Below are positions 1 through 64,000 of a stretch of DNA of 64,000 bases, in pieces; position 1 is the stretch's first letter; each line of letters begins with the position of its first letter. The translations under genes were made by a program, and so were the position numbers. Under the pieces are notes generated by a model. The model searched no databases. It was not told where the DNA came from and saw nothing but the letters and a program-made list of their open reading frames with translations. The DNA comes from Paragemmobacter straminiformis (GTDB lineage: Bacteria; Pseudomonadota; Alphaproteobacteria; Rhodobacterales; Rhodobacteraceae): positions 558,001 through 622,000 of the forward strand of contig NZ_JACLQD010000001.1 in assembly GCF_014243445.1 (NCBI RefSeq), read 5' to 3'.

Positions 1-48
1 TTTGCCTTGCGCCGGGGGCGCGAGGGCAAGGGCTTGCGCGCTGTCAGG

Positions 49-849
49 TCAGCCGTTCAGCAGGGCCAGGGCTTCGGCATGGATCGCGCGGTTGGCCGCA
101 GCAAGCACCTGCCCGCCCTCGTGGCAGGGGTTGCCTTGCCAGTCGGTCATGATGCCGCCCGCCGCCTCGATCACGGCGATGGGGGCCTGCACGTCATAGG
201 CCTGCAAGCCCGCCTCGATCACCAGATCGACCATTCCCGCCGCGACAAGCGCGTAGCCGTAGCAGTCGGTGCCATAGCGGGTGAGTTTGGCCTGAGCCGC
301 GACACGCCGGAAGGCCGCGCCTTCGGCTTGGGTGCCGACTTCGGGGAAGGTGGAATAGAGGATCGCTTGCGAAAGCGGCCTGTGGGTGCGCGCGCGCAGC
401 GCCGCCTCGCCCGATGGTCCCACGACCCGCGCGCGGCCTAGCCCCCCCTCGAAGCGTTCGCGGATATAGGGTTGGTCGATGATGCCGTAGACAGGCCCTG
501 CCGCATCGCGGACCGAGATCAGCACGCCCCAAGTCGGGGTGCCGGAAATATAGCCCCGCGTGCCGTCGATGGGGTCAAGCACCCATGTCAGGCCGCTTGT
601 CCCGGCTTTGGGGCCGAATTCCTCGCCCAGAATCCCGTCATGGGGCCTGCGCCGCGCCAGAATGGCGCGCATGCGTTCCTCGGACAGGCGGTCGGCCACG
701 GTGACGGGGTCGAAGCGCGTGCTTTCCTTGTTTTCGGCTGCCAGATCGGTCTTGCGGAAATAGAGAAGCGTCGCCTCGCGTGCCGCATCCGCCAATTCTG
801 CGGCGGTGGCGAAGATGTCTTCCGCCTCGTCTGCCGGGATCCTTGCCAT
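49..849 (-). CDS. hisN: Inositol-monophosphatase-family phosphatase, probable histidinol-phosphatase
   Basis: A 266-residue protein of the Mg-dependent IMPase superfamily. The metal-binding motif GEEFG is near residue 95, the signature DPIDGTR follows near residue 115, and a YDVQAP motif near the C-terminus completes the active site. In alphaproteobacteria this group is usually the histidinol-phosphatase that removes phosphate from L-histidinol phosphate in histidine synthesis, acting in the cytoplasm. Other IMPase substrates, such as inositol phosphate or 3'-phosphoadenosine phosphate, cannot be excluded from motifs alone. The ATG at 849 is the first in the frame. No other his gene is nearby, so the context neither supports nor weakens the call. 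Confidence 0.75.
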   Translation of the reverse strand: MARIPADEAEDIFATAAELADAAREATLLYFRKTDLAAENKESTRFDPVTVADRLSEERMRAILARRRPHDGILGEEFGPKAGTSGLTWVLDPIDGTRGYISGTPTWGVLISVRDAAGPVYGIIDQPYIRERFEGGLGRARVVGPSGEAALRARTHRPLSQAILYSTFPEVGTQAEGAAFRRVAAQAKLTRYGTDCYGYALVAAGMVDLVIEAGLQAYDVQAPIAVIEAAGGIMTDWQGNPCHEGGQVLAAANRAIHAEALALLNG

Positions 850-955
850 GCCTGCCTCCGCTTGAACCTGCCCTTCCGCCTAAGCGGCGAAAGGGTTCGG
901 GTCAAGTTCCACGGTCAGGCATCGTGGCGGTTCAGGCCGCGTCTCAGGCTGCGTC

Positions 956-1318
956 TCAGGCGGCGTCGCTGAGAACGCGGGCGAGGTCGAAGAGGCGGCG
1001 GCGCTGCGCTTCGGGAATGGCGTAGTAGGACCGCACGAGTTCCAGCGCCTCTTTGTCGGCCATGAAGTCGCCTTCGGCGGCCCGTGCCTGTTCGCGCGCG
1101 TCATCCAGCCCTTCGAAGAAGAAGCCGATGGTCACGCCCAGCGCATCCGCAACATCCCAGAGACGCGAGGCGGAAACGCGGTTCATGCCGGTTTCATACT
1201 TCTGGATCTGCTGGAACTTGATCCCGACCTTGTCGGCCAATTGCTGTTGCGTCATGCCCACCATCCAGCGACGATGCCGGATACGCTTGCCCACATGGGC
1301 GTCAACCGGGTGCTTCAT
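956..1318 (-). CDS. XRE-family helix-turn-helix regulator
   Basis: A 120-residue cytoplasmic DNA-binding protein. The Cro/C1-type HTH lies at about residues 8-62 (GKRIRHRRWMVGMTQQQLA, then the recognition helix IKFQQIQKYETG). A short C-terminal tail (MADKEALELVRSYYAI...RRRLFDLARVLSD) is common in Rhodobacterales XRE regulators. An ATG at 1384 in the same frame would add 22 residues, but the ATG at 1318 is preceded by GGAG and starts exactly at the conserved domain. It reads away from the quinone-reductase gene, and the AT-richer 341-base gap between them holds repeated TGTCCGA-like half-sites that it might bind. Its target genes are unknown. Confidence 0.8.
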   Translation of the reverse strand: MKHPVDAHVGKRIRHRRWMVGMTQQQLADKVGIKFQQIQKYETGMNRVSASRLWDVADALGVTIGFFFEGLDDAREQARAAEGDFMADKEALELVRSYYAIPEAQRRRLFDLARVLSDAA

Positions 1319-1659
1319 AATACTTAACTCCAAACCTGCCTGTCCCTGTCTAACTATAAGCATAATCCATGCCAAACACAGCAAAACGCCGCGCGGACCG
1401 AAAAAAAGCGCCGAAGCCGCGGAAACCTATCTTTTCGGATATGTCCGATTATACAGTTGGACAAGAACAGCCCTGCCAAAGCGGGCAATCATCCTGTAGG
1501 GTTTCTCGTTTTGGCTGGCTCACCCTTAGCGTGTTTCGCAAATTGCTTTTCATTTTGCATTCATCGGAAGGGATTCTTAGCATAATGCAACGATCTTGGG
1601 CGTCATTTCTCCCTCAGCCCGTCGCTTGGCTGCCCCGAAACACGTAGCGAGAGAAAAAC
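1319..1659. other. Divergent intergenic region, 341 bases
   Basis: No convincing gene lies here. The stretch is clearly AT-richer than its surroundings and should hold the promoters of the XRE regulator (minus) and the quinone reductase (plus). A CATAAT hexamer at 1581-1586 could be a -10 box for the plus-strand gene, but the best upstream TTGCAT (1555-1560) is 20 bases away, so no promoter is asserted. The cluster of TGTCCGA-like half-sites at 1435-1463 is listed separately. Confidence 0.6.
1435..1463. promoter_or_regulatory. Clustered TGTCCGA-like half-sites, possible operator
   Basis: Three related half-sites fall within 29 bases: TCGGATA (1435-1441, minus reading TATCCGA), TGTCCGA (1442-1448) and TTGGACA (1457-1463, minus reading TGTCCAA). 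The first two form an imperfect 14-base palindrome, and the second and third an inverted repeat with an 8-base gap. The location between the XRE gene and a divergent gene makes autoregulation plausible, but the binding protein is a guess. Confidence 0.35.
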
Positions 1660-2628
1660 ATGCAGGCATGGCAAATCGAAACCCTTGGTGCGGAACCGGT
1701 TCTGCGCGACCTGCCCTTGCCGGTGCCCGCCAAGGGTCAGGCGCGGGTCAGGATCGCGGCGGCGGGGCTGAACTTTGCCGATCTTCTGATGGCGAAAGGC
1801 AGCTATCAGGAACGGCACCCCCTGCCCTTCACGCCCGGTCTAGAATGTGCGGGCGTGGTCGACGCGCTGGGGCCGGACACGACCGGCCCCGCCGTCGGCA
1901 CGCGGGTGGCCTGCTTTGCGGGGGTCGGCGGGCTGGCCGAGTTCGGCGCCTTTCCGGTCGAGACGCTGACGCCGATACCCGACACGATGTCCTTCGAGAC
2001 GGCGGCCGGTTTCCAGATCGCCTATGGCACGTCGCATCTGGCGCTTGGCCATCTCGGGCGGCTGCGGGCGGGCGAGACGCTGCTTGTGCTGGGGGCGGCA
2101 GGCGGGGTCGGGCTGACGGCGGTCGAGATCGGGGCGCTGATGGGGGCGCGTGTCATTGCCTGCGCCCGTGGCGAGGAGAAACAGGCCATCGCCCGCGCCG
2201 CCGGGGCGCAGGAGACGCTCGACAGCGAAACCGCCGATCTGAAAGCCGCGCTCAGGGCAATGGGCGGGGTCGATGTGGTCTATGATCCGGTCGGCGGCGC
2301 GGCCTTCGATGCCGCCTTGCGGGCCACGCGCCCCGGCGGGCGACTGCTGACCATCGGCTTCGCCTCGGGCGAGGTGCCGCAGGTTCCTGCCAACCTTTTG
2401 CTGGTGAAGAACCTGTCCGTCATCGGCATGTGGTGGGGCGGCTATGCGAAATTCGCCCCGCATATCCTGCAAGACAGCCTGTCGACGCTTTTCGCATGGC
2501 AGGCTGCGGGCAAGCTGCGCCCGCATGTCTCGCATCTGCTGCCCTTTGCGGAATTGGCTGTAGGACTCGAGCTGCTGCGCAACCGCAGGGCGACGGGCAA
2601 GGTGGTGATCGGCATTCAGCAGCAATAG
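1660..2628 (+). CDS. NADPH:quinone oxidoreductase-family (zinc-independent MDR) protein
   Basis: A 322-residue medium-chain dehydrogenase/reductase. The N-terminal GroES-like fold contains GLNFADLLMAKGSYQ, as in QOR proteins that lack the structural and catalytic zinc ligands. The Rossmann motif is LVLGAAGGVGLTAVEIG near residue 150. Such enzymes pass hydride from NADPH to quinones or enoyl substrates; the natural substrate cannot be read from sequence. The start at 1660 is preceded by a purine-rich GAGAGAAAAAC. Its last 13 bases overlap the end of the convergent LysR gene. Confidence 0.85.
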   Translation: MQAWQIETLGAEPVLRDLPLPVPAKGQARVRIAAAGLNFADLLMAKGSYQERHPLPFTPGLECAGVVDALGPDTTGPAVGTRVACFAGVGGLAEFGAFPVETLTPIPDTMSFETAAGFQIAYGTSHLALGHLGRLRAGETLLVLGAAGGVGLTAVEIGALMGARVIACARGEEKQAIARAAGAQETLDSETADLKAALRAMGGVDVVYDPVGGAAFDAALRATRPGGRLLTIGFASGEVPQVPANLLLVKNLSVIGMWWGGYAKFAPHILQDSLSTLFAWQAAGKLRPHVSHLLPFAELAVGLELLRNRRATGKVVIGIQQQ

Positions 2629-3470
2629 GCCTGCCGCAACTGCGACAGAAGGGCGGCGGCGGGTTCGCCGCGCAGGGTGGGGGCGGCATAGAGGCAGATG
2701 CTTTGCTGGCCCAGATCAGGCAGGGCGCCCCGCGCCTCGATCGGGACGAGTCCCTGCGGCATGGCGTTGGTCAACCGCGCCGAAATGGCAAGGTCGGCGG
2801 CGACGGTGGCCTCGATCGCCTGCTCGCTTTCGCCGTCGACGGCCAGTTCCCATGCGATCCCCGCCCCGGTCAGCGCCGCGATGGCCTTTTGCCGGAAGAT
2901 GCAGCTGTCCTTGAACCCGAGCCGCAAGGGGCGCTTTTGCCAGATCTGCCCGTCATCGGCACCGACCCAGACAAGATCGCGCGTGCCAAGCACTTCGGCC
3001 CCGGCGCCGGGCAGGTCTTCGGTGGTGAGGATCACGTCATATTCGCCCCGCGCGAAGCCTTCGCGCAAAAGCAGGGTGAAGCTCGAGGCAAGGCTGACGC
3101 GGACACGGGGATAAAGCGCCGCAAGCCGCTTGAGGATGCCCGGAATCGCCGGATAGACGATGTCATGCGGCACGCCGAGGCGCAGCTCGCCCTCGTATCC
3201 GGCCGAGGTCAGGCGTGCCATCGCCTCGTCGTTCAGGGCCAGCATCTTGCGGGCGTAGACAAGCAGCTGCTCGCCCTCGGGTGTCAGGGTCAGCTTGCGG
3301 GCGGCGCGGGCGAAAAGGCCGAGGTCCAGCGCCTCTTCCAGACGTTTGAGCTGCATGGAGACCGCAGATTGCGTCAGGTTCAGCAGACCCGCCGCCCGTG
3401 TCACCCCGCCGCTGTCGGCCACCGCCACGAAGGACCGAAGGGCCACAAGGTCGAGCATCCGCGCCATCAT
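2616..3470 (-). CDS. LysR-family transcriptional regulator
   Basis: A 284-residue LysR-type regulator. The winged HTH occupies about residues 1-60 (LVALRSFVAVADSGGVTRAAGLLNLTQSAVSMQLKRLE, quoted in parts: LVALRSFVAVADSGG, then AAGLLNLTQSAVSMQLKRLE). An effector-binding domain of two alpha/beta lobes follows. ATG codons at 3470 and 3467 are adjacent; 3470 is preferred because AGGGAG sits 4 bases upstream. It is convergent with the quinone reductase (13-base overlap) and reads away from the DUF1127 gene. The effector and the regulated genes are not evident. Confidence 0.85.
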   Translation of the reverse strand: MMARMLDLVALRSFVAVADSGGVTRAAGLLNLTQSAVSMQLKRLEEALDLGLFARAARKLTLTPEGEQLLVYARKMLALNDEAMARLTSAGYEGELRLGVPHDIVYPAIPGILKRLAALYPRVRVSLASSFTLLLREGFARGEYDVILTTEDLPGAGAEVLGTRDLVWVGADDGQIWQKRPLRLGFKDSCIFRQKAIAALTGAGIAWELAVDGESEQAIEATVAADLAISARLTNAMPQGLVPIEARGALPDLGQQSICLYAAPTLRGEPAAALLSQLRQAYCC

Positions 3471-3584
3471 CACACTCCCTGATGAAGAACCGCACAATCA
3501 TTCGTTTTACGAATAAACCAATCTGGCGCATTCTTCAAGCATCCCGATGGAAATGCCATCGGCCATCACAGAAAGGAATGCGCC

Positions 3585-3788
3585 ATGCTCTCCCTCCGCC
3601 TTGGCCTGCTGCGCCTGCCGAACCTCTCGTTGCGCTTTGGCGCATGGCTCGGGCTTGCCCGCAGCCGGGCGCATCTTGCCCGGCTCGACGACCATTTGCT
3701 GCGCGATATCGGCCTGACGCAAGAGCAGGCGAAAGCCGAGGTTTCGCGCCCCGTCTGGGACGCGCCCGACCACTGGATCCGCAAGTAG
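3585..3788 (+). CDS. DUF1127-family small protein
   Basis: A 67-residue basic protein with the DUF1127 signature in its second half: ARLDDHLLRDIGLTQEQAKAE followed by RPVWDAPDHW. Short DUF1127 proteins are common in alphaproteobacteria; some have been linked to RNA turnover, phosphate metabolism and stress adaptation, but this one's role is unknown. The start is supported by AAAGGAA upstream of ATG. It has its own gap on both sides and is probably monocistronic. Confidence 0.8.
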   Translation: MLSLRLGLLRLPNLSLRFGAWLGLARSRAHLARLDDHLLRDIGLTQEQAKAEVSRPVWDAPDHWIRK

Positions 3789-3818
3789 GACCGCGTTCCG
3801 TTTTTGGCCCCGCGCGTC

Positions 3819-3847
3819 TTGAATTCTGTATCTGCCGTCCCGATATT
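3819..3847 (+). promoter_or_regulatory. Candidate sigma-70-type promoter of the BI-1 gene
   Basis: TTGAAT (3819-3824) and GATATT (3842-3847) are separated by 17 bases and lie about 60 bases upstream of the BI-1 start codon. The -10 hexamer matches the consensus at 4 of 6 positions. This is pattern recognition only. Confidence 0.35.
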
Positions 3848-3909
3848 CGACAGCATACGGACTGCGGGGCCAGACAATCCGCAGCCAAGGGTCAATATCG
3901 GAGGCTTAC

Positions 3910-4650
3910 ATGGCTGACTACCAAACGATCCGCACGGTCGGCGCAGGCGCCCAAGCCGCACAGATCGATGCCGGGCTGCGCGCCCATATGAACAAGGTTT
4001 ACGGGCTGATGTCCGTGGGCATGCTGCTGACGGGCGGCGTTGCCTGGGCGGTCGGCACCTCGGATGCGCTGCTTGGCATCTTCCGCGATCCGATGACGCT
4101 GCAGCCCAATATCCTTGGCTGGGCGATCATGTTCGCGCCGCTTCTGATGGTCTTTGCCTTCGGGGCCGCGATCAACCGCATGTCGGTTTCGGCGGCGCAG
4201 CTGTTCTTTTACGCCTTCTCGGCGGTGATGGGCCTGTCGCTCGCGTGGATCTTCAAGGCCTTTACCGGCGTGTCGATCGCGCAGACCTTCCTTGTCACCT
4301 CGATCGCCTTCGCCTCGCTGTCGCTTTACGGCTATACCACCAAGCGGGACCTGTCGGGCTTTGGCACCTTCCTGATGATGGGTCTGGTCGGGCTGATCGT
4401 GGCATCGATCCTGAACATCTTCATCGCCTCGTCGGCGCTTGCCTTTGCCGTGTCGGTGATCGGCCTGCTGATCTTTGCCGGTCTGACCGCCTATGACACC
4501 CAGCGCATCAAGACCGATTACATCGCCCATGCCCAGCATGGTGACACCGAATGGCTAGGCAAATCGGCCGTGATGGGGGCGCTGAACCTTTACATGAACT
4601 TCATCAACATCTTCATGTTCCTGCTGCAATTCCTGGGCAACCGCGAATAA
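3910..4650 (+). CDS. Bax inhibitor-1/YccA-family membrane protein
   Basis: A 246-residue integral membrane protein with about seven hydrophobic segments. It has the BI-1 family ending in which aspartates follow the sixth segment (FAGLTAYDTQRIKTDY) and a last segment at residues 220-243 (LNLYMNFINIFMFLLQFLG). Bacterial members are related to YbhL/YccA, some of which leak calcium or modulate the FtsH protease. The start is preceded by GGAGG. A strong terminator follows the stop, so it is probably transcribed alone. Confidence 0.88.
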   Translation: MADYQTIRTVGAGAQAAQIDAGLRAHMNKVYGLMSVGMLLTGGVAWAVGTSDALLGIFRDPMTLQPNILGWAIMFAPLLMVFAFGAAINRMSVSAAQLFFYAFSAVMGLSLAWIFKAFTGVSIAQTFLVTSIAFASLSLYGYTTKRDLSGFGTFLMMGLVGLIVASILNIFIASSALAFAVSVIGLLIFAGLTAYDTQRIKTDYIAHAQHGDTEWLGKSAVMGALNLYMNFINIFMFLLQFLGNRE

Positions 4651-4664
4651 GCGGCGCGCCACGG

Positions 4665-4708
4665 GCAAGGCAAAGGGCCGGTCGCAAGACCGGCCCTTTT
4701 GCTTTGCC
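4665..4708 (+). terminator. Rho-independent terminator after the BI-1 gene
   Basis: A long hairpin has core stem AAAGGGCCGGTC (4672-4683), loop GCAA, and GACCGGCCCTTT, extended by the complementary GGCAA...TTGCC flanks. A T-run is built into the descending arm. It lies 15 bases after the BI-1 stop. Confidence 0.85.
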
Positions 4709-4755
4709 ACCCGAACCACACCAGCCCGTCAGCCCAATCGTCCCGCGTCCCGACC

Positions 4756-4836
4756 CGCTTTCATACTCGCCGCAAATATCCTCGGGGGAGGCCCGCTTGC
4801 GGGCCGTGGGGGCGGAAAGCCCCCGCGCCGCCCTGG
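4756..4836 (+). repeat. Dispersed CAAATATCC element, copy A
   Basis: CGCTTTCATACTCGCCG followed by CAAATATCCTCGGGGG, then GC-rich hairpins (GGCCCGCTTGCGGGCC and GGGGGCGGAAAGCCCCC). It lies between the terminators of the convergent BI-1 and L33 genes. It belongs to the family seen again near 19.1, 22.2, 28.3, 28.9 and 40.4 kb. Confidence 0.75.
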
Positions 4837-4872
4837 CCGGAAAGCGCCGGGTCGCAGGGAGGGCACGAACGC

Positions 4873-4897
4873 AAAAAGCCGCCCCTGCGGGCGGCTT
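4873..4897 (-). terminator. Rho-independent terminator of rpmG
   Basis: Read on the minus strand, the stem AAGCCGCCC/GGGCGGCTT (4-base loop) is followed by a run of five T. It starts 26 bases after the L33 stop codon. Confidence 0.85.
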
Positions 4898-4923
4898 GCG
4901 GCATTGCTGCGAAAGGCAGGATC

Positions 4924-5091
4924 TTACTTGATCTTGCCTTCCTTGTATTCCACATGCTCGCGCTTGACGGGGTCGTATTTCTTGACCGACATCTTTTCGG
5001 TCATGGTGCGGGCGTTCTTCTTGGTCACGTAGAAGTGCCCGGTCCCCGCCGTCGAGTTCAGACGGATCTTGATCGTCGTCGGCTTCGCCAT
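4924..5091 (-). CDS. rpmG: 50S ribosomal protein L33
   Basis: A 55-residue basic protein starting [20 protein letters not shown], with [14 protein letters not shown] and a C-terminal KKYDPV.REHV.YKEGKIK pattern. This is the full length and the typical zinc-free (C-minus) form of alphaproteobacterial L33. It sits in the large subunit near the tRNA E site. An ATG at 5160 in frame would add 23 residues that no L33 has, so 5091 is chosen. A terminator follows at once. Confidence 0.97.
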
Positions 5092-5202
5092 AGTCGTTTC
5101 TCCTGCAACGGGGAAACGCATCGCCCCCGCGAAATCTCTTGAAGCCCGCCTTTTACCCACGCGGGGGGCAGAGTCAACCGCAATCCGAAAGGAAAGTGAC
5201 GA

Positions 5203-5922
5203 CTAGGCGGCCGTGTCGTCATTGCGGGTGAAAACCACCACCTCGCAGGGATATTCGGCGTCGCCGCTGCGGTCGAGCACATCGGTCACGCGGCCAAGCT
5301 GCCGGCATGCGTCGCCCATGATCCGGACCACGCCCTCGCGCGTGGCACCAAAGGGATCGAGCGCGTTGGACGCGCGCGGCGCATGGCCCCGTGTGTGGTC
5401 GATCAGGATCACCCCGCCCGGCTTCAGGCTTGCAGCCCAGGCGCGGAACGCCTTGGACGGGTCATAGGCATGGTCCCAGCTGTTGGAGTAGACGAAATCG
5501 GCCCGCCCGGCCCATTCGGGATTTTCGTCGTGGAAGTCCCATTGCACCGTGTCGGGGAATTCCTTGGCGGTTTCCGAGATGTCGGTGCCGATCACCCGTG
5601 CCGACGGCAGGCGTGACATGAACCATTCCTGTTCCTTGCCGCGCCGCACGCCGTGGCACAGGCCGAAGCCCACCGTCCGGCGCGCGGCCAGCCAGTCGGC
5701 AAGAAAGACGATGTGCCCCTTTTTGACGAACTGGGCGCGCAGCTTGAGCTTGTTGCCCTCTTCCTGCGTGCGCCGGTAGGTTTCGTAGTCGTCGTAGAGG
5801 TGCTGGGTGTAATCCTCGCCCTGCTCGATCCGCGTGCGGGCAAGGGATTCGCTGTTGGCCACAGCCTCTTTGAACATGGATCTGCGCGCGGCGCGTCGTG
5901 CCGCCTTTTCGTCTTCGGACAT
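5203..5922 (-). CDS. SAM-dependent methyltransferase-like protein
   Basis: A 239-residue protein. The first 80 residues are highly charged and helical. A class I methyltransferase-like fold follows, with VGFGLCHGVRRGKEQEWF, then RVIGTDIS for the acidic end of strand 2, WDFHDENPEW, and SLKPGGVILIDHTRGH. The usual glycine-rich motif I (GxGxG) is replaced by GLCHGVRRG, so SAM binding should be tested. The substrate is unknown. It lies between L33 and RNase P RNA without obvious operon partners. Confidence 0.7.
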   Translation of the reverse strand: MSEDEKAARRAARRSMFKEAVANSESLARTRIEQGEDYTQHLYDDYETYRRTQEEGNKLKLRAQFVKKGHIVFLADWLAARRTVGFGLCHGVRRGKEQEWFMSRLPSARVIGTDISETAKEFPDTVQWDFHDENPEWAGRADFVYSNSWDHAYDPSKAFRAWAASLKPGGVILIDHTRGHAPRASNALDPFGATREGVVRIMGDACRQLGRVTDVLDRSGDAEYPCEVVVFTRNDDTAA

Positions 5923-6039
5923 CCGTCACCCCTAACTCTGGACAGGATGCCAATGAATCAGACAAGCCGATGCGAAGCCAGCACAAAGCGTGGCGGCATG
6001 CAGCCTTTCGACAACCGCCACGGGCGGCAGGGGGGAAAT

Positions 6040-6440
6040 GCGCGGATGGCCTGTAAGCCGGATTCTGTCCAAGGTCGGGTCTTGCGACCCTTCCTCTGGA
6101 TGACCATTCCTCTGCCGCTCGTGTTACCACGGCGGTCAAGCTGCCAACCCGGGCCTCTGGGCTGAAGCGTCCCTGCGGAGGTCTCTGCGTGATGCAGACC
6201 TTTCCGCGCGAGGCCCCTATTCGGCATTGCTCCGGGTGGGGCTTGCCTTGCCGTCCTTGTTGCCAAGTCCGCGGTGGGCTCTTACCCCACCGTTTCACCT
6301 TTCCCCTGCATGCAGGGTAGTCTCTTCTCTGTGGCGCTTTCCCTGGGGTTACCCCCGCCGGGCATTATCCGGCACCCTTGCTTCATGGAGTCCGGACTTT
6401 CCTCGAAGGTTGCCCCCCGCGGTCATCCAGCCATCCGCGC
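6040..6440 (-). ncRNA. rnpB: RNase P RNA, class A
   Basis: Bacterial RNase P RNA is the ribozyme that matures tRNA 5' ends. Helix P1 is formed by CCATCCGCGC at 6431-6440 and GCGCGGATGG at 6040-6049, which are exact complements at the two ends. On the minus strand the conserved core near the 5' end reads GAGGAAAGTCCGGACTCC, the 3' core reads ACAGAATCCGGCTTACAGG, and the internal AGAGGAATGG / AACACGAGCGGCAGAGG region is also present. The length of about 400 bases is normal. The exact ends are estimated from P1. Confidence 0.95.
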
Positions 6441-6450
6441 GAGGGGCGGC

Positions 6451-7122
6451 TTACGCCCGCGGCGCCAAGCCGTCAACGCCAAAGCGCCGCGCAAGGTCGG
6501 TCGCCATGCCCGCATCGACCCTGTCCAGCGGGCCGAAGGCCTGCGGGCGGAAGCGCAGGCGGAAGGCGTTGAGGAGCAGCGCCTCATCTGCCACGGCATA
6601 GCCGAAGGCCCGCGCGGCGGGGGCGAAGAGCGCGGCATCCGCTTCGCCCCCGTCGGGCCAGACGGACAGCCCGCCCAGCGCCAGCCGCCGCCAGTCGAAG
6701 CGCGCGCCGGGGTCGGCCTTGCGGGCGGGGGCCATGTCGGAATGGCCGATCACGCGGCAGGCGGGAATGGACCAGCGCGCCATGACCCCGGCCAGCAACC
6801 GCTCGAGTGCGGCGATCTGCGGTTCGGCAAAGGGGCTGCGCCCGTCATTGGCAAGTTCGATGCCGATGGAACGGGAATTGACATCGGTCACGCCCGCCCA
6901 TTCGCCCGCGCCCGCATGCCATGCGCGCAGCCTTTCATCGACCAGCGCTTCGGCCATGCCGGTTTCCGAGATCAGCCAATGGGCCGACACCTCGGCCGAC
7001 GGGTCGCACAGGCGCGCGCGCGCCTCGGCGCAGGTGGCCATGGCCGTGTAATGGAGGACGATGATGTCGGGCAGCGCCCCCCCGCGCCGTTCCGAGACGT
7101 TCGGCGAGGGGTAGCGGGTCAC
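6451..7122 (-). CDS. N-acetylmuramoyl-L-alanine amidase (AmiD/AmpD-like)
   Basis: A 223-residue Amidase_2 (type 2) domain protein. The zinc site is suggested by IIVLHYTAM near residue 22, a second histidine in the GHSDMAPARKADPG motif near residue 130, and NSRSIGIELAN for the family's central strand. These enzymes cut the amide bond between MurNAc and the stem peptide, often to recycle anhydro-muropeptides. No signal peptide is visible, so a cytoplasmic AmpD-like role is more likely than a secreted one. The start codon is GTG and overlaps the TGA of the upstream lipoprotein gene (GTGA), implying translational coupling. Confidence 0.85.
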   Translation of the reverse strand: MTRYPSPNVSERRGGALPDIIVLHYTAMATCAEARARLCDPSAEVSAHWLISETGMAEALVDERLRAWHAGAGEWAGVTDVNSRSIGIELANDGRSPFAEPQIAALERLLAGVMARWSIPACRVIGHSDMAPARKADPGARFDWRRLALGGLSVWPDGGEADAALFAPAARAFGYAVADEALLLNAFRLRFRPQAFGPLDRVDAGMATDLARRFGVDGLAPRA

Positions 7123-7919
7123 TGGAGGCGGAAGGGGCGCGGGTCCCAGGTGCAGGCGAAACCGTCGCCGTCCGGGTCCAGCCCCTTGCGGTCACGTTCG
7201 GGGCCGCCGGCCTCGAGGAAGGCCTGTTGCGCAAGATCGGACGAGCCGTAGCGGGCGCAGGCGACCAGCGGGTCGGTCAGGCGCAGCGACGAGCGGCTGT
7301 AGACCTGCGTGCCGGGGTTGTTGGTGGTTTTCAGCGCGTATTCCACGATATTGGCACCCGTCGCCGTGCGCTCGGGGATCGCGGTGGGCTGGATCACCTG
7401 ATATTGCGCACGGTTGCGCGCCAGACGTTCCTTGTCGCTTTCGATGGTCTCGCGCTGCGACACGGCGTTGAAATCCTGCTCGTCGGAAATGCCGGTGTTG
7501 CTATGCACCATCTCGCCCGACTCGGTCTGGATGTTGCTGGGGGCATCGCCGCGCGGGCGGTTCGGATCGAGCGGGCCGGTGTTGGCCGCGGGCTGGGTAT
7601 AGGTCGGCTGCGGATAGGTCGTGAGCGGCGTGTTCACCGGATCGAGCGGCGCCGTGGTGGCAAAGACCGGCTGGTTCGGGTCTTGCACGCCCGTCGCACG
7701 GTCGATGGCGGCAGCGGCGGCATCGGTCGAAAAGGTCGTGGGGGCGGCGCCGATCGGGGCGCCTGCCACGGGCTGGCGCGCGGCCGAGGCCGCCTGCTCG
7801 CGCATGTAGCTGTTGTAGTCGCCGAAACCGACGCCCGCGCCCGCGCCCGAATCCGGCACAGGCGGGGAACAGGCCGCCAGCCCGAGAAGGCTTAGGGCAA
7901 GAATAGCTTGGGTCCGCAT
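7119..7919 (-). CDS. Lipoprotein with C-terminal excalibur calcium-binding domain
   Basis: A 266-residue protein. The N-terminus carries a lipoprotein signal with lipobox LLGLAAC, so it should be anchored to a membrane by Cys18. A long proline/alanine/threonine-rich middle of low complexity follows. The last 45 residues form an excalibur-type motif (GLDPDGDGFACTWDPRPF), which in that family is thought to bind calcium. An in-frame ATG at 7964 would place a charged stretch before the signal; 7919 is chosen because GAGG precedes it and the signal starts there. It lies 35 bases downstream of gatA and is coupled to the amidase gene. Its function is unknown. Confidence 0.75.
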   Translation of the reverse strand: MRTQAILALSLLGLAACSPPVPDSGAGAGVGFGDYNSYMREQAASAARQPVAGAPIGAAPTTFSTDAAAAAIDRATGVQDPNQPVFATTAPLDPVNTPLTTYPQPTYTQPAANTGPLDPNRPRGDAPSNIQTESGEMVHSNTGISDEQDFNAVSQRETIESDKERLARNRAQYQVIQPTAIPERTATGANIVEYALKTTNNPGTQVYSRSSLRLTDPLVACARYGSSDLAQQAFLEAGGPERDRKGLDPDGDGFACTWDPRPFRLQ

Positions 7920-7954
7920 CGGTCTGCCTCGGTTCCGTTTCTTGGCTTGCGCCA

Positions 7955-9433
7955 TTACCACCATTTGCCCGGCTTTGCCACAAAGCCCGCCGCGCGTTCC
8001 AGCACATAGGCGTGATTGAGCAGATCGCCTTCTTCCCAGGGCCGCCCGATCAGTTGCAGCCCCATCGGCAAGCCCTTGGCATCCAGACCCACCGGAACCG
8101 AAACGCCCGGAAGGCCCGCAAGGTTCACCGTGACGGTGAAAACATCGTTCAGATACATCTCGACCGGATCGGCGCTTGCCATTTCGCCCAGACCGAAGGC
8201 GCTGGACGGCGTGGCGGGGGTCAGGATCGCGTCGACCCCGTTGGCGAAGGCAAGTTCGAAGTCGCGCTTGATGAGCGCCCGCACCTTGCGCGCGCGGTTG
8301 TAATAGGCGTCGTAGAAGCCCGCCGACAGAACATAGGTGCCGACCATGATGCGGCGCTGCACCTCGGGGCCGAAGCCTTCGGCGCGGGTCTTTTCATACA
8401 TCTCGGTGATGCCGTCGCCCGCGGAAAGCGTGGCGCGGTGCCCGTAGCGCACGCCGTCATAGCGGGCGAGGTTGGACGAGGCTTCGGCCGGGGCGATCAC
8501 GTAATAGGCGGGCAGCGCGTATTTCGTGTGCGGCAGCGAGATGTCGACGATTTCGGCGCCGGCATCGCGAAGCATCTCGGCCCCGTTGTGCCACAGCGTC
8601 TCGATCTCGGCGGGCATGCCGTCCATGCGGTATTCTTTCGGGATGCCGATCTTCTTGCCACGGATGTCGCCGGTCAGCGCGGCCTCGAAATCAGGCACGG
8701 CAAGATCGGCGGAGGTGGAATCCTTCGGGTCGTGCCCCGACATGGCGGCAAGGAAGATCGCCGCGTCCCGCACCGATTTCGTCATCGGGCCGGCCTGATC
8801 GAGCGACGAGGCGAAGGCCACCACGCCCCAGCGGCTGACGCGCCCGTAGGTCGGCTTGATGCCGACGATGCCGGTAAAGGCGGCAGGCTGGCGGATCGAC
8901 CCGCCCGTGTCGGTTCCCGTGGCGCCAAGGCAGAGGTCCGCCGCCACCGCCGCCGCCGACCCGCCCGACGACCCGCCGGGTGTCAGCTTGCGGTCGTCGA
9001 CCTTCCACGGGTTCACCGCATTGCCGTAGCAGCTCGTCTCGTTCGAGGAGCCCATCGCAAACTCGTCCATGTTGAGCTTGCCCAGCATGACCGCGCCCGC
9101 ATCGAAAAGCCTGGTGGTCACGGTCGATTCATATTCGGGCCGGAAGCCGCGCAGGATGTTGGATGCGGCCTGCGACGGCACGCCCTTGGTGCAGAACAGG
9201 TCCTTGATCCCGAGCGGAATGCCGCACAGATCGGGGGCCGCGCCCGCCTTGAGCCGCGCATCCGCCGCGCGCGCCTGATCCAGCGCGATATCGGGTGTCT
9301 TGTGGACGAAAGCGCCCAGCGTGTCGGCGGCGTCGATGGCCGTAAGGCAGGACATGGTCAGATCGACCGCCGAAATCTCGCCCTTGCGCAGCGCGTCGCG
9401 CGCCGCGGCGATGGTCCATGTGTTCGCGTTCAT
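7955..9433 (-). CDS. gatA: Glutamyl-tRNA(Gln) amidotransferase subunit A
   Basis: A 492-residue amidase-signature enzyme. The Ser-cisSer-Lys triad is visible: lysine in [14 protein letters not shown] (near residue 79), the cis-serine in [14 protein letters not shown], and the nucleophile in [13 protein letters not shown]. GatA releases ammonia from glutamine and feeds it to GatB, which converts Glu-tRNA(Gln) to Gln-tRNA(Gln) (and Asp-tRNA(Asn) in some species). Length and motifs are standard. ATG overlaps the gatC stop (ATGA at 9430-9433). gatB is not in this window. Confidence 0.96.
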
Positions 9434-9717
9434 TCCACCACCTTCGGCACGGCAAAGAAACCTTCGCGCGCATCGGGCGCGTTCTTGAGGATTTGCGACT
9501 GGATGTTGCCATCGGTCACCACATCGGCCCGCCGCTTCAGGCGCATCGGCGTGACCGAGGTCATCGGCTCGATGCCCGTGACGTCGACCTCGTTCAACTG
9601 CTCCATGAAGGTCACGATGTCGTTGAGCTGGCCTGCCAGTTTGGGCAGGTCGGCTTCCTCGACGCGGATGCGTGCCAGCTTGGCCACCCGCCGTGCGGTT
9701 TCGATGTCGATGGACAT
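9430..9717 (-). CDS. gatC: Glutamyl-tRNA(Gln) amidotransferase subunit C
   Basis: A 95-residue GatC starting [19 protein letters not shown], with [22 protein letters not shown] and the proline-rich end typical of this belt-like subunit that stabilises GatA on GatB. An upstream in-frame ATG at 9786 would add 23 unconserved residues, so 9717 is chosen. It is the first gene of gatC-gatA, with a 4-base overlap. Confidence 0.95.
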
Positions 9718-9839
9718 GTCGCGCTCCGAATTTTCCTTCGCCCGTTTAGCCCCCGCCCCGCAACCCCGCAAGACCCGCCGCGCCATTCCCTTTCGTGCCG
9801 GGCGGGCTAAAACAGTCGTCAGGCATCAAGGAGGATGAA

Positions 9840-10520
9840 ATGCAGATCACCTGGCTCGGCCATTCCGGCTTTCGCATCGAGGTCGAGGGCGCGACGTTGC
9901 TGATCGACCCGTGGCTGTCGGGCAACCCCATGTTTCCCGCCGACCGGCGCGCCGAGGCGATCAGGGGCGCAACCCATGTGTTGCTGACCCACGGGCACGG
10001 CGACCATTCGGGCGATGTCGCGGCCATCTGCAAGGAGCTGGATGTCCCGCTTGTCGCCATCTACGACCTTGCCGCGCATTTCGAAAAGACCGAAGGGCTG
10101 AAGATCGTCGGCTTCAACAAGGGCGGCACGGTCGATCTGGACGGGGCCAAGGTCACGCTGGTCAATGCCTGCCATTCGTCGAGCCTTGGCGCAGTGCCGG
10201 TGGGGTCAGAATGCGGCTTCATGATCGCGGGGGGCGGGCATACGGTCTATGTCTCGGGCGATACCGACATCATGGCCGATATGGAGTGGATGGGCGATTA
10301 CCACAAACCCGATATCGGCATCCTGTCGGCGGGCGGGCATTACACGATGTGCATGGCGCGCGCGACCTATGCCGCGAAACGCTATTTCGATTTCAAGACC
10401 GTGATTCCCTGCCACTACCGCACCTTTGGCGCGCTGGAGCAGAACGCGCAGGTGATGCGCGACGGGCTGCCCGGCGTGAAGGTGATCGAACCCGAGGTGA
10501 TGGTGGCCATCGCCCTGTGA
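9840..10520 (+). CDS. Metallo-beta-lactamase-fold metal-dependent hydrolase (UPF0173 type)
   Basis: A 226-residue MBL-fold protein beginning MQITWLGHSGFRIE. It has the metal motif HGHGDHSGD near residue 53, a further metal aspartate in YVSGDTDIM, and a final histidine in IPCHYRTFG. The family (YtkL/UPF0173) is widespread and mostly uncharacterised; hydrolysis of a small-molecule ester or lactone is typical of the fold. The start at 9840 is supported by GGAGG 6 bases upstream. An ATG 45 bases earlier lacks this. Confidence 0.85.
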   Translation: MQITWLGHSGFRIEVEGATLLIDPWLSGNPMFPADRRAEAIRGATHVLLTHGHGDHSGDVAAICKELDVPLVAIYDLAAHFEKTEGLKIVGFNKGGTVDLDGAKVTLVNACHSSSLGAVPVGSECGFMIAGGGHTVYVSGDTDIMADMEWMGDYHKPDIGILSAGGHYTMCMARATYAAKRYFDFKTVIPCHYRTFGALEQNAQVMRDGLPGVKVIEPEVMVAIAL

Positions 10521-10728
10521 TGCGACAGGGGGCGGCGCGGCCGTGGCGGGGGGCTTGCCCCCCCTTGCGGTGCTTGCGCCACGGGCTGCGGCTTGCGGGC
10601 CGCCGCCCCGCCCCCCGCGGGGTGTTCCGGCCCTGCGGACAGGCATAATCGCGAAGGGCCGTCGCTCTTTGGGTTGACCTGCCCCCTTTTGTTGCGCGAC
10701 TTGGGCGCGACAGGACTGGAGGGTTGGA

Positions 10729-11727
10729 ATGGCGAAGCGTGCTTTGGTGACGGGATCGGCGGGTTTCATCGGCTATCACCTGTGCGCCCGCCTGCTTTCC
10801 GAGGGTTGGCAGGTCGTCGGACTGGACGGCATGACCACCTATTACGACGTGCGCCTGAAAGCGCGGCGCCATGCGATGCTGTCGCAGAATCCGGGCTTTC
10901 GCGCCGTCGAAGGGCTGGTCGAGACCGCAGGTCTGGTGCGCGAGCTGGCCGAGGGGGCGGATGCGATCATCCATCTGGCCGCACAGGCGGGGGTCCGCTA
11001 TTCGATCGACGCGCCCCGGTCCTATGTCGAGGCGAACCTGATCGGCACCTTCGAGGTGCTCGAGGCCGCGCGGGCGACGAAACCGGCGCATCTGCTGATG
11101 GCATCGACCTCGTCCGTCTACGGGGCGAATACCGAAATGCCCTATGCCGAGGTCCACAAGGCCGACAGCCCGATGTCCTTTTATGCCGCGACGAAGAAGG
11201 CGACCGAGGCGATGGGCCATTCCTATGCCCATCTTTACGACATTCCGACCACCATGTTCCGGTTCTTTACGGTCTACGGCCCCTGGGGGCGGCCGGACAT
11301 GGCGCTGTTCAAATTCGTCAAGGCGATCCTGTCGGGCGAGCCGATCGACATCTACAACCACGGCGACATGCGGCGGGATTTCACCTATGTCGATGATCTG
11401 GTGACGGGGATCGTCCGGCTGGTCGGCGTGCCTCCGGCGGGCGGGGCGGCGGGGCCGATGGACAGCCTGTCGCCCGTCGCGCCCTTCCGGATCGTGAATA
11501 TCGGCAACGGTGCGCCGGTGGGGTTGATGGATTTCGTGCTGGCCATCGAGACCGCGCTGGGGCGCAAGGCGGAAAAGCGCTTCCTGCCGATGCAGGCGGG
11601 GGACGTGCCGGCGACATGGGCCGATGCCAGCCTGATCGAGGCGCTGACAGGGCCGCTGCCCCGCACCGGAATAGACGAAGGGGTCGCCCGTTTCGTCGCG
11701 TGGTATCGGGATTTCTACGGGGTCTAG
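10729..11727 (+). CDS. NAD-dependent sugar epimerase, UDP-glucuronate 4-epimerase type
   Basis: A 332-residue extended short-chain dehydrogenase. The N-terminal motif is [15 protein letters not shown]. The 40s loop [18 protein letters not shown] is characteristic of UDP-glucuronate 4-epimerases (LpsL/GAE type). Catalytic residues lie in STSSVYG and SFYAATKKA, followed by [18 protein letters not shown]. It would make UDP-galacturonate for envelope or capsule polysaccharide. No other polysaccharide genes are adjacent. A GC-rich gap of about 200 bases, able to form several hairpins, precedes it. Confidence 0.85.
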
Positions 11728-11740
11728 GGCGCATGAAAAC

Positions 11741-12063
11741 GGTGCGCAGCGAGTGCGCACCCTACCGGAACGCGGGTTGGTCGTTTTTCCATGCAGCTTG
11801 GTGGCGGGCGCGGCGTAGGGTGCGCAGGCGTTGCGCACCGTTTCGCGACCGCCGGTTGGGCGTTTTTCCGTGCAGCTTGGCGGCGGGCGCGGCGTAGGGT
11901 GCGCAGGCGTTGCGCACCGTTTCGCGACCGCCGGTTGGGCGTTTTTCCGTGCAGCTTGGCGGCGGGTTCGGCGTAGGGTGCGCAGCGAGTGCGCACCGTT
12001 TCGCGACCGCCGGTTGGGCGTTTTTCCGTGCAGCTTGGCGGCGTTGCGCACCGTTTCGCGACC
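11741..12063. repeat. GTAG-type REP array: four REPs plus a partial copy, period about 79 bases
   Basis: This array fills most of the 366-base gap 11728-12093, which has no gene. Each REP is GTAG followed by a hairpin GGTGCGCA-n5-TGCGCACC. REP1 is on the minus strand (11741-11765). REP2-REP4 are on the plus strand (11815-11839, 11894-11918, 11973-11997). A truncated copy ends near 12052. The starts are 78, 79 and 79 bases apart, and the roughly 54-base spacer is also conserved (contains CGCGACCGCCGGTTGGGCG). The GTAG head plus palindrome is the hallmark of REP elements mobilised by RAYT (TnpA-REP) transposases; none is encoded in this window. Confidence 0.85.
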
Positions 12064-12093
12064 GGCGGTGCAACGCCTGCGCGCGCTTCGGGG

Positions 12094-12582
12094 TCAGTGC
12101 AGCGGTCCCTTGGTCACATGGCCCTTGACGTCCGGCTTCGGGTCGCGCCCGAGGAGCATTTGCAGCCCCGCGAAGAGACCGGAGCCGTTCTTCCAGATTT
12201 CGGCGCGCGACGGGTCGAAGCGCAGAAGGAGAAGGTTCTTGTCGTCCCTGCCTTGGGGATACCATGCCGCGATGAAGGGGTTCCACAGCCGTTCGACCAC
12301 GGCCGGATCGCTGTGGGGCGAGATGAGGCCGTGGACGGTGGCGAACAGGGCGTGGTCGCTGGCGGCGAAGGTGAAGAAGGCCGGAGCGGTCGCGGTGACT
12401 TTGGCGCCGAGTTCGGTGTCCTTTCCGGTGAAAATCCAGATAGGGCCGTGATCATGTTCGCCTTCGGTGATGGCGGTCATCGGACGCGGGGCGGCGCTGC
12501 CCCCTTCGAGCCCGAGCATGACGGTGCGGTCGGAGTGCAGCGCGCGCCAGAAGCCGGCACGGAGTTCACGGTCGTCGGTCAT
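12094..12582 (-). CDS. Pyridoxamine-5'-phosphate-oxidase-like FMN-binding protein (general stress protein 26 type)
   Basis: A 162-residue split-barrel flavoprotein. Features are a RPMTAI.E strand, the GPIWIFTGKDTELG segment, FTFAASDHALFATVHG, and the C-terminal WNPFIAAWYPQGRDDKNLLLLRFDP that marks the general-stress-protein-26 group. Such proteins bind FMN or F420-like flavins and are linked to oxidative stress; the reaction is usually unknown. ATG codons at 12588 and 12582 are both possible. The second is chosen because AAGGA lies 8 bases before it and only a few before the first. Confidence 0.8.
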   Translation of the reverse strand: MTDDRELRAGFWRALHSDRTVMLGLEGGSAAPRPMTAITEGEHDHGPIWIFTGKDTELGAKVTATAPAFFTFAASDHALFATVHGLISPHSDPAVVERLWNPFIAAWYPQGRDDKNLLLLRFDPSRAEIWKNGSGLFAGLQMLLGRDPKPDVKGHVTKGPLH

Positions 12583-12647
12583 AGGCATCTTCCTTTGGTT
12601 GGCAGAGGAAGAAGCCGCCGGGGCGGGATCGGGTTCCCGCCGCGCGT

Positions 12648-13634
12648 TTACAGCATTCCGGGCACGACCTGATCGGGGGGGCGGTGGCCATCGGCGAAGG
12701 TCTTGATGTTGATGATGACCTTTTCGCCCATCTCGACCCGCCCCTCGCGCGTGGCCGACCCCATGTGGGGCAGCAGGACCACGTTGGGCAGCTCGCGCAG
12801 GCGGGGGTTTATCTCGGCCCCGCGTTCGTAGACATCAAGCCCCGCTCCAGCGAGTTCGCCCGCCCTGAGCATCCGTGTCAGGGCGTTTTCGTCGATCACC
12901 TCGCCGCGCGAGGTGTTCACGATCACGGCCGAAGGTTTCATCAGCTTGAGCCGCCGCGCGTTCATCAGATGGAAGGTCGAGGGCGTGTGCGGGCAGTTCA
13001 CGCTGATGACATCCATGCGCGACACCATCTGGTCGAGGCTTTCCCAATAGGTGGCCTCGAGTTCGGTCTCGACCTCGGCGCGGACGCGGCGGCGGTTGTG
13101 GTAGTGGACCTGCATGCCGAAGGCGCGGGCGCGTTTTGCGACCGCCTGCCCGATGCGCCCCATGCCGAGGATGCCAAGCCGTTTGCCGCCGATCCGCCCG
13201 CCCAGCAGCGAAAGCGGCGACCAGCCGTGCCATTCGCCCGATTGCATCAGGGCCAGCCCTTCGGGAATGCGGCGGGTCACCGCCAGCACCAGCGCCATCG
13301 CCATGTCGGCGGTATCCTCGGTCAGCACGCCGGGGGTGTTCGAGACGAGAATCCCGCGCGAGCGGGCGGTGCCGACGTCGATATGGTCGACCCCTGCGCC
13401 GTAATTGGCGATGAGTTTCAGCTTGTCGCCCGCCTGCGCCAGCAATCCGGCGTCGATCTGGTCGGTGATGGTGGGCACCAGAACATCGGCGCGGCGCAGG
13501 GCTGCGGCAAGTTCGTCGCGGGTCATGGCATCGTCGGTGTCGCGCAGGTCGACGTCGAACAATTCCTTCATCCGGGTTTCGACAACTTCGGGCAACCGTC
13601 GCGTCACGACAACACTCAGCCTCGATGCGGGCAT
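12648..13634 (-). CDS. D-isomer-specific 2-hydroxyacid dehydrogenase, probable glyoxylate/hydroxypyruvate reductase
   Basis: A 328-residue NAD(P)-linked dehydrogenase. Substrate-binding and catalytic residues appear in NYGAGVDHID, the Rossmann motif LGILGMGRIGQAVAKRARA, VNTSRGEVIDENAL (catalytic Arg), and LLPHMGSATREGR (catalytic His). The HYHNRRR segment after strand 2 suggests NADP preference, as in glycerate/glyoxylate reductases. It reduces glyoxylate or hydroxypyruvate, or oxidises D-glycerate. The start at 13634 follows GGGAGGA; an in-frame ATG at 13787 would add 51 unconserved residues. If the OiaX step at 47.9 kb yields glycolate, this enzyme could share downstream metabolites. Confidence 0.87.
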   Translation of the reverse strand: MPASRLSVVVTRRLPEVVETRMKELFDVDLRDTDDAMTRDELAAALRRADVLVPTITDQIDAGLLAQAGDKLKLIANYGAGVDHIDVGTARSRGILVSNTPGVLTEDTADMAMALVLAVTRRIPEGLALMQSGEWHGWSPLSLLGGRIGGKRLGILGMGRIGQAVAKRARAFGMQVHYHNRRRVRAEVETELEATYWESLDQMVSRMDVISVNCPHTPSTFHLMNARRLKLMKPSAVIVNTSRGEVIDENALTRMLRAGELAGAGLDVYERGAEINPRLRELPNVVLLPHMGSATREGRVEMGEKVIINIKTFADGHRPPDQVVPGML

Positions 13635-13798
13635 GAGCTTCCTCCCTTGCACTTCCAAATCGCGTTCATGAATGGCAAAGTGGCGGGAAGCGGGGAAAGG
13701 CACAAGTCCCCGCCGCAAGGCACAGGCCGCAAGAGCCTGGCAAACATGGCAGGCCGCCGGATCGAACCGGCGCGGGGCTTCGGGCACAGGCGGACAGA

Positions 13799-14464
13799 AT
13801 GAGAATTATGCAGGCAGTGGCGCTTGTGGTGACACTCGGCTTGATCGGGGTGGCCGCCGCGGAAGAGCTTGGCAGCAAGCGTCCGGCACCGCGCCCCGAA
13901 AGCCTGACGGCGACCGGCGAGAGCGCGGCCCCGCTTCCCTCGGCCGAGGCAGGGGCGGCCAAACCCGCGCCCGCCCTTGCCGCGCCCAAGCCCCAGCCCG
14001 CCGTGGCGAAACCGCGCGTTCCGCCGCGCGATCCGACGCGGGGGACCGTCACCAACCTGCCCCTGCCGCGCTATGTCAGCCTGAAGGGGAACGAGGGCAA
14101 CGCCCGGCGCGGCCCCGGCCTGACGCACCGGATCGACTGGGTGTTCACCCGTGCCGGAATGCCGCTGCGGATCACCGCCGAATACGAACACTGGCGCCGG
14201 GTGGAAGATGCCGAAGGTGCGGGCGGCTGGGTGCATTACTCGCTGCTGTCGGGCGTGCGATCGGCCCTTGTGGCGCAGGATCTGGCCGATTTCCGCGATG
14301 GCCCCAGCGACGATGCCGCTGTTCTGTTCCAGGCGGAACGCAATGTCGTCGGCTGGATACAGGAATGCGAGCCGGAGTGGTGCCGTCTGTCCATCGATGG
14401 CGAAAAGGGGTGGGTCCGCAAGACCGCGCTTTGGGGTGTCGATGCGGGCGAAGTGATCGAGTGA
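13799..14464 (+). CDS. Secreted SH3-domain protein
   Basis: A 221-residue exported protein. The signal peptide (MRIMQAVALVVTLGLIGVAAA) is followed by an alanine/proline-rich linker to about residue 85. Two bacterial SH3-like modules follow: the first around GNEGNARRGPGLTHRIDWVF with GGWVHYSLLSG, the second around VAQDLADFRDGPSD with EPEWCRLSIDGEKGWVRK. Such domains usually bind peptidoglycan or peptides in the periplasm; no catalytic residues are visible. It is divergent from the 2-hydroxyacid dehydrogenase, with about 160 bases shared. Confidence 0.82.
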   Translation: MRIMQAVALVVTLGLIGVAAAEELGSKRPAPRPESLTATGESAAPLPSAEAGAAKPAPALAAPKPQPAVAKPRVPPRDPTRGTVTNLPLPRYVSLKGNEGNARRGPGLTHRIDWVFTRAGMPLRITAEYEHWRRVEDAEGAGGWVHYSLLSGVRSALVAQDLADFRDGPSDDAAVLFQAERNVVGWIQECEPEWCRLSIDGEKGWVRKTALWGVDAGEVIE

Positions 14465-14632
14465 CAGGCCCTGAGGCGAAGCGGGCAAGGCCGGCAGCGG
14501 GTGGCTGAGGAACGGGCCGCGCGCGACGGGATTGCGCCGCCCGCGCGCTTTGCGAGACGGTCTCACTTGCCCCCGAGGCCCGCGATGCGCTAGCCCCGAA
14601 AGTCTTGACAGGACCAATGTCGGACACAGCGG

Positions 14633-15535
14633 ATGAGCCTTGACCAATCCTCGCGCATGAACCTTTCCGCCGCTTTCGCCTCGGTCGTGGTGGCAAGTGT
14701 GCTTGTCATGCTGAAGCTTTGGGCTTTGGGCGAGACCGGCGCGCTGTCTGTCGCGGCCTCGCTTGCCGACAGCGCGATGGACCTGATGATCAGCCTCGGG
14801 GCGATGGCGGCGATCTTTTACGCGGCCAAGCCTGCGGACGAGGACCATGCCTTCGGCCATTCCTCGGCCGAGGATCTTGCCGCACTCGGGCAGGCGGTGT
14901 TCATCGTCATTTCGGCCAGCGTGATCGCATGGGCGGCGGTTGTGCGGTTGCTCGACCCCGCGCCGGGGCGGATGCAGTCGGAAAGCTCGGGCATGGTGGT
15001 GATGACGCTGTCGATCCTGCTGACGCTGGGGCTGGTGCTTTGGCAAGGGCGGGTCGCGGCGCGGACGGGCAACAAGGTCGTCGCGGCGGACCGGTTGCAT
15101 TATCTGGGCGACCTCTTGCCGAACATCGGGGCCATCGTGTCGCTTTGGGCATCGAAGTCCTTTGGTCTGGCGTCGATCGATTCGGTCGTGGCGCTGGGGG
15201 CGGCGGCGATGCTGGTGATGGGGGCCGTGCGGATCGGCAAGGGGGCTTTCGATGCGCTGATGGACCGCCGCGCCGACCCCGACATCGTCGCGGGGATCGG
15301 CCGCATCGCGGATGGCTGGCCGGGGGTGCATGGATACCATGACCTGAAAACCCGCACCGCCGGAAGCCGCGTCTTTGTCAACATCCACATCGAGCTTGAC
15401 GGCGACCAGTCGCTGCGCGAGGCGCATGACATCGGCGCGGGATTGCGGCGCGCGATCCTTGCCGCCTATCCGCAGGCGGATGTGATCGTGCACAAGGATG
15501 TGGCCTATCCCGATCCGGACGAGGGAAAGGTCTAG
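14633..15535 (+). CDS. Cation diffusion facilitator transporter (FieF-like)
   Basis: A 300-residue CDF transporter with six predicted membrane segments. The metal site in segment II is LADSAMDLMISLGA and that in segment V is DRLHYLGDLLPNIG, giving the DxxxD and HxxxD pairs typical of Zn/Fe exporters. The cytoplasmic C-terminal domain has VHGYHDLKTRTAGSRVFVNI and HKDV. It exports zinc, iron or manganese in exchange for protons. A further in-frame ATG (14657) is possible. Membrane topology and motif spacing are complete. Confidence 0.87.
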   Translation: MSLDQSSRMNLSAAFASVVVASVLVMLKLWALGETGALSVAASLADSAMDLMISLGAMAAIFYAAKPADEDHAFGHSSAEDLAALGQAVFIVISASVIAWAAVVRLLDPAPGRMQSESSGMVVMTLSILLTLGLVLWQGRVAARTGNKVVAADRLHYLGDLLPNIGAIVSLWASKSFGLASIDSVVALGAAAMLVMGAVRIGKGAFDALMDRRADPDIVAGIGRIADGWPGVHGYHDLKTRTAGSRVFVNIHIELDGDQSLREAHDIGAGLRRAILAAYPQADVIVHKDVAYPDPDEGKV

Positions 15536-15584
15536 CGCGCCCCGAAACCCCGGCAGCATCCCGCCGGTGCGGGGCACAAGTGGC

Positions 15585-15611
15585 GTGACAGTTCTTATCC
15601 AGTCGTATAAT
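15585..15611 (+). promoter_or_regulatory. Possible promoter of the TetR-family gene
   Basis: A perfect TATAAT lies at 15606-15611 and a GTGACA at 15585-15590 (spacer 15, shorter than ideal). Because the -10 box is directly followed by an ATG at 15614, transcription would begin at or after that codon, favouring the ATG at 15641 as the real start. Confidence 0.4.
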
Positions 15612-15640
15612 TCATGTGGGATACCGCTTTCCGGACCGCC

Positions 15641-16288
15641 ATGACCGACCACACCGCACATCGACGCCCCTACCGTCGCGAGGCCGAAGAAAAGCGGCGC
15701 GACGACCTGATCGCGGCAGCGATCGCCCTTGTCTCCGAGGGCGGGGCCGAGGCGGCGACCGTGCGTGCCATCGCAGACCGCGCGGGGGTGACGCCGGGCC
15801 TGATCCGGCATTACTTTGCCACCAAGGACGATCTGACCCAGACCGCCTATCGTCTGGTGATGGAGCGCATGACGCAAAGCGCCGTCGAGGCCCTGTCGGG
15901 CGCTGCGCCCGATGACCCCGTGGGGCGGCTTGCGGCCTTTGTCGCCGCGAATTTCCGTGCCCCCGTTCTGGACCCCGTCAATCTTTCGGTCTGGGCGGCC
16001 TATCTGCACCGGTCGCGCAACGACCCCACGATCAACGCGGTCCACCAGACCACCTATCTGGCCTATCGTGACCAGTTGCAGACCTTGATCGCCGCCTTGC
16101 CCGGCCGCCCGGTTGACGCCGAGAAGGACAGGCGCGACGCCATCTCGTGCAACGCGCTGATCGACGGGCTCTGGATCGAGGGCGCGGCCCTGCCCGACGC
16201 CTTTCGCCGTGGCGAGGTGGCGCGGATCGCGCTTGATGCCATCGGCGCGATCCTGCGCCACCCGCTGCCGTCGCCGCCCGATATCTGA
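15641..16288 (+). CDS. TetR/AcrR-family transcriptional regulator (BetI-like)
   Basis: A 215-residue regulator. The N-terminal HTH is RRDDLIAAAIALVSEGGAEA followed by TVRAIADRAGVTPGLIRHYF. The C-terminal ligand domain resembles the BetI group (LSVWAAYLHRSRNDP, IDGLWIEGAAL). It lies immediately upstream of, and in the same direction as, the arginine-transaminase-like genes, so it is a good candidate regulator for them. It is not called betI because no glycine-betaine synthesis genes are near. An ATG at 15614 is in frame, but a TATAAT just before it makes 15641 more likely. Confidence 0.8.
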   Translation: MTDHTAHRRPYRREAEEKRRDDLIAAAIALVSEGGAEAATVRAIADRAGVTPGLIRHYFATKDDLTQTAYRLVMERMTQSAVEALSGAAPDDPVGRLAAFVAANFRAPVLDPVNLSVWAAYLHRSRNDPTINAVHQTTYLAYRDQLQTLIAALPGRPVDAEKDRRDAISCNALIDGLWIEGAALPDAFRRGEVARIALDAIGAILRHPLPSPPDI

Positions 16289-16364
16289 CGGCGACCGGAC
16301 CGCCCCCCCTGCCGCCCTCCCCTACCGACACCCTCCTGCCGACCGACCGACCAAAGGAAGCCCC

Positions 16365-17549
16365 ATGCGCTACGCCCCCGTGACAGAACACCTTGCCGGA
16401 TTGGGCAGCGAGAAATGGGCCGTCCATGTGCGCGCCCGCAAGATGAAGGCCGCGGGCGATGCGGTGATCGAGCTGACCATCGGCGAACCCGACGTGCCGA
16501 CGCCGCCCGCGCTGATGGAAGCGGCGGCGCAGGCGATGCTTTCGGGGCGCACCGGCTATTCCAACGGGCGGGGCGAGCCTGCGCTGCTGCGCGCGCTGTC
16601 GGCCCGTTACAGCGCGCGGCGCGGGCGGACCATCGGGACCGACCAGATCATGTGTTTCCCCGGCACACAGACTACGCTTTACGCCGTGCTGCATGCCCTT
16701 TGCGCCGACGGGGACGAGGTGCTGCTGGGCGATCCGATGTATGCCACCTATGAAGGGCTGGTCCGTTCGACGGGGGCGAGGGTCGTGCCCGTGCCGCTGC
16801 GCCCCGAAGCGGGGTTCCGCATGCAGGCCGCCGATGTCGAGGCGCGCATCACCCCGCGCACGCGGGTTCTGATGCTGAACTCGCCGCACAACCCGACGGG
16901 GGCGGTGCTTGACCACGGCGACCTGCGCGCCCTGTGCGAGGTTGCGGCAAAGCACGATCTGTGGGTGCTTTGCGACGAGGTCTATGAAGAGATGTGTTTT
17001 CCCGGCACGACCTTTTGCTCGCCGCTCGACCTGCCCGAATATGCCGAGCGGGTGGTCGTGGCCTCGAGCATCTCGAAATCGCATGCGGCACCCGGATTCC
17101 GTTCGGGCTGGTGCGTGGGACCGGCCGAGTTCTGCGCGCGACTGCTGCCGCTTTCGGAAACCATGCTGTTCGGCAACCAGCCCTTCATCGCGGATATGAC
17201 CGCCGCCGCCGTCTCGGCCCCCTCGCCCGTCGCGGCGGGCATGGTCGAGCGGTTCCAGCGCCGCGCGGCCCTGATGGGGCGGCTGCTCGACGGGGTCGAG
17301 GGGCTGCGGGTGCATCAGCCGCAGGCGGGGATGTTCGCGCTGGTCGATGTGCGGGCAACCGGCCTGTCGGGCGACGGGTTCGCCAATGCGTTGCTCGACG
17401 CGGCCAAGGTGGCGGTGATGCCCGGCGAAAGTTTTGGCGCCGCGCTTTCGGGCTGGCTGCGTGTCAGCCTGACCCAGCCCGATGCCGTGATCGCCGAAGC
17501 CTGCGACCGCATCGCGACCTTTGCCGCGAGCCGCAGGAGTGCCGCATGA
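16365..17549 (+). CDS. PLP-dependent class I/II aminotransferase, probable arginine:pyruvate transaminase (AruH-like)
   Basis: A 394-residue fold-type I aminotransferase. PLP-site residues are NSPHNPTG (Asn176), CDEVY (Asp204, Tyr207), SSISKSH (Lys238 forms the Schiff base) and FRSGW (Arg246). The start at 16365 follows AAAGGAAG. ATG of the next gene overlaps its stop (ATGA). Pairing with an AruI-type decarboxylase mirrors the aruH-aruI pair of Pseudomonas, where AruH converts L-arginine and pyruvate to 2-ketoarginine and alanine. The family assignment is firm; the arginine specificity is inferred from the neighbour. Confidence 0.7.
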   Translation: MRYAPVTEHLAGLGSEKWAVHVRARKMKAAGDAVIELTIGEPDVPTPPALMEAAAQAMLSGRTGYSNGRGEPALLRALSARYSARRGRTIGTDQIMCFPGTQTTLYAVLHALCADGDEVLLGDPMYATYEGLVRSTGARVVPVPLRPEAGFRMQAADVEARITPRTRVLMLNSPHNPTGAVLDHGDLRALCEVAAKHDLWVLCDEVYEEMCFPGTTFCSPLDLPEYAERVVVASSISKSHAAPGFRSGWCVGPAEFCARLLPLSETMLFGNQPFIADMTAAAVSAPSPVAAGMVERFQRRAALMGRLLDGVEGLRVHQPQAGMFALVDVRATGLSGDGFANALLDAAKVAVMPGESFGAALSGWLRVSLTQPDAVIAEACDRIATFAASRRSAA

Positions 17550-19123
17550 GAACCGTCGGACAGGCGCTGGTCGAAGGGTTGCGGCAACGCGGGGTCGAGG
17601 TGGTCTTCGGCATTCCGGGTGTGCATACGATCGAACTTTATCGCGGGCTTGCCGGGGGCGGCATCCGCCATGTCACGCCCCGCCACGAACAGGCCGCCGC
17701 CTTCATGGCCGACGGCTATGCGCGGGTGTCGGGCAAGCCGGGGGTGGCATTCGTCATCACCGGACCGGGCCTGACCAATGCGCTGACCGCGATGGCGCAG
17801 GCGCGGGCGGATTCGGTGCCGATGCTGGTGGTGTCGGGGGTGAACCGTCGCGCCTCGCTGGGCAGGGGAATGGGGCATCTGCACGAATTGCCCGATCAGG
17901 CGGGACTGATGGCGCGGCTTTGCCCGACCGAGCGGGTCGAGGACCCTGCCGCGCTTTCGGCGGCGCTCGACCGCGCCTTTGCCCGCATGGCGACGGGGCG
18001 TCCGGGTCCGGTGCATATCGAGATACCGACCGATGTGATGGGGCTGGCCTGCCCCGAGCCTGCGCTTGGCGCGGTGGCTGACGCCACGGCCCTGCTGCCC
18101 GAGGCGGGCATCGCGCAGGCTGCCGCGATGCTGAACGGCTGCGACCGCGCGGTGATCCTTGCCGGAGGGGGGGCGCGGGGTTGCGATGCGGCGCTGACGG
18201 CATTGGCCGAGGCGCTGGACGCGCCGGTCGTGATGACGGTGAACGCACGCGGGATGCTGCACGGGCACGGGCTTGGCGTGCCGGCCTCGCCCTCGCTTGA
18301 TGCGGTGCGGGGCTTGATCGCGGGGGCGGATCAGGTGCTGGCGCTGGGAACGGAACTTGGCCCGACCGATTACGACATGTACATGCGCGGCGGCCTGCCC
18401 GACCTGTCGGGGATGATCCGCGCCGATGTCTGCGCCGATCAGTTGCAGCGCCACCCTTGCGCCCTGCCGGTGCAGGCGACGGTTGCGGCGATGCTGGCTG
18501 CGCTGGCCCCGCGCATCACCCCGCGCAAGGGTGACGGGGCCGCCCGCGCGCGGGCCGCACGGGGGGCGGCGCGGGCGGAACTGGCGGGGCTGCACCCGTC
18601 GATGCCCGCCCAGTTGGCGATGGTCGAGGCGATCCGAAGCGCCCTGCCCCAAGCCATAATCGTGGGCGATTCCACCCAGCCGGTCTATGCCGCGAACCTG
18701 TTCTACGACCATGACCGCGCGGGCGGCTGGTTCAACGCGGCCACGGGCTATGGCGCGCTCGGCTACGGGCTTGGCGCGGCGATCGGCGCGGCCATCGCCG
18801 CCCCCGGCACGCCTGTCGTCTGCCTGATCGGCGACGGCGGCCTGCAATTCGACCCGGCCGAGATGCGTGTGGCGGTCGACGAGAACCTGCCCGTCACCTA
18901 TGTCGTCTGGAACAACGCCGCCTACCGCGAGATCGCCGAGGCCATGCGTGACGCGCAGACCGAGGTGATCGGCTGCTCGCCCTCGCCGCTGAAACTTGGC
19001 CATCTTGCGGCCGCCTGCGATCTTGGCTTCGAGAGCGTCGAGAACGCGCCCGAGGCGCTGGCCGCCGCCCTGACCCGCCCGCATCGCGGGCCGAGGCTGG
19101 TCGAAGTGCGCGTGACCGACTGA
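17546..19123 (+). CDS. aruI: TPP-dependent decarboxylase, probable 5-guanidino-2-oxopentanoate decarboxylase
   Basis: A 525-residue thiamine-diphosphate enzyme of the acetolactate-synthase fold. The N-terminal PYR domain has VFGIPGVHTIELYRGL and the catalytic glutamate in RHEQAAAF (Glu48). The central domain has VILAGGGARG. The C-terminal PP domain has the TPP/Mg motif beginning IGDGGLQFD and ending in NNAAYRE. The GVHTIELYRGL and RHVTPRHEQ segments resemble Pseudomonas AruI, which decarboxylates 2-ketoarginine to 4-guanidinobutyraldehyde. Translation is coupled to the aminotransferase by a 4-base overlap. Acetolactate synthase itself is less likely because no small subunit gene accompanies it. 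Confidence 0.7.
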   Translation: MRTVGQALVEGLRQRGVEVVFGIPGVHTIELYRGLAGGGIRHVTPRHEQAAAFMADGYARVSGKPGVAFVITGPGLTNALTAMAQARADSVPMLVVSGVNRRASLGRGMGHLHELPDQAGLMARLCPTERVEDPAALSAALDRAFARMATGRPGPVHIEIPTDVMGLACPEPALGAVADATALLPEAGIAQAAAMLNGCDRAVILAGGGARGCDAALTALAEALDAPVVMTVNARGMLHGHGLGVPASPSLDAVRGLIAGADQVLALGTELGPTDYDMYMRGGLPDLSGMIRADVCADQLQRHPCALPVQATVAAMLAALAPRITPRKGDGAARARAARGAARAELAGLHPSMPAQLAMVEAIRSALPQAIIVGDSTQPVYAANLFYDHDRAGGWFNAATGYGALGYGLGAAIGAAIAAPGTPVVCLIGDGGLQFDPAEMRVAVDENLPVTYVVWNNAAYREIAEAMRDAQTEVIGCSPSPLKLGHLAAACDLGFESVENAPEALAAALTRPHRGPRLVEVRVTD

Positions 19124-19197
19124 GCGGCTTTCACACTGGCCCAAATATCCTCGGGGGGTGAGCCGAAGGCGAGGGGGGCCGAGGCCCCCCTTTTCTG
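19124..19197 (+). repeat. Dispersed CAAATATCC element, copy B, with terminator
   Basis: It begins at the base after the aruI stop: GCGGCTTTCACACTGG, then CCCAAATATCCTCGGGGG. The element runs into a strong hairpin, GGGGGGC-CGAG-GCCCCCC (19173-19190), followed by TTTTCT, a canonical Rho-independent terminator. The aruHI unit therefore probably ends here. Confidence 0.8.
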
Positions 19198-19220
19198 TCT
19201 GGCGAAACTGGCCGCTTCCA

Positions 19221-19230
19221 TTTGATCAAA
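19221..19230. promoter_or_regulatory. TTTGATCAAA palindrome, possible operator
   Basis: A perfect 10-base palindrome 44 bases upstream of the class III aminotransferase start, in a short AT-richer segment behind the aruI terminator. Its position fits an operator or promoter element; the binding protein is unknown. Confidence 0.3.
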
Positions 19231-19273
19231 TTCCGCGCCATAAGCTTGGGCCAAGATTTGACGGGTGATCGTG

Positions 19274-20638
19274 ATGACCAAGACCATCGCTGGCGTAAGG
19301 GCCGAACGGCTCGACCGGCTTGCCCTGCGCGAGGCGAAACGCTTTGCGTCGGGGCGTCCGCATTCGGCCGCCGCCATGCTGGCGGGAAGCGGGGTGTTCC
19401 TGAACGGCGTGCCGATGCACTGGATGACGGATTGGCCGATGCCGCATCTGCCGCTGGTGGCAAGCGCCAAGGGCGCGCGGATCACCGATATCGACGGATA
19501 CGAGATCGACGATTTCTGTCTGGGCGACACGGGGTCGATGTTCGGCCATTCTCCGAAAGCGGTGGTCAAGGCCATCCGGCATCAGGCCAAGCACGGGCTG
19601 ACCTATATGCTGCCCACCGAGGATGCGCTGGAAGCGGGGCGTCTGCTCACGCAGGTGTTCGGGGATTTCCGCTGGCAGATCGCGACGACGGCGACCGATG
19701 CCAACCGCTTCGCGCTGCGCGTGGCACGGGCCGTGACGGGGCGGGCCAAGGTGCTGGTGTTCAACGGCTGCTATCACGGCACGGTCGATGACACGATGGT
19801 GGAATTGCGGGCCGGCCGGACCGAGCCGCGGGCGGGCCTTGTGGGGCAGGTGCAAGACCTGACCAAGGGCGCGGTGGCCTGCGAGTTCAACGATCTGGCC
19901 GGTGTCGAGGCCGCGCTGAAGACGGGCGAGATCGCCGCCGTCCTGACCGAACCCGTGATGACCAATTCCTGCATGGTGCTGCCCGAGGCGGGGTTCCTTG
20001 ACGGGTTGCGCAGCCTGACGCGGCGCTACGGGGCGCTTCTGGTCATCGACGAGACGCATACGCTTTCGACAGGGCTTGGCGGCTATACCGGCGTGCATGG
20101 ACTGGCCCCCGATATGTTCGTTGTCGGCAAATGCGTGGCAGGCGGCATGCCCACCGCCGTCTGGGGCATGACGCCCGACATCGCCGCGCGGTTCCAGCGC
20201 TATGACGCGGGGCGCGAGGCGGGGCATTCCGGCATGGGGACGACCCTCTCGGCCAATCCGATGCAATTCGCCTGCCTGCGCGCCACCCTGTCCGAGGTGA
20301 TGACGGCGAAGAATTACGCCCGCATGGACAAGGGGGCCGCGCGACTGGTGGCGGGGCTGACCGCCGCGATCGAAAAGCACAAGGCCCCGTGGCACGCGCT
20401 GCGCGTGGGCGCGCGGGTCGAGTTCATCTGCGCCAAGGGACCGCTGAAGAACGGGACCGAAGCCGCCGCCGCGCATCAGCCCGCGATCGAGGCGGCGCTG
20501 CACACGGCGCTTTTGAACCGTGGCTGCCTGATCGCGCCCTTCCACAACATGATGCTGGTCAGCCCTGCCACGACCAAGCGCCAGATCGACCGGCTGATCG
20601 CCGCCTTCGACGAAATCCTGACCGACCTCTTCGAGTGA
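19274..20638 (+). CDS. Class III aminotransferase (glutamate-1-semialdehyde-aminomutase-like)
   Basis: A 454-residue PLP enzyme. The phosphate-binding region is TTATDANRFALRVARAVTG, with FNGCYHGTVDDT, VIDETHTLSTG (Asp259) and VGKCVAGGMP (Lys286, the PLP lysine). Overall it resembles glutamate-1-semialdehyde aminomutase, but the context of arginine-degradation genes and a glutamine-synthetase-fold gene 4 bases downstream suggests an omega-aminotransferase acting on a polyamine or guanidino compound. GTG codons at 19265 and 19271 are alternatives to the ATG at 19274; none has a strong Shine-Dalgarno. Confidence 0.72.
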   Translation: MTKTIAGVRAERLDRLALREAKRFASGRPHSAAAMLAGSGVFLNGVPMHWMTDWPMPHLPLVASAKGARITDIDGYEIDDFCLGDTGSMFGHSPKAVVKAIRHQAKHGLTYMLPTEDALEAGRLLTQVFGDFRWQIATTATDANRFALRVARAVTGRAKVLVFNGCYHGTVDDTMVELRAGRTEPRAGLVGQVQDLTKGAVACEFNDLAGVEAALKTGEIAAVLTEPVMTNSCMVLPEAGFLDGLRSLTRRYGALLVIDETHTLSTGLGGYTGVHGLAPDMFVVGKCVAGGMPTAVWGMTPDIAARFQRYDAGREAGHSGMGTTLSANPMQFACLRATLSEVMTAKNYARMDKGAARLVAGLTAAIEKHKAPWHALRVGARVEFICAKGPLKNGTEAAAAHQPAIEAALHTALLNRGCLIAPFHNMMLVSPATTKRQIDRLIAAFDEILTDLFE

Positions 20639-20642
20639 CCCC

Positions 20643-22037
20643 ATGACCGAAACGACCAGCCCTTCGGGCAGCACCGTGGCCGTGGCCGAAGCCTTCCTTG
20701 CCGCGCACCCCGAGATCGAGGCCTTCGACATCGTGCTGCATGACGCAAACGGCATCGGGCGCGGCAAGATCATAAGGCGGCACGAATTGCTGCCCTTCTT
20801 CAGAAGCGGGCGGCATCTGCCGATCTCGATCCTCGGCCTTGATATCTGCGGCGAGGATGTCCACGAGACGGGGCTGATCTGGGATCAGGGCGATGGCGAT
20901 TTGCGGGCATGGCCGATCCCCGGTTCCTTGGTGCCGCTGCATGGCACGAACCCGCCGCGCGGCGAGGTGTTCATGTCGATGTATGACCTGAACGGGGCGA
21001 AGATGGGATCGGACCCGCGCCATGCGCTTCAGGCACAGGTCGATGCGATGGCGGCCGAGGGGCTTTATCCCTCGGGGGCGTTCGAGCTTGAATTCTTCCT
21101 GCTCGACAACCAGCGCGGACCGGATGGCAAGGTGATGCCCGCCCGCGACGTGCTGGACGGGCGGGCAAGCTTCAAGACCGAGGTTTACAGCGTCGACCAT
21201 CTGCACGGGATGCTGCCGCTGTTTTCCGACATCTATGCGGCGGCGGCCAAGGCGGGGATCAAGGCCGAGACGATGATTTCGGAATATGCCCCCGGCCAAT
21301 ACGAGCTGACCCTGCACTACCGCACCGATGTGATGCAGGCGGCAGATGATCTGATGCGGCTGAAGCGCATCGTGCGCGGGCAGGCGCGGGCGCATGGGGT
21401 GACGGCGTGCTTCATGGCCAAACCGGTCGAGAAATATGCCGGATCGGGCATGCATTTCCATGTCTCGCTCTGTGACGCGGCGGGCAAGAACGTGTTTGTC
21501 GAGGCGGTCGAGGGGCAATGGTCCGACACCATCCTGCATGCCTTGGGCGGGCTGCGGGCGACGATGGGGGAATCGATGCTCGTCTTTGCGCCGCATGCCA
21601 ATTCGTGGCGGCGCTTTGCGGCACAAAGCTATGCGCCGGTCAGCCCGACATGGGGGGTGAACAACCGCTCGGTCGCCTTGCGGATTCCGGCGGGCGACAT
21701 CAGGGCGCGGCGGATCGAGCATCGTCCGGCCGGAGTGGATGCGAACCCCTATCTGGTGGCCGCGACCGTGCTGGCGGGCATCCGCCACGGCATGGCGCAG
21801 AAGATCGATCCGGGGCCGGAGACGACCGGAAACGGCTATGCCGAAGCACAGGACGCGCCGCCGATTCCGGTGGACTGGCGCTCGGCCATCGTGGCCGCCG
21901 AAGGGTCGGCTTTCCTGAAAGAGGCGTTGGGGACCGAGATGCACCGCACCTTTACCGCGATCAAGGCCGCCGAATATGCCCGCGTGGCGCGGACCGTGAG
22001 CGAGGTGGATTTCGACCTCTATCTGCACACCGTCTGA
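20643..22037 (+). CDS. Glutamine-synthetase-family ligase (gamma-glutamylpolyamine synthetase-like)
   Basis: A 464-residue protein with the glutamine-synthetase fold: an N-terminal beta-grasp (IVLHDANGIGRGKIIRR), the metal/substrate motif SGAFELEFFLLD, the ATP region SGMHFHVSL, and NNRSVALRIP...RIEHRPAGVDANPYL near the end. GlnA-specific signatures are not exact, and members found with polyamine or arginine genes (PuuA type) attach glutamate to amines. The gene starts 4 bases after the aminotransferase stop, so they form one operon. Reaction: probably ATP-dependent gamma-glutamylation of an amine. Confidence 0.75.
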   Translation: MTETTSPSGSTVAVAEAFLAAHPEIEAFDIVLHDANGIGRGKIIRRHELLPFFRSGRHLPISILGLDICGEDVHETGLIWDQGDGDLRAWPIPGSLVPLHGTNPPRGEVFMSMYDLNGAKMGSDPRHALQAQVDAMAAEGLYPSGAFELEFFLLDNQRGPDGKVMPARDVLDGRASFKTEVYSVDHLHGMLPLFSDIYAAAAKAGIKAETMISEYAPGQYELTLHYRTDVMQAADDLMRLKRIVRGQARAHGVTACFMAKPVEKYAGSGMHFHVSLCDAAGKNVFVEAVEGQWSDTILHALGGLRATMGESMLVFAPHANSWRRFAAQSYAPVSPTWGVNNRSVALRIPAGDIRARRIEHRPAGVDANPYLVAATVLAGIRHGMAQKIDPGPETTGNGYAEAQDAPPIPVDWRSAIVAAEGSAFLKEALGTEMHRTFTAIKAAEYARVARTVSEVDFDLYLHTV

Positions 22038-22392
22038 CGGGCAGACCTGACGGGGCAGACGATTTTTCTGCGAAAAATCGGGACCTTGCCTGATGCCCCT
22101 GCGCAGCCCGCAGGGTGCAGGGCGCGCATTCCGGGCGGGGGCCATGCTGTGCGTTCTGCCGTGACGCCCTGCAGGTTACGGCACGGGGTCTGACGCGGCG
22201 GGGCGGCTGGGAGGGTCGCAAGATCGAGTATTTGGGCAAGGATGAAGGGGCAGGTTCCCTTGCGCTTTCATCCTTGCGCAAAATACTCCGGGGGGAGCGG
22301 CCAGGGGCCGCAGGGGGGCTGGCCCCCCTGCCCCGCCGGATGCGGGCGCGACAGGGCAAGGCAGGCGGGATTTTTCGCAGAAAAATCGGGGC
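22038..22392. other. Gene-free interval of nested inverted repeats, 355 bases
   Basis: No gene is seen. The ends carry two copies of one palindrome in inverted orientation: GATTTTTCTGCGAAAAATC (22061-22079) and GATTTTTCGCAGAAAAATC (22369-22387). Inside is a second, larger inverted repeat, GAGTATTTGGGCAAGGATGA (22226-22245) against TCATCCTTGCGCAAAATACTC (22268-22288), and then a hairpin CAGGGGGG-CTGG-CCCCCCTG (22311-22330). It separates the convergent glutamine-synthetase-like gene and response regulator, and should terminate both. Confidence 0.7.
22226..22333 (+). repeat. Dispersed CAAATACTC element, inverted pair (copies C1 and C2)
   Basis: Copy C1 is on the minus strand (TCATCCTTGCCCAAATACTC) and copy C2 on the plus strand (CTTTCATCCTTGCGCAAAAT then ACTCCGGGGGG). 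Together they can form a long stem. C2 continues into a GC-rich hairpin, as other copies do. Confidence 0.7.
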
Positions 22393-23013
22393 TCAGTGCA
22401 TGCCGGAATCGCGGGCGATCATGGCCGCATGCGTGCGGTTCTTGGCCCCCAGTTTGCGCGACAGCGTCTTGACGTGCAGCTTTACCGTCACCTCTTGCAG
22501 ATCGAGGTCGCGGGCGATTTCCTTGTTCGACTTCCCTTCGCAGATGCCTTTGAGGACATCGGTCTCGCGGCGGGTCAGGCCGGCCAGAACCTGATCGACC
22601 GGGGCTTCCTGCATCAAAAGCGAGATCGGGGCGAAAATCTCGCCCGAGGCCATCGTCTGCACGGCGGCGACCATCGCGCGCGATGCGAGGGTTTTCGGAA
22701 CGAAACCCGCCGCCCCTGCCGCAAGCGCCGCCTCGGCCAGATCGCGATGCGTGGTGCCGGAGATGATGGCGATGGGCAGGTCGAGCTTTGCCGCACGGGC
22801 CGCGGCAAGCGCGCGGGCCAGCCCGTCAAGCCCGTTCATGCCGGGCATGGTGTAGTCGAGAAGCACGATGTCGAACACGGTATCGCCCGCGATGGCCTCG
22901 AGTGCGGCATCGAGATCGGGCACGGCGCGCACCTCGGCAAAGCCCTCTGCAAGCAGGAAGGCGGCCAAAGTCTCGCGAACGAGATCGTGGTCATCTGCGA
23001 GGAGTACCCGCAT
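22393..23013 (-). CDS. NarL/FixJ-family response regulator
   Basis: A 206-residue two-component regulator. The receiver domain has the acidic pair ADDHD, the phospho-acceptor in VLLDYTMPGMNG (Asp53), the switch serine in IISGTTH, and the lysine in GFVPKTLA. The C-terminal LuxR-type HTH (about residues 140-200) has LTRRETDVLKGICEGKSNKE and VTVKLHVKTLSRKLG. ATG at 23013 starts the receiver fold exactly; an in-frame ATG at 23073 would add 20 residues. It is divergent from the hybrid kinase (gap 144 bases), which is therefore its likely partner, although that kinase ends in its own phosphotransfer domain. Confidence 0.87.
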   Translation of the reverse strand: MRVLLADDHDLVRETLAAFLLAEGFAEVRAVPDLDAALEAIAGDTVFDIVLLDYTMPGMNGLDGLARALAAARAAKLDLPIAIISGTTHRDLAEAALAAGAAGFVPKTLASRAMVAAVQTMASGEIFAPISLLMQEAPVDQVLAGLTRRETDVLKGICEGKSNKEIARDLDLQEVTVKLHVKTLSRKLGAKNRTHAAMIARDSGMH

Positions 23014-23157
23014 CGATTGCGGACTGTCTTTACCGGGAAACACGCGATCATCCCATACCTTTGTCTCCATCATTCGATGCAGAACGGGATGGAACGCAAG
23101 CCTCTTGTGATCTATCTTTGTAAAAAGGCGTTGGATCAGTGGGCAGGATCGCAGGAA

Positions 23158-25779
23158 ATGACCCAAGACAGTCGGTCCAGGGCCTCCGATGCCATAGCCT
23201 CGTTGCGCCTTGCCGGGGCAATCGTGCTTGTCTCTGTCTGCATGATCGCAATCGGGATGCTGGCGCTTGACGTGAAAGACCGTCTCAAGGCGCTGGAACG
23301 GGCCAATTCCGACAATACGCAATGGGTCCTTATGCAATCCGAGGTCGAGGTGCTTCGGTTGCAGGGGGCGATCCTGTCGGCGCTGGCTTCGCCGCCGCCC
23401 GCCGACATGCCGGCGGCGCTTGACGAGACGCGGCGCTGGTTCAACGTGCTTTACAGCCGTGTGTCCATGCTCGAGCAAAGCTCGATCTACGCGCCGTTGC
23501 TGGGCAAGGCCGATTATCAGGACGACCATCACGTCCTGCGCGCCTTTCTTGACGACAACGTCGCGCTGATCGACAGTTCGGACGACAAGCTTCTGGCCGC
23601 GCTGCACGATCTGTCGCTGCGCCTGCCGCCGGTGCGCAATGCGGCACGGCAGTTGACGCTGAAGGCGCTGACCGATTTCGCCGCCGTGTCGGACGCCCAG
23701 CGCGAATCCATGTCGGACACGCTGGTGCGGCTGGCGATCATGACGGGTGCCTTGTTCCTGTTGCTGGCCGGTGCGGTGATCGTGCTGTCGCGGCTTTACA
23801 AGGTGTCCGAGACCCGCGCGGGCGAGTTGCGCAACACGGGCGCGCGTCTGGCGACGATCATCTCGAATTCCGCCGATGGCATCGTGGTGACGGACAAGTC
23901 CGGTGCCATCCTCGAATTCAACCCCGCCGCGCAGGCGATCTTCCTGCGGCGGCGCGACGAGGTGGTCGGGGGCAGCGGTCTGGACCTGCTGTTCGCCGAC
24001 GGGGCCAACGGCAAGCAGGGCCGCGCGCTGGCCGAGGCCATGGCGAAGATGACCGACGGGCGCGAGCCGCTGCGGATGGAAATCGACGCGCTGCGCGGCG
24101 ACGGCACGACCTTTCCGGCCGAAATCTCGATCGCGCTGTCGCGCCCTGCGGGCGGCAACCTTGTCGTTTCCTTCGTGCGCGACATCTCGGACCGGCGCAA
24201 GGCGCAGCGCGACCTGACCGACGCGCTGGATCGCGCGCTGGCGGGCGAGAAGGCCAAGGCAGAGTTCCTCGCCGTGATGAGCCACGAGATGCGCACGCCG
24301 CTGAACGGGCTGATCGGGTCGATGGACCTTTTGGGCCAGACCGGGCTGAACGAGGAACAGCGCGAGTTGCTGTCGGTGATGGAAACCTCGGGCGACATCC
24401 TGCTTGGCCATGTCAATTCCGTGCTGGACATCAGCAAGGCCGAGGCGGGGGCGATCCAGATCGTCGAGGACCGCTTCGATCTGGACCGGCTGATCGACGA
24501 CACCGTGTCGAACCAGACCGGCCTTGCCGCATCGCGCGGCACGACGATCAACGTCGTCCGTGCGAGCGGCCCCTTGGGCGAGGTCACCGGCGATGCGGGG
24601 CGGATCCGGCAGATCTTGCTGAACCTTGTCGGCAATGCGGTGAAGTTCACCAAGGACGGGACCATTACCGTCGAGACCGAAATTCTGGCCGAGCGCGATG
24701 CGGGGACCGGACGCAATATCTACGAATTCCGCGTGATCGACAGCGGAATCGGCATTTCCGAAGCGAACCTGTCGCGGATCTTCGAGGATTTCGTGACGGT
24801 CGATGCCAGCTACGGCCGGTCGCAGGGCGGCACCGGCCTTGGCCTTGGCATCGCGCGGCGGCTGGCGCAGGCGATGGGGGGCAACATCGGAGCCGAAAGC
24901 GAGGAAGGCGAAGGCAGCCTGTTCTGGCTGCGCCTGCCCCTTGCCGCGCCCGTGGGCGAGGCACCGGCGGAAGCGTCGCGCGACACGCGTCTGCGCGGTG
25001 ACCAGCAAGCCCCGCAGGGCAAGCCGCTGAACGTGCTTGTTGTCGAGGACAACGAGATCAACCGCTTCCTGTTGCGCCGCTATCTGGAAGCTGCGGGCCA
25101 TACGGTGACCGAGGCGGTCGACGGGTTGAACGGGGTCGAAGTGGCGCAAGGCGCGGCCTTTGACGCGATCCTGATGGATATTTCCATGCCGCGTATGGAC
25201 GGAGTCGAGGCGACCACGCGCATCCGCGCTTCGGGCGGGCCATCGGCCAAGGCGCGCATCCTTGCCCTGACCGCCCATGCCCTGCCCGAAGAGCAGCAGC
25301 GGTTCCGCAGCGTCGGCATGGAGACGGGGCTGACCAAACCTGTCGACCGTGTGGCCCTGCTGCGCAGCCTTGCCGCCGGAACGGGGACCGAGATCGCGGT
25401 CGAGACCGGCGCCGTGGCCGAGGACGATGTGCTCAATCTGGCGAGCCTGCGGGAACTGGTCGAACAGATCGGGCAGGAGATGGCCGCCACCCTGATCCAG
25501 CGGCTGGTCGAAGAGGGCGAGGGCATGGTCGGGCGTATCCTGACGCTTGCCGCCCCGGCGCATGACGCGGAAGTGGCGCGGATCGCGCATCAACTGGCCG
25601 GAACCTCGGGCACCTTCGGCACCACCAAGCTGCGCCATGTGCTGAGCGGGATCGAACAGGCGATCAAGCAGGGGGACCGCGACGCCCTGCACAGGAACCG
25701 CAGCGCCCTTCCCGAGATCTGGCAGGCGTCGCGGACCGCGCTGGAAGCTCAGGTCGCGCTGATGGAAAGCGTGGCCTGA
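23158..25779 (+). CDS. Hybrid sensor histidine kinase with PAS, receiver and HPt domains
   Basis: An 873-residue membrane sensor. Segments at about 17-37 and 199-222 bracket a periplasmic region of about 160 residues that should sense the signal. Next come a linker, a PAS domain (about 240-360, IISNSADGIVVTDKSGAILE), HisKA with phospho-His376 in MSHEMRTPLNG, and an HATPase with NLVGNAVKFTKDG and GGTGLGLGIARR. The receiver has phospho-Asp674 in ILMDISMPRMDG. The C-terminal HPt has His811 in IAHQLAGTSGTFG. This is an ArcB-like His-Asp-His relay that could phosphorylate the divergent NarL-type regulator. The start follows GCAGGAA. The end overlaps the convergent cbiX gene by 31 bases. Confidence 0.88.
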   Translation: MTQDSRSRASDAIASLRLAGAIVLVSVCMIAIGMLALDVKDRLKALERANSDNTQWVLMQSEVEVLRLQGAILSALASPPPADMPAALDETRRWFNVLYSRVSMLEQSSIYAPLLGKADYQDDHHVLRAFLDDNVALIDSSDDKLLAALHDLSLRLPPVRNAARQLTLKALTDFAAVSDAQRESMSDTLVRLAIMTGALFLLLAGAVIVLSRLYKVSETRAGELRNTGARLATIISNSADGIVVTDKSGAILEFNPAAQAIFLRRRDEVVGGSGLDLLFADGANGKQGRALAEAMAKMTDGREPLRMEIDALRGDGTTFPAEISIALSRPAGGNLVVSFVRDISDRRKAQRDLTDALDRALAGEKAKAEFLAVMSHEMRTPLNGLIGSMDLLGQTGLNEEQRELLSVMETSGDILLGHVNSVLDISKAEAGAIQIVEDRFDLDRLIDDTVSNQTGLAASRGTTINVVRASGPLGEVTGDAGRIRQILLNLVGNAVKFTKDGTITVETEILAERDAGTGRNIYEFRVIDSGIGISEANLSRIFEDFVTVDASYGRSQGGTGLGLGIARRLAQAMGGNIGAESEEGEGSLFWLRLPLAAPVGEAPAEASRDTRLRGDQQAPQGKPLNVLVVEDNEINRFLLRRYLEAAGHTVTEAVDGLNGVEVAQGAAFDAILMDISMPRMDGVEATTRIRASGGPSAKARILALTAHALPEEQQRFRSVGMETGLTKPVDRVALLRSLAAGTGTEIAVETGAVAEDDVLNLASLRELVEQIGQEMAATLIQRLVEEGEGMVGRILTLAAPAHDAEVARIAHQLAGTSGTFGTTKLRHVLSGIEQAIKQGDRDALHRNRSALPEIWQASRTALEAQVALMESVA

Positions 25780-26531
25780 GCCGCCGCCCTGCGCAAGGCA
25801 TCGGCGATAAGCGATGGCACGCGCGGGTCAAGACCGACAGGTTCAAGCAAGCGGCCGCGAAACCCCGCCTCGTGCAGGGCTTCGGGAAGGTCGTCGACGA
25901 CATGCCCGCCCTTTGCGGCGAAGAAGGGCAGGACAAGCGCCCCTTCCGAGAAGCCTGCCGCCGCCTCGGCGATGCGCGGGGACTGGTCGATGAAGGCGGC
26001 CTCGACACGGCCAAAGCCCGATGCGGCGATGCGTGCGGCCATCGCATTTGCCACCTTGGCCGGAGCGGGGCTGCGGAACGAGCCATGCGCGGCCAGCAGC
26101 AGCTCGGCATCTGCCGGGGCCACGCCTGTCGCTGCCGCCGCCTCATGCGCGAGGGTGACGGTCAGGCGTTGCACGGCGTCGTCGATGCCGAAGGGGTCTA
26201 GCACCTGCCACGCGCCTCCGCCCGCTTCGGCCAACCGCTTGGGCAGGTGGTCGCGGGTGAACCAGCCGTCGGCCATGAAAAGCGGATAGGCAAAGCCCCC
26301 CGCCGCTTCGCCCGCCGCTGCTTCGCCCCCCGCTGCTTCGCCACTAGCGGCCCCGACCTGCACCGCCCGTGCCACCGCTTCGGCCAAGGCCCCCTCGGTC
26401 GCGAGGGTGGCAGAGGCCACATGCCAGTCGGGCATGAGCGCCTGCACGCGGGCGGCGAGGGCGGCGATTTCCGCCTCGGCCGGGGCCGGATCGGAGGGTT
26501 GGCCGTGCGAGATGATCAGGGCTGCGGGCAT
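25749..26531 (-). CDS. CbiX/SirB-type sirohydrochlorin chelatase
   Basis: A 260-residue class II chelatase with two homologous halves. The metal-site histidines lie in LIISHGQP (His9) and LLLAAHGSFRSP (near residue 149), and FADGWFT/LPFFAAKGGHVVDDLP match the CbiX/SirB layout. It inserts Co or Fe into sirohydrochlorin for cobalamin or siroheme. Near residues 62-79 the sequence ASGEAAGG, EAAAGEAAGG is a low-complexity repeat caused by direct DNA repeats (about 26300-26350); it sits in a surface loop and probably varies in length between strains. No other cobalamin genes are near. Confidence 0.75.
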   Translation of the reverse strand: MPAALIISHGQPSDPAPAEAEIAALAARVQALMPDWHVASATLATEGALAEAVARAVQVGAASGEAAGGEAAAGEAAGGFAYPLFMADGWFTRDHLPKRLAEAGGGAWQVLDPFGIDDAVQRLTVTLAHEAAAATGVAPADAELLLAAHGSFRSPAPAKVANAMAARIAASGFGRVEAAFIDQSPRIAEAAAGFSEGALVLPFFAAKGGHVVDDLPEALHEAGFRGRLLEPVGLDPRVPSLIADALRRAAAQATLSISAT

Positions 26532-26604
26532 GGGATATCCTTTGTCAGCCCATCTATGCGCGCCGTGGCCCGCGTCAAGTTGCGGCGCGTAGGGCGTGAC
26601 CGCG

Positions 26605-27534
26605 TCATGTGCGGGGCGAGGTCAGGCCGGGCAAGGCGCTTTCGGTGACGGTGGCGCGGCAATGCGCGACAAAGGCGGCCACGGTCCGGCGCTGCGCGGC
26701 CCCTGCGGCAAGGATCAACCCCATGCGCATCGGCGGCAGATCGGTCTCGATCGGCACAAAGACCAGCCGGCTGCCATCGGGCGCGCGGTCGGACCCGAGA
26801 CGGATGTTGGCGATGGAATAGCCGAACCCGTTGGCCACCATCGCCCGCATCACGCCCATATCCCGCGTGCGCTCGGCGATGTCGGGTTTCGGGCCTGCGA
26901 AGAGCGACAGGAAATAATCGGCACTGTAGGGCAGGTCGAGCAGCACCATCGGATGGGGCGCCAGTTCGGATGCGGTGACGCTGGCACGGGTGGCCAAGGG
27001 ATGATCCGCCGCCAGCAGGGCATAGGGTGGCAGGGCGAGAAGCGGAACAAAGGTCAGGTCGGGCGGGACCTGCATGTCATAGGACAGCGCCGCGTCAAGA
27101 CGGGCGTGGCGCAGCGCGTCGATCAGGGCGGCGTGGTCATGTTCGGATTGCCGGAAGTCGACCTGCGGGTAGGCATCGGCAAAGCTGCGGCGCAGGCGGG
27201 GCAGGACGACCTGCGCAAAGGTGAGCAGGCAGCCGACCGAGAGCGCCCCGCTCACGGCGCCGGTCAGTTCCGCGGCACGGTCGCCAAGGGCGGCGGCCGC
27301 TTGCAGCAGATGGCGCGCCTCGGCCACCAGCTCGCGCCCGCCTTCGGTAAGCGACAGGCCCTGCGCATGGCGGCGGATGAACAGCGGCAGGCCGAATTCG
27401 GCCTCGAGCTGGCCGATGGCGGCCGAGATGGAGGGCGACGAGACGTGCAGCCGTTCGGCGGCAAGCGCGACCGAGCCGCTGTCGGCGACCGCGATCAGAT
27501 ATTCGATCTGGCGAAGGGTAAAGCGAAACGGCAT
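26605..27534 (-). CDS. LysR-family transcriptional regulator
   Basis: A 309-residue LysR-type regulator. The HTH at residues 1-62 contains LRQIEYLIAVADSGSVALAA and LHVSSPSISAAIGQLEAEFG. The effector domain has GALSVGCLLTFAQVVLPRL and a VANGFGYSIANIR pocket loop typical of regulators close to CbbR/OxyR-like folds. It has no divergently transcribed partner; the DUF1028, RidA and Rieske genes lie upstream on the same strand, so it may regulate that set. The start at 27534 is at the beginning of the conserved domain. Confidence 0.82.
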   Translation of the reverse strand: MPFRFTLRQIEYLIAVADSGSVALAAERLHVSSPSISAAIGQLEAEFGLPLFIRRHAQGLSLTEGGRELVAEARHLLQAAAALGDRAAELTGAVSGALSVGCLLTFAQVVLPRLRRSFADAYPQVDFRQSEHDHAALIDALRHARLDAALSYDMQVPPDLTFVPLLALPPYALLAADHPLATRASVTASELAPHPMVLLDLPYSADYFLSLFAGPKPDIAERTRDMGVMRAMVANGFGYSIANIRLGSDRAPDGSRLVFVPIETDLPPMRMGLILAAGAAQRRTVAAFVAHCRATVTESALPGLTSPRT

Positions 27535-27616
27535 GGCCCAAGGCTAGCGCGGCGGGGCGACGGGGGAAAGGGCGCCGATGCGCGGCCTGCGCCCCGAACG
27601 CGGGGGCAGAGCGGCG

Positions 27617-28294
27617 CTATTCGTCGCCGGGCACGCCGTAACTGGGCGCCTCGCGCGGGTCGCGGGCGCGCTGGATATAGGCGGCCATCTGCGGGGCATA
27701 GACCTGCCATGCACGGGCGACGGCCTCGATGGGGCAGCCGTCGTCCACCCAGTCGGCGCGCAATTCCGCGCAGGGCCATGTGTCGGCATCGACCATCAGC
27801 AGGCCCGCCGAATGGACGGGACCCGCCTCGCCCCCGGCATCGCGTCCGGCGCGCAGGGCGGCGACCAGACGGTCGCCCAGCGCACCGGTGCTTGCCTCGA
27901 AGGCGGCGACCATCGCTTGCGGCACGCCGTCATCGGCCAGAAGGTTCCCGCCCGCCACGCAGTCGCGCCCTTCGGCCGTGTTCCAGACCCCGAGGATGCG
28001 GGTGCCGGAATGGGTGGCCGTGTTGCCCTTGGCATCGAGACAGAGAAGCTGGCGGTATTCGGCATGTGCCGCCCCCGCCACCACAGCGGCCATCGCCGCC
28101 GCCGCACCGGCCCCCTGCCCCATCGCATCAAGCAGCCTTGGCCCGAGGGTCGGGTCGGTGATGTTCTGCGTCGCGGCCACCCCTACCCCGGCCCGCGCAT
28201 GGGCGCAGCGCGCCGCGACGGCGGGCGAGGACGACGAGATCACCATGCCGAAGCGCCCCGTATCGGCGCAGCGTGCGAGAAGGGAGAAGGTCAT
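27617..28294 (-). CDS. DUF1028-family Ntn-hydrolase-like protein
   Basis: A 225-residue DUF1028 protein beginning MTFSLLARCADTGRFGMVIS, with the family pattern SSSPAVAARCAHARAGVGVAATQ and HSGTRILGVWNTAEGRDCVAGGNLL. DUF1028 proteins share an Ntn-hydrolase-like fold and have no firmly established reaction. The gene lies between a LysR gene and a ridA-like gene on the same strand and could be co-transcribed with ridA and the Rieske oxygenase, although a hairpin element (28325-28390) separates it from ridA. An in-frame ATG at 28345 lies inside that element, so 28294 is used. Confidence 0.8.
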   Translation of the reverse strand: MTFSLLARCADTGRFGMVISSSSPAVAARCAHARAGVGVAATQNITDPTLGPRLLDAMGQGAGAAAAMAAVVAGAAHAEYRQLLCLDAKGNTATHSGTRILGVWNTAEGRDCVAGGNLLADDGVPQAMVAAFEASTGALGDRLVAALRAGRDAGGEAGPVHSAGLLMVDADTWPCAELRADWVDDGCPIEAVARAWQVYAPQMAAYIQRARDPREAPSYGVPGDE

Positions 28295-28324
28295 GGACGG
28301 GCCTTTGTCATCTGTCGGCGCCTT

Positions 28325-28390
28325 GCGGCTTTCATACTCGCCCAAATATCCTGCAAGGGGGTCCGGGGGACGGCATACGTCCCCCGGCGT
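28325..28390 (+). repeat. Dispersed CAAATATCC element, copy D, with hairpin
   Basis: GCGGCTTTCATACTCG, CCCAAATATCCTGCAAGGGG, then the hairpin CCGGGGGACG-GCATA-CGTCCCCCGG (28363-28387). Unlike copies B and F, it faces opposite to both neighbouring genes. Confidence 0.75.
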
Positions 28391-28416
28391 CGGGCATAGA
28401 ACGGATCAGTCGGGGA

Positions 28417-28830
28417 TCAGTCGGGGATCACGGCGGTGGCGTCGATTTCCACCAGCCAGTCGGGACGGGCAAGGGCCACGACGACAAGGCCGGTGCAGAC
28501 CGGAAACACGCCTTTGATGTATTCGCCCATCGTGCGGTAGACCGCCTCGCGGTGGCGGACATCGGTCAGGTAGACGACGAGCTTGGTCACATGCTCCATC
28601 TTGCCGCCGCATTCCTCGACGAGTTGGCGGATGTTCTGCATCACCTTGTGGGTCTGCTCGACGGGATCGTGGCTGTCGATGTTCTTCGCGGTGTCGAGGT
28701 CCTGCGGGCATTGGCCGCGCAGGAAGATCATCGTGCCGCGCGCGACGACCGCCTGGCACAGGTCGTTGTCGAGCTTCTGTTCGGGATAGGTGTCTTTGGT
28801 GTTGAACTTGCGGTGGCGGGTATGGGCCAT
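28417..28830 (-). CDS. RidA/YjgF-family protein
   Basis: A 137-residue member of the Rid superfamily, with FLRGQCPQDLDT, QTHKVMQNIRQLVEECGGKM, HVTKLVVYLTDVRHREAVY and the C-terminal VEIDATAVIPD. The usual RidA arginine that holds the enamine carboxylate is not placed as in archetypal RidA, so this may be one of the Rid2-Rid7 subgroups found in catabolic clusters. It may deaminate imines produced by the neighbouring Rieske oxygenase pathway. The last codons lie in a tandem TCAGTCGGGGA duplication. Trimeric and cytoplasmic by family. Confidence 0.82.
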   Translation of the reverse strand: MAHTRHRKFNTKDTYPEQKLDNDLCQAVVARGTMIFLRGQCPQDLDTAKNIDSHDPVEQTHKVMQNIRQLVEECGGKMEHVTKLVVYLTDVRHREAVYRTMGEYIKGVFPVCTGLVVVALARPDWLVEIDATAVIPD

Positions 28831-28865
28831 GATGTCCTGCGTTGGGTTCCGTCTGAAAGGGCGCG

Positions 28866-28917
28866 GCGGGGGTTTTGCACCCCCGCACCCCCGCAGAGTA
28901 TTTGGGCAAAGATGAAC
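28866..28917 (-). repeat. Dispersed CAAATACTC element, copy E, with hairpin
   Basis: Read on the minus strand: TTCATCTTTGCCCAAATACT, C-TGCGGGGG, then the stem GCGGGGG-TGCAAAA-CCCCCGC. It lies directly after the stop codon of the Rieske oxygenase gene and upstream of the ridA-like gene, in the expected position for a terminator. Confidence 0.72.
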
Positions 28918-28930
28918 GGGGAAGGCGGGG

Positions 28931-30088
28931 TCAGGCGAGATCGGGCATCATCTGCGCGATGTAGGTGGCGAATTCGAAGTTGGGCCGTTCGAGATGGCTG
29001 AGGGGCCCGGGCGAGGAAAGGCCCGCGCAGAGACCGCGATAGACCTTTTCGGTGCAGCCCTTGTCCTCGATGTTCACCTCGTCCAGCAGGGCCTTGACCG
29101 TGGCGATGTGGTCGGGCGCCTGCGGGTCGGCCATCCAGTCGGCGCTCATCCCGCCGCCGAACAGCACCTTGACATGGCCGGCTCCGTCGGGCGTCAGGCT
29201 GAGGTACCAGAAATACCCCGGTGTCAGGGTGATCAGCAGCGTCGGATAGATCGCGATGAGCCATGTCACGCGGCGCTGGTCGCCGGTCAGCGTGGTGTTC
29301 GAGGGATGCGCCAGAGCCAGCGGAACCGTGTCGTTCTTGACGATCCAGTGGTAGTTGAAGGCGGGCGAGCCTTCGGGGCAGGTCATCAGCGCAAGGTCGC
29401 AGCTGCCGCCGATGGTGCCGGAATGGCAGGCGGGAAGGTGGTAGCTTTCCATGAAATTCTCGGCCAGCACCTTCCAGTTGGTGGCCCAGCGGAATTCCTC
29501 GCGGAAGGTTTCGGTGTAGCTGGACATGTCGAGGTGACCAACAAGGTCTTCGACGCCCTTTAGACGTTCGTGCGGGTCGGGGGCATCGGGGTTCAGCGTC
29601 ACGAGAACCCAGCCCAGCCAGTCGACGACGCGGATCTGCGGCAGGGCGATCGCCTCTTTGCAGAAGCCTTCGTTCAGGGTCATGGCCGGCGCGCCGCGCA
29701 GGGTGCCGTCGAGGTTGTAGGTCCAGGCGTGGTAGGGGCAGACGATGCTGCGGACATGGCCGCGCCCCTGCAAGAGCGTCGACATGCGGTGACGGCAGAC
29801 GTTGGACATGCCGCGCAAAGCGCCGTCGCGGTCGCGCAGCACGATCACGGGTTCGCCCGCGATCTCCATCGTCAGATAGTCGCCCGGTTCCTTCAGCGCA
29901 TCGGCGCGGCCCGCGCAAAGCCAGTCCTTGGCGAAGATATGCTCTTGTTCGGCCTTGGCGAATTCGGGCGAGGTATAGACCGATTTCGGCATGGCGAGCG
30001 CGCGTTCGAACGGCGTGGCCACGTTGGCGCGCAGCTCGGCGATGGCGGCGGCGGCTTCTTCGGTCAGGGCGGGGTCGTGCTGGGTCAT
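28931..30088 (-). CDS. Rieske non-heme iron oxygenase, alpha subunit
   Basis: A 385-residue ring-hydroxylating-type oxygenase. The Rieske cluster ligands are C98-x-H100 in NVCRHRMS and C117-x2-H120 in IVCPYHAW. The mononuclear iron histidines are His217 and His222 in ENFMESYHLPACH. The short C-terminal catalytic domain and lack of an adjacent beta subunit resemble N-demethylating or choline/carnitine/stachydrine-type Rieske oxygenases more than classic aromatic dioxygenases. No reductase gene is adjacent. ATG at 30088 follows GGAAGAAG; an ATG at 30286 would add 66 unconserved residues. Confidence 0.83.
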   Translation of the reverse strand: MTQHDPALTEEAAAAIAELRANVATPFERALAMPKSVYTSPEFAKAEQEHIFAKDWLCAGRADALKEPGDYLTMEIAGEPVIVLRDRDGALRGMSNVCRHRMSTLLQGRGHVRSIVCPYHAWTYNLDGTLRGAPAMTLNEGFCKEAIALPQIRVVDWLGWVLVTLNPDAPDPHERLKGVEDLVGHLDMSSYTETFREEFRWATNWKVLAENFMESYHLPACHSGTIGGSCDLALMTCPEGSPAFNYHWIVKNDTVPLALAHPSNTTLTGDQRRVTWLIAIYPTLLITLTPGYFWYLSLTPDGAGHVKVLFGGGMSADWMADPQAPDHIATVKALLDEVNIEDKGCTEKVYRGLCAGLSSPGPLSHLERPNFEFATYIAQMMPDLA

Positions 30089-30289
30089 GGGCTTCTTCCG
30101 GCGGGTCGTTACGGGTTGCGGCTGGACAACCGGGGCGTGTGTTCGGGGCATTTCACCCGGCGGAACTATGAAGTCAAACCCGTCGGGATGACAGGGGAAA
30201 GCGTGTCGCGGTCCAGACACAGGGCGGACCATCGGCCATGCGGGCAGAGGCTTAAAGAACGATGTTCCGCCGCGCGGCTTCGGCAAAAC

Positions 30290-31237
30290 CTAATCAAGCC
30301 CAGCGTCGCCCTGCCCCTGCACGATCATATCGGCCAGACGCCGCGCCACGGGCGTCAGGATCGCGCCGCGACGGGTGAGCAGGCCGAAGGGTTCGACCGT
30401 GATGCCAAGGTCGAGCGGCAAGATGACATAGGGCGCGTCGGGGGCAGAGCCGAAGCGGTCGCAGACGGCACGGGCCAAGGGGGCGATGGCGTTGGATTGC
30501 TGGATCAGCGCCAGGGTCAGCAGGAAGGACGGCGTGGCAAGCCGCTGCGGCGGTTGCGGCAGGCCGAGGATGCGCAGGCGGGCCAGCACCTCGCGCGTCA
30601 GCAGGGCATCGGGGCCAGGCATGACCCAGTCGTAATCCATCAGCTCGATCGGGTCGATTTTGGCCTGCAAGGCAAGGCGATGGCCGCGGCGCACCATCAG
30701 GGCGACGGGTTCGCTGTCGATGGGGTCCGAGAGCGTGAGCTGGCCTTCCATGCCGAGGGGCATCCGCCCGATGGCGAAATCGAGCCGTCCGGCCAGAAGT
30801 TGCTGGCCCAGAAGATCGGACGGGGCGACGATGGCTTCGGCCGTGACACCCGGCAGGGCGAGGCGGGCCGTGCGCAGCGCGGGCAGCAGGCGGTCGAGCG
30901 CGGGGCCGGTGACAGAGCCGATCCGCACATGGCCCGACCCGCCCGAGGCGATTTCAGCGATCTCGCGTTCGGCGTCGCGCAATTCGGTCACCACGCGGCC
31001 GGCGCGGCGGGCAAGGGCTTCGCCCATCGCGGTGAGGGTGATGCCGCGCCCCGTGCGCAGATGCACGGGCTGGCCCGAGATCCGCTCGACCTCGGCCAGC
31101 AGGCGCGAGGCGGCGGGCTGGGCGATGGAGAGCCGTTCGGCGGCAAGGCCGATCTGTCCGGTTTCGGCCAAGGCATGGAGCAGCCGCAGATGGCTGAGCT
31201 TCAAGCCCCTGCGCAGAAGGGAATCTGTTTCAATCAT
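30290..31237 (-). CDS. gbpR: LysR-family regulator of sugar uptake (GbpR-like)
   Basis: A 315-residue LysR regulator. The HTH contains LSHLRLLHALAETGQIGLAA and LSIAQPAASRLLAEVERISG, and the effector domain has SGHVRIGSVTGPALDRLLP. It is divergent from a chvE homologue with a 107-base gap, exactly as gbpR is divergent from chvE in Agrobacterium, where GbpR activates sugar-binding-protein expression in response to galactose or arabinose. The symbol rests mainly on this arrangement. The start codon lies next to an ATGAATTCAT palindrome, consistent with autoregulation. Confidence 0.75.
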   Translation of the reverse strand: MIETDSLLRRGLKLSHLRLLHALAETGQIGLAAERLSIAQPAASRLLAEVERISGQPVHLRTGRGITLTAMGEALARRAGRVVTELRDAEREIAEIASGGSGHVRIGSVTGPALDRLLPALRTARLALPGVTAEAIVAPSDLLGQQLLAGRLDFAIGRMPLGMEGQLTLSDPIDSEPVALMVRRGHRLALQAKIDPIELMDYDWVMPGPDALLTREVLARLRILGLPQPPQRLATPSFLLTLALIQQSNAIAPLARAVCDRFGSAPDAPYVILPLDLGITVEPFGLLTRRGAILTPVARRLADMIVQGQGDAGLD

Positions 31238-31249
31238 AACATTTCAGCC

Positions 31250-31259
31250 ATGAATTCAT
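31250..31259. promoter_or_regulatory. ATGAATTCAT palindrome, candidate GbpR site
   Basis: A perfect 10-base palindrome 13 bases upstream of the gbpR start and just upstream of the predicted chvE promoter. LysR regulators commonly bind such imperfect or perfect dyads between divergent genes; assignment to GbpR is inferred from position only. Confidence 0.35.
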
Positions 31260-31272
31260 CATGAAGCATTCT

Positions 31273-31302
31273 TTGACGGATATGCCGCGGATTGGCAACT
31301 AA
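31273..31302 (+). promoter_or_regulatory. Candidate promoter of chvE
   Basis: TTGACG at 31273-31278 matches a -35 box in 5 of 6 positions. The -10 region at 31296-31302 (CAACTAA) is poor, which fits an activator-dependent promoter. It is about 45 bases upstream of the chvE start. Confidence 0.35.
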
Positions 31303-31344
31303 AGCCCCACGTGCCGCGGCGGTTCGCGGCAAGGGAGGAACACA

Positions 31345-32421
31345 ATGAAACTTTCCAGAAGGGCGCTTTTCGCGCTCGCAACTGCCGCTGCCGTGATCGG
31401 CGCCCCGTCGCTGTCCTTTGCCCAGGACAAGGGCACCATCGGCATCGCCATGCCGACGAAATCTTCGGCCCGCTGGATTTCCGACGGGGAATCGATGGTC
31501 AAGCAGTTCGAGGCCGCCGGCTACGCGACCGACCTGCAATATGCCGAGGACGATATCCCGAACCAGCTTGCCCAGATCGAGAACATGATCACCAAGGGTG
31601 TGAAGGTTCTGGTCATCGCGGCCATCGACGGCACCACGCTGTCGAACGCGCTGGCGAACGCGCAGGCCTCGGGCATCAAGGTCATCGCCTATGACCGCCT
31701 GATCCGCGATTCGGGCGATGTCGACTATTACGCGACCTTCGACAACTTCAAGGTTGGCGTGCAGCAGGCGGAATCGCTGGTGAAGGGCCTGAAAGAGCGC
31801 TTCCCCGATGTGAAACCGTGGAACGTCGAACTTTTCGGCGGCTCGCCGGACGACAACAACGCCTTCTTCTTCTACAACGGCGCGATGTCGGTGTTGCAGC
31901 CGATGATCGACGCGGGCGATATCGTCATTCCGTCGGGCCAGACCGGCATGGACGTTGTCGGCACGCTGCGTTGGGACGGTGCGGTCGCACAGGCCCGCAT
32001 GGACAACCTGCTGTCGGCCAACTACGGCGACAAGGCCCTGCATGGCGCGCTGTCGCCCTATGACGGGCTGTCCATCGGCATCCTGTCGTCGGTCAAGGGC
32101 GTGGGCTACGGCTCGGGCGATCTGAAGATGCCGATCGTGACCGGTCAGGACTGCGAGGTTCCGTCGATCAAGTCGATCATCGCGGGCGAGCAGTATTCGT
32201 CGATCTTCAAGGACACCCGCAATCTGGCCGGCGTGACCGTGAAGATGGTCGACGCGATCCTGCAAGGCGGCGAGCCCGAGATCAACGACACCACGACCTA
32301 TGACAACGGCGTCAAGGTGGTTCCGTCCTACCTGCTCGAGCCGCAGCCGGTCGATGCGACCAACTACGAAAAGGTTCTCATCACCGATTCGGGTTACTAC
32401 ACGGCCGACCAGCTGAAGTAA
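31345..32421 (+). CDS. chvE: Periplasmic sugar-binding protein, ChvE homologue
   Basis: A 358-residue ABC-type solute-binding protein. The Sec signal peptide [20 protein letters not shown] is cleaved after SLSFA. The mature protein starts [20 protein letters not shown] and has [15 protein letters not shown] and a [14 protein letters not shown] hinge region typical of ChvE/multiple-monosaccharide binding proteins. It captures galactose, arabinose, xylose or glucose for GguAB. The start follows GGGAGGA. A strong hairpin after the stop probably lets the binding protein be made in excess over the membrane components. Confidence 0.88.
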
Positions 32422-32436
32422 GCTGACCCAAGTCAC

Positions 32437-32472
32437 GGCCCGCCCCCGAGCCTGTCGGGGGCGGGCCTTTCT
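32437..32472 (+). terminator. Intra-operon hairpin between chvE and gguA
   Basis: Stem GGCCCGCCCCCGA (32437-32449), loop GCCTG, TCGGGGGCGGGCC, followed by TTTCTT. It should terminate a fraction of transcripts after chvE or protect its 3' end, a common arrangement for binding-protein genes. Confidence 0.8.
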
Positions 32473-32487
32473 TCACCGGAGGGATAA

Positions 32488-34020
32488 ATGGCGACGCTTC
32501 TGGAAATGCGCGGGATTACCAAGGTCTTTCCGGGCGTGAAGGCGCTGGACCACGTGAACCTGACGGTGGAACAAGGCGAGATTCACGCGATCTGCGGCGA
32601 GAACGGCGCGGGAAAATCGACGCTGATGAAGGTTCTGTCGGGGGTTTACCCGCACGGGTCCTATGAGGGCGAGATCATCTATGACGGCGCGCCCCTGCAC
32701 TGCCGCGGCATCCGCGACAGCGAGGCCAAGGGGATCATCATCATCCATCAGGAACTGGCGCTGGTGCCGCTTTTGTCGATTGCCGAGAACCTGTTCCTTG
32801 GCAACGAGGTGGCAAAGCGCGGGGTCATCAACTGGCCGGAGTGCTTCCAGAAAACCGAAAGCCTGCTGAAAAAGGTGGGGCTGTCGGAAGCGCCGACAAC
32901 GCAGGTCGGCAAGCTGGGCGTGGGAAAGCAGCAGCTGATCGAGATTGCCAAGGCCCTTGCGAAAGATGTGCGCCTGCTGATCCTTGACGAACCCACGGCG
33001 GCCTTGCAGGAGAATGACAGCCAGAAGCTGTTGGACCTGCTTTTGGAATTGAAGCGGCAGGGGATCACCTCGATCCTGATTTCGCATAAATTGAACGAGA
33101 TTTCGCGGGTCGCGGACCGCATCACCATCATCCGCGACGGCACTTCGGTTTCCACGCTGACGACCGATGCCATTTCCGAAGAGCGCATCATCCGCGACAT
33201 GGTGGGCCGCGACATGGCGCACCGCTACCCCGACCGCACGCCGAAGCTGGGCGAGGTGCTGATGGAGGTCGAGGGCTGGAACGTCTGGCACCCCGAACAG
33301 ACGGGCCGGCAGATGATAAAGGATGTGTCGATCAACGTCCGCAAGGGCGAGATCGTGGGCATCGCCGGGCTGATGGGCACGGGGCGGACGGAACTGGCGA
33401 TGAGCCTGTTCGGCCATTCCTACGGGCGCAACATCTCGGGCAGGGTGAAGATGGGGGGCAAGGCCGTCGACACCTCGACCGTGACGCGCGCCATCGCGGC
33501 GGGGCTGGCCTATGTGACCGAGGACCGCAAGCAACTGGGACTGGTGCTTGAGGAACCGATCGTGAAGAACATCACGCTGGCCAATCTGGCGGGCGTGGCG
33601 ACACGGTCGGTCATCAGCCGCGGACGCGAGCAACAGGTGGCCGAGGAATACCGCCGCGCCATGTCGATCCGCACGCCGAGCGTGTTCCAGAAGGTGGTGA
33701 ACCTGTCGGGCGGCAACCAGCAAAAGGTGGTGCTGTCGAAGTGGCTGTTCACCGATCCGCAGGTGCTTATCCTTGACGAGCCGACGCGCGGGATCGACGT
33801 GGGCGCGAAATTCGAGATTTACACGATCATGAACGACCTCGTCGCCCAAGGGCGCGGGGTGGTCATGATCTCGTCGGAGATGCCCGAGCTTCTGGGCATG
33901 TGCGACCGTATCTACGTGATGAACGAGGGCCGGATCATGGGCGAACTGACCAAGGCCGAGGCCAGTCAGGAACGGATCATGGCGCTTATCCTGAAGAACG
34001 AAACGACAAAGGTGGCATGA
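32488..34020 (+). CDS. gguA: Sugar ABC transporter ATP-binding protein, GguA type
   Basis: A 510-residue double ATPase of the RbsA/MglA class. The first half has Walker [10 protein letters not shown] (37-45), [15 protein letters not shown] and Walker [12 protein letters not shown]. The second half has [13 protein letters not shown] instead of a full Walker A, as usual in this class, and an active signature [15 protein letters not shown] with [14 protein letters not shown]. It energises uptake of the sugars bound by ChvE. Start follows GGAGGG. Its stop overlaps the next start (ATGATG). Confidence 0.9.
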
Positions 34021-35222
34021 TGGCAGAGACAACGGCAGCCGGCGGCGGCAAGGGTATCGGCGCGCATCTGGGCGGGCATCTGCGCGAGAACGGGATGCTG
34101 ATGGCGCTGGTCGCCATCGTTCTGTTCTTTTACGTGATCCTGCAGACCGTGCCGCAGAATCCGGTCGATTTCCTGTCGGCGCAGAACATCACCAACCTGT
34201 TCCTGCAAAACTCGTACGTCATCATCATGGCGCTGGGGATGCTGCTGGTGATCGTGGCGGGGCATATCGACCTGTCCATCGGGTCGGTCGTGGGCTTTAC
34301 GGGTGCTGTCGCGGCGGTGTTGACGGTGAACATGGGCTTGCCGGTCTATGCGGTGATCCCCGTCTGCCTGCTGATCGGGGCCTGCATCGGCGCGGCGCAG
34401 GGCTACTGGATCGCCTATTGGCGGATCCCGTCGTTCATCGTGACGCTGGCGGGGATGCTGGTGTTCCGGGGACTGACGCTGTGGCTTTTGAACGGGCAGA
34501 ACGTCGGCCCCTTCCCCAAGACATTCCAGTCGCTGTCGACCGGGTTCATTCCCGATGCCTTCGGCGTCGACAAGCCGAACGTGACGGCACTGGTCATCAT
34601 CGCGGTGGCGGCTGCCATCGTGGTCTGGCTGGGCTGGCGCGCGCGCAGCCGCGATCAGGAATTCGGGATCACTCCGGAACCGATGGCGATGTTCGTCGCG
34701 CGCAACATCGTGGTGACGGCGGCGCTGATGTTCGTGGGCTACAAGCTTGCCACCTTTCGCGGCCTGCCGAATGTGGTCGTGGTGCTGGGGCTGTTGACGG
34801 TGCTTTACGCCTTTTTCACCGAAAGCACGACGACGGGGCGCCGCGTCTATGCGCTGGGCGGAAACGAGAAAGCGGCGAAGCTGTCGGGCATCAACACCGA
34901 CCGTCTGGTGTTCCTGACCTTTGTCAACATGGGGGTTCTCGCCTCGCTTGCCGGAATGATCGTGGCGGCGCGGTTGAACTCGTCCACGCCCAAGGCGGGG
35001 GTGGGGTTCGAGCTTGACGTGATCGCGGCCGTTTTCATCGGCGGGGCGTCGATGACCGGCGGGTCGGGCAAGATCATCGGGGTGGTGGTCGGCGCGCTGA
35101 TCATGGGGGTGATGAACAACGGCATGTCCATTCTGGGCATCGGCATCGATTACCAGCAGGTGATCAAGGGGCTGGTGCTTCTGGCCGCCGTGATCTTCGA
35201 CGTTTACAACAAGAACAAGTGA
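34017..35222 (+). CDS. gguB: Sugar ABC transporter permease, GguB type
   Basis: A 401-residue permease of the RbsC/XylH family with about ten membrane segments and the conserved [18 protein letters not shown] motif after segment 3 and [20 protein letters not shown] near the end. An extra hydrophilic loop of about 25 residues ([16 protein letters not shown]) in the middle is typical for XylH/GguB proteins compared with RbsC. ATG at 34017 overlaps the gguA stop; the next codon is also ATG. It forms the channel with GguA. Confidence 0.9.
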
Positions 35223-35229
35223 GGGCGTC

Positions 35230-36222
35230 ATGCTGATTTCCCAGATCATCGGGCCCGACGGCAAGACCGCCGTCGTGGTGCGCGAGGGGTCGGAGGCCGC
35301 CGTGCTGCGGGCCACACCCAGCACCTATGCGCTGGCGATGGAGGCGGCGGGGTCGCGCCGTCCGGTCGCCGCAGTGGTGGCCGAGCGCGGGCTTGGCGAG
35401 GCGGTGGACCTGCCCTCGCTTCTGGCGGCGGGGCGGGTGACGCTGCCGATCACCCATCCCGATCCGGTGCATATGCATCTGACCGGAACGGGGCTGACCC
35501 ATCTGGGAAGCGCCTCGGCCCGCAATGCGATGCATGCCAAGCTGGAAGGCGCCGAGGTGCTGACCGACAGCATGAAGATGTTCCGCATGGGCCTCGAGGG
35601 CGGGCGGCCGCAGGCGGGTGCCGTGGGGGCGCAGCCGGAATGGTTCTACAAGGGCAACGGCACGACCGCCGTGGCCCCCGGCGGGGCGTTGACCATGCCC
35701 GGCTTTGCCGAGGACGGCGGCGAGGAACCCGAGATCGCGGGCATCTATGTCATCGCCCCCGATGGCGCGCCCTGCCGTCTGGGCTGGGCCTTGGCGAACG
35801 AGTTTTCCGACCATGTGACCGAGCGGGTGAATTACCTGTGGCTGGCGCATTCCAAGCTGCGGCAGGCCTCGTTCGGCCCCGAAATCCTGATCGGGGATCT
35901 GCCCGCCGATGTGCAGGGCACCAGCCGCATCCATCGGGGCGGCGCGGTGGTCTGGGAAAAGCCCTTCGTCTCGGGCGAGGCGAACATGTCCCATAGTTTC
36001 GCCAACCTTGAACACCACCACTTCAAATATGACATCTTCCGCCACCCCGGCGATGTGCATGTGCATATGTTCGGGACCGCCACGCTAAGCTTTGCCGACG
36101 GGTTCGGCACGCAGGCGGGCGATGTTTTCGAGATCGAGGCCGCGCCCTTCGGGCTGCCGCTGAAGAATACGCTTGCCAAGGCCCCCGCCATAGATGGCAC
36201 CGTGGCCGTGACCGCCCTTTGA
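35230..36222 (+). CDS. gguC: AraD1/GguC-family protein (fumarylacetoacetase-like fold), probable 2-keto-3-deoxy-sugar-acid dehydratase
   Basis: A 330-residue protein matching the GguC/AraD1 group, with THPDPVHMHLTGTGLTHLGS, EWFYKGNGTTAV and EPEIAGIYVI. The last two carry the acidic residues that hold a divalent metal in the FAH fold. In the non-phosphorylated L-arabinose pathway AraD-type enzymes dehydrate L-2-keto-3-deoxyarabonate to 2-oxoglutarate semialdehyde; the adjacent aldonate dehydratase supports that role. In Agrobacterium the gene is the third of gguABC. Start lies 7 bases after gguB; the unit is one operon. Confidence 0.78.
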   Translation: MLISQIIGPDGKTAVVVREGSEAAVLRATPSTYALAMEAAGSRRPVAAVVAERGLGEAVDLPSLLAAGRVTLPITHPDPVHMHLTGTGLTHLGSASARNAMHAKLEGAEVLTDSMKMFRMGLEGGRPQAGAVGAQPEWFYKGNGTTAVAPGGALTMPGFAEDGGEEPEIAGIYVIAPDGAPCRLGWALANEFSDHVTERVNYLWLAHSKLRQASFGPEILIGDLPADVQGTSRIHRGGAVVWEKPFVSGEANMSHSFANLEHHHFKYDIFRHPGDVHVHMFGTATLSFADGFGTQAGDVFEIEAAPFGLPLKNTLAKAPAIDGTVAVTAL

Positions 36223-36235
36223 AAGGAAGCCCGAA

Positions 36236-37978
36236 ATGACCTTCAAACCCGCCGCATGGCCCCGCAAGTTGCGTTCGCAGGAATGGTTCGGTGGCACGGG
36301 CCGCGACCAGATCTACCATCGCGGATGGATGAAGAATCAGGGCTTCCCGCATGACCTGTTCGACGGGCGGCCGGTCATCGGCATCCTGAACACCTGGTCC
36401 GAGCTGACGCCCTGCAACGCGCATCTGAACGACCTTGCCCAGCGCGTGAAGCACGGCATCTACGAGGCGGGCGGCTTTCCGGTGGAAGTGCCGGTGTTTT
36501 CGGCCAGCGAAAGCGCCTTTCGCCCCACGGCGATGATGTTCCGCAACCTGGCGGCGATGGCGGTCGAGGAAGCGATGCGCGGGCAGCCGATGGATGGCTG
36601 CGTGCTGCTGGTCGGATGCGACAAGACCACGCCCAGCCTGCTGATGGCGGCGGCCTCGACCGACCTGCCGTCGATCGTGGTGACGGGCGGGCCGATGCTG
36701 AACGGCTATTACAGGGGCGAACGGGTCGGGTCGGGCACGCATCTGTGGAAGTTTTCCGAGGCCGTGAAGGCGGGCGAGATGACGCAAGCCGAGTTTGCCG
36801 AGGCCGAGGCGTCGATGAGCCGCTCTCCGGGGTCGTGCAACACGATGGGCACGGCAAGCACGATGGCAAGCATGGCCGAGGCGCTTGGCATGGCGCTGTC
36901 GGGCAATGCCGCCATTCCGGCGGTGGACAGCCGCCGCCGCGTGATGGCGCAACTGACCGGGCGGCGCATCGTGCAGATGGTGAAGGACGATCTGAAGCCT
37001 TCGGACATCCTGAAGAAAGAGGCCTTCGAGAACGCGATCCGCACCAATGCGGCCATCGGCGGGTCGACCAATGCGGTGATCCACCTGCTTGCCATCGCCG
37101 GGCGCGTGGGGGTCGACCTGACGCTGGACGACTGGGACCGCTGCGGGCGCGATGTGCCGACGATCGTGAACCTGATGCCGTCGGGCAAATACCTGATGGA
37201 AGAGTTCTTCTACGCCGGCGGCCTGCCCGTGGTCATCAAGCGGCTGGGCGAGGCGGGCTTGCTGCACAAGGACGCGCTGACCGTTTCGGGCGAGACGGCC
37301 TGGGATCAGGTCAAGGATGTGCAGAACCACAACCCCGATGTGATCCTGCCTGCCGACAAGGCGCTGACGAAATCGGGCGGGGTTGTCGTGCTGAAGGGCA
37401 ATCTTGCGCCCAAGGGGGCGGTGTTGAAGCCCAGCGCCGCCACGCCGAGCCTGATGGTGCATCGGGGCCGCGCGGTCGTGTTCGAGGATATCGACGACTA
37501 CAAGGCCAAGATCAACGACGAGGCTTTGGACATCGACGAAACCTGCGTCATGGTGCTGAAGAACTGCGGGCCAAAGGGCTATCCCGGCATGGCCGAGGTG
37601 GGCAACATGGGCCTGCCGCCCAAGGTGCTGCGCAAGGGCATCACCGATATGGTGCGCATTTCCGATGCGCGCATGTCGGGGACGGCCTTTGGCACGGTCT
37701 GCCTTCACACCTCGCCCGAAGCGGCTGTTGGCGGGCCGCTCGCCGTGGTGCGGAACGGCGATTTCATCGAACTCGACGTGCCGAACCGCCGCCTGCATCT
37801 GGACATTTCCGACGAGGAACTGGCGCAGCGGCTGGCGGCATGGACGCCCACGCATTCCGAGTTCGACTCGGGCTATGGCTGGCTGCACCAGCGGCATGTA
37901 GAGGGTGCCGATACGGGCGCGGACCTCGATTTCCTCAAGGGCAGCCGCGGGGCGCCCGTGGGGCGGGATTCGCACTGA
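36236..37978 (+). CDS. IlvD/Edd-family dehydratase, probable L-arabonate/D-galactonate-type dehydratase
   Basis: A 580-residue Fe-S dehydratase. Cluster cysteines are probably those in ELTPCNAHL, LVGCDKTTPS and SPGSCNTMGTAS, and the C-terminal half has SDARMSGTAFGTVCLH. The sequence length and RSQEWFGGTGRDQIYHRGWM start resemble L-arabonate dehydratases rather than the branched-chain amino-acid enzyme IlvD. It removes water from an aldonate to give a 2-keto-3-deoxy acid, the step before GguC. Gene start is 14 bases after gguC with AAAGGAAG upstream. Confidence 0.83.
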   Translation: MTFKPAAWPRKLRSQEWFGGTGRDQIYHRGWMKNQGFPHDLFDGRPVIGILNTWSELTPCNAHLNDLAQRVKHGIYEAGGFPVEVPVFSASESAFRPTAMMFRNLAAMAVEEAMRGQPMDGCVLLVGCDKTTPSLLMAAASTDLPSIVVTGGPMLNGYYRGERVGSGTHLWKFSEAVKAGEMTQAEFAEAEASMSRSPGSCNTMGTASTMASMAEALGMALSGNAAIPAVDSRRRVMAQLTGRRIVQMVKDDLKPSDILKKEAFENAIRTNAAIGGSTNAVIHLLAIAGRVGVDLTLDDWDRCGRDVPTIVNLMPSGKYLMEEFFYAGGLPVVIKRLGEAGLLHKDALTVSGETAWDQVKDVQNHNPDVILPADKALTKSGGVVVLKGNLAPKGAVLKPSAATPSLMVHRGRAVVFEDIDDYKAKINDEALDIDETCVMVLKNCGPKGYPGMAEVGNMGLPPKVLRKGITDMVRISDARMSGTAFGTVCLHTSPEAAVGGPLAVVRNGDFIELDVPNRRLHLDISDEELAQRLAAWTPTHSEFDSGYGWLHQRHVEGADTGADLDFLKGSRGAPVGRDSH

Positions 37979-38898
37979 TGGGGCGGATGAAGGTCGCGCT
38001 GGTCGGGATCGGCAAGATCGCGCGGGACCAGCATGTTCCGGCGCTCGCCGCTTCGGGCGATTGGGAATTGGCGGCAACCGTCAGCCGTGCGGGCACGGTC
38101 GAGGGGGTCGAGGCCTACACCGACTTTGCCGCGATGCTGGCGGCGCGGCCCGATATTCCGATGGTCTCGCTGTGCCTGCCGCCGATGCCGAGATTTGCCT
38201 ATGCCGAGGCCGCGCTGAAGGCGGGGCGGCATGTGATGCTGGAAAAGCCGCCGGGGGCGACGCTGGCCGAGGTGCATGCGCTCGAGGCTTTGGCCGCGGC
38301 GCAGGGCCTTACGCTTTACGCCACATGGCACAGCCGGATGGCCGAGGCGGTGGCGGCGGCCAAGGCGTGGCTGTCGGATAGGGTGGTGCGCCGCGCGCAT
38401 ATCACCTGGCGCGAGGATGTGCGCAAATGGCACCCCGGTCAGGACTGGGTCTTCGAGCCGGGCGGGATGGGGGTGTTCGATCCCGGGATCAACGCGCTGT
38501 CGATCCTGACCGAAATCCTGCCCGCCCCCGTGCATGTGACCGCCGCCACGCTGGAATTCCCCGAAAACCGCGACACGCCGATTGCGGCGCAGATCACCTT
38601 TTCGGGCGGGGTCAGCGCCGATTTCGACTGGCGTCAGGAAGGCCCGCAGACATGGGATATCGAGGTCGAGACCGACAAGGGGCCGATGGCCCTGCGGATG
38701 GGGGGAAACCGGCTCGAGATCGGCGGGGTCGAGGCAGGGGGCGTCAATTCCATCATGGGGGAATATCCCGCCCTTTATGCGCAGATGGCAGCACTGGTGC
38801 GCGCGGGGCGGTCGGATGTCGACCTGTCGCCCATGGTCCATGTGGCCGATGCGCTGACGCTGGGCAAAAGGGTCGTCACGGCCCCGTTCCATTTCTGA
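37978..38898 (+). CDS. Gfo/Idh/MocA-family aldose 1-dehydrogenase (D-galactose/L-arabinose type)
   Basis: A 306-residue oxidoreductase with the N-terminal Rossmann motif VALVGIGKIARDQHVPAL and the family lysine in MLEKPPGATLAEV (Lys90). The C-terminal sheet domain has HPGQDWVFEPGGMGVFDPGINALS, resembling D-galactose 1-dehydrogenases. It would oxidise the sugar imported by ChvE-GguAB to a lactone, starting the aldonate pathway. ATG shares one base with the dehydratase stop (TGATG), showing strong translational coupling. A lactonase and the final semialdehyde dehydrogenase are not adjacent. Confidence 0.8.
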   Translation: MGRMKVALVGIGKIARDQHVPALAASGDWELAATVSRAGTVEGVEAYTDFAAMLAARPDIPMVSLCLPPMPRFAYAEAALKAGRHVMLEKPPGATLAEVHALEALAAAQGLTLYATWHSRMAEAVAAAKAWLSDRVVRRAHITWREDVRKWHPGQDWVFEPGGMGVFDPGINALSILTEILPAPVHVTAATLEFPENRDTPIAAQITFSGGVSADFDWRQEGPQTWDIEVETDKGPMALRMGGNRLEIGGVEAGGVNSIMGEYPALYAQMAALVRAGRSDVDLSPMVHVADALTLGKRVVTAPFHF

Positions 38899-38907
38899 AA
38901 TGAAAGA

Positions 38908-38933
38908 GGGTCCGGACCTTGCCGTCCGGACCC
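38908..38933 (+). terminator. Terminator hairpin after the aldose dehydrogenase gene
   Basis: Perfect stem GGGTCCGGAC-CTTGCC-GTCCGGACCC 9 bases after the stop. There is no T-run behind it (TATCGAC), so termination may need Rho or the hairpin may mainly stabilise the mRNA end. Confidence 0.65.
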
Positions 38934-39155
38934 TATCGACAGGCTCTGCCCATCGTTCATGCCACGGTTTGACCGCCGCGGCCGCCTGCCGCTGGGGACA
39001 GCAGGGGGCCGGTTGCCGAAACTCGTAATGCAATCATAAAGCGTGATACTCGAACCGCACTTGTCACTGCGCGCTGGGACTGCTTCGCGCTGGCACGGGC
39101 CATGACACGCCGACCCTTGATCCGCCAGAGAGGGACAACTGCCCTGACGCCCTTG

Positions 39156-39171
39156 GGTTTACCGATTAACC
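39156..39171. promoter_or_regulatory. GGTTTACCGATTAACC dyad, possible LacI-family operator
   Basis: A 16-base dyad with a central CG and 6 of 8 complementary positions, the geometry of LacI/GalR-family operators. It is 220 bases upstream of the LacI-family gene, so autoregulation is possible. Its sequence differs from the perfect dyad at 43397, so both may not bind the same protein. Confidence 0.3.
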
Positions 39172-39390
39172 TTACGCAAACAGCAATAACACGACCGTAC
39201 AACAAGGTGCAGTCAAGTTTGCGTAGTGCGGATTTTCCGAACAGGGGTGCGACAGACAGACGAAGCGAAAAACCTATACTTTGGATCAGTTACCAAGACG
39301 GCGGCCGATCCGTGCAAGCGGGGTTCTGCGAATCCTGTTGCCCGTCCGGCGCATGGGGTTAGACTCGGGCAAAGACCAAAGAGGACCGGC

Positions 39391-40383
39391 GTGGCAGGCA
39401 TTCGCGACATCGCAGAAAAGGCGGGGGCCTCGATCGCAACCGTGTCGCGGGTGATCAACGGTTCGGGCTATGTCTCGCCGGGGATGCGCGCGCGGATCGA
39501 AGCGGTGATCGCCGAATTGCAGTTCCGCCCCAACGCAGGCGCGGCGCTGATGCGGCGTGGGAAAAGCCGGATGGTGGGTGTGCTGCTTCCGGCGCTGGAT
39601 GTGAAGTTCTTCGGCATCCTCGCGCATGTGATCGAACAGGCGCTGTTCCGGCGCGGCTACCACGCCTTCATCTGCTGCAGTTCCGAAAGCCCCGAGCACG
39701 AGGCCGAATACATCGCCGCCATGCTGGCGCAACGGGTGGACGGGGTGATCATCGCCTCGGTCGCCTCGGACGCTGCCGCCGCCGCACGGTTGACGGCGGC
39801 CGGCGTTCCCATCGTGGCGGTGGACCGTGCGATTGCGGGGGCGGTGACGGTCAAGGCCGACCATTACGCGGGCGGGCGCCTGATGGCCGGCTATCTGACC
39901 GGCTTGGGCCACAGGCGCATCGCGGTCATCGGCGCTCCGGAACATTCGACGCCGGTGCAAGAGCGGCTTGCCGGTGTCCGCGACGCGCTGGCCGGGGCGG
40001 GGCTGGAGCCTGTCGCCGTGGCGCTCGGGGCAAAGCATGGCTTCGAGGCCTGCCGCGACCTGCTGCTCGGCCTGCTCGACAGGGGCTTGGCGGCAGATGC
40101 GGTGATCGGATTGACCGACCTTGCCGCCCTTGGTGCGATCCACGCGCTGCACGAGCGCGGCATTTCGGTGCCGACGGATGTGTCGGTGATCGGCTTCGAC
40201 GACATGCCGCTGGCGCGCTACATCATTCCGCAGCTGACCACCGTGGCCCAGCCCATCCGCGAGATCGGCGAGTTGGCGGTGGAACAGATCGTGCGGCTGA
40301 TGACGGGCGAGGCGCTGAGCGATGCGACGCCCCCTGCCCTGTCGGTCGTGGTGCGCGGCACCACAGCCCCGCGAAAGACCTGA
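39391..40383 (+). CDS. LacI/GalR-family transcriptional regulator
   Basis: A 330-residue repressor. The HTH and hinge (residues 1-60) read GIRDIAEKAGASIATVSRVI, NGSGYVSPGMRARI and IAELQFRPNAGAALMRRGKS. The periplasmic-binding-protein-like domain includes MVGVLLPALDVKFFG and ends SVIGFDDMPLARYIIPQLTTV. GTG at 39391 is chosen because GAGG is 6 bases upstream and the HTH begins there. It is convergent with the PfkB-kinase gene; the aldolase-dehydrogenase-kinase operon next to it has a perfect LacI-type palindrome at its start, making that operon its likely target. The effector sugar is unknown. Confidence 0.87.
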   Translation: MAGIRDIAEKAGASIATVSRVINGSGYVSPGMRARIEAVIAELQFRPNAGAALMRRGKSRMVGVLLPALDVKFFGILAHVIEQALFRRGYHAFICCSSESPEHEAEYIAAMLAQRVDGVIIASVASDAAAAARLTAAGVPIVAVDRAIAGAVTVKADHYAGGRLMAGYLTGLGHRRIAVIGAPEHSTPVQERLAGVRDALAGAGLEPVAVALGAKHGFEACRDLLLGLLDRGLAADAVIGLTDLAALGAIHALHERGISVPTDVSVIGFDDMPLARYIIPQLTTVAQPIREIGELAVEQIVRLMTGEALSDATPPALSVVVRGTTAPRKT

Positions 40384-40445
40384 GCGGCTTTCATACTCGG
40401 ACAAATATCCTCGGGTGGGTCCGGGAGGGCAGACAGCCCTCCCGG
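40384..40445 (+). repeat. Dispersed CAAATATCC element, copy F, with hairpin
   Basis: It begins immediately after the LacI stop codon: GCGGCTTTCATACTCGGA, CAAATATCCTCGGGTGGG, then the stem CCGGGAGGGC-AGACA-GCCCTCCCGG (40421-40445). It fills the whole gap to the convergent kinase gene and can act as a bidirectional terminator. Confidence 0.78.
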
Positions 40446-40447
40446 GG

Positions 40448-41422
40448 TCAAAGCAGGGCGACCAGGGGGGGGATGGATTCCGTGGCCGTGGCGCCTTTCA
40501 GCGCAGCCGCCGCCGCGCGGTGGCCAAGGCGAAGGCAGGCGTCGGGCTGCCAGCCTTCGTGGATGCCGTAAAGGCAGCCCGCGGCAAAGGCATCGCCCGC
40601 GCCGACGGGGCTGACGATGTCTTCGGGCATCACCGGGTCGGGGCGTCGGGTGATGCGGGTGCCGTCGGCGCCGAACCACAGGCCCAGCGCGGGGGTATGC
40701 AGGATCACGGCACGGGCGACACCTCCGGCCAAAAGCCGGGCGGCTGCGGCGGCAATGGCGGATTCGTCCGCGGCTCCGGCAATGGCGATGCCCGTGGCGC
40801 GGGCGGCTTCGACCTCGTTCAGGAAAAGGTAGTCGATATGGGGCAAGGCCGCTTCGACGGCGGCGCGGAATTCGGCGCGGTCGGTCGAGACAAGATCGAC
40901 CGCCGTCTCCATCCCCGCCGCCTTGGCGCGGGCAAGCACGCGGCCAGCACCGGTCTGGCCCTGCTCGACAAGATCGAGCTGGCCCAGAAGGTTCAGGTAG
41001 CCGAGGTAGAAGATACGCGCCCCACGGGCTGCGGCGGATTCGACGGCGACGTCCTCTTCCGAGAGCAGGTCATTGGTGCCGGGGTGATAGAAAAAGGTCC
41101 GGCTGTCACCGGGCAGGTTCATCACATGGGTATGGGCGGTGGGGGCGCGGCCGGTCTGTTTCAGCCCTGCGCGGTCGGCACCTGCCCCCTTGACCGCCGC
41201 AAGGACGGTTTCGGCGTGGCGGTCGGTGCCGATCAGGCCCATCGCATAAAGCGGCAGGCCGGTGCGAAAGGCCGAGAGGGCAAGAAGGACGTTTGCGGCG
41301 CCGCCGCCGGTTCCCTCGACCTCGTCCCTGATGCGGACGAGGTCGCTTTTCTGCGGCCATGCCTCGATCGTGTGGACGATGTCCACGATCCAGTTTCCGG
41401 CACAGGCGATGCCGCGCTTCAT
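40448..41422 (-). CDS. PfkB-family carbohydrate kinase
   Basis: A 324-residue ribokinase-fold kinase. The GG motif near the N-terminus is DEVEGTGGGAANVLLALSA, and the ATP/anion-hole motif with the catalytic aspartate is SPVGAGDAFAAGCLYG near residue 270. The substrate class (ribose, 2-keto-3-deoxy acid, fructose-like) cannot be fixed. It is the last gene of the three-gene minus-strand operon and overlaps the dehydrogenase gene by 4 bases (ATGA). Together with the upstream dehydrogenase and class I aldolase, it should turn a sugar or polyol into a phosphate that the aldolase splits. Confidence 0.85.
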   Translation of the reverse strand: MKRGIACAGNWIVDIVHTIEAWPQKSDLVRIRDEVEGTGGGAANVLLALSAFRTGLPLYAMGLIGTDRHAETVLAAVKGAGADRAGLKQTGRAPTAHTHVMNLPGDSRTFFYHPGTNDLLSEEDVAVESAAARGARIFYLGYLNLLGQLDLVEQGQTGAGRVLARAKAAGMETAVDLVSTDRAEFRAAVEAALPHIDYLFLNEVEAARATGIAIAGAADESAIAAAAARLLAGGVARAVILHTPALGLWFGADGTRITRRPDPVMPEDIVSPVGAGDAFAAGCLYGIHEGWQPDACLRLGHRAAAAALKGATATESIPPLVALL

Positions 41423-42558
41423 GCGTAGGCGACCTTGACCGATTGGCCGGACTTGCCCGCCTGAAGTGCTGCGGTCAGCACGGCGTGGTGGGCGGCGGCC
41501 TCGGCCGGGGTGGCGCAGGGGAAGCCCTTGGCATCGCCCCCTGCCAGCTCGTCGACAAAGGCGGCCCACATCTGCTGGATGGCATCGGTAAAGCCGAATT
41601 CGAATATGCCGCCCGTGATGGCGGGGAACAGCGGGGTGTAGCCCAGATCCTCGGTGGCCCAAGCCTGCGGCCCGCCTGCCGTGTAATGCATATAGGACCA
41701 TTGGCGCGGCGATTTGGTGGTGAAGAAGGCCGAGCCGTTCATGCCCAGCACGCGGATGGACCATGTGTTCGCCTCGCCCGGGGCGATGCGCCATGTTTTC
41801 AGCACCAAGGGGAACGCGCCGTCTGCATGGGGGACGGTGGCGGTGATGGTGGCGTTGTCCCATGTGTCGCAAGGGACGGTGCCGCCCTTGCCGTCGGGGC
41901 GGGTGGGGACGCGTTTGACAAGCGAGGCTGTGACGCTTTCGGGGCGCCAGCCAAGGCGGAGGGGCACGTGCAGGACATGCATGCCCAGATCGCCCATGCA
42001 GCCGTATTCGCCGTTCACGCGGGCCATGCGCTTCCAGTTCAGCGGCTTTTGCGGGTTGATGTCCGACGAATGGAGGAAGCACGCTTCCACTTCGAGGATC
42101 GGACCGATGGCGCCGGAGGTGACGAAATCAACGACCTTCTGCGCACCGGGGTAGAAGGGCATTTCCGAGGAGCAGCGGACGAGAAGATCGGGTCGGGCGG
42201 CGATGGCGGCCATGATGGTGGCGTTCTGCGCGGCATCCATGCCGAAGGGTTTCTCGCCCAAGAGGTGCTTTCCGGCGGCAAGGATCGCGGGGTAAAGCTC
42301 GGCATGCAGCACGTGGGGGACGGCGCAGTAGACGGCGTCGATGTCAGGGTTGGCGAGGAGTTCGCGGTAATCGGTCGTCTGCTGCATCGGGCCGAGGTGG
42401 TCGGCATACCAGCCCAGAAGCGCGGGGTTGGTGTCGCAGACGGCGACGATGCGGGGCTTGGCCTTCACATCGGTCAGGTGCAGCCAGCGGGCGGCGGCCG
42501 AGGCGAATTCGCGGCCCATCAGACCGCAGCCGATGATGCCGAAGCGGATCTCGCGCAT
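41419..42558 (-). CDS. Gfo/Idh/MocA-family oxidoreductase
   Basis: A 379-residue NAD(P)-dependent oxidoreductase with FGIIGCGLMGREFASAAARW at the N-terminus, the family motif GEKPFGMD near residue 105, and a C-terminal domain with SYMHYTAGG. Related proteins act on inositol, on sugars and on glycosides. It is the middle gene of the operon (2 bases from the aldolase stop, 4-base overlap with the kinase). It differs clearly from the other three Gfo/Idh proteins in this window (37978, 46912, 54346), so it probably has a different substrate. Confidence 0.82.
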   Translation of the reverse strand: MREIRFGIIGCGLMGREFASAAARWLHLTDVKAKPRIVAVCDTNPALLGWYADHLGPMQQTTDYRELLANPDIDAVYCAVPHVLHAELYPAILAAGKHLLGEKPFGMDAAQNATIMAAIAARPDLLVRCSSEMPFYPGAQKVVDFVTSGAIGPILEVEACFLHSSDINPQKPLNWKRMARVNGEYGCMGDLGMHVLHVPLRLGWRPESVTASLVKRVPTRPDGKGGTVPCDTWDNATITATVPHADGAFPLVLKTWRIAPGEANTWSIRVLGMNGSAFFTTKSPRQWSYMHYTAGGPQAWATEDLGYTPLFPAITGGIFEFGFTDAIQQMWAAFVDELAGGDAKGFPCATPAEAAAHHAVLTAALQAGKSGQSVKVAYA

Positions 42559-42560
42559 GG

Positions 42561-43382
42561 TCAGATCATCTCCAAGGCGGTTTCGGGTGCGGTGCCTTCG
42601 TGGACGATGGCCATCAGCGCGCGGGTCATTCCCGCGGGGTTCGGATGCTGGACCACGTTGCGGCCATAGACGATGCCGCGCGCGCCTTGACGCATCAGCT
42701 CGGCGGTGCGCGACAGGATTTCGGCATCGGAGACACGGCCCCCGCCACGGACAAGGACGGGCAGACCTTGGGCGATTTCGATGACGCGGTGGTATTCGGC
42801 CACGTTCTCGCAGGGATCGGCCTTGATGATATCGGCGCCAAGTTCGGCGGCCTGCCGGACAAGCGGCAGGATCAGGTCGATGTTGCCGTCGACCATGTAG
42901 CCGCCTTTGGAATTGTCTTGCATCACAAGGGGTTCGACCATGAGCGGCATCCCCATGATCTCGCATTCCCGTTTCAGGCTGTTCACGTTGCGGACGCAGG
43001 CGCGGTAGACCTCGGGCTGGTTGGGCAGCAGCAGCAGGTTGACCACGACGCAGGCCGCATCGAGGACCACGCCCTGCTCGACAGCGCGGTCGATCACCTC
43101 GGAGAAGAGCGACGAGGGGAGCGGGGTGCCGTAGACATTGGCGATGTCAGTGCGCAGCACCAGCGCGGGGCGGGCCTTGCCGGGGATGGCTTGCAGGATC
43201 GGCGCGGTGCCGGGGGGAAGCTGGATCGCATCGGGGGCGGCGGCGGCGATGGTCTGGATCGCCTGTTTCATGTTCTCGATCCCGCCGAGGAAGGAGCGTT
43301 CGTTGAACATGCCGTGGTCGATCGCCACGTCGAAGCAATTGCCCGAGGGCGAGAAGAGGCGGTTCATGCGGGCGGATTTCAT
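42561..43382 (-). CDS. Class I aldolase of the DeoC/DhnA (FbaB/LsrF-like) family
   Basis: A 273-residue TIM-barrel aldolase. The N-terminal DVAIDHGMFNE motif and the Schiff-base lysine in ELGADIIKADPCEN match DhnA-type class I aldolases; LPVLVRGGGRVSDAEIL and GARGIVYGRNVVQHPNP form the phosphate-binding end. It would split a ketose phosphate into two smaller units. It is the first gene of the operon. The ATG at 43382 is used; MNR at 43367 is an alternative. The perfect palindrome 15 bases upstream should place it under repressor control. Confidence 0.8.
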   Translation of the reverse strand: MKSARMNRLFSPSGNCFDVAIDHGMFNERSFLGGIENMKQAIQTIAAAAPDAIQLPPGTAPILQAIPGKARPALVLRTDIANVYGTPLPSSLFSEVIDRAVEQGVVLDAACVVVNLLLLPNQPEVYRACVRNVNSLKRECEIMGMPLMVEPLVMQDNSKGGYMVDGNIDLILPLVRQAAELGADIIKADPCENVAEYHRVIEIAQGLPVLVRGGGRVSDAEILSRTAELMRQGARGIVYGRNVVQHPNPAGMTRALMAIVHEGTAPETALEMI

Positions 43383-43396
43383 GGGGGCGACCTGTG

Positions 43397-43412
43397 CTGG
43401 AAACGTTTCCAG
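43397..43412. promoter_or_regulatory. Perfect LacI-family operator, CTGGAAACGTTTCCAG
   Basis: A 16-base perfect palindrome with the central CG and TGNAAACGTTTNCA pattern characteristic of LacI/GalR operators. It lies 15-30 bases upstream of the aldolase start codon, where bound repressor would block transcription of the minus-strand operon. The LacI-family gene at 39391, just beyond this operon, is the obvious candidate. Confidence 0.75.
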
Positions 43413-43460
43413 AAGGTTACTTGCCGCCACCCGCCTTGTCAAAAGCTTTGGTGGAGGGTT

Positions 43461-43500
43461 TTGCAGAAGGCGGAAATTCAACTGGTATGATGAGTATACA
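43461..43500 (+). promoter_or_regulatory. apnO promoter region with NanR-type half-sites
   Basis: TTGCAG (43461-43466) and TATGAT (43486-43491, spacer 19) could be the promoter. Overlapping the -10 are GGTATG (43484-43489) and GTATAC (43494-43499), resembling the GGTATA repeats bound by NanR-type GntR regulators. The 10-mer ACTGGTATGA (43481-43490) recurs at 45197-45206, upstream of apnL. Confidence 0.45.
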
Positions 43501-43571
43501 TGCGCTAGACCCTTTGCCAAGCCGCCGGACGCGGTTGTTCAGCTTTGCGAAACCCTTGGAGGAAAAAGCAC

Positions 43572-44414
43572 ATGGCGAAATCGGTCGCGGTTCTGGGAGC
43601 GGGCGGGAAGATGGGTTTCCGTGTTACACGGAAATTCGTTGAAGCCGGGTATGACACCCGCGCGGTGGAGGTGGGCGACATCGGTCGCGCGCGTCTGGCC
43701 GAGGTGGGCATTGCGGCGGTCGACCAGACGGCGGGGCTGGACGGGGCCGAGGTGGTGGTTCTGGCCCTGCCCGACAGCCTGATCGGCAAGGTCGCGCACG
43801 AGATCGTGCCGAAGCTGGCTGCGGGGACGATGGTCGTGATCCTCGACGCTGCGGCCCCCTATGCGGGGGCGCTGCCGGAACGCGCCGATATCACCTATTT
43901 CGTGGGCCATCCCTGCCACCCGCCGCTTTACAACGACGAGACCGACCCCGCAGCACGGGCCGATGTGCATGGCGGCGTGGCCAAGCAGGCCATCGTCTGC
44001 GCGCTGATGCAGGGGCCCGAGGCGCATTACGAACTGGGTGCGGAAATCTGCCGAGTGATGTGGTCGCCCGTGATGCGGACGCATCGGGTCACGGTCGAGC
44101 AGTTGGCCATTCTGGAACCGGGGCTTTCGGAAATGATCGCCATGCCCTTTGTCGACATGATGGCGGAAGCGGTCGAGGTTTGCGCCGGGACATACGGCAT
44201 CCCGCGCGAGGCGGCGTTCGACTTCCTGATCGGGCATCTGAATGTGGAAATCGCCATGTGGTTCGGCTATTCGCCCAAGGTGCCGTCGGATGCGGCGCTG
44301 CGGGTGATGGCCCATGCGCGGAAATATCTGATCAAGGACACATGGTTGGACGTTCTGTCGCCCCCCGTGGTCAAGGACAGCTGCGAGCTGATCGTGCAGG
44401 GCCGCACCGCCTGA
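43572..44414 (+). CDS. apnO: Probable D-apionate oxidoisomerase
   Basis: A 280-residue NAD-dependent dehydrogenase with an N-terminal Rossmann motif, VAVLGAGGKMGFRVTRKF, then VVVLALPDSLIGKVAHEI, YFVGHPCHPPLYNDET and an all-helical C-terminal domain of the 6-phosphogluconate-dehydrogenase type. ApnO converts D-apionate to 3-oxo-isoapionate with migration of a hydroxymethyl group. The call rests on the resemblance to the ApnO family and on apnL, apsD, oiaX and oiaK downstream. GGAGG precedes the start. It ends one base into the gntR start codon, so the regulator is co-translated. Confidence 0.75.
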   Translation: MAKSVAVLGAGGKMGFRVTRKFVEAGYDTRAVEVGDIGRARLAEVGIAAVDQTAGLDGAEVVVLALPDSLIGKVAHEIVPKLAAGTMVVILDAAAPYAGALPERADITYFVGHPCHPPLYNDETDPAARADVHGGVAKQAIVCALMQGPEAHYELGAEICRVMWSPVMRTHRVTVEQLAILEPGLSEMIAMPFVDMMAEAVEVCAGTYGIPREAAFDFLIGHLNVEIAMWFGYSPKVPSDAALRVMAHARKYLIKDTWLDVLSPPVVKDSCELIVQGRTA

Positions 44415-45136
44415 TGAGCGGGCCGATCCAGAAGCGCAAACTGGGCGAGGAGGTGCGCTTGCGCCTGCTTGCCCAGATCGAGGGCGGCGAATTGCGGCCC
44501 GGCGACGCGCTGCCCTCGGAGCGGGAACTGATGGAAAGCCTTGGCGTCGGCCGCCCCGCGATCCGCGAGGCGATGCAGGCGCTGGAGCGGTCGGGGCTGA
44601 TCGGAATCCGCCACGGGGAACGGGCGCGGGTGGCGGAACCTTCGGTCGGGCGGATGGTCGACCAGATGTCCGAGGCGATGAAACATCTGCTGGTGCATTC
44701 CAACGCGAGTCTCGAGAACCTCAAGGATGCGCGGGTGACATTCGAGGTCGAGATGGCCCGGATCGCTGCGCGGCGGCATTCGGGAAGCGACCTTGAACGG
44801 TTGCGCGACACGGTGGCGCGGCAAGAGGCGGCGCTGGGTGACGGGGCGGCGTTCCGGCGGCTGGACGGGCAGTTCCACCGCGAGATTGCGGCGATCAGCG
44901 GCAATCCGATCTGGTCGGCGCTGTCGGACGGGCTGTTCCGCTGGCTGAACGATTTCCACGTCGATCTGGTGAGCGTGCCGGGGAAAGAGAACCTGACGCT
45001 GGCCGAGCATCGCGGCATCATTGCGGCGATTGCCACGGGGGATGCGGCGCGGGCGGCGGCGGCGATGGCGGATCACCTGAACCGCGCGAACGAGATGTAT
45101 CGGCGCGGCGGCGGCGATTCCGGAATGCACAGGTGA
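44414..45136 (+). CDS. GntR-family regulator, FadR/NanR subfamily
   Basis: A 240-residue regulator. The winged HTH is at residues 5-80 (PGDALPSERELMESLGVGRP then AIREAMQALERSGLIGIRHG). The all-helical FadR C-terminal domain has LKDARVTFEVEMARIAARRH and the metal-binding histidines in FHREIAAISGNPIW and EHRGIIAAI. This arrangement resembles NanR. ATG shares one base with the apnO stop. It sits inside the predicted apiose locus and is the likely local repressor, with a pathway sugar acid as inducer; matching ACTGGTATGA sites precede apnO and apnL. Confidence 0.85.
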   Translation: MSGPIQKRKLGEEVRLRLLAQIEGGELRPGDALPSERELMESLGVGRPAIREAMQALERSGLIGIRHGERARVAEPSVGRMVDQMSEAMKHLLVHSNASLENLKDARVTFEVEMARIAARRHSGSDLERLRDTVARQEAALGDGAAFRRLDGQFHREIAAISGNPIWSALSDGLFRWLNDFHVDLVSVPGKENLTLAEHRGIIAAIATGDAARAAAAMADHLNRANEMYRRGGGDSGMHR

Positions 45137-45196
45137 TGCAGACACGGGGTGCGCGGCCTTAGGGCTTTGGCAGGTTTCGTGAAGCAGGGATGAAGC

Positions 45197-45206
45197 ACTG
45201 GTATGA
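45197..45206 (+). promoter_or_regulatory. ACTGGTATGA site upstream of apnL
   Basis: This 10-mer is identical to the one overlapping the predicted apnO promoter and contains the GGTATG half-site. It lies 18 bases before the preferred apnL start. The identity supports joint control by the GntR-family protein encoded between the two sites. Confidence 0.4.
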
Positions 45207-45223
45207 CGACTGGGGGCGGAGCG

Positions 45224-46915
45224 ATGGAATATCAGGTCGGGCGGCTTTCGCTTCTGGTCGTCGAGGGTGATCTGCGGCGCATCTGTTTTGACGGGGTCGA
45301 GGTGCTGCGGCGGGTGTCCTATCCGGTGCGCGACGCAAGCTGGGGCACCTTTGCGGTGCGGACGGTTTCGGAAGCGGTCGAGCGGGATGCGGGGCGGTTG
45401 CGCTATGAACACCATTTCGCCGCGCGGGATGGCGGCTTTGCGGGGGTGTTTCGCGCCGAGATCGAGGAGGCGCATCTGGTGCTGACGGTCGAGATCGACG
45501 CCGCGACGGATATTGCGGTGAACCGCGCGGGGTTCACGCTGCTGCACCCTTTGCGCGGCGTGTCGGGGCAGGCGCTGGCGGTGACGCATGGCGACGGGTC
45601 GGTCGAGGCGCTGCGCTGGCCTGCGACGATCTCGCCCGGCCAGCCGGTGTTCGACATTGCGGGACTGGCGCACGAGGTCGCGGGCGTGCGGGTCGCCCTG
45701 ACGATGGCGGGCGAGGTGTTCGAGATGGAGGACCAGCGCAACTGGACCGATGCGAGTTACAAGACCTATTGCCGCCCGCTTGCCCTGCCCCTGCCCTTTG
45801 CGCTTGGCCCCGATGCCCCCGTTCGGCAGCGGGTCGAGCTGCGCCTTGGCGGGCAAGCAGCCAAGGCGGCGGCGGGGGATGCGGCGCAAGAAGGTATCGT
45901 GCCCGAGGTCGCCGTGGCGATGGAGGCCGGACTGGCCGAGGCGGTCTTGCCGGGGTTTGCGGTGCAATTGCGGCTGCGGGCGGGGGACAGGGTGCCTGCG
46001 CTGGCGGGGCCGGTGCATCTGGAGATCGTGGTTGACGAAGGGTTGGACGGGTTGGCGCCCATCGCCGCCGCCTGCGCGGGGCTGGATGTGGCGCGGGTCA
46101 CGGTGTTGACCGCGCCTTATCTGAAAAGCCACCAGCCCGAGGGGCCATGGCCCGACGGGCCGACCCCGATGGCGCTGGTGGCGAAAGCGCGGGCGCTGTT
46201 TCCCCGTGCCGCCGTGGGCGGGGGGATGTTCACCAATTTCACCGAATTCAACCGCTGCCGCCCCGATCCCGATCTGGTGGATTTCGTGACCTTCGGCGGG
46301 ACGGCGGTGGTTCATGCCGCCGACGACATGTCGGTGCTGGAGACGCTTGAGGCCTTGCCCGGGGTCTTTGCCTCGGCGCGCGGCATCGCGCGGGGCAAGC
46401 CCTTGCATCTTGGGCTTTATTCGATTGGCATGCGGTCAAATCCCTATGCGGCGGATTGTGTGGCCAACCCCGCGCGCGAGCGTCTGGCGATGGTGCGCGA
46501 CGACCCGAGGCAAGAGACGCGCTTTGCCGCCTGCTTTGCGGCGGGGGTGCTGGCCGGGGCAAGTGCGCAAGGGGTGGCATCGGTCGCGCTGGCAATGTCG
46601 GACGGCCCCTTGGCTGCGGGCGGGGCCGGTGGGGTTTGGCCGGTCTATCACGTGCTGCGCTTTGCCCGTGACCTTGCGGGCGCGGCGGCGCGGACCGGGG
46701 CGGGCGGGAGCATCCGCATCGAAACGGCGCGGGGGTCCATCATCGCGGTGGTTGAGGGGGCGGTGACGCTGCCCGCCGGTGCGCGCGGGCATGTGCTTTG
46801 CGCGGCGACCGAAGCGGCGGCGCGGGCGGCGGACTGGCTTGACGGGCCGCCGCAGGATTTGGGCGGGGTGCGGCTTTCGCGCTTCGATCTGGCTTTTCTG
46901 GAGGGACGGGCATGA
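45224..46915 (+). CDS. apnL: Probable D-apionate lactonase
   Basis: A 563-residue protein. The N-terminal beta-rich domain (about 1-210) has GDLRRICFDGVEVLRRVSYP, VRDASWGTFAVRTVSE and DQRNWTDASYKTYCRPLALP. A TIM-barrel-like middle follows (about 250-450, LEIVVDEGLDGLAPIAAACA), and a small beta domain ends the protein. This layout and the NWTDASYKTY motif match the ApnL family, which hydrolyses D-apionolactone to D-apionate. It is followed by apsD with a 4-base overlap. ATG at 45203 is an alternative; 45224 has GGAG directly upstream. Catalytic residues cannot be named with certainty. Confidence 0.72.
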   Translation: MEYQVGRLSLLVVEGDLRRICFDGVEVLRRVSYPVRDASWGTFAVRTVSEAVERDAGRLRYEHHFAARDGGFAGVFRAEIEEAHLVLTVEIDAATDIAVNRAGFTLLHPLRGVSGQALAVTHGDGSVEALRWPATISPGQPVFDIAGLAHEVAGVRVALTMAGEVFEMEDQRNWTDASYKTYCRPLALPLPFALGPDAPVRQRVELRLGGQAAKAAAGDAAQEGIVPEVAVAMEAGLAEAVLPGFAVQLRLRAGDRVPALAGPVHLEIVVDEGLDGLAPIAAACAGLDVARVTVLTAPYLKSHQPEGPWPDGPTPMALVAKARALFPRAAVGGGMFTNFTEFNRCRPDPDLVDFVTFGGTAVVHAADDMSVLETLEALPGVFASARGIARGKPLHLGLYSIGMRSNPYAADCVANPARERLAMVRDDPRQETRFAACFAAGVLAGASAQGVASVALAMSDGPLAAGGAGGVWPVYHVLRFARDLAGAAARTGAGGSIRIETARGSIIAVVEGAVTLPAGARGHVLCAATEAAARAADWLDGPPQDLGGVRLSRFDLAFLEGRA

Positions 46916-47922
46916 CGCATCGGGGCGTGCTGATCGGCTGCGGGTTCTTTGCCCGCAACCATATGGAGGCCTGGACGCGGCAGGCGGGGGTGAAGATCGT
47001 GGGGGTCTGCGACACCGACCCCGCCAAGGCCGAGGCTTTCGCGGCGGCCTACGGGGCCGAGGCGGGCACCGATGCGGCAGAGATGCTGGCGCGGTTGCGG
47101 CCCGATTTCGTCGACATCGCCACCACGGTCGGGTCGCACCGGGCGCTGGTCGAACTGGCGGCGCGCCATGCGCGGCTGGTGATCTGCCAGAAGCCCTTTG
47201 CCGAGACGCTGGACGACGGCGCGGCGATGGTGGCGGCCTGTGCCGAGCGCGGTGTCGTGCTGACGGTGCACGAGAATTTTCGCTGGCAACGGCCGATCCG
47301 CGAGATGAAGGCGCGGATGGACGGGCTGGGCAAGCCCCGCTTCCTGCGGCTGTCGTTCCGGCATGGCTATGACATCTATGCCAACCAGCCCTATCTGGCC
47401 GAGGTGCCGGACCTTGCCCTGACCGATGTGGGGCTGCACCTGTTCGACATGGCGCGCCATCTGATGGGCGATGTGGTGCGGGTGGCCTGCGAGGTGCAGC
47501 GGCGCAATCCGGCGGTGAAGGGCGAGGACGCCTTTACCGCGCTGCTGCGCCACGCCTCGGGGGCGGTGAGTTCGGTGGAATGCTCGTTTCATTCGGTGCT
47601 GGAGCCGGACCCGTTCCCGCAATCGCTGGCGCTGCTGGAGGGGGACGAGGGGTCGCTCGAGCTGACGCAGGGCTATGCGATGCGGCTGCACAAGGGCGGG
47701 CGGGTCGAGAGTTTCGACACGGAACCTGCCTGCCCCGACTGGGGGGCGAAGCCGTGGCATCTGATACAGGATTCGGTCGTGGCCTTTCAGGCGCATGTGG
47801 CGGCGGTGCTGGACGGGCGGGCCGAGGCGGCGCCTTCGGGGGCGCATAACCTCGGGACATTGCGGCTGACGCTGGCGGCGATACGGGCGGGGCAGACGGG
47901 ACAAACGGTGGATCTGGCATGA
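46912..47922 (+). CDS. apsD: Probable D-apiose 1-dehydrogenase, Gfo/Idh/MocA family
   Basis: A 336-residue oxidoreductase: GVLIGCGFFARNHMEAWTR for NAD binding, then VICQKPFAETLDDG, where the usual EKP motif is QKP (Lys94 kept), then TVHENFRWQRPIREMK, and a C-terminal domain with LTDVGLHLFDMARHLMGDVV. ApsD oxidises D-apiose to apionolactone, the first step of the oxidative apiose routes. The substrate is inferred from its place between apnL and oiaX with ATGA overlaps on both sides. On sequence alone another aldose would also fit. Confidence 0.7.
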   Translation: MTHRGVLIGCGFFARNHMEAWTRQAGVKIVGVCDTDPAKAEAFAAAYGAEAGTDAAEMLARLRPDFVDIATTVGSHRALVELAARHARLVICQKPFAETLDDGAAMVAACAERGVVLTVHENFRWQRPIREMKARMDGLGKPRFLRLSFRHGYDIYANQPYLAEVPDLALTDVGLHLFDMARHLMGDVVRVACEVQRRNPAVKGEDAFTALLRHASGAVSSVECSFHSVLEPDPFPQSLALLEGDEGSLELTQGYAMRLHKGGRVESFDTEPACPDWGAKPWHLIQDSVVAFQAHVAAVLDGRAEAAPSGAHNLGTLRLTLAAIRAGQTGQTVDLA

Positions 47923-49163
47923 CACGCTTCGAGGCGGATTATCTGGTCGAGACGGGCTACGATCTGGCCGTGGCGGCCGAGGCGATGGCGGGCGAGCAAT
48001 CGTCGGGCACCTTTCTGCCCGTGCCGGGGGAAACGCCCGAGCTGAAGGCGCGGGCGGCGGCGCGGGTCGAGCGGATCGAGGAGATGGGAGAGGTCGCGGC
48101 GGCCCTGCCCGGGGCGGGCAAAGGGTCGGGCGTGGTGCGGGCGGCAAAGGTGACGCTGTCATGGCCGCTTGCCAATATCGGGCCGAGCCTGCCGAACCTG
48201 CTGGCGACGGTGGCGGGAAACCTGTTCGAGTTGAAGTATTTCAGCGGCCTGCGCCTGCTTGACCTGCGCCTGCCCGTGGAATTCGTGCAGCGCTATGGCG
48301 GGCCTGCCTTTGGCGTTTCGGGGACGCGCAGGCTGACCGGGGTGCAGGGGCGGCCGTTGATCGGAACGATCATCAAGCCGTCGGTCGGGCTGTCGGCCGC
48401 GGATACGGCGGAAATGGTCGACCTGCTTTGCGCGGCAGGGATCGACTTTATCAAGGATGACGAGTTGCAGTCGGACGGGCCTGCCTGTCCGTTCGGGGAC
48501 CGCGCCCGCGCGGTGATGGAGGTGATCAACCGCCATGCGGACCGGACGGGGCGCAAGGTCATGTTTGCCTTCAACGTCACGGGCGAGGTGGACGAGATGC
48601 AGGCGCGGCACGATCTGGTCGAGACGCTGGGCGGGACTTGCGTGATGGTCTCGCTCAACTCGGTCGGGTTGACGGGGTTCACGGCGCTGAAGCGGGCGGC
48701 GCGCCTGCCGATCCATGCGCATCGCAACGGCTGGGGCGCGCTGTCGCGGCATCCGTCGCTGGGGTTCGACTATGTGGCATGGGCCAAGCTGTGGCGCGTG
48801 GCGGGGGCGGACCATCTGCATGTGAACGGGATCAGGAACAAGTTCTGCGAAAGCGATGCGTCCTCGATCGCCTCGGCCCGTTCGGTGCTGCGCCCGATGT
48901 TCGCAGGGGGGCCGGGTTGCGAGGCGATGCCGGTGTTTTCCAGCGGGCAATCGGCGGCGCAGGCGCATGACACATGGGCGGCGCTGGGGTCTGTCAATCT
49001 TATCCATGCGGCGGGGGGCGGGATCATGGCGCATCCGGGCGGGCCTGCGGGGGGTGTGGAAAGCATGCGGGCGGCGTGGGAGGCCGCCGTTGCGGGCGTT
49101 CCTCTGGCGGTGGCGGCGCGCGAGAACCGCGCCCTTGCGCAGGCGGTGGGGCTGTTTTCGTGA
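47919..49163 (+). CDS. oiaX: RuBisCO-like protein, probable 3-oxo-isoapionate-4-phosphate transcarboxylase/hydrolase
   Basis: A 414-residue form IV RuBisCO-like protein. Retained RuBisCO positions are Lys153 (IIKPSVGL), the carbamylation site Lys179 with Asp181/Glu182 (FIKDDE), His268-Arg269 (HAHRNGW), His301, the serine in FSSGQS, and GGGIMAHPGG for phosphate. The loop-6 lysine needed for CO2 fixation is absent (LHVNGIRNKF instead), so it is not a carboxylase. In apiose pathways such proteins cleave 3-oxo-isoapionate 4-phosphate, either by transcarboxylation/hydrolysis (giving 3-phosphoglycerate and glycolate) or by decarboxylation. No erythrulose-phosphate isomerase genes are present, which favours the former. 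Confidence 0.78.
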   Translation: MTRFEADYLVETGYDLAVAAEAMAGEQSSGTFLPVPGETPELKARAAARVERIEEMGEVAAALPGAGKGSGVVRAAKVTLSWPLANIGPSLPNLLATVAGNLFELKYFSGLRLLDLRLPVEFVQRYGGPAFGVSGTRRLTGVQGRPLIGTIIKPSVGLSAADTAEMVDLLCAAGIDFIKDDELQSDGPACPFGDRARAVMEVINRHADRTGRKVMFAFNVTGEVDEMQARHDLVETLGGTCVMVSLNSVGLTGFTALKRAARLPIHAHRNGWGALSRHPSLGFDYVAWAKLWRVAGADHLHVNGIRNKFCESDASSIASARSVLRPMFAGGPGCEAMPVFSSGQSAAQAHDTWAALGSVNLIHAAGGGIMAHPGGPAGGVESMRAAWEAAVAGVPLAVAARENRALAQAVGLFS

Positions 49164-50542
49164 TGCCCTCCACTGATGCGCTGCCCGCCCCCGTTGCGCT
49201 GCCCGACCCTGTTGCGCTGCCTGATGGCGTGCTGCTGACATGGTATGGCGATGATTTCACCGGATCGGGCGCGGTGCTGGAGGCGCTGGAATTCGCGGGG
49301 TTGCCTGCGGTCCTGTTCCTTGGCCTGCCGTCGCCCGCGCTGATGGCCCGCTTTGCGGGCAAGCGGGCGGTGGGAATTGCGGGCGATGCGCGCAGCCGCG
49401 ATCCGGCATGGATGGAGGCGCATCTGCCGCCCGTCTTTGCCGCGCTGCGGGCGATGGGCGGGCGGGTGCTGCATTACAAGCTGTGTTCGACCTTTGACAG
49501 CGCGCCGCATGTGGGCAGCATCGGCAAGGCCGCCGAACTGGGGATTGGCGACTGGGCGCCGCTGGTGGTGGGCGCGCCGAAGATCGGGCGCTGGCAGATG
49601 TTCGGCACCCTGTTCGCGCGCAGCCCGCAAGGCGTGGTGCGGCTGGACCGGCACCCGACGATGGCGGTGCATCCGACGACACCGATGCACGAGGCCGATG
49701 TGCGGCGGCATCTGGCGGGGCAGACGGATTTGCCGGTGGGGCTGGTCGATGTGCTGGCCTTGCAGGCGCGGGAGGGCGGGGCCGCCTTGGCCGCGGAACT
49801 GGCGGCGGGCGCGCGGATCGTGGCATTCGACGTGCTGGACCAGCAGACATTGGCCGAGGCGGGGCGGGTGATCTGGGCGCGGGCGATGGAGCGGCCGCTT
49901 TTCGCGCTGGGCTCGCAGGGGTTGGAAGAGGCGTTGATCGCGCATTGGGACCTGCCGCGCCCCGCGCCACGGCTGGCGGGGCCAGCGGGGCGGATCGCGG
50001 TCGTGTCGGGATCATGTTCGCCCGATACGGCGCGGCAGATCGCGGCTGCCGGGGCGGCGGGCTTTGCCGCGCTGCGGTTGGCGGCAGAGCGGGCGGTGGA
50101 TGCGCGCGGCTGGGCGGAAGAGGTGGCACGGGTCGAGGCGGCGGCACTGGCGGCGCTGGAACGGGGGGAAAGCCCGCTTGTCTATACGGCGAGCGGGCCG
50201 GAGGATGCGGCCCTCGGGCGGGTGGCTGCGGCGCGCGCGGCGGCGGGGCTGGATGCGGTGGCGATGACGGCGCGCCTGTCGCAGGGTCTGGGCGGCATTC
50301 TGGCGCGTGTGGTGCGCAAGGCGGGGCTGACGCGGGCCGCGATTGCGGGGGGCGACACGTCGAGCCATGCCACGGCGGAACTGGGCTGCGTGGCGCTGAC
50401 GGCCGAGGCGGCGATTGCGCCTTCGGTTCCGCTGCTGACCGCGCATTTCAACAGCGGGCCTGCGCTGGAACTGGTGCTGAAGGGCGGGCAGATGGGGGAT
50501 GCGGGGCTGTTCGCGCAGATCCGCGACGGGATCAGGGCCTGA
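49163..50542 (+). CDS. oiaK: DUF1537/four-carbon-acid-sugar-kinase family, probable 3-oxo-isoapionate kinase
   Basis: A 459-residue kinase of the two-domain DUF1537 family. The N-terminal domain starts LLTWYGDDFTGSGAVLEAL with the DDxTG substrate motif; the C-terminal ATP-binding domain has AIAGGDTSSHATAELG and ends ALELVLKGGQMGDAGLF. OiaK makes the 4-phosphate that OiaX uses, and the start codon overlaps the oiaX stop by one base. The first 20 residues contain a small tandem PVALPDPVALPDG repeat, and translation might start later. A bidirectional hairpin follows the stop. Confidence 0.75.
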   Translation: MPSTDALPAPVALPDPVALPDGVLLTWYGDDFTGSGAVLEALEFAGLPAVLFLGLPSPALMARFAGKRAVGIAGDARSRDPAWMEAHLPPVFAALRAMGGRVLHYKLCSTFDSAPHVGSIGKAAELGIGDWAPLVVGAPKIGRWQMFGTLFARSPQGVVRLDRHPTMAVHPTTPMHEADVRRHLAGQTDLPVGLVDVLALQAREGGAALAAELAAGARIVAFDVLDQQTLAEAGRVIWARAMERPLFALGSQGLEEALIAHWDLPRPAPRLAGPAGRIAVVSGSCSPDTARQIAAAGAAGFAALRLAAERAVDARGWAEEVARVEAAALAALERGESPLVYTASGPEDAALGRVAAARAAAGLDAVAMTARLSQGLGGILARVVRKAGLTRAAIAGGDTSSHATAELGCVALTAEAAIAPSVPLLTAHFNSGPALELVLKGGQMGDAGLFAQIRDGIRA

Positions 50543-50547
50543 CAGGC

Positions 50548-50581
50548 GGCGACCGGCCCCGGAGGTCTGGGGCCGGTCGCC
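50548..50581. terminator. Bidirectional terminator hairpin after oiaK
   Basis: Perfect 13-base stem GGCGACCGGCCCC-GGAGGTCT-GGGGCCGGTCGCC located 5 bases after the oiaK stop and between convergent genes. No T-run follows. Confidence 0.65.
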
Positions 50582-50658
50582 AGAAGCGCCGCTGCGTCCT
50601 GTTCGAGCGAAGGGGATCAGACAGGATCAGGACGGGTAACGCGGCACCAAGGCTTTGG

Positions 50659-50883
50659 TCAGTTGCGCTTGCGGCTGGTCGAGACGGCCCCCCCGGCCCC
50701 GTCCGCGCCATCGCGCAGGCCGCGCGCGGTGGCGATGTCCGACGGGTGCAGGGGTTCGGAAAGCACGGGTTCGGCGCGGAAGCGCGAGCGCATCTCGGCG
50801 GGCATGGCGGCCATTGCGAGGGCAAGGGCGGCAAGGCCCAGCAGCAGCGAAGTCATTTGTAGAAATGTCTGGGACTGGGTCAC
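50659..50883 (-). CDS. Small single-span membrane protein, unknown
   Basis: A 74-residue protein with a GTG start preceded by AGGAG (7 bases). It has one hydrophobic span at about residues 11-28 (TSLLLGLAALALAMAAMP), then a basic/polar tail with EPVLSEPLHPSDIATARG. There is no match to a named family that I recognise. Reality is supported by the good ribosome-binding site, the membrane span with flanking charges, and its place between a terminator and a promoter-like gap; but it is short and could be spurious. It is divergent from the 304-residue unknown gene. Confidence 0.5.
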   Translation of the reverse strand: MTQSQTFLQMTSLLLGLAALALAMAAMPAEMRSRFRAEPVLSEPLHPSDIATARGLRDGADGAGGAVSTSRKRN

Positions 50884-51072
50884 AATCGGCTCCTGTTGGC
50901 GGGAGTGGTGGGCACGGGTCCGGCAGAAAGACCGGCCGCGCCCACCGGGGGCAGTGCTGCAATGGGGAAAGGCTGTGCCAAAGGGCCGTGGCGGGCAAAC
51001 GAAAGTATTGGAATTCCAGTGTTTGGCGGCTAGCGTTCGGGCAAGATTTCTTAACGGCTTTGAAAGGAACTC

Positions 51073-51987
51073 ATGTCGCTGTCCTTCGCGCAGAAGCTCG
51101 GCATCACGGCGGTTGTTCTGGGATGTTCCACCCGCAAGGAGCTTTGCGCCCGGTTTCGCGCGCTCAACCCCGCGACAGAGTTCGACCTCGAGCGCAGTTT
51201 CAAATGGTTGCAGGGAAAATCGCTGCCCCGTTCGATGACCGTCTACGAGGATTGGGCGCGGCTTCTGGGCACGGGGCGCGGCGGGACGTGGCTTGCGGGC
51301 TGTTCGGTCGAGGCTTTCAGCGAAGAGGTCTGCGCCCTGTTTCAGGCCGATGCGCGCGAGGTGCAGGCGCGGACGGCGGCGTTTCTGGGCGAGAAGGCGG
51401 CGACGGGGGATGCGCTGGTCGGGGATTTCGTCTGCTATTCCTGGGCGTGGTCGCCCTTTCATCAGGGACTGCTGATCCGTGGCGAGATGGCGCTGCGGCC
51501 TGCGGCGCAGGGTAAGGTCGGCGCGGTCTACAGCGAGCAGCTCGACGGGCATCTGGGGGTGTTCCGTGGCAGCGGAACGCGCGCGGGGCGGACCTTGCAG
51601 TTGACGCTGTCGGGGGCCGAGGGCGAGCATATGGCGCAATCGCTGCTGGTGTCGGGGCGGCCGAGCGACTGTTTTTGCGGGTTGAGCCAAGGCTTTACCG
51701 TGGCCGGAACGATGGAGGAGGTTTCCGTCTGCCGGATCGTGGGGATGCGCCTGCCCGAGGGCGGGACGGTCGAGGGGCTGGCCTATCTGCCGCATCGGGC
51801 CGATGCGGTGGCGGCGGATCTGGCGGCCTGCGGCTATGCGGCGGGGATCACCGATGCGCTGGCTGCGGCCGTGATGCGCTTTCTGGACGGCGGGGGCGCG
51901 CCGCATCCGCTGAAGGTGCTGGGCGAGGACCTGACCGAGGTTGCCCGCGCCCTTGCGCTGGCGCGCAGCGAAGGCGCGCGGGGGTAG
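51073..51987 (+). CDS. Unknown protein with N-terminal HTH-like region
   Basis: A 304-residue protein. The first 70 residues look like a helical DNA-binding region (FAQKLGITAVVLGCSTRKEL, LERSFKWLQGKSLPRSMTVY), with a resemblance to XRE-like folds that I cannot confirm. The remainder (about 110-220) is beta-rich with YSWAWSPFHQGLLIRGEM and LQLTLSGAEGEHMAQSLLVS, followed by helices. Five cysteines are scattered, including SDCFCG. No family is recognised. GGAA precedes ATG. A TGGAATTCCA palindrome lies 55 bases upstream. A regulatory role with a ligand- or cofactor-binding C-terminal part is a guess. Confidence 0.65.
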   Translation: MSLSFAQKLGITAVVLGCSTRKELCARFRALNPATEFDLERSFKWLQGKSLPRSMTVYEDWARLLGTGRGGTWLAGCSVEAFSEEVCALFQADAREVQARTAAFLGEKAATGDALVGDFVCYSWAWSPFHQGLLIRGEMALRPAAQGKVGAVYSEQLDGHLGVFRGSGTRAGRTLQLTLSGAEGEHMAQSLLVSGRPSDCFCGLSQGFTVAGTMEEVSVCRIVGMRLPEGGTVEGLAYLPHRADAVAADLAACGYAAGITDALAAAVMRFLDGGGAPHPLKVLGEDLTEVARALALARSEGARG

Positions 51988-52018
51988 CGGCGGATAAGGG
52001 CGGGTGCGGCCTGCGGGG

Positions 52019-52714
52019 TCAGCCGAGGCCGTGCAGCCATTCCATGCGGGCGGCAAGGTCGGGCGCGCCGAAGGCGAGCGAGCCAAGCACCACGGTTTCG
52101 GCCCCTGCCCCGCGCAGCAGCGGCACGGTGGTATCGCGGATGCCGCCATCGGCAGCAAGGACGATGCGGCGTCCGGCGGGCGCGATCAGCGCCTTGGCTT
52201 CGGCCAGACGGGTGGTGGCGCGGGGGTCGAGGCCCTGCCCCTTTACCCCGATGGCGGTGCCGAGCAGGGTCAGGACATCGAGCCGTCCGATATGGGGTGC
52301 GGCGCGCGACACGGGGGTTTCGACGCGCAGCACCATGCCGGATTTGAGGCCGTATCCCGCGATCAGATCAAGCGCCTTTGACGCATTGGCGTTTTCGGCG
52401 TGCAGGCTGATGAGGTCGGCCCCCGCTTCGGCGAATTGTTCGACCTGCGACAGAAGCACGGCGTCGTCGACCATCAGATGCACGTGGATCGGCAGGTCGG
52501 AGACATCGCGGATGCGGGCGACGAGGTCGGGAAAGAACAGGAAGGCGGGGGCAAAGACGCCGTCGGCCACGTCGATATGCAGGATATCGGCATGGGGACG
52601 GATGCGGGCCATGTCATCGGCCAAGCGGATCAGGTCGGCGGACCAGACCGAAAACTCGGCGATCAGGCGGTGTGTCGGCAGGGCGGCGAGCCAGTCGGAA
52701 GCAGGGCGGGGCAT
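52019..52714 (-). CDS. Ribulose-phosphate 3-epimerase-like protein
   Basis: A 231-residue TIM barrel of the RPE/AlsE family. Motifs are RPHADILHIDVADGVFAPAF (metal His/Asp), LPIHVHLMV (metal His), DLISLHAE, a LTLLGTAIGVKGQG in place of the RPE VMTVNPGFGGQ loop, and VLAADGGIRD with phosphate-binding GAETVVLGS. The changed loop suggests a ketose phosphate other than ribulose 5-phosphate. It is the last gene of the minus-strand sugar operon, behind the alpha/beta hydrolase, and could feed its product to the pentose phosphate pathway. Confidence 0.8.
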   Translation of the reverse strand: MPRPASDWLAALPTHRLIAEFSVWSADLIRLADDMARIRPHADILHIDVADGVFAPAFLFFPDLVARIRDVSDLPIHVHLMVDDAVLLSQVEQFAEAGADLISLHAENANASKALDLIAGYGLKSGMVLRVETPVSRAAPHIGRLDVLTLLGTAIGVKGQGLDPRATTRLAEAKALIAPAGRRIVLAADGGIRDTTVPLLRGAGAETVVLGSLAFGAPDLAARMEWLHGLG

Positions 52715-52724
52715 GGTCGGTCCT

Positions 52725-53513
52725 TCAGGTCAGGAAATCGGTAAGGGCGCGGTGCAGGGCCGCGAGATGGGCCGGTTTGTCACTGCCCTTGGGCGGCAGG
52801 GTGACATGGGTCGCAGCCGGAATGAGGGCGGCGAGGTCGCGGGACAGGGCGAGCGGGTGGATCGCATCTTCGGCGCAGCCCGCGACAAGGGTGGGCAGGC
52901 GCAGGGCGCCGAGGTCGGCGGGGGTGACGCCCGGGCCGTCGCGCGAGATGGTGTTGAGCAGGATCGCCGTGCGCGAGACGGGGGTGCGGTCGAAAAAGCC
53001 GCGCAGCGAGTTGAGGTTGTCGGGCGCGGTCGCGGCGAGGGTTTGCGCGGTGTCCGAGGACAGGAAGGCCGCCCGTGCCTCGGCCACGGGAAGGCGGACG
53101 AGGGCAAGGCCGACTTCGGCATTGGGTGCCATGTTGGGCGGGGCGGCATCGCAGCCCCAAGCGGGGCGGACGAGAAAGAGGCGCGAGACAAGTTCCGGCC
53201 GCGTGACGGCAAGGCGCAGGGCGATGGCCGCCCCCATCGAGATGCCACCGATGGCGACGGGCTGGCCAAGCGTTTCGGCCAGTGCCGCCACATCCTGCGC
53301 GAATTTGGCAAGGCCGGGCTGCGGGTCGAAGTCGGATGTGCCGTGGCCGCGACAGTCGAGCGTGAGGCAGCGCAGGCGGGGATCGGCCGGGAAGGCCTCG
53401 AAGGTCTGGCGCGCATCGCCGCAGAGGCCGTGCTGGAAGATCACCGGACGGCCCGCGCCGCCCGCATCGTGGACGGTCAGGCGCAGGCCGTCGCGGTGCA
53501 GGACCGAAGGCAT
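52725..53513 (-). CDS. Alpha/beta-fold hydrolase (3-oxoadipate enol-lactonase-like)
   Basis: A 262-residue hydrolase with the oxyanion motif IFQHGLCGD, nucleophile elbow IGGISMGAA (Ser113 by estimate) and late acidic/histidine residues in VAGCAEDAIHPL and the C-terminal THVTLPPKG region. The overall look is that of 3-oxoadipate enol-lactonase relatives. In a sugar operon with a Gfo/Idh dehydrogenase it may open the lactone that the dehydrogenase makes. ATG shares a base with the upstream gene's stop (TGATG). Confidence 0.78.
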   Translation of the reverse strand: MPSVLHRDGLRLTVHDAGGAGRPVIFQHGLCGDARQTFEAFPADPRLRCLTLDCRGHGTSDFDPQPGLAKFAQDVAALAETLGQPVAIGGISMGAAIALRLAVTRPELVSRLFLVRPAWGCDAAPPNMAPNAEVGLALVRLPVAEARAAFLSSDTAQTLAATAPDNLNSLRGFFDRTPVSRTAILLNTISRDGPGVTPADLGALRLPTLVAGCAEDAIHPLALSRDLAALIPAATHVTLPPKGSDKPAHLAALHRALTDFLT

Positions 53514-54346
53514 CAGGCCAGCCCGCGCAGGAAGGCTGCGACGGCGGGCGCTTCGGGCGCGGTCAGGCCGTGGGTGACGAGATCGCCGTGAAAGCCCGCC
53601 GCTTTGAGGCAGGCGATGAAATGCGGGAAATCGACCACCCCCTGCCCTGCCGTGGCAAAGCTGCCGTCGGGGTGGCGGTCCTTGGCGTGGGCCATGACGA
53701 TCCGGTCGGCCAGACGGTCGACCGCATCGGCGATGATGGCGCGGCGGTCAGCATCGGAGGCCGTCTCGAACAGGTTGGCGGGATCGAGGACGATGGCGAG
53801 GGCGGGGCTTTGCAAGCTGTCGATCAGGCGGCGCGCGGCGGCGGCGCTGTCGACGACATTTGCAAGCTCGGGTTCGATGCCAAGGCGGATGCCGGCGGAT
53901 TCGGCCTGTTCGCAGGCCTTGGCCATTTCAGCCAGCAGGTCGCGCCATGCCTCGGGCGTGGCATTGTCGGGGTGGTGCGCCCATTGGTCGGTGGCATGGC
54001 GGGTGCCGGTGCAAAGCGTGACCATGCCGGTTCCCATGGCGCGGGCATGGGCGATGAGCAGCGACAGGCGGCGCAGGCCCGCCGCGCGCTGGGCGGGGTC
54101 GGGGTGGATCATGTTGTAGGTGCCCGAGACGGCGGCGATGGCGACGCCCGTCGCCTCGGACGCGCGGCGGATGGCGGCGATGTCGGCTTGGGCAAGCGCG
54201 TCGGGCATGGCGGGCATGCCCGAGCAGGCCATGTTGTATTGCACCGCCGCATAGCCCGCGTCACGGGCCGCGGCCAGCACGGTCGCGGGGTCGCTGCCTG
54301 CGAAGGTTTTGGCAAAGATGCCCAGACGAAGCGGCGCGGGCTGCAT
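53513..54346 (-). CDS. Sugar phosphate isomerase/epimerase family (xylose-isomerase-like TIM barrel)
   Basis: A 277-residue AP-endonuclease-2 fold protein: LGIFAKTFAGSDPATVLAAA, VAAVSGTYNMIHPDPAQRAA, RLGIEPELANVVDSAAAARR (metal Glu), LDPANLFET, MAHAKDRHPDG and a C-terminal VDFPHFIACLKAAGFHGDLV. Such enzymes isomerise or epimerise free sugars or keto-inositols using a divalent metal; the exact substrate is unknown. One base overlaps with both neighbours, so the operon is tightly coupled. Confidence 0.8.
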   Translation of the reverse strand: MQPAPLRLGIFAKTFAGSDPATVLAAARDAGYAAVQYNMACSGMPAMPDALAQADIAAIRRASEATGVAIAAVSGTYNMIHPDPAQRAAGLRRLSLLIAHARAMGTGMVTLCTGTRHATDQWAHHPDNATPEAWRDLLAEMAKACEQAESAGIRLGIEPELANVVDSAAAARRLIDSLQSPALAIVLDPANLFETASDADRRAIIADAVDRLADRIVMAHAKDRHPDGSFATAGQGVVDFPHFIACLKAAGFHGDLVTHGLTAPEAPAVAAFLRGLA

Positions 54347-55422
54347 CAGACCGGACCCGCCGCCTGATCGATGCGCACGGGCTGGCCGCTGCGGACCGAT
54401 TGGGCGATGGCGACCATCGCGCGGACCGAGGCGATGCCGTCCTCGATATCGGCGCCTTGCATCGGGGTGCCGTTCAGCACGGTATCGGCGAAGCCTTCGA
54501 GCTGGCGGCGGTAGAAGTGACCGTCGGCGCCGAGGACGCGGCGGCTTTCGCCCGCGCTTTCGTGGAAGATGTCGACCTCGGAGGATTTGTAATACCAGGG
54601 GTTATAGGTCTTGCCGAGGATGGACCCGTTGGCGCCGTAGATCTGGAAGCCTTCGTGCCAGTCCATGCGGACGGCGACGGTCAGGTCGAGATGGCCGAGC
54701 GTGCCGTTTTCGAATGCGACATCGACGAACCAGCAGCGCAGGCCGCCACGGTTGAGCAAGCGCGCGTCGACCGAGGCGATGGGGCCTGCGAAGTAGCGGG
54801 CGGTGTCGACCAGATGGCTGCCGTGGGCAAGCATGTAATAGCGGTCGAGGTCGGCTTTGGGGTCGCCTGCGGGTTTGCGGGCGTTGCGGCTGGTGACCAT
54901 CAGCGGCTGGACGGCATCGGTCATCGGGTAGCGGTGGGTGCTGTCGCAATACCATGCTTTGAGCGCGACCATCTCGCCCATGTCGCCGTCGACGAAGGCC
55001 TTGGCCGCCTGCAAACCGGCGTCGAAGCGTTTCATATGGCCGACCTGGAGGATGCACCCCGAGGCGGCGGCGGCGGCGCGGAGGCTTTCGGCCTCTTCCA
55101 CCGAGGTGGCGAGGGGTTTTTCGCACAGCACATGCTTGCCCGCTTCCAGCGCGCGTTTGGCGGCGGGAACGTGGAAGGCATCGGAGGTGGCGATGATGAC
55201 GGCCTGAAGGTCGGGGTCGGCCAGCATGGCATCGTAATCGGCAAATTGCCGTTCGGGCGCGTGGGTGGCGGCCATGCGTTCGCGCAGGTCGTCGGCCACG
55301 TCGCAGATGGCGTAGAGCGTGGCATTGGCCGCCTTGGTGCAGCTTTCGAAATGCGCGGCCTGCGCGATGGGGCCGCAGCCGAGCACGCCGACGCGGAGAA
55401 GGCGGTCTTGTTTCTTGGGCAT
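54346..55422 (-). CDS. Gfo/Idh/MocA-family oxidoreductase
   Basis: A 358-residue NAD(P)-dependent sugar or inositol dehydrogenase with VGVLGCGPIAQAAHFESCTK, the EKP motif in HVLCEKPLATSVEEA, HMKRFDAGLQAAKAFV, and THRYPMTDAVQPLM...YYMLAHGSHLVDTARYFAGP. It lies 63 bases after the ABC ATPase gene and is coupled to the isomerase gene. It likely performs the first oxidation of the sugar brought in by the adjacent importer. Confidence 0.83.
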   Translation of the reverse strand: MPKKQDRLLRVGVLGCGPIAQAAHFESCTKAANATLYAICDVADDLRERMAATHAPERQFADYDAMLADPDLQAVIIATSDAFHVPAAKRALEAGKHVLCEKPLATSVEEAESLRAAAAASGCILQVGHMKRFDAGLQAAKAFVDGDMGEMVALKAWYCDSTHRYPMTDAVQPLMVTSRNARKPAGDPKADLDRYYMLAHGSHLVDTARYFAGPIASVDARLLNRGGLRCWFVDVAFENGTLGHLDLTVAVRMDWHEGFQIYGANGSILGKTYNPWYYKSSEVDIFHESAGESRRVLGADGHFYRRQLEGFADTVLNGTPMQGADIEDGIASVRAMVAIAQSVRSGQPVRIDQAAGPV

Positions 55423-55485
55423 TCGATCCTCGTCGCCTGTGTCGGTCGTGGTGCGGGGGCGGACCGTGATCCGCCCCGCCTTGGC

Positions 55486-56229
55486 TTAGCCGCCAACCAT
55501 GAGCTTGACCACCTCGTCATGGGTGGTGTCGCTGATGCGTCGTTCGCCCGCCATGACGCCGCGCCGCAAGACGACGATGCGGTCGGAGACGGCGAAGATG
55601 TCTTGCAGGTTGTGGCTGATGAAGATCACGCCGCGGCCCTGCTCCTTGAGCTGGTGGATCAGGCTGATGACCTTGCGCTGTTCCGGCACGCCGAGGGCGG
55701 CGGTGGGTTCGTCCATGATGAGGACCTGCGCGTTCCAGTAGACCGCGCGGCCGATGGCCACGGCCTGCCGCTGCCCGCCGGAAAAGTTCGACACCGGCGC
55801 GTCGAGGCGGCTGACGTGGAAATCGAGCAGGGCCATCGTGTCGCGCGCGGCTTCGGCCATTTTCTTGCGGTCGAGGACGGGCAGGAAGCCGAAGGCCTTG
55901 GTCATGGGTTCACGGCCAAGGAAGATGTTGGCGCCGATCGACAGGTTGTCGGCAAGGGCGAGGTCCTGATAGATCGTCTCGATGCCGCTTTCGCGGGCTT
56001 CCTGCGGCGAGGCGAAGCTGACCTCGCGCCCTTTCAGCAATACCTGGCCCGAGGAGGGGCGGTAGACGCCCGAGATCGCCTTGATCAGCGTGGTCTTGCC
56101 TGCGCCGTTGTCGCCGGCAAGGGCCACGACCTCGCCTGCGTTCACATGCATGGACAGGTCGGCAAGCGCCTGCACGGGGCCGAAGTTCTTGGACAGGTGA
56201 CGGGTTTCGAGAAGCGGCTGGTCACTCAC
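55486..56229 (-). CDS. Half-size sugar ABC transporter ATP-binding protein (FrcA type)
   Basis: A 247-residue single ATPase: Walker A GDNGAGKTT (39-47), signature NFSGGQRQAVAIGRAV, Walker B VLIMDEPTAALG, and switch histidine in IFISHNLQDI. Unlike GguA (510 residues, two halves), this is a half-size ATPase as in the FrcBCA fructose/mannose/ribose importer, and would act as a homodimer. Its start overlaps the permease gene's end by 8 bases. Confidence 0.88.
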   Translation of the reverse strand: MSDQPLLETRHLSKNFGPVQALADLSMHVNAGEVVALAGDNGAGKTTLIKAISGVYRPSSGQVLLKGREVSFASPQEARESGIETIYQDLALADNLSIGANIFLGREPMTKAFGFLPVLDRKKMAEAARDTMALLDFHVSRLDAPVSNFSGGQRQAVAIGRAVYWNAQVLIMDEPTAALGVPEQRKVISLIHQLKEQGRGVIFISHNLQDIFAVSDRIVVLRRGVMAGERRISDTTHDEVVKLMVGG

Positions 56230-57277
56230 TTTGGCGGCCTCCGGAAATGCGGCGCTGGGCTTGGTCGATCAGGACCGAGATGATGATGACGACCCCGACC
56301 GAGATGAATTGCCAGAAGGGTTCGACGTTGATGAACACAAGGCCGTACTGGATGACGGCGATGACGAGCGCCCCCGCCACGGTGCCGAGGATGGTGCCCG
56401 AGCCGCCGAAGAGGCTGGCCCCGCCGATCACCACGGCGGCGACCGAGTCGAGCAGAAGCGGTTCGCCCGCCTGTGCCGCACCCGCCGTGAAGCGGGCGGC
56501 GTAAAGCACCCCCGCAAGGCCCGCGCAGATGCCCGACAGGACATAGAGGCGCAACAGGTGGCTTTTGATGTCGATGCCCGCGCGGCGGGCGGCCTGTTCA
56601 TTCGCGCCGATGGCGTAGTTGTGCTGGCCGAAGCGGGTTTGCGACAGGATGTAATGCATGACCAGCACGAAGATGGCCGTGATGATGATGATCCACGGAA
56701 TGCCGAGGATGCGGCCGTTGCCCAGAAGCGCGAAGAAGCTGTTCTTGACCGGAACCGTGGTGCCGCCTGCCAGAAGGAAGGCCACGCCGCGCGCCACGCC
56801 GAACATGCCCAGCGTGCCGATGAAGGGCGGCACCCGCAGGCGCGAGACGAGAAGGCCGTTCACGAAACCGGGGATCATGGCAATGGCGACGGCGACCAGC
56901 GTGCCGAAAAGCACGGCCAGCGGCTCTCCCATGGCGGGGGCCGACCAGTTGATGACATGGGCCGCGACCACCGCCGCAAGCCCCATGATGAAGCCCATCG
57001 ACAGGTCGATCCCGCCCGAGATGATGACGAAGGTCTGACCCGTCGCCAGCAGAAGCGGGGCCACGGCGAAAATGGCGATCGAGGTGATGTTGTAGGGATT
57101 GACGATGAAGCTGCCGCCGAATGCGGTGCGGCTCCATGCCTCGAACCCGATGATGAGGGCGGCGAGGAACAGCCACGCGCGCAGGTCGGCGATGCGCTGC
57201 ACGAGGGTGCGGGACTTGTCGGCATGGTCTGCTGGGGGCGAGACGTGTCCGCTGCTTGCGGGCGGCGCTTCGGTCAT
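56222..57277 (-). CDS. Sugar ABC transporter permease (RbsC/FrcC type)
   Basis: A 351-residue permease with about eight to ten membrane segments and the signature ISGGIDLSMGFIMGLAAVVA. IGANEQAARRAGIDIKSHLL and VIGGASLFGGSGTILGTVAG are standard for this family. It pairs with the half-size ATPase and the binding protein. ATG at 57277 starts MTEAPPASSG; an ATG at 57358 would add a basic tail that is not expected. A hairpin in the 115-base gap behind the binding-protein gene lowers its expression relative to that gene. Confidence 0.88.
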   Translation of the reverse strand: MTEAPPASSGHVSPPADHADKSRTLVQRIADLRAWLFLAALIIGFEAWSRTAFGGSFIVNPYNITSIAIFAVAPLLLATGQTFVIISGGIDLSMGFIMGLAAVVAAHVINWSAPAMGEPLAVLFGTLVAVAIAMIPGFVNGLLVSRLRVPPFIGTLGMFGVARGVAFLLAGGTTVPVKNSFFALLGNGRILGIPWIIIITAIFVLVMHYILSQTRFGQHNYAIGANEQAARRAGIDIKSHLLRLYVLSGICAGLAGVLYAARFTAGAAQAGEPLLLDSVAAVVIGGASLFGGSGTILGTVAGALVIAVIQYGLVFINVEPFWQFISVGVVIIISVLIDQAQRRISGGRQSE

Positions 57278-57361
57278 TTGGCGGTCCTGTCGGCTGGGAT
57301 GGCAAACCCCGGAACCGTGGCGGATTGCCGGGCACCGGGGCGCTGGTCTTGGGAGCAAATT

Positions 57362-57384
57362 GCCCCCGCCGCAGGGGCGGGGGC
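57362..57384 (-). terminator. Intra-operon hairpin between binding protein and permease genes
   Basis: Stem GCCCCCGCC-CCTGC-GGCGGGGGC (minus strand) followed by AATTTGC. It probably acts as an attenuator or 3'-end stabiliser like the chvE-gguA hairpin. Confidence 0.6.
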
Positions 57385-57392
57385 GGGAGCGA

Positions 57393-58379
57393 TCATTCCG
57401 AGTAGACGTATTTCGCGACGTTCGGGTCGGAGACGTTGTTCTTGTCGATGATCGTGAAGCCCGTACCGATGCTGACCGGGATCGAGTTGCCGGTCAGGTG
57501 GGCATAGGCCGAGACCACGCCGTAATAGCCGATTTCGGCGGGGTGCTGGGCGATGGCCACATCGACAAGGCCGGTCGAGAGGTTGTCGACGATGGAACCG
57601 GGCGCGTCGAAGGCGACGACCTTGACGTTGCCGGTCTGCCCGGCCTGCTGCACGCCGTTGGCGGCACCGAGGGCCGAGAAGAGGTTGGCGCCGAACACGC
57701 CCTTGAGGTCGGCTTCGCGGGCCAGAACGCCCTGAAGCTGCGAGGCGGCCTTGTTGGCGTCATTCTCGTTGAACTGGGTTTCCAGAACGGTGACGTTGGG
57801 GAATTCCTCGGCCATCGCCTGCTTGAAGCCCGCTTCGCGCTGGTCGGTGGTCGAGATGCCCGGCTTGACGTTCGAGACGTAGACCTTGCCTTCGCCGCCG
57901 ATGGCCGCCGCGAGGGCGCGGGCCGCGATCTTGCCGCCGAGGACGTTGTCCGAGGCGATGTAGGACAGCGGGAAGTCGGCATCGCCCGCGCCGGTCTGGT
58001 ACTGGCCGGTGCCGATGAAGGTGTCGACGGTGATGACGGGGATGCCCGCGTCATGCGCCTTGCGCAGCGGCTCGACCAGCTGGGTGGTGTCGGTCGGCGC
58101 GATCAGGATAGCGTCGGGGGCGCGGGCGATGACCGCATCGAGCACCGGAACCTGCGTCACGGGGTTGAAGTCGGGCGCGCCCTGGAAAACCAGTTCGACA
58201 CCCAGCGCATCGGCAGCGGCCTGCGCGCCCTTTTGCATGGTGATGTAGAAGGCGTCGGTGGTCAGGCCGGGAATCAGCGCAATCGTGAATTTCTTGTCCT
58301 GCGCCTGCGCTGCACCCATGCCGAGCGAGAGCGACAGGCTGGCCGCAGCAACGGCCCCCAGAATCGAACGACGTTTCAT
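57393..58379 (-). CDS. Periplasmic sugar-binding protein of the ABC importer (RbsB/FrcB type)
   Basis: A 328-residue binding protein. The signal peptide MKRRSILGAVAAASLSLSLG ends at GAAQA, and the mature protein begins QDKKFTIALIPGLTTDAFYI. Ligand-binding residues typical of RbsB-like proteins occur in QGAPDFNPVTQVPVLDAVIA and VVAFDAPGSIVDNLSTGLVD. The GLTTDAFYI...QGAPDFNP pattern suggests a furanose or ketose ligand, but this is tentative. GGGAGGAG precedes ATG at 58379. First gene of the importer operon; an operator-like palindrome lies upstream. Confidence 0.87.
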   Translation of the reverse strand: MKRRSILGAVAAASLSLSLGMGAAQAQDKKFTIALIPGLTTDAFYITMQKGAQAAADALGVELVFQGAPDFNPVTQVPVLDAVIARAPDAILIAPTDTTQLVEPLRKAHDAGIPVITVDTFIGTGQYQTGAGDADFPLSYIASDNVLGGKIAARALAAAIGGEGKVYVSNVKPGISTTDQREAGFKQAMAEEFPNVTVLETQFNENDANKAASQLQGVLAREADLKGVFGANLFSALGAANGVQQAGQTGNVKVVAFDAPGSIVDNLSTGLVDVAIAQHPAEIGYYGVVSAYAHLTGNSIPVSIGTGFTIIDKNNVSDPNVAKYVYSE

Positions 58380-58488
58380 GTTTTCTCCTCCCATTGGGCC
58401 GGAATCGCCCTTTTGGGCTTTCGCGCCGGACCCGGTTCACGTGGGGCAAATGAAAGCCGAGAGGCGGCTTGGGTCAAGAGAAATTTTT

Positions 58489-58508
58489 TGCAGCAATATT
58501 TTGCTGCA
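58489..58508. promoter_or_regulatory. TGCAGCAA-TATT-TTGCTGCA palindrome, likely operator
   Basis: Perfect 8-base arms around a 4-base centre, in an AT-rich stretch between the SorC/DeoR-type regulator's stop and the binding-protein gene's start. This is the expected place for an operator controlling the importer operon. The TTGCA half-site also appears upstream of the regulator and aldolase genes (59476-59494). Confidence 0.6.
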
Positions 58509-58523
58509 CTTGCGAAAAGGATT

Positions 58524-59429
58524 TCACAAGCCGCGGGACAGGCCGTCCAGCACCGCCTGGGCGGTTTGCGCATCGGTCACGAGCGCGTTTATCAGACCCG
58601 CGCGGGCGGCCCCGATGATGGAAAGGGCCTTGGCCTCGCCCGAGGCCACGCCGATGCACAGCCGCGCACGTCTGAGTTGTTCGGGCGAAACGGCGATCAG
58701 GCGGTCGGCCCCCTCCCAGTCGATGGGGCGGCCCTGCGCGTCGAAGTAGTGGCGAATCACGTCGCCCGCCGCATCGACGAGTTGCTGTTCGGAGGGGGTG
58801 GCAAGGCTGGCGTCGGGGGCGTTCAGCGCATGTGGCAGGCCCACGCCGACAACGGCGACATCGATGCGGTCCCACAGGGCGACGGCCTCGCGGATGGCGG
58901 GATCGGCAAGGAAGATGTCGCGGGTGTCGGGCGAGGGCAGGAAGGGCGCATGGACGAAATAGGCGGTTCCGCCGGCCTGTTCTGCCGCCATTCTGGCGAA
59001 TTCGTTGATCTGGAAATGGGCGTGGTGCTGCTGCATGCCGCCGGTTGCGGGCACGACAAGCACGCCTGTCATGGGGGGCAGACCCGCCTCGAGGACGGCG
59101 CGGATCGCGCGGCCCCAGCCCAGCGCCAGAACGGCGCCGGGGCCGAGGTTGGCGGTTTTCAGCATGGTCCCCAAGGGGGCGGCAAGGGCCACGGCGGCAT
59201 TGCCTGCCGGGGTTTCGACGACCGAGACGCGGCGCAGGCCAAGTTCGCGTTCGAGTTGAGCGCCCAGCGCATCGGGGACGACGAGGTCTCGCACCTCGAT
59301 GCGCACGATGCCTTCGGCCCGCGCCCGTTGCAGCAGGCGCGAGATGGTGGCGGTGGACAGGCCGAGCTGCTTGGCGATCTGCACCTGCGGCAGGTCGCCG
59401 ACATAATGCAGTTTCGCCACCATGTGCAT
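58524..59429 (-). CDS. Sugar-binding transcriptional regulator, SorC/DeoR-like
   Basis: A 301-residue regulator. The N-terminal HTH is VGDLPQVQIAKQLGLSTATI followed by SRLLQRARAEGIVRI. The C-terminal phosphosugar-binding domain has VLALGWGRAIRAVLEAG, VPATGGMQQHHAHFQINEFA and VGVGLPHA. It controls sugar use in related systems, with a sugar phosphate as effector. The reading frame stays open for 15 more codons upstream, ending in a CTG at 59474 with AAAGGA before it; these residues (ETRALMHMVAKL) look like helix 1 of the domain, so the true start may be non-ATG. It separates the importer operon from the divergent aldolase/kinase pair. Confidence 0.83.
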   Translation of the reverse strand: MHMVAKLHYVGDLPQVQIAKQLGLSTATISRLLQRARAEGIVRIEVRDLVVPDALGAQLERELGLRRVSVVETPAGNAAVALAAPLGTMLKTANLGPGAVLALGWGRAIRAVLEAGLPPMTGVLVVPATGGMQQHHAHFQINEFARMAAEQAGGTAYFVHAPFLPSPDTRDIFLADPAIREAVALWDRIDVAVVGVGLPHALNAPDASLATPSEQQLVDAAGDVIRHYFDAQGRPIDWEGADRLIAVSPEQLRRARLCIGVASGEAKALSIIGAARAGLINALVTDAQTAQAVLDGLSRGL

Positions 59430-59475
59430 CAGCGCCCGCGTTTCACCGGCGTCGGGAGTGCCTGCCTGAGACAGA

Positions 59476-59494
59476 TTGCAATTCCTTTCTGCAA
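59476..59494. promoter_or_regulatory. TTGCA-N9-TGCAA inverted repeat upstream of the regulator
   Basis: An inverted repeat with the same TTGCA half-site as the 58489-58508 palindrome, in the divergent region between the SorC/DeoR-type regulator and the aldolase gene. It overlaps the AAAGGA that would serve a CTG start. Probably a second binding site of the same regulator. Confidence 0.45.
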
Positions 59495-59618
59495 CGTGTT
59501 ACATCGCTTACCATAGCAGCCCCGCTGTGTCTGACAACGGAAAGTTCCCGCCGGAATGGCACGCGGGGCTTACCCTTGTGCGGGCAAGGGGGCAACCGGC
59601 AAGCAAAGGCAGGATGTG

Positions 59619-60521
59619 ATGACCCGAATGACCAGTGCCGAACGGCGCGGCTACCAGCTGATCTGCGGCGACGAGGGCGCGATGATGGTGATCGCCTGCG
59701 ACCAGCGCGGCGGCATGCGCACGATCCTTGGCGCGACGCCCGAGGAGCAGGCCAAGATCGGCACCGACATTCTGGGCCAGACCAAGATGGACATCGCGGC
59801 CTATCTTGCGCGCCATGCGACCGCCGTTCTGGTCGATCCGGTCTGCGCCCTGCCTGCGATGATCGACGAGGGGATGCTGCACCGGTCGACCGCGCTGCTG
59901 GTCGGGCTGGACGATTCCGGCTTTGGCCTGACGCCCGAAGGATACCGGATCTCGAAGCTGGTCCCCGGCATCACGGCGCGCAAGGTGCGCGAGTTGGGCG
60001 GCACCGGCGCCAAGATCATGGTCTATCTGCGGTCGGACATTCCGGCCGCCAACATCGCCAATATCGCGCTGCTGCAAGAGGTGATCGCGGATTTCGCCGC
60101 CGAGGACCTGCTGCTGGTGGTGGAATTCCTGACCTATGCGCTGCCGGGCGAGGACAAGGCCACCCATTCCGCCGCCGTTCCGGCGCTGATCGAGGGCGGG
60201 TCGCGCATCTGTCTCGACCTTGGGGCGAAGGTGCTGAAGATCCCCTATCCCGGAACGCCGGAGGCTTGCGCCAATGTCACCGCGATGTGCGCGGGCGTGC
60301 CTTGGGCGGTGTTGTCGGCGGGGGTGGACCATGCGACCTTCCTCGGGCAGGTCGAGACGGCGATGGCCAACGGCGCTTCGGGGGTGATCGCGGGGCGGTC
60401 GCTGTGGAAGGATTGCATCTCGCTTGACCGCGCAGTGACGAAGGAGCGGCTGACCACGGTCGCGCTGCCGCGGTTGCGGGAAATTCAGGCGGTGATCGGC
60501 CGCTACATGCCAAGGGGCTAG
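59619..60521 (+). CDS. Class I aldolase, LacD/YihT-like
   Basis: A 300-residue class I aldolase of the tagatose-bisphosphate/sulfofructose-phosphate aldolase group. Motifs are MMVIACDQRGGMRTIL, AVLVDPVCALPAMID, GAKIMVYLRSDI, VVEFLTYALPGE, the Schiff-base lysine in AKVLKIPYPG (Lys207), and VPWAVLSAGVDHATFLGQVE with GASGVIAGRSLWKD. It splits a ketose (mono or bis)phosphate. It is followed one base later by the fused kinase gene; the two form an operon divergent from the regulator. Sulfoquinovose genes are not seen, so a YihT role is not proposed. Confidence 0.82.
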   Translation: MTRMTSAERRGYQLICGDEGAMMVIACDQRGGMRTILGATPEEQAKIGTDILGQTKMDIAAYLARHATAVLVDPVCALPAMIDEGMLHRSTALLVGLDDSGFGLTPEGYRISKLVPGITARKVRELGGTGAKIMVYLRSDIPAANIANIALLQEVIADFAAEDLLLVVEFLTYALPGEDKATHSAAVPALIEGGSRICLDLGAKVLKIPYPGTPEACANVTAMCAGVPWAVLSAGVDHATFLGQVETAMANGASGVIAGRSLWKDCISLDRAVTKERLTTVALPRLREIQAVIGRYMPRG

Positions 60522-60522
60522 G

Positions 60523-61893
60523 ATGCGCGCCACGATCGGCATCGACATCGGCGGGACGAATGTCCGCGCGGCGCGGATCGGCGCGGATGGCGTGGTGCAG
60601 GACCGCCGCGCAAGGCCGAGCCTGCGCGACGGCGAGGGCTGTTTGCGCCTGTGCAGGGAAATGGTCGCGGAATTGCGTGACGAAACGGTCGCGGCCATCG
60701 GGGTCGGCGTGCCGGGTCAGGTGGATTTCGCAAGCCAGCGGGTGCTTTCGGGGGGGTATGTGGACCTGTCCACCCTGCCCTTTGCCGAACGTCTGGCACA
60801 AGAGACGGGCCTGCCTGTCACGTTGGACAACGATGCGAACATGGCCCTGCTGGGCGAGGTGGCGCAGGGGGCCGCCAAGGGGCTGGCGCATGTCGTGCTG
60901 CTGACCATCGGCACCGGGATCGGGGGGGCCATCCTTGACCACGGGCGCATTTTGCGCGGGCGCGGGGTGGCGGGGCAGCTGGGCCATCTGACCGTGGTGC
61001 CCGAGGGGCGCGACTGCGTCTGCGGCAAGCGGGGCTGCACCGAGACGGAAAGCTCGGGCACGGCCTTCGGACTGCATCTGGCCGAGGCGGGATTGCCTGC
61101 GGGCACGCGGGCCGAGGCGTTGCTGGCGCGGGGCGATGCGGTGGCAGAGCGGGTTCTGCACCGCTGGGCCGCGCCGCTGCGCGGGGCCATCGACACGCTG
61201 ATCGCCACGCTTTCGCCGGAGGCCGTGATCATCGGCGGGGGGGCTGGCGCTGCGATGGTGGCGGCGCTGGGCCGCGTGCCGGCGCGGAGATCGTGGTTTC
61301 ACGCGCCGGTTCTGGGCGCGGGTCTGGGCGATGATGCGGGCGTGATCGGGGCTGCGGTGGCGGCACGGCCCAAGGGGCGGCGCGCCGTTCTGGTGAACGG
61401 GGTGCCCGCTTCGGGAAAATCCGGTGTGGCACAGGCGATCGCGGCGGCGACGGGCTGGCCCATCCTGTCGCTGGATACGGTGAAGAACCCGTTTCTGGTG
61501 GAACTTGCCCCCGTGGACCGCTTGATGAACCGGACCTTGGGGCGGGCGGCCTATCGGTCGATCTTTGATCTGACGGCGCAGTTCGCGCCGGATGCCACGG
61601 TCATAATTGACGCATGGTTCGGCTTTCAGCCGCCCGAGGTGTTGCAGGCCGGGCTTGCCGCGGCGGGGATCACCGAGGTGCGGCAAATCTGGTGCCACGC
61701 CCCGCCCGAGACCATCGGCGCGCGCTATGCGGCGCGGGTCGCCACACGGCCTGCGGGGCATCCGGGGCTGGATTATGTGCCGGAACTGGTCGCGCTGGCG
61801 ACGCGGGCGCGGCCGCTCGACGGCTATCCGAGCCACGAGGTCGACACGGCCGCGCCGCTGGACAGGGACGCTTTGATGCGGTTTCTGGCCTGA
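60523..61893 (+). CDS. Fusion protein: ROK-family sugar kinase plus P-loop kinase-like domain
   Basis: A 456-residue two-domain protein. Residues 1-285 are a ROK sugar kinase: IGIDIGGTNVRAARI, VGVPGQVDF, DNDANMALLGE, TIGTGIGGAIL, GQLGHLTVVPEGRDCVCGKR and GCTE (zinc motif). Residues about 288-456 are a separate P-loop domain with Walker A NGVPASGKS (Lys299), LSLDTVKNPFL, and DATVIIDAWFG, like small AAA_33/gluconate-kinase-type enzymes. Two kinases in one chain could phosphorylate a sugar twice, giving the bisphosphate needed by a LacD-type aldolase just upstream; the second domain could instead be regulatory. No frameshift is involved. Confidence 0.83.
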   Translation: MRATIGIDIGGTNVRAARIGADGVVQDRRARPSLRDGEGCLRLCREMVAELRDETVAAIGVGVPGQVDFASQRVLSGGYVDLSTLPFAERLAQETGLPVTLDNDANMALLGEVAQGAAKGLAHVVLLTIGTGIGGAILDHGRILRGRGVAGQLGHLTVVPEGRDCVCGKRGCTETESSGTAFGLHLAEAGLPAGTRAEALLARGDAVAERVLHRWAAPLRGAIDTLIATLSPEAVIIGGGAGAAMVAALGRVPARRSWFHAPVLGAGLGDDAGVIGAAVAARPKGRRAVLVNGVPASGKSGVAQAIAAATGWPILSLDTVKNPFLVELAPVDRLMNRTLGRAAYRSIFDLTAQFAPDATVIIDAWFGFQPPEVLQAGLAAAGITEVRQIWCHAPPETIGARYAARVATRPAGHPGLDYVPELVALATRARPLDGYPSHEVDTAAPLDRDALMRFLA

Positions 61894-62011
61894 CCTTGCG
61901 GCAGAATGGCGCTATCGCGCCGAAAGCGCGGCAATGGCCCTTTCCGGCAAGCCTGCAATGCGTCATGAAGAATGACCCGCTGCGCCCGCGGGTGGTGACA
62001 AAGGTAAAGCG

Positions 62012-63049
62012 ATGACCGGACCCGAGACTGCGCCCCCGCAAGGGCCGCGCGATGCGATGGCTTGGGTGCGGGTTCTGGCGCGCTATCGCGACCCTTCGAC
62101 AAAGCGCAGCATTCTGGAGCTGGCGGCGACACTGGTGCCTTTCTTGGCGCTGTGGGGGCTGGCATGGGCGTCAATGTCGGTCAGCCTGTGGCTGACGCTG
62201 GCGCTGGCGGTGGCGAACGGTTTCTTTCTGGTGCGGCTGTTCTGCATCCAGCACGATTGCGGCCATGCGGCCTTTTTCCACAGCCGCCGCGCGCAGGACT
62301 GGGTGGGGCGCTGCATGGGGGTGTTGACGCTGACGCCCTATGACGTGTGGAAGCGGACCCATTCGATGCACCATGCGCGGCACGGCAACCTCGACCAGCG
62401 GGGGATCGGCGATATCCTGACGCTGACGGTGGCCGAGTATCGGGCGCGGGGCTGGTTCGGGCGGTTGATGTACCGGCTGTACCGCAACCCGCTTGTGCTG
62501 TTCGTGCTGGGGCCGGCGTGGCTGTTCTTTCTGCAGAACCGGCTGCCGATGGGGCTGATGACGGCGGGGGTGCGCTACTGGATTTCGGCGATGGGGACCA
62601 ATGCGGCCATTGCCATCGGTCTGGGTCTGATCATCTGGCTGGGCGGGTTCATGCCCGTGCTGCTGATCTATATCCCGACCTCTGTCGTCGCGGGAACGCT
62701 GGGGGTCTGGCTGTTCTATGTGCAGCACCAGTTCGAAGAGACGCATTGGGCCAAGGAGGGGGACTGGCAGTTGCACGATGCCGCCCTTGCCGGATCGTCG
62801 CACTACGTGTTGCCGCAGCCCCTGCAATGGCTGTCGGCCAATATCGGCATCCACCATGTGCATCATCTCTATTCGCGGGTGCCGTTCTACCGTCTGCCCG
62901 AGATCTTGCGCGACCATAAGGAACTGGCCGATGCGCAGCGCCTGACGCCGCTGCAAAGCCTGCGGTCGGTCGGACTGAAACTATGGGACGAGCAGCGGGG
63001 GCGGCTGATGTCCTTTGCCGAGGCGCGGCGGCTTTATGACGCGGCCTAG
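62012..63049 (+). CDS. Membrane fatty acid desaturase
   Basis: A 345-residue di-iron desaturase with all three histidine boxes: HDCGH (81-85), HSMHH (117-121) and HHVHH (near 283), plus four to six membrane segments. The box spacing resembles acyl-lipid delta-12/omega-3-like bacterial desaturases. It would introduce double bonds in membrane acyl chains, using oxygen and ferredoxin-type electrons. There is an AAAGG-like site upstream of ATG. It starts 118 bases after the fused kinase and looks like a separate unit. Confidence 0.88.
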   Translation: MTGPETAPPQGPRDAMAWVRVLARYRDPSTKRSILELAATLVPFLALWGLAWASMSVSLWLTLALAVANGFFLVRLFCIQHDCGHAAFFHSRRAQDWVGRCMGVLTLTPYDVWKRTHSMHHARHGNLDQRGIGDILTLTVAEYRARGWFGRLMYRLYRNPLVLFVLGPAWLFFLQNRLPMGLMTAGVRYWISAMGTNAAIAIGLGLIIWLGGFMPVLLIYIPTSVVAGTLGVWLFYVQHQFEETHWAKEGDWQLHDAALAGSSHYVLPQPLQWLSANIGIHHVHHLYSRVPFYRLPEILRDHKELADAQRLTPLQSLRSVGLKLWDEQRGRLMSFAEARRLYDAA

Positions 63050-63084
63050 GTGACGGGCGCGGGCTTTGCGCTAGCTTGCCGCGC

Positions 63085-63453
63085 ATGAGCGACGAGATCC
63101 GCATCCTTTACAACGACACCTGCCCTGTCTGCCGGTTCGAGATCGACGGCTACAGGCGCTTGGCCGAACGCGGGGCGCTGCCGCTGCGCTTTGACCGGCT
63201 GGACGAGGCCGCCGCATGGGGGCTGACGCCGGATGCCGCCGCGCGCCGCCTGCATGTGGTCGAGGACGGGCGGCTTTTGTCGGGGATGGCGGCGTTCCGG
63301 GCGATCTGGGCGCGGCTGCCGCATCTGGCATGGGCCGCGCGGGTCACGGGCTGGCCGGTGATCCGGCAGGGGATGGAGTTTGCCTACGACCGGATCGCGG
63401 CCCCGGTTCTTTACCGCGCGCATCTGCGCAGGCAGGCCCGAAAGGGGCGGTAA
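63085..63453 (+). CDS. DCC-family thiol-disulfide oxidoreductase (DUF393)
   Basis: A 122-residue protein with the family's N-terminal YNDTCPVCRFEIDGY (CPVC redox motif, residues 13-16), FDRLDEAAAWGLTPDAAARR, and LSGMAAFRAIWARLPHLAW. DCC proteins have a thioredoxin-like fold and unclear substrates. The gene follows the desaturase by 35 bases and may be co-transcribed. ATG at 63085 is preferred to one at 63076. Confidence 0.85.
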   Translation: MSDEIRILYNDTCPVCRFEIDGYRRLAERGALPLRFDRLDEAAAWGLTPDAAARRLHVVEDGRLLSGMAAFRAIWARLPHLAWAARVTGWPVIRQGMEFAYDRIAAPVLYRAHLRRQARKGR

Positions 63454-63534
63454 CGGTGTATTCCGGCCTGTGCAGACTTGCCCTTTTGCCGCGTTGAGGC
63501 TACCTCCCGCCTGTCGCCATACAAGGGTAATCCC

Positions 63535-64000
63535 ATGTCCGATGATCCGAAGACGCTGGTTTCGACCGAATGGCTTGCCGCGCATCTGAAGGACCCTGAC
63601 CTGCGGGTGCTGGATGCGTCGTGGTATCTGCCCGACGCGGGCCGCAACGCCAAGGCCGAATATGCCGCCGCCCATATTCCCGGTGCGCGCTTCTTCGACA
63701 TCGACGAGATTTCGGACCAGCGGTCGTCGCTGCCGCATACCGTGCCTCCGGTCGAGAAGTTCATGAGCCGGATGCGGGCGATGGGCGTGGGCGACGGGCA
63801 TCAGGTGGTGGTCTATGACGGGGCGGGGCTGTTTTCGGCAGCGCGGGTGTGGTGGACGTTCCGGCTGATGGGCAAGATGGATGTGGCCGTGCTGGACGGG
63901 GGTTTCCCCAAATGGCGGGCCGAGGGGCGCGAGATCGAGGATATGCCGCCCGTGGTGCGCGACCGGCATATGACGGTGAGCCGCCAGAACCAGCTGGTCA
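63535..64000 (+). CDS. sseA: 3-mercaptopyruvate sulfurtransferase (rhodanese type), 5' part only
   Basis: The first 155 codons of a two-rhodanese-domain protein that continues past the window end. It starts MSDDPKTLVSTEWLAAHLKD with VLDASWYLPDAGRNAKAEYA, HIPGARFFDIDEISDQ, LPHTVP and the inactive first-domain loop VVVYDGAGLFSAARVWWTF. The catalytic Cys of the second domain lies beyond the window, so thiosulfate versus mercaptopyruvate preference cannot be judged directly; the SLPHTVPP motif fits SseA. Frame is open to the last base. Confidence 0.88.
   Translation, partial: MSDDPKTLVSTEWLAAHLKDPDLRVLDASWYLPDAGRNAKAEYAAAHIPGARFFDIDEISDQRSSLPHTVPPVEKFMSRMRAMGVGDGHQVVVYDGAGLFSAARVWWTFRLMGKMDVAVLDGGFPKWRAEGREIEDMPPVVRDRHMTVSRQNQLV

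Follow-up and report, generated by a model that had tools for sequence, protein, structure and literature searches.

The window analysed here is a stretch of 64,000 nucleotides from Paragemmobacter straminiformis, in which positions 43572-50542 hold six intact plus-strand genes: apnO, a NanR-type gntR gene, apnL, apsD, a gene for a RuBisCO-like protein (RLP) and an oiaK-like kinase gene (Table 1). None of the six reading frames contains an internal stop, and recovery of the six open frames bore out the coordinates and order given in the initial annotation, as well as the absence of a transporter from inside the locus. Tight overlaps between the genes had also been described. These were found at four of the five junctions, such that every gene joins in at least one overlap (apnO/gntR, 1 base; apnL/apsD, 4; apsD/RLP, 4; RLP/oiaK, 1), but gntR and apnL lie 87 bases apart if apnL begins at ATG 45224, or 66 if it begins at the in-frame ATG 45203. 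At the end of oiaK, the segment 50536-50610 folds at -48.8 kcal/mol (z -3.9).

Table 1. Genes and candidate regulatory features of the P. straminiformis locus (positions within the window).
Feature	Position	Strand	Evidence
apnO, D-apionate oxidoisomerase-like, 280 aa	43572..44414	+	PF16896 PGDH_C, E 5.1e-59; PDB 3c24, 5t57; 70% to L025
nanR-type FadR/GntR regulator, 240 aa	44414..45136	+	NF003011, 285.7 bits (cut-off 260); GntR and FCD
apnL, D-apionate lactonase-like, 563 aa from ATG 45224	45224..46915	+	NF049900, 359 bits (cut-off 750); AlphaFold pLDDT 92
apsD, D-apiose dehydrogenase-like, Gfo/Idh/MocA, 336 aa	46912..47922	+	PF01408; PDB 5uhw, E 2.8e-89; 69% to L150, 65% to L025
RLP, proposed OiaT type, 414 aa	47919..49163	+	PF00016; active-site residues; tree
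oiaK-like 3-oxo-isoapionate kinase, 459 aa	49163..50542	+	NF042436, 450 bits (cut-off 700); PF07005 and PF17042
Operator-like site 1 (candidate), ACTGGTATGATGA	43481..43493	+	Exact ACTGGTATRAYGA match; upstream of apnO-nanR
Operator-like site 2 (candidate), ACTGGTATGACGA	45197..45209	+	Other exact ACTGGTATRAYGA match; upstream of apnL; overlaps ATG 45203
15-bp hairpin 3' of oiaK, terminator-like, without a T run	50548..50581	+	Fold of 50536-50610

Enzyme families indicate an oxidative D-apiose pathway

The families of ApsD, ApnL, ApnO, an OiaK-type kinase and an RLP are all present together at the locus, which lends support to the initial annotation of an oxidative operon with five enzyme types for D-apiose, a branched sugar found in plant cell walls. 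The profile search that had been proposed as a check was run against NCBIfam. The best models were D-apionate lactonase for ApnL (NF049900; E 4.5e-107, 359 bits), 3-oxo-isoapionate-4-phosphate decarboxylase, i.e., OiaX, for the RLP (NF042437; E 7.4e-129, 430 bits) and 3-oxo-isoapionate kinase for the OiaK-like protein (NF042436; E 7.3e-135, 450 bits), each under its curated cut-off (750, 700, and 700, respectively). We took these equivalog cut-offs as a gauge of close orthology, not as the definition of an apiose locus. Kinases under the cut-off also occur at L017 (477 bits) and L018 (462 bits), two comparison loci with RLPs that are OiaX by score or annotation. The ApnL proteins of the same two loci clear theirs (1061 and 988 bits), and the P. 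straminiformis ApnL is therefore truly divergent, like that of L025 (364 bits).

Structural databases gave uneven matches. The nearest PDB entry to ApsD is 5uhw, which we take to be ApsD itself, and ApnO matches 3c24 (E 3.2e-124) and 5t57, entries with labels in the PDB listing that carry no D-apionate function. A Pfam search with ApnL returned zero matches and its PDB sequence matches were weak, to ribosomal L16 (best E 0.01). The AlphaFold model of ApnL gave whole-chain structural matches to GH36/GH97, with TM scores so low (0.23-0.28) and an rmsd so high (near 20) that they suggest a broad arrangement at most.

Apiose genes recur beside related RuBisCO-like proteins

For comparison, we fetched 124 loci containing an RLP of the same superfamily (numbered with the prefix L) and grouped them by identity thresholds set in this analysis. 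The sample is biased, as 80 of the loci are best matches to the P. straminiformis RLP, and it includes duplicates with identical RLPs (L083/L157 and L099/L161); L001, L012-L014, L100, L102-L147, and L176-L178 were left out as short, from the same genome or fetched for another purpose. ApsD, ApnL, and ApnO occur together beside a non-OiaX RLP in 25 loci, and one or two of them in 57 more (ApsD and ApnO, 9; ApnL and ApnO, 14; ApnL alone, 2; ApnO alone, 32), although many loci have short flanks and a gene scored absent may sit beyond them. The remainder comprise 14 loci in which an SDR gene stands without any apiose gene, 18 with none of the scored genes and 10 with an OiaX-type RLP. The L025 locus has the order apnO-apnL-apsD-RLP-oiaK, which is that of P. 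straminiformis except for nanR, with identities of 70, 52, 65, 70, and 61%, respectively. At L004, a non-OiaX RLP (60% identity) shares its locus with ApnL and OiaK proteins that both pass their cut-offs (770 against 750 bits and 822 against 700 bits). Apiosidase-like genes lie near three of the 124 loci, namely L041 (by Pfam) and L149 and L172 (by likeness to the L041 gene).

The E-values, together with the co-occurrence of the enzyme set near the relatives' RLPs, led us to reject chance resemblance. Judged by these family matches, and leaving aside which reaction the RLP performs, positions 43572-50542 very likely constitute an oxidative D-apiose locus. The pathway itself is already published; the P. 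straminiformis operon adds a divergent and compact example.

A NanR-type regulator and a candidate operator

The interposed gene had been read as the local regulator, a view with which our findings agree: the predicted protein passes the NanR subfamily cut-off, with GntR and FCD domains (Table 1), and both copies of an operator-like motif present in the genome lie at this locus. Among the 68 comparison loci with both a NanR gene and an apiose gene, the 8-mer most enriched near the apiose genes was ACTGGTAT, present in 46 loci, as against 4.5 when random segments of those loci were used, with overlapping 8-mers ranking next. This enrichment used relatives only, and the degenerate letters of the resulting pattern, ACTGGTATRAYGA, were set afterwards to fit both P. 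straminiformis sites. The pattern has exactly two matches in the 4.1-Mb genome, both on the strand of the locus, one before apnO and one before apnL, while the reversed-pattern control has none; in shuffles of the window, matches with at most one mismatch averaged 0.02.

With up to one mismatch, and with locus groups that rest on identity thresholds set in this analysis, ACTGGTATRAYGA was found in 56 of the 68 NanR-containing apiose loci (2 for the reversed control), and was thus missing from 12. Where no NanR gene was detected, 6 of the 23 apiose loci had it (control, 1), as did 3 of the 33 RLP loci that lack apiose genes (control, 0). Exact matches numbered 33, 3, and 2 loci in the three groups, and 0 in all controls.

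Published NanR sites, as given in the available parts of two reports, are GGTATA or TGGTATAW repeats (PMC8012715; PMC4494728), and candidate sites with a TGGTAT core lie before the regulator's own operon. The NanR subfamily and this core are common to the P. straminiformis system and E. coli NanR, as far as the latter is described in the available text (PMC8012715). In the same text, the E. coli protein is associated with three close GGTATA repeats and a different sugar (PMC8012715), whereas each P. straminiformis candidate site holds one TGGTATRA element. We consider ACTGGTATRAYGA a well-supported candidate for the regulator's motif; binding by the NanR-type protein, repression and the response to an inducer are inferred. 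Among the papers listed in literature searches, no report of the motif was seen, and we make no claim of novelty for it. Candidate site 2 covers ATG 45203, making 45224 the likelier start of apnL.

Uptake of apiose

The relatives' loci are linked to at least three kinds of importer, i.e., a two-permease ABC system (L019), a DUF2291-linked ABC system and a MalK-type system (L072). The DUF2291-linked binding protein of L011 has a very close match in PDB 5ibq (E 3.9e-146), which we take to be an apiose-bound structure. Searches of the P. straminiformis genome found no DUF2291, no match to the apiosidase family and no close homologues of the three linked binding-protein types, the best by E-value being 25, 28, and 27% identical. 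Lacking both close binding-protein homologues and an apiosidase, the genome makes growth of P. straminiformis on apiose somewhat less likely.

These absences would suit an operon whose substrate is an internal or shared intermediate, or one supplied by a general importer that admits apiose, both of which are compatible with the apiose pathway proposed here. A possible general route is ChvE-GguAB, encoded at 31345-35222 of the window, where the ChvE protein (31345-32421) scores over its cut-off. We nevertheless think it rather unlikely that P. straminiformis depends on such an arrangement. The open reading frames of all its genes and the retention of both candidate sites speak for use of the operon. 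Importers also vary among relatives, since 7 of the 17 with an ApsD of at least 51% identity show neither of the two scored binding-protein types, and a further kind is present at L041 and L072. Moreover, the permease of one of the relatives' importers has partial homologues in the P. straminiformis genome, with up to 44% identity.

A downstream importer (solute-binding protein at 57393-58394) is unlikely to serve apiose: its best PDB match is 5dkv, presumably a tagatose-bound structure. In addition, a comparison of 24 further genes of the window with 101 loci gave a match of at least 45% identity for just one of them, the dehydratase gene at 36236, and in a single locus.

The RuBisCO-like protein is probably of the OiaT rather than the OiaX type

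Cleavage of 3-oxo-isoapionate 4-phosphate by the RLP, as initially proposed, would fit OiaT and not the OiaX decarboxylase that had been named. The OiaX label was rejected on cut-off (430 against 700 bits), clade and active-site residues. The protein is 70% identical to the L025 RLP and 43% identical to that of R. johnstonii, which scores 780 against the OiaX cut-off of 700. In a FastTree phylogeny with a long outgroup branch (RuBisCO from L100), the 10 OiaX-type rows form one clade with support of 100. The P. straminiformis RLP falls outside it, in a supported set of eight rows with seven RLPs that each lie beside at least one apn gene.

The protein keeps E26, N101, K153, K179, H268, H301, and K308, equivalent to RuBisCO E60, N123, K175, K201, H294, H327, and K334. 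Of these, K175, K201, H294, and K334 are common to all RLPs that reach those positions, OiaX-type included. In contrast, E60, N123, and H327 differ between the two types. The window-like RLPs, most of which were picked by likeness to the P. straminiformis protein, have these residues without exception (107/107, 107/107, and 106/106, respectively, one sequence being truncated), whereas 10/10 OiaX-type RLPs have D, G, and Q instead. The same three residues are retained in L173-L175 and also in more distant RLPs of other contexts (L005, L007, L009, and L010), so that their presence argues against OiaX more strongly than it argues for OiaT. The transcarboxylase/hydrolase reaction needs carboxylation and hydrolysis after decarboxylation, and retention of E60, N123, and H327 fits this need.

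Both reactions are documented in the available part of one report, in which the RLP of A. radiobacter K84 decarboxylates while that of X. autotrophicus transcarboxylates and hydrolyses (PMC6302742). The X. autotrophicus RLP is absent from our tree, and the genomes of three relatives were searched in its place; two of them hold a second RLP (L022, Ancylobacter oerskovii, 52%; L082, Azorhizobium oxalatiphilum, 49%). Ancylobacter, a member of the Xanthobacteraceae like X. autotrophicus, has RLPs of the window clade beside apn genes.

Could the same operon instead use a decarboxylase, yielding L-erythrulose 1-phosphate and CO2? OiaX is the top-scoring NCBIfam model for the RLP, four active-site residues are kept in both types and similar apiose loci of the same family hold OiaX-type RLPs (L168-L172). 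In the nine such loci examined (L015-L018 and L168-L172), the ApsD and NanR families are present throughout, ApnL, ApnO, and the kinase in most, and a DUF2291-linked binding protein was detected in six. Yet their RLPs belong to the other clade, with D/G/Q at E60/N123/H327, and the score, identity and residue differences of the P. straminiformis protein make a decarboxylase improbable. The transcarboxylase/hydrolase OiaT is the likelier assignment judging from sequence. The locus is real and was mostly read correctly in the initial annotation, with its RLP probably misnamed.

An operon for a related branched sugar or its acid is very improbable. In the pathway of one such sugar, D-hamamelose, an RLP likewise forms 3-phosphoglycerate and glycolate in the last step; an Ochrobactrum RLP is described in hamamelose use in the available part of one report (PMC8914248), and 14 of the 124 loci pair this kind of RLP with an SDR while lacking apiose enzymes. 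However, ApsD, ApnL, and ApnO occur as a set at this locus and at 25 related ones with a non-OiaX RLP, and apiosidase-like genes lie near three relatives.

Proposed pathway and significance

The genes and their families, their co-occurrence in relatives, the clade and active-site residues of the RLP, and the two candidate sites are best explained by a NanR-controlled oxidative D-apiose operon with an OiaT-type RLP, a reading to which we assign a probability of roughly 0.7. The oxidative reaction scheme and the name OiaT reportedly come from Carter et al. 2018. We infer the individual reactions as follows. ApsD would oxidize D-apiose to apionolactone, which ApnL would open to D-apionate; ApnO would oxidize and rearrange D-apionate to 3-oxo-isoapionate, and the OiaK-like kinase would form the 4-phosphate. 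The OiaT-like RLP would then transfer the carboxyl group and, by hydrolysis, yield 3-phosphoglycerate and glycolate. Two sites, before apnO-nanR and before apnL-apsD-rlp-oiaK, would be bound by the NanR-type protein, which is presumably freed by a pathway intermediate. Use of glycolate is plausible, as the genome encodes a GlcD-like protein that scores 427.5 bits, short of the cut-off of 567.9.

The oxidative apiose pathway of Xanthobacter autotrophicus (Carter et al. 2018, which is cited in PMC6302742) reportedly has ApsD, ApnL, ApnO, a kinase, and an RLP as well; its transcarboxylase/hydrolase would be of the same kind as the P. straminiformis RLP if the OiaT assignment is right. Compared to that system, P. 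straminiformis has no linked importer and a divergent ApnL. According to the available part of a further report, the Rhodobacteraceae strain LCG007 has a cluster with the same five enzyme names and grows on D-apiose (PMC11747546). Its RLP is annotated as the decarboxylase (PMC11747546), and the comparison with P. straminiformis covers enzyme names.

If the OiaT assignment holds, the likely end products are corrected from a tetrulose phosphate to 3-phosphoglycerate and glycolate. More tentatively, similar apiose operons of one family may carry either RLP, with E60/N123/H327 as opposed to D/G/Q marking re-carboxylation and hydrolysis as opposed to mere decarboxylation of the same substrate. The P. 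straminiformis RLP would then be a close natural model of the carboxylation and hydrolysis half-reactions of RuBisCO, with a built-in CO2 donor and under a NanR regulator with an operator conserved across the clade. Such a residue split between two RLP types within one pathway would offer a simple test of the role of these RuBisCO residues after decarboxylation, and the conserved ACTGGTATRAYGA motif would make the apiose regulon searchable in genomes. In a sample of the class, 4 of 385 genomes matched the OiaX model at E <= 1e-80, with zero over the cut-off; within the family of P. straminiformis, 53 of 394 genomes encode an RLP that matches its own at E <= 1e-60.

Relatives of the RuBisCO-like protein

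The family of the RuBisCO-like protein (RLP) encoded in the window spans domains, since RLPs carried on haloarchaeal plasmids (search matches H39, H40, H44, and H48-H50) are ~53-55% identical to it. Several loci fetched from other genomes encode an RLP and a four-carbon acid sugar kinase, with no apiose genes. In these loci, the pair is accompanied by SDR genes (L005, L007) or by TRAP importer and VOC genes (L009, L010, L080, L088); in L101, the RLP is OiaX and occurs together with triose-phosphate isomerase and RpiB genes. Such loci perhaps serve other branched-sugar or sugar-acid pathways.

Predicted structure of ApnL

ApnL, the D-apionate lactonase-like protein, matched no Pfam family. Its predicted model is confident (pLDDT 92), with an N-terminal half rich in strands joined to a helix/strand half. 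GH36/GH97 glycosidases were the top whole-chain structural matches of this model, but these matches were weak.

Neighboring sugar genes

Features encoded in and around the probable apiose operon (window coordinates)
Position	Strand	Gene products
31345-37978		ChvE (above cut-off), ABC ATPase and permease (GguAB-like)
31345-37978		330-aa protein; L-arabinonate dehydratase (above cut-off)
39226-43520	plus	LacI regulator
39226-43520	minus	PfkB kinase, Gfo/Idh dehydrogenase, DeoC/LacD-type aldolase
45224-46915	plus	ApnL
52019-59429	minus	RPE-like epimerase, alpha/beta hydrolase, AP_endonuc_2 isomerase, Gfo/Idh dehydrogenase
52019-59429	minus	ABC ATPase and permease, binding protein, DeoR/LsrR-type regulator

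The genes of the ChvE region likely constitute an L-arabinose route; the 330-aa protein encoded there has no match to any Pfam family. The region containing the LacI regulator sits immediately upstream of apnO. A further sugar locus, at 52019-59429, includes a binding protein whose nearest PDB match is 5dkv.
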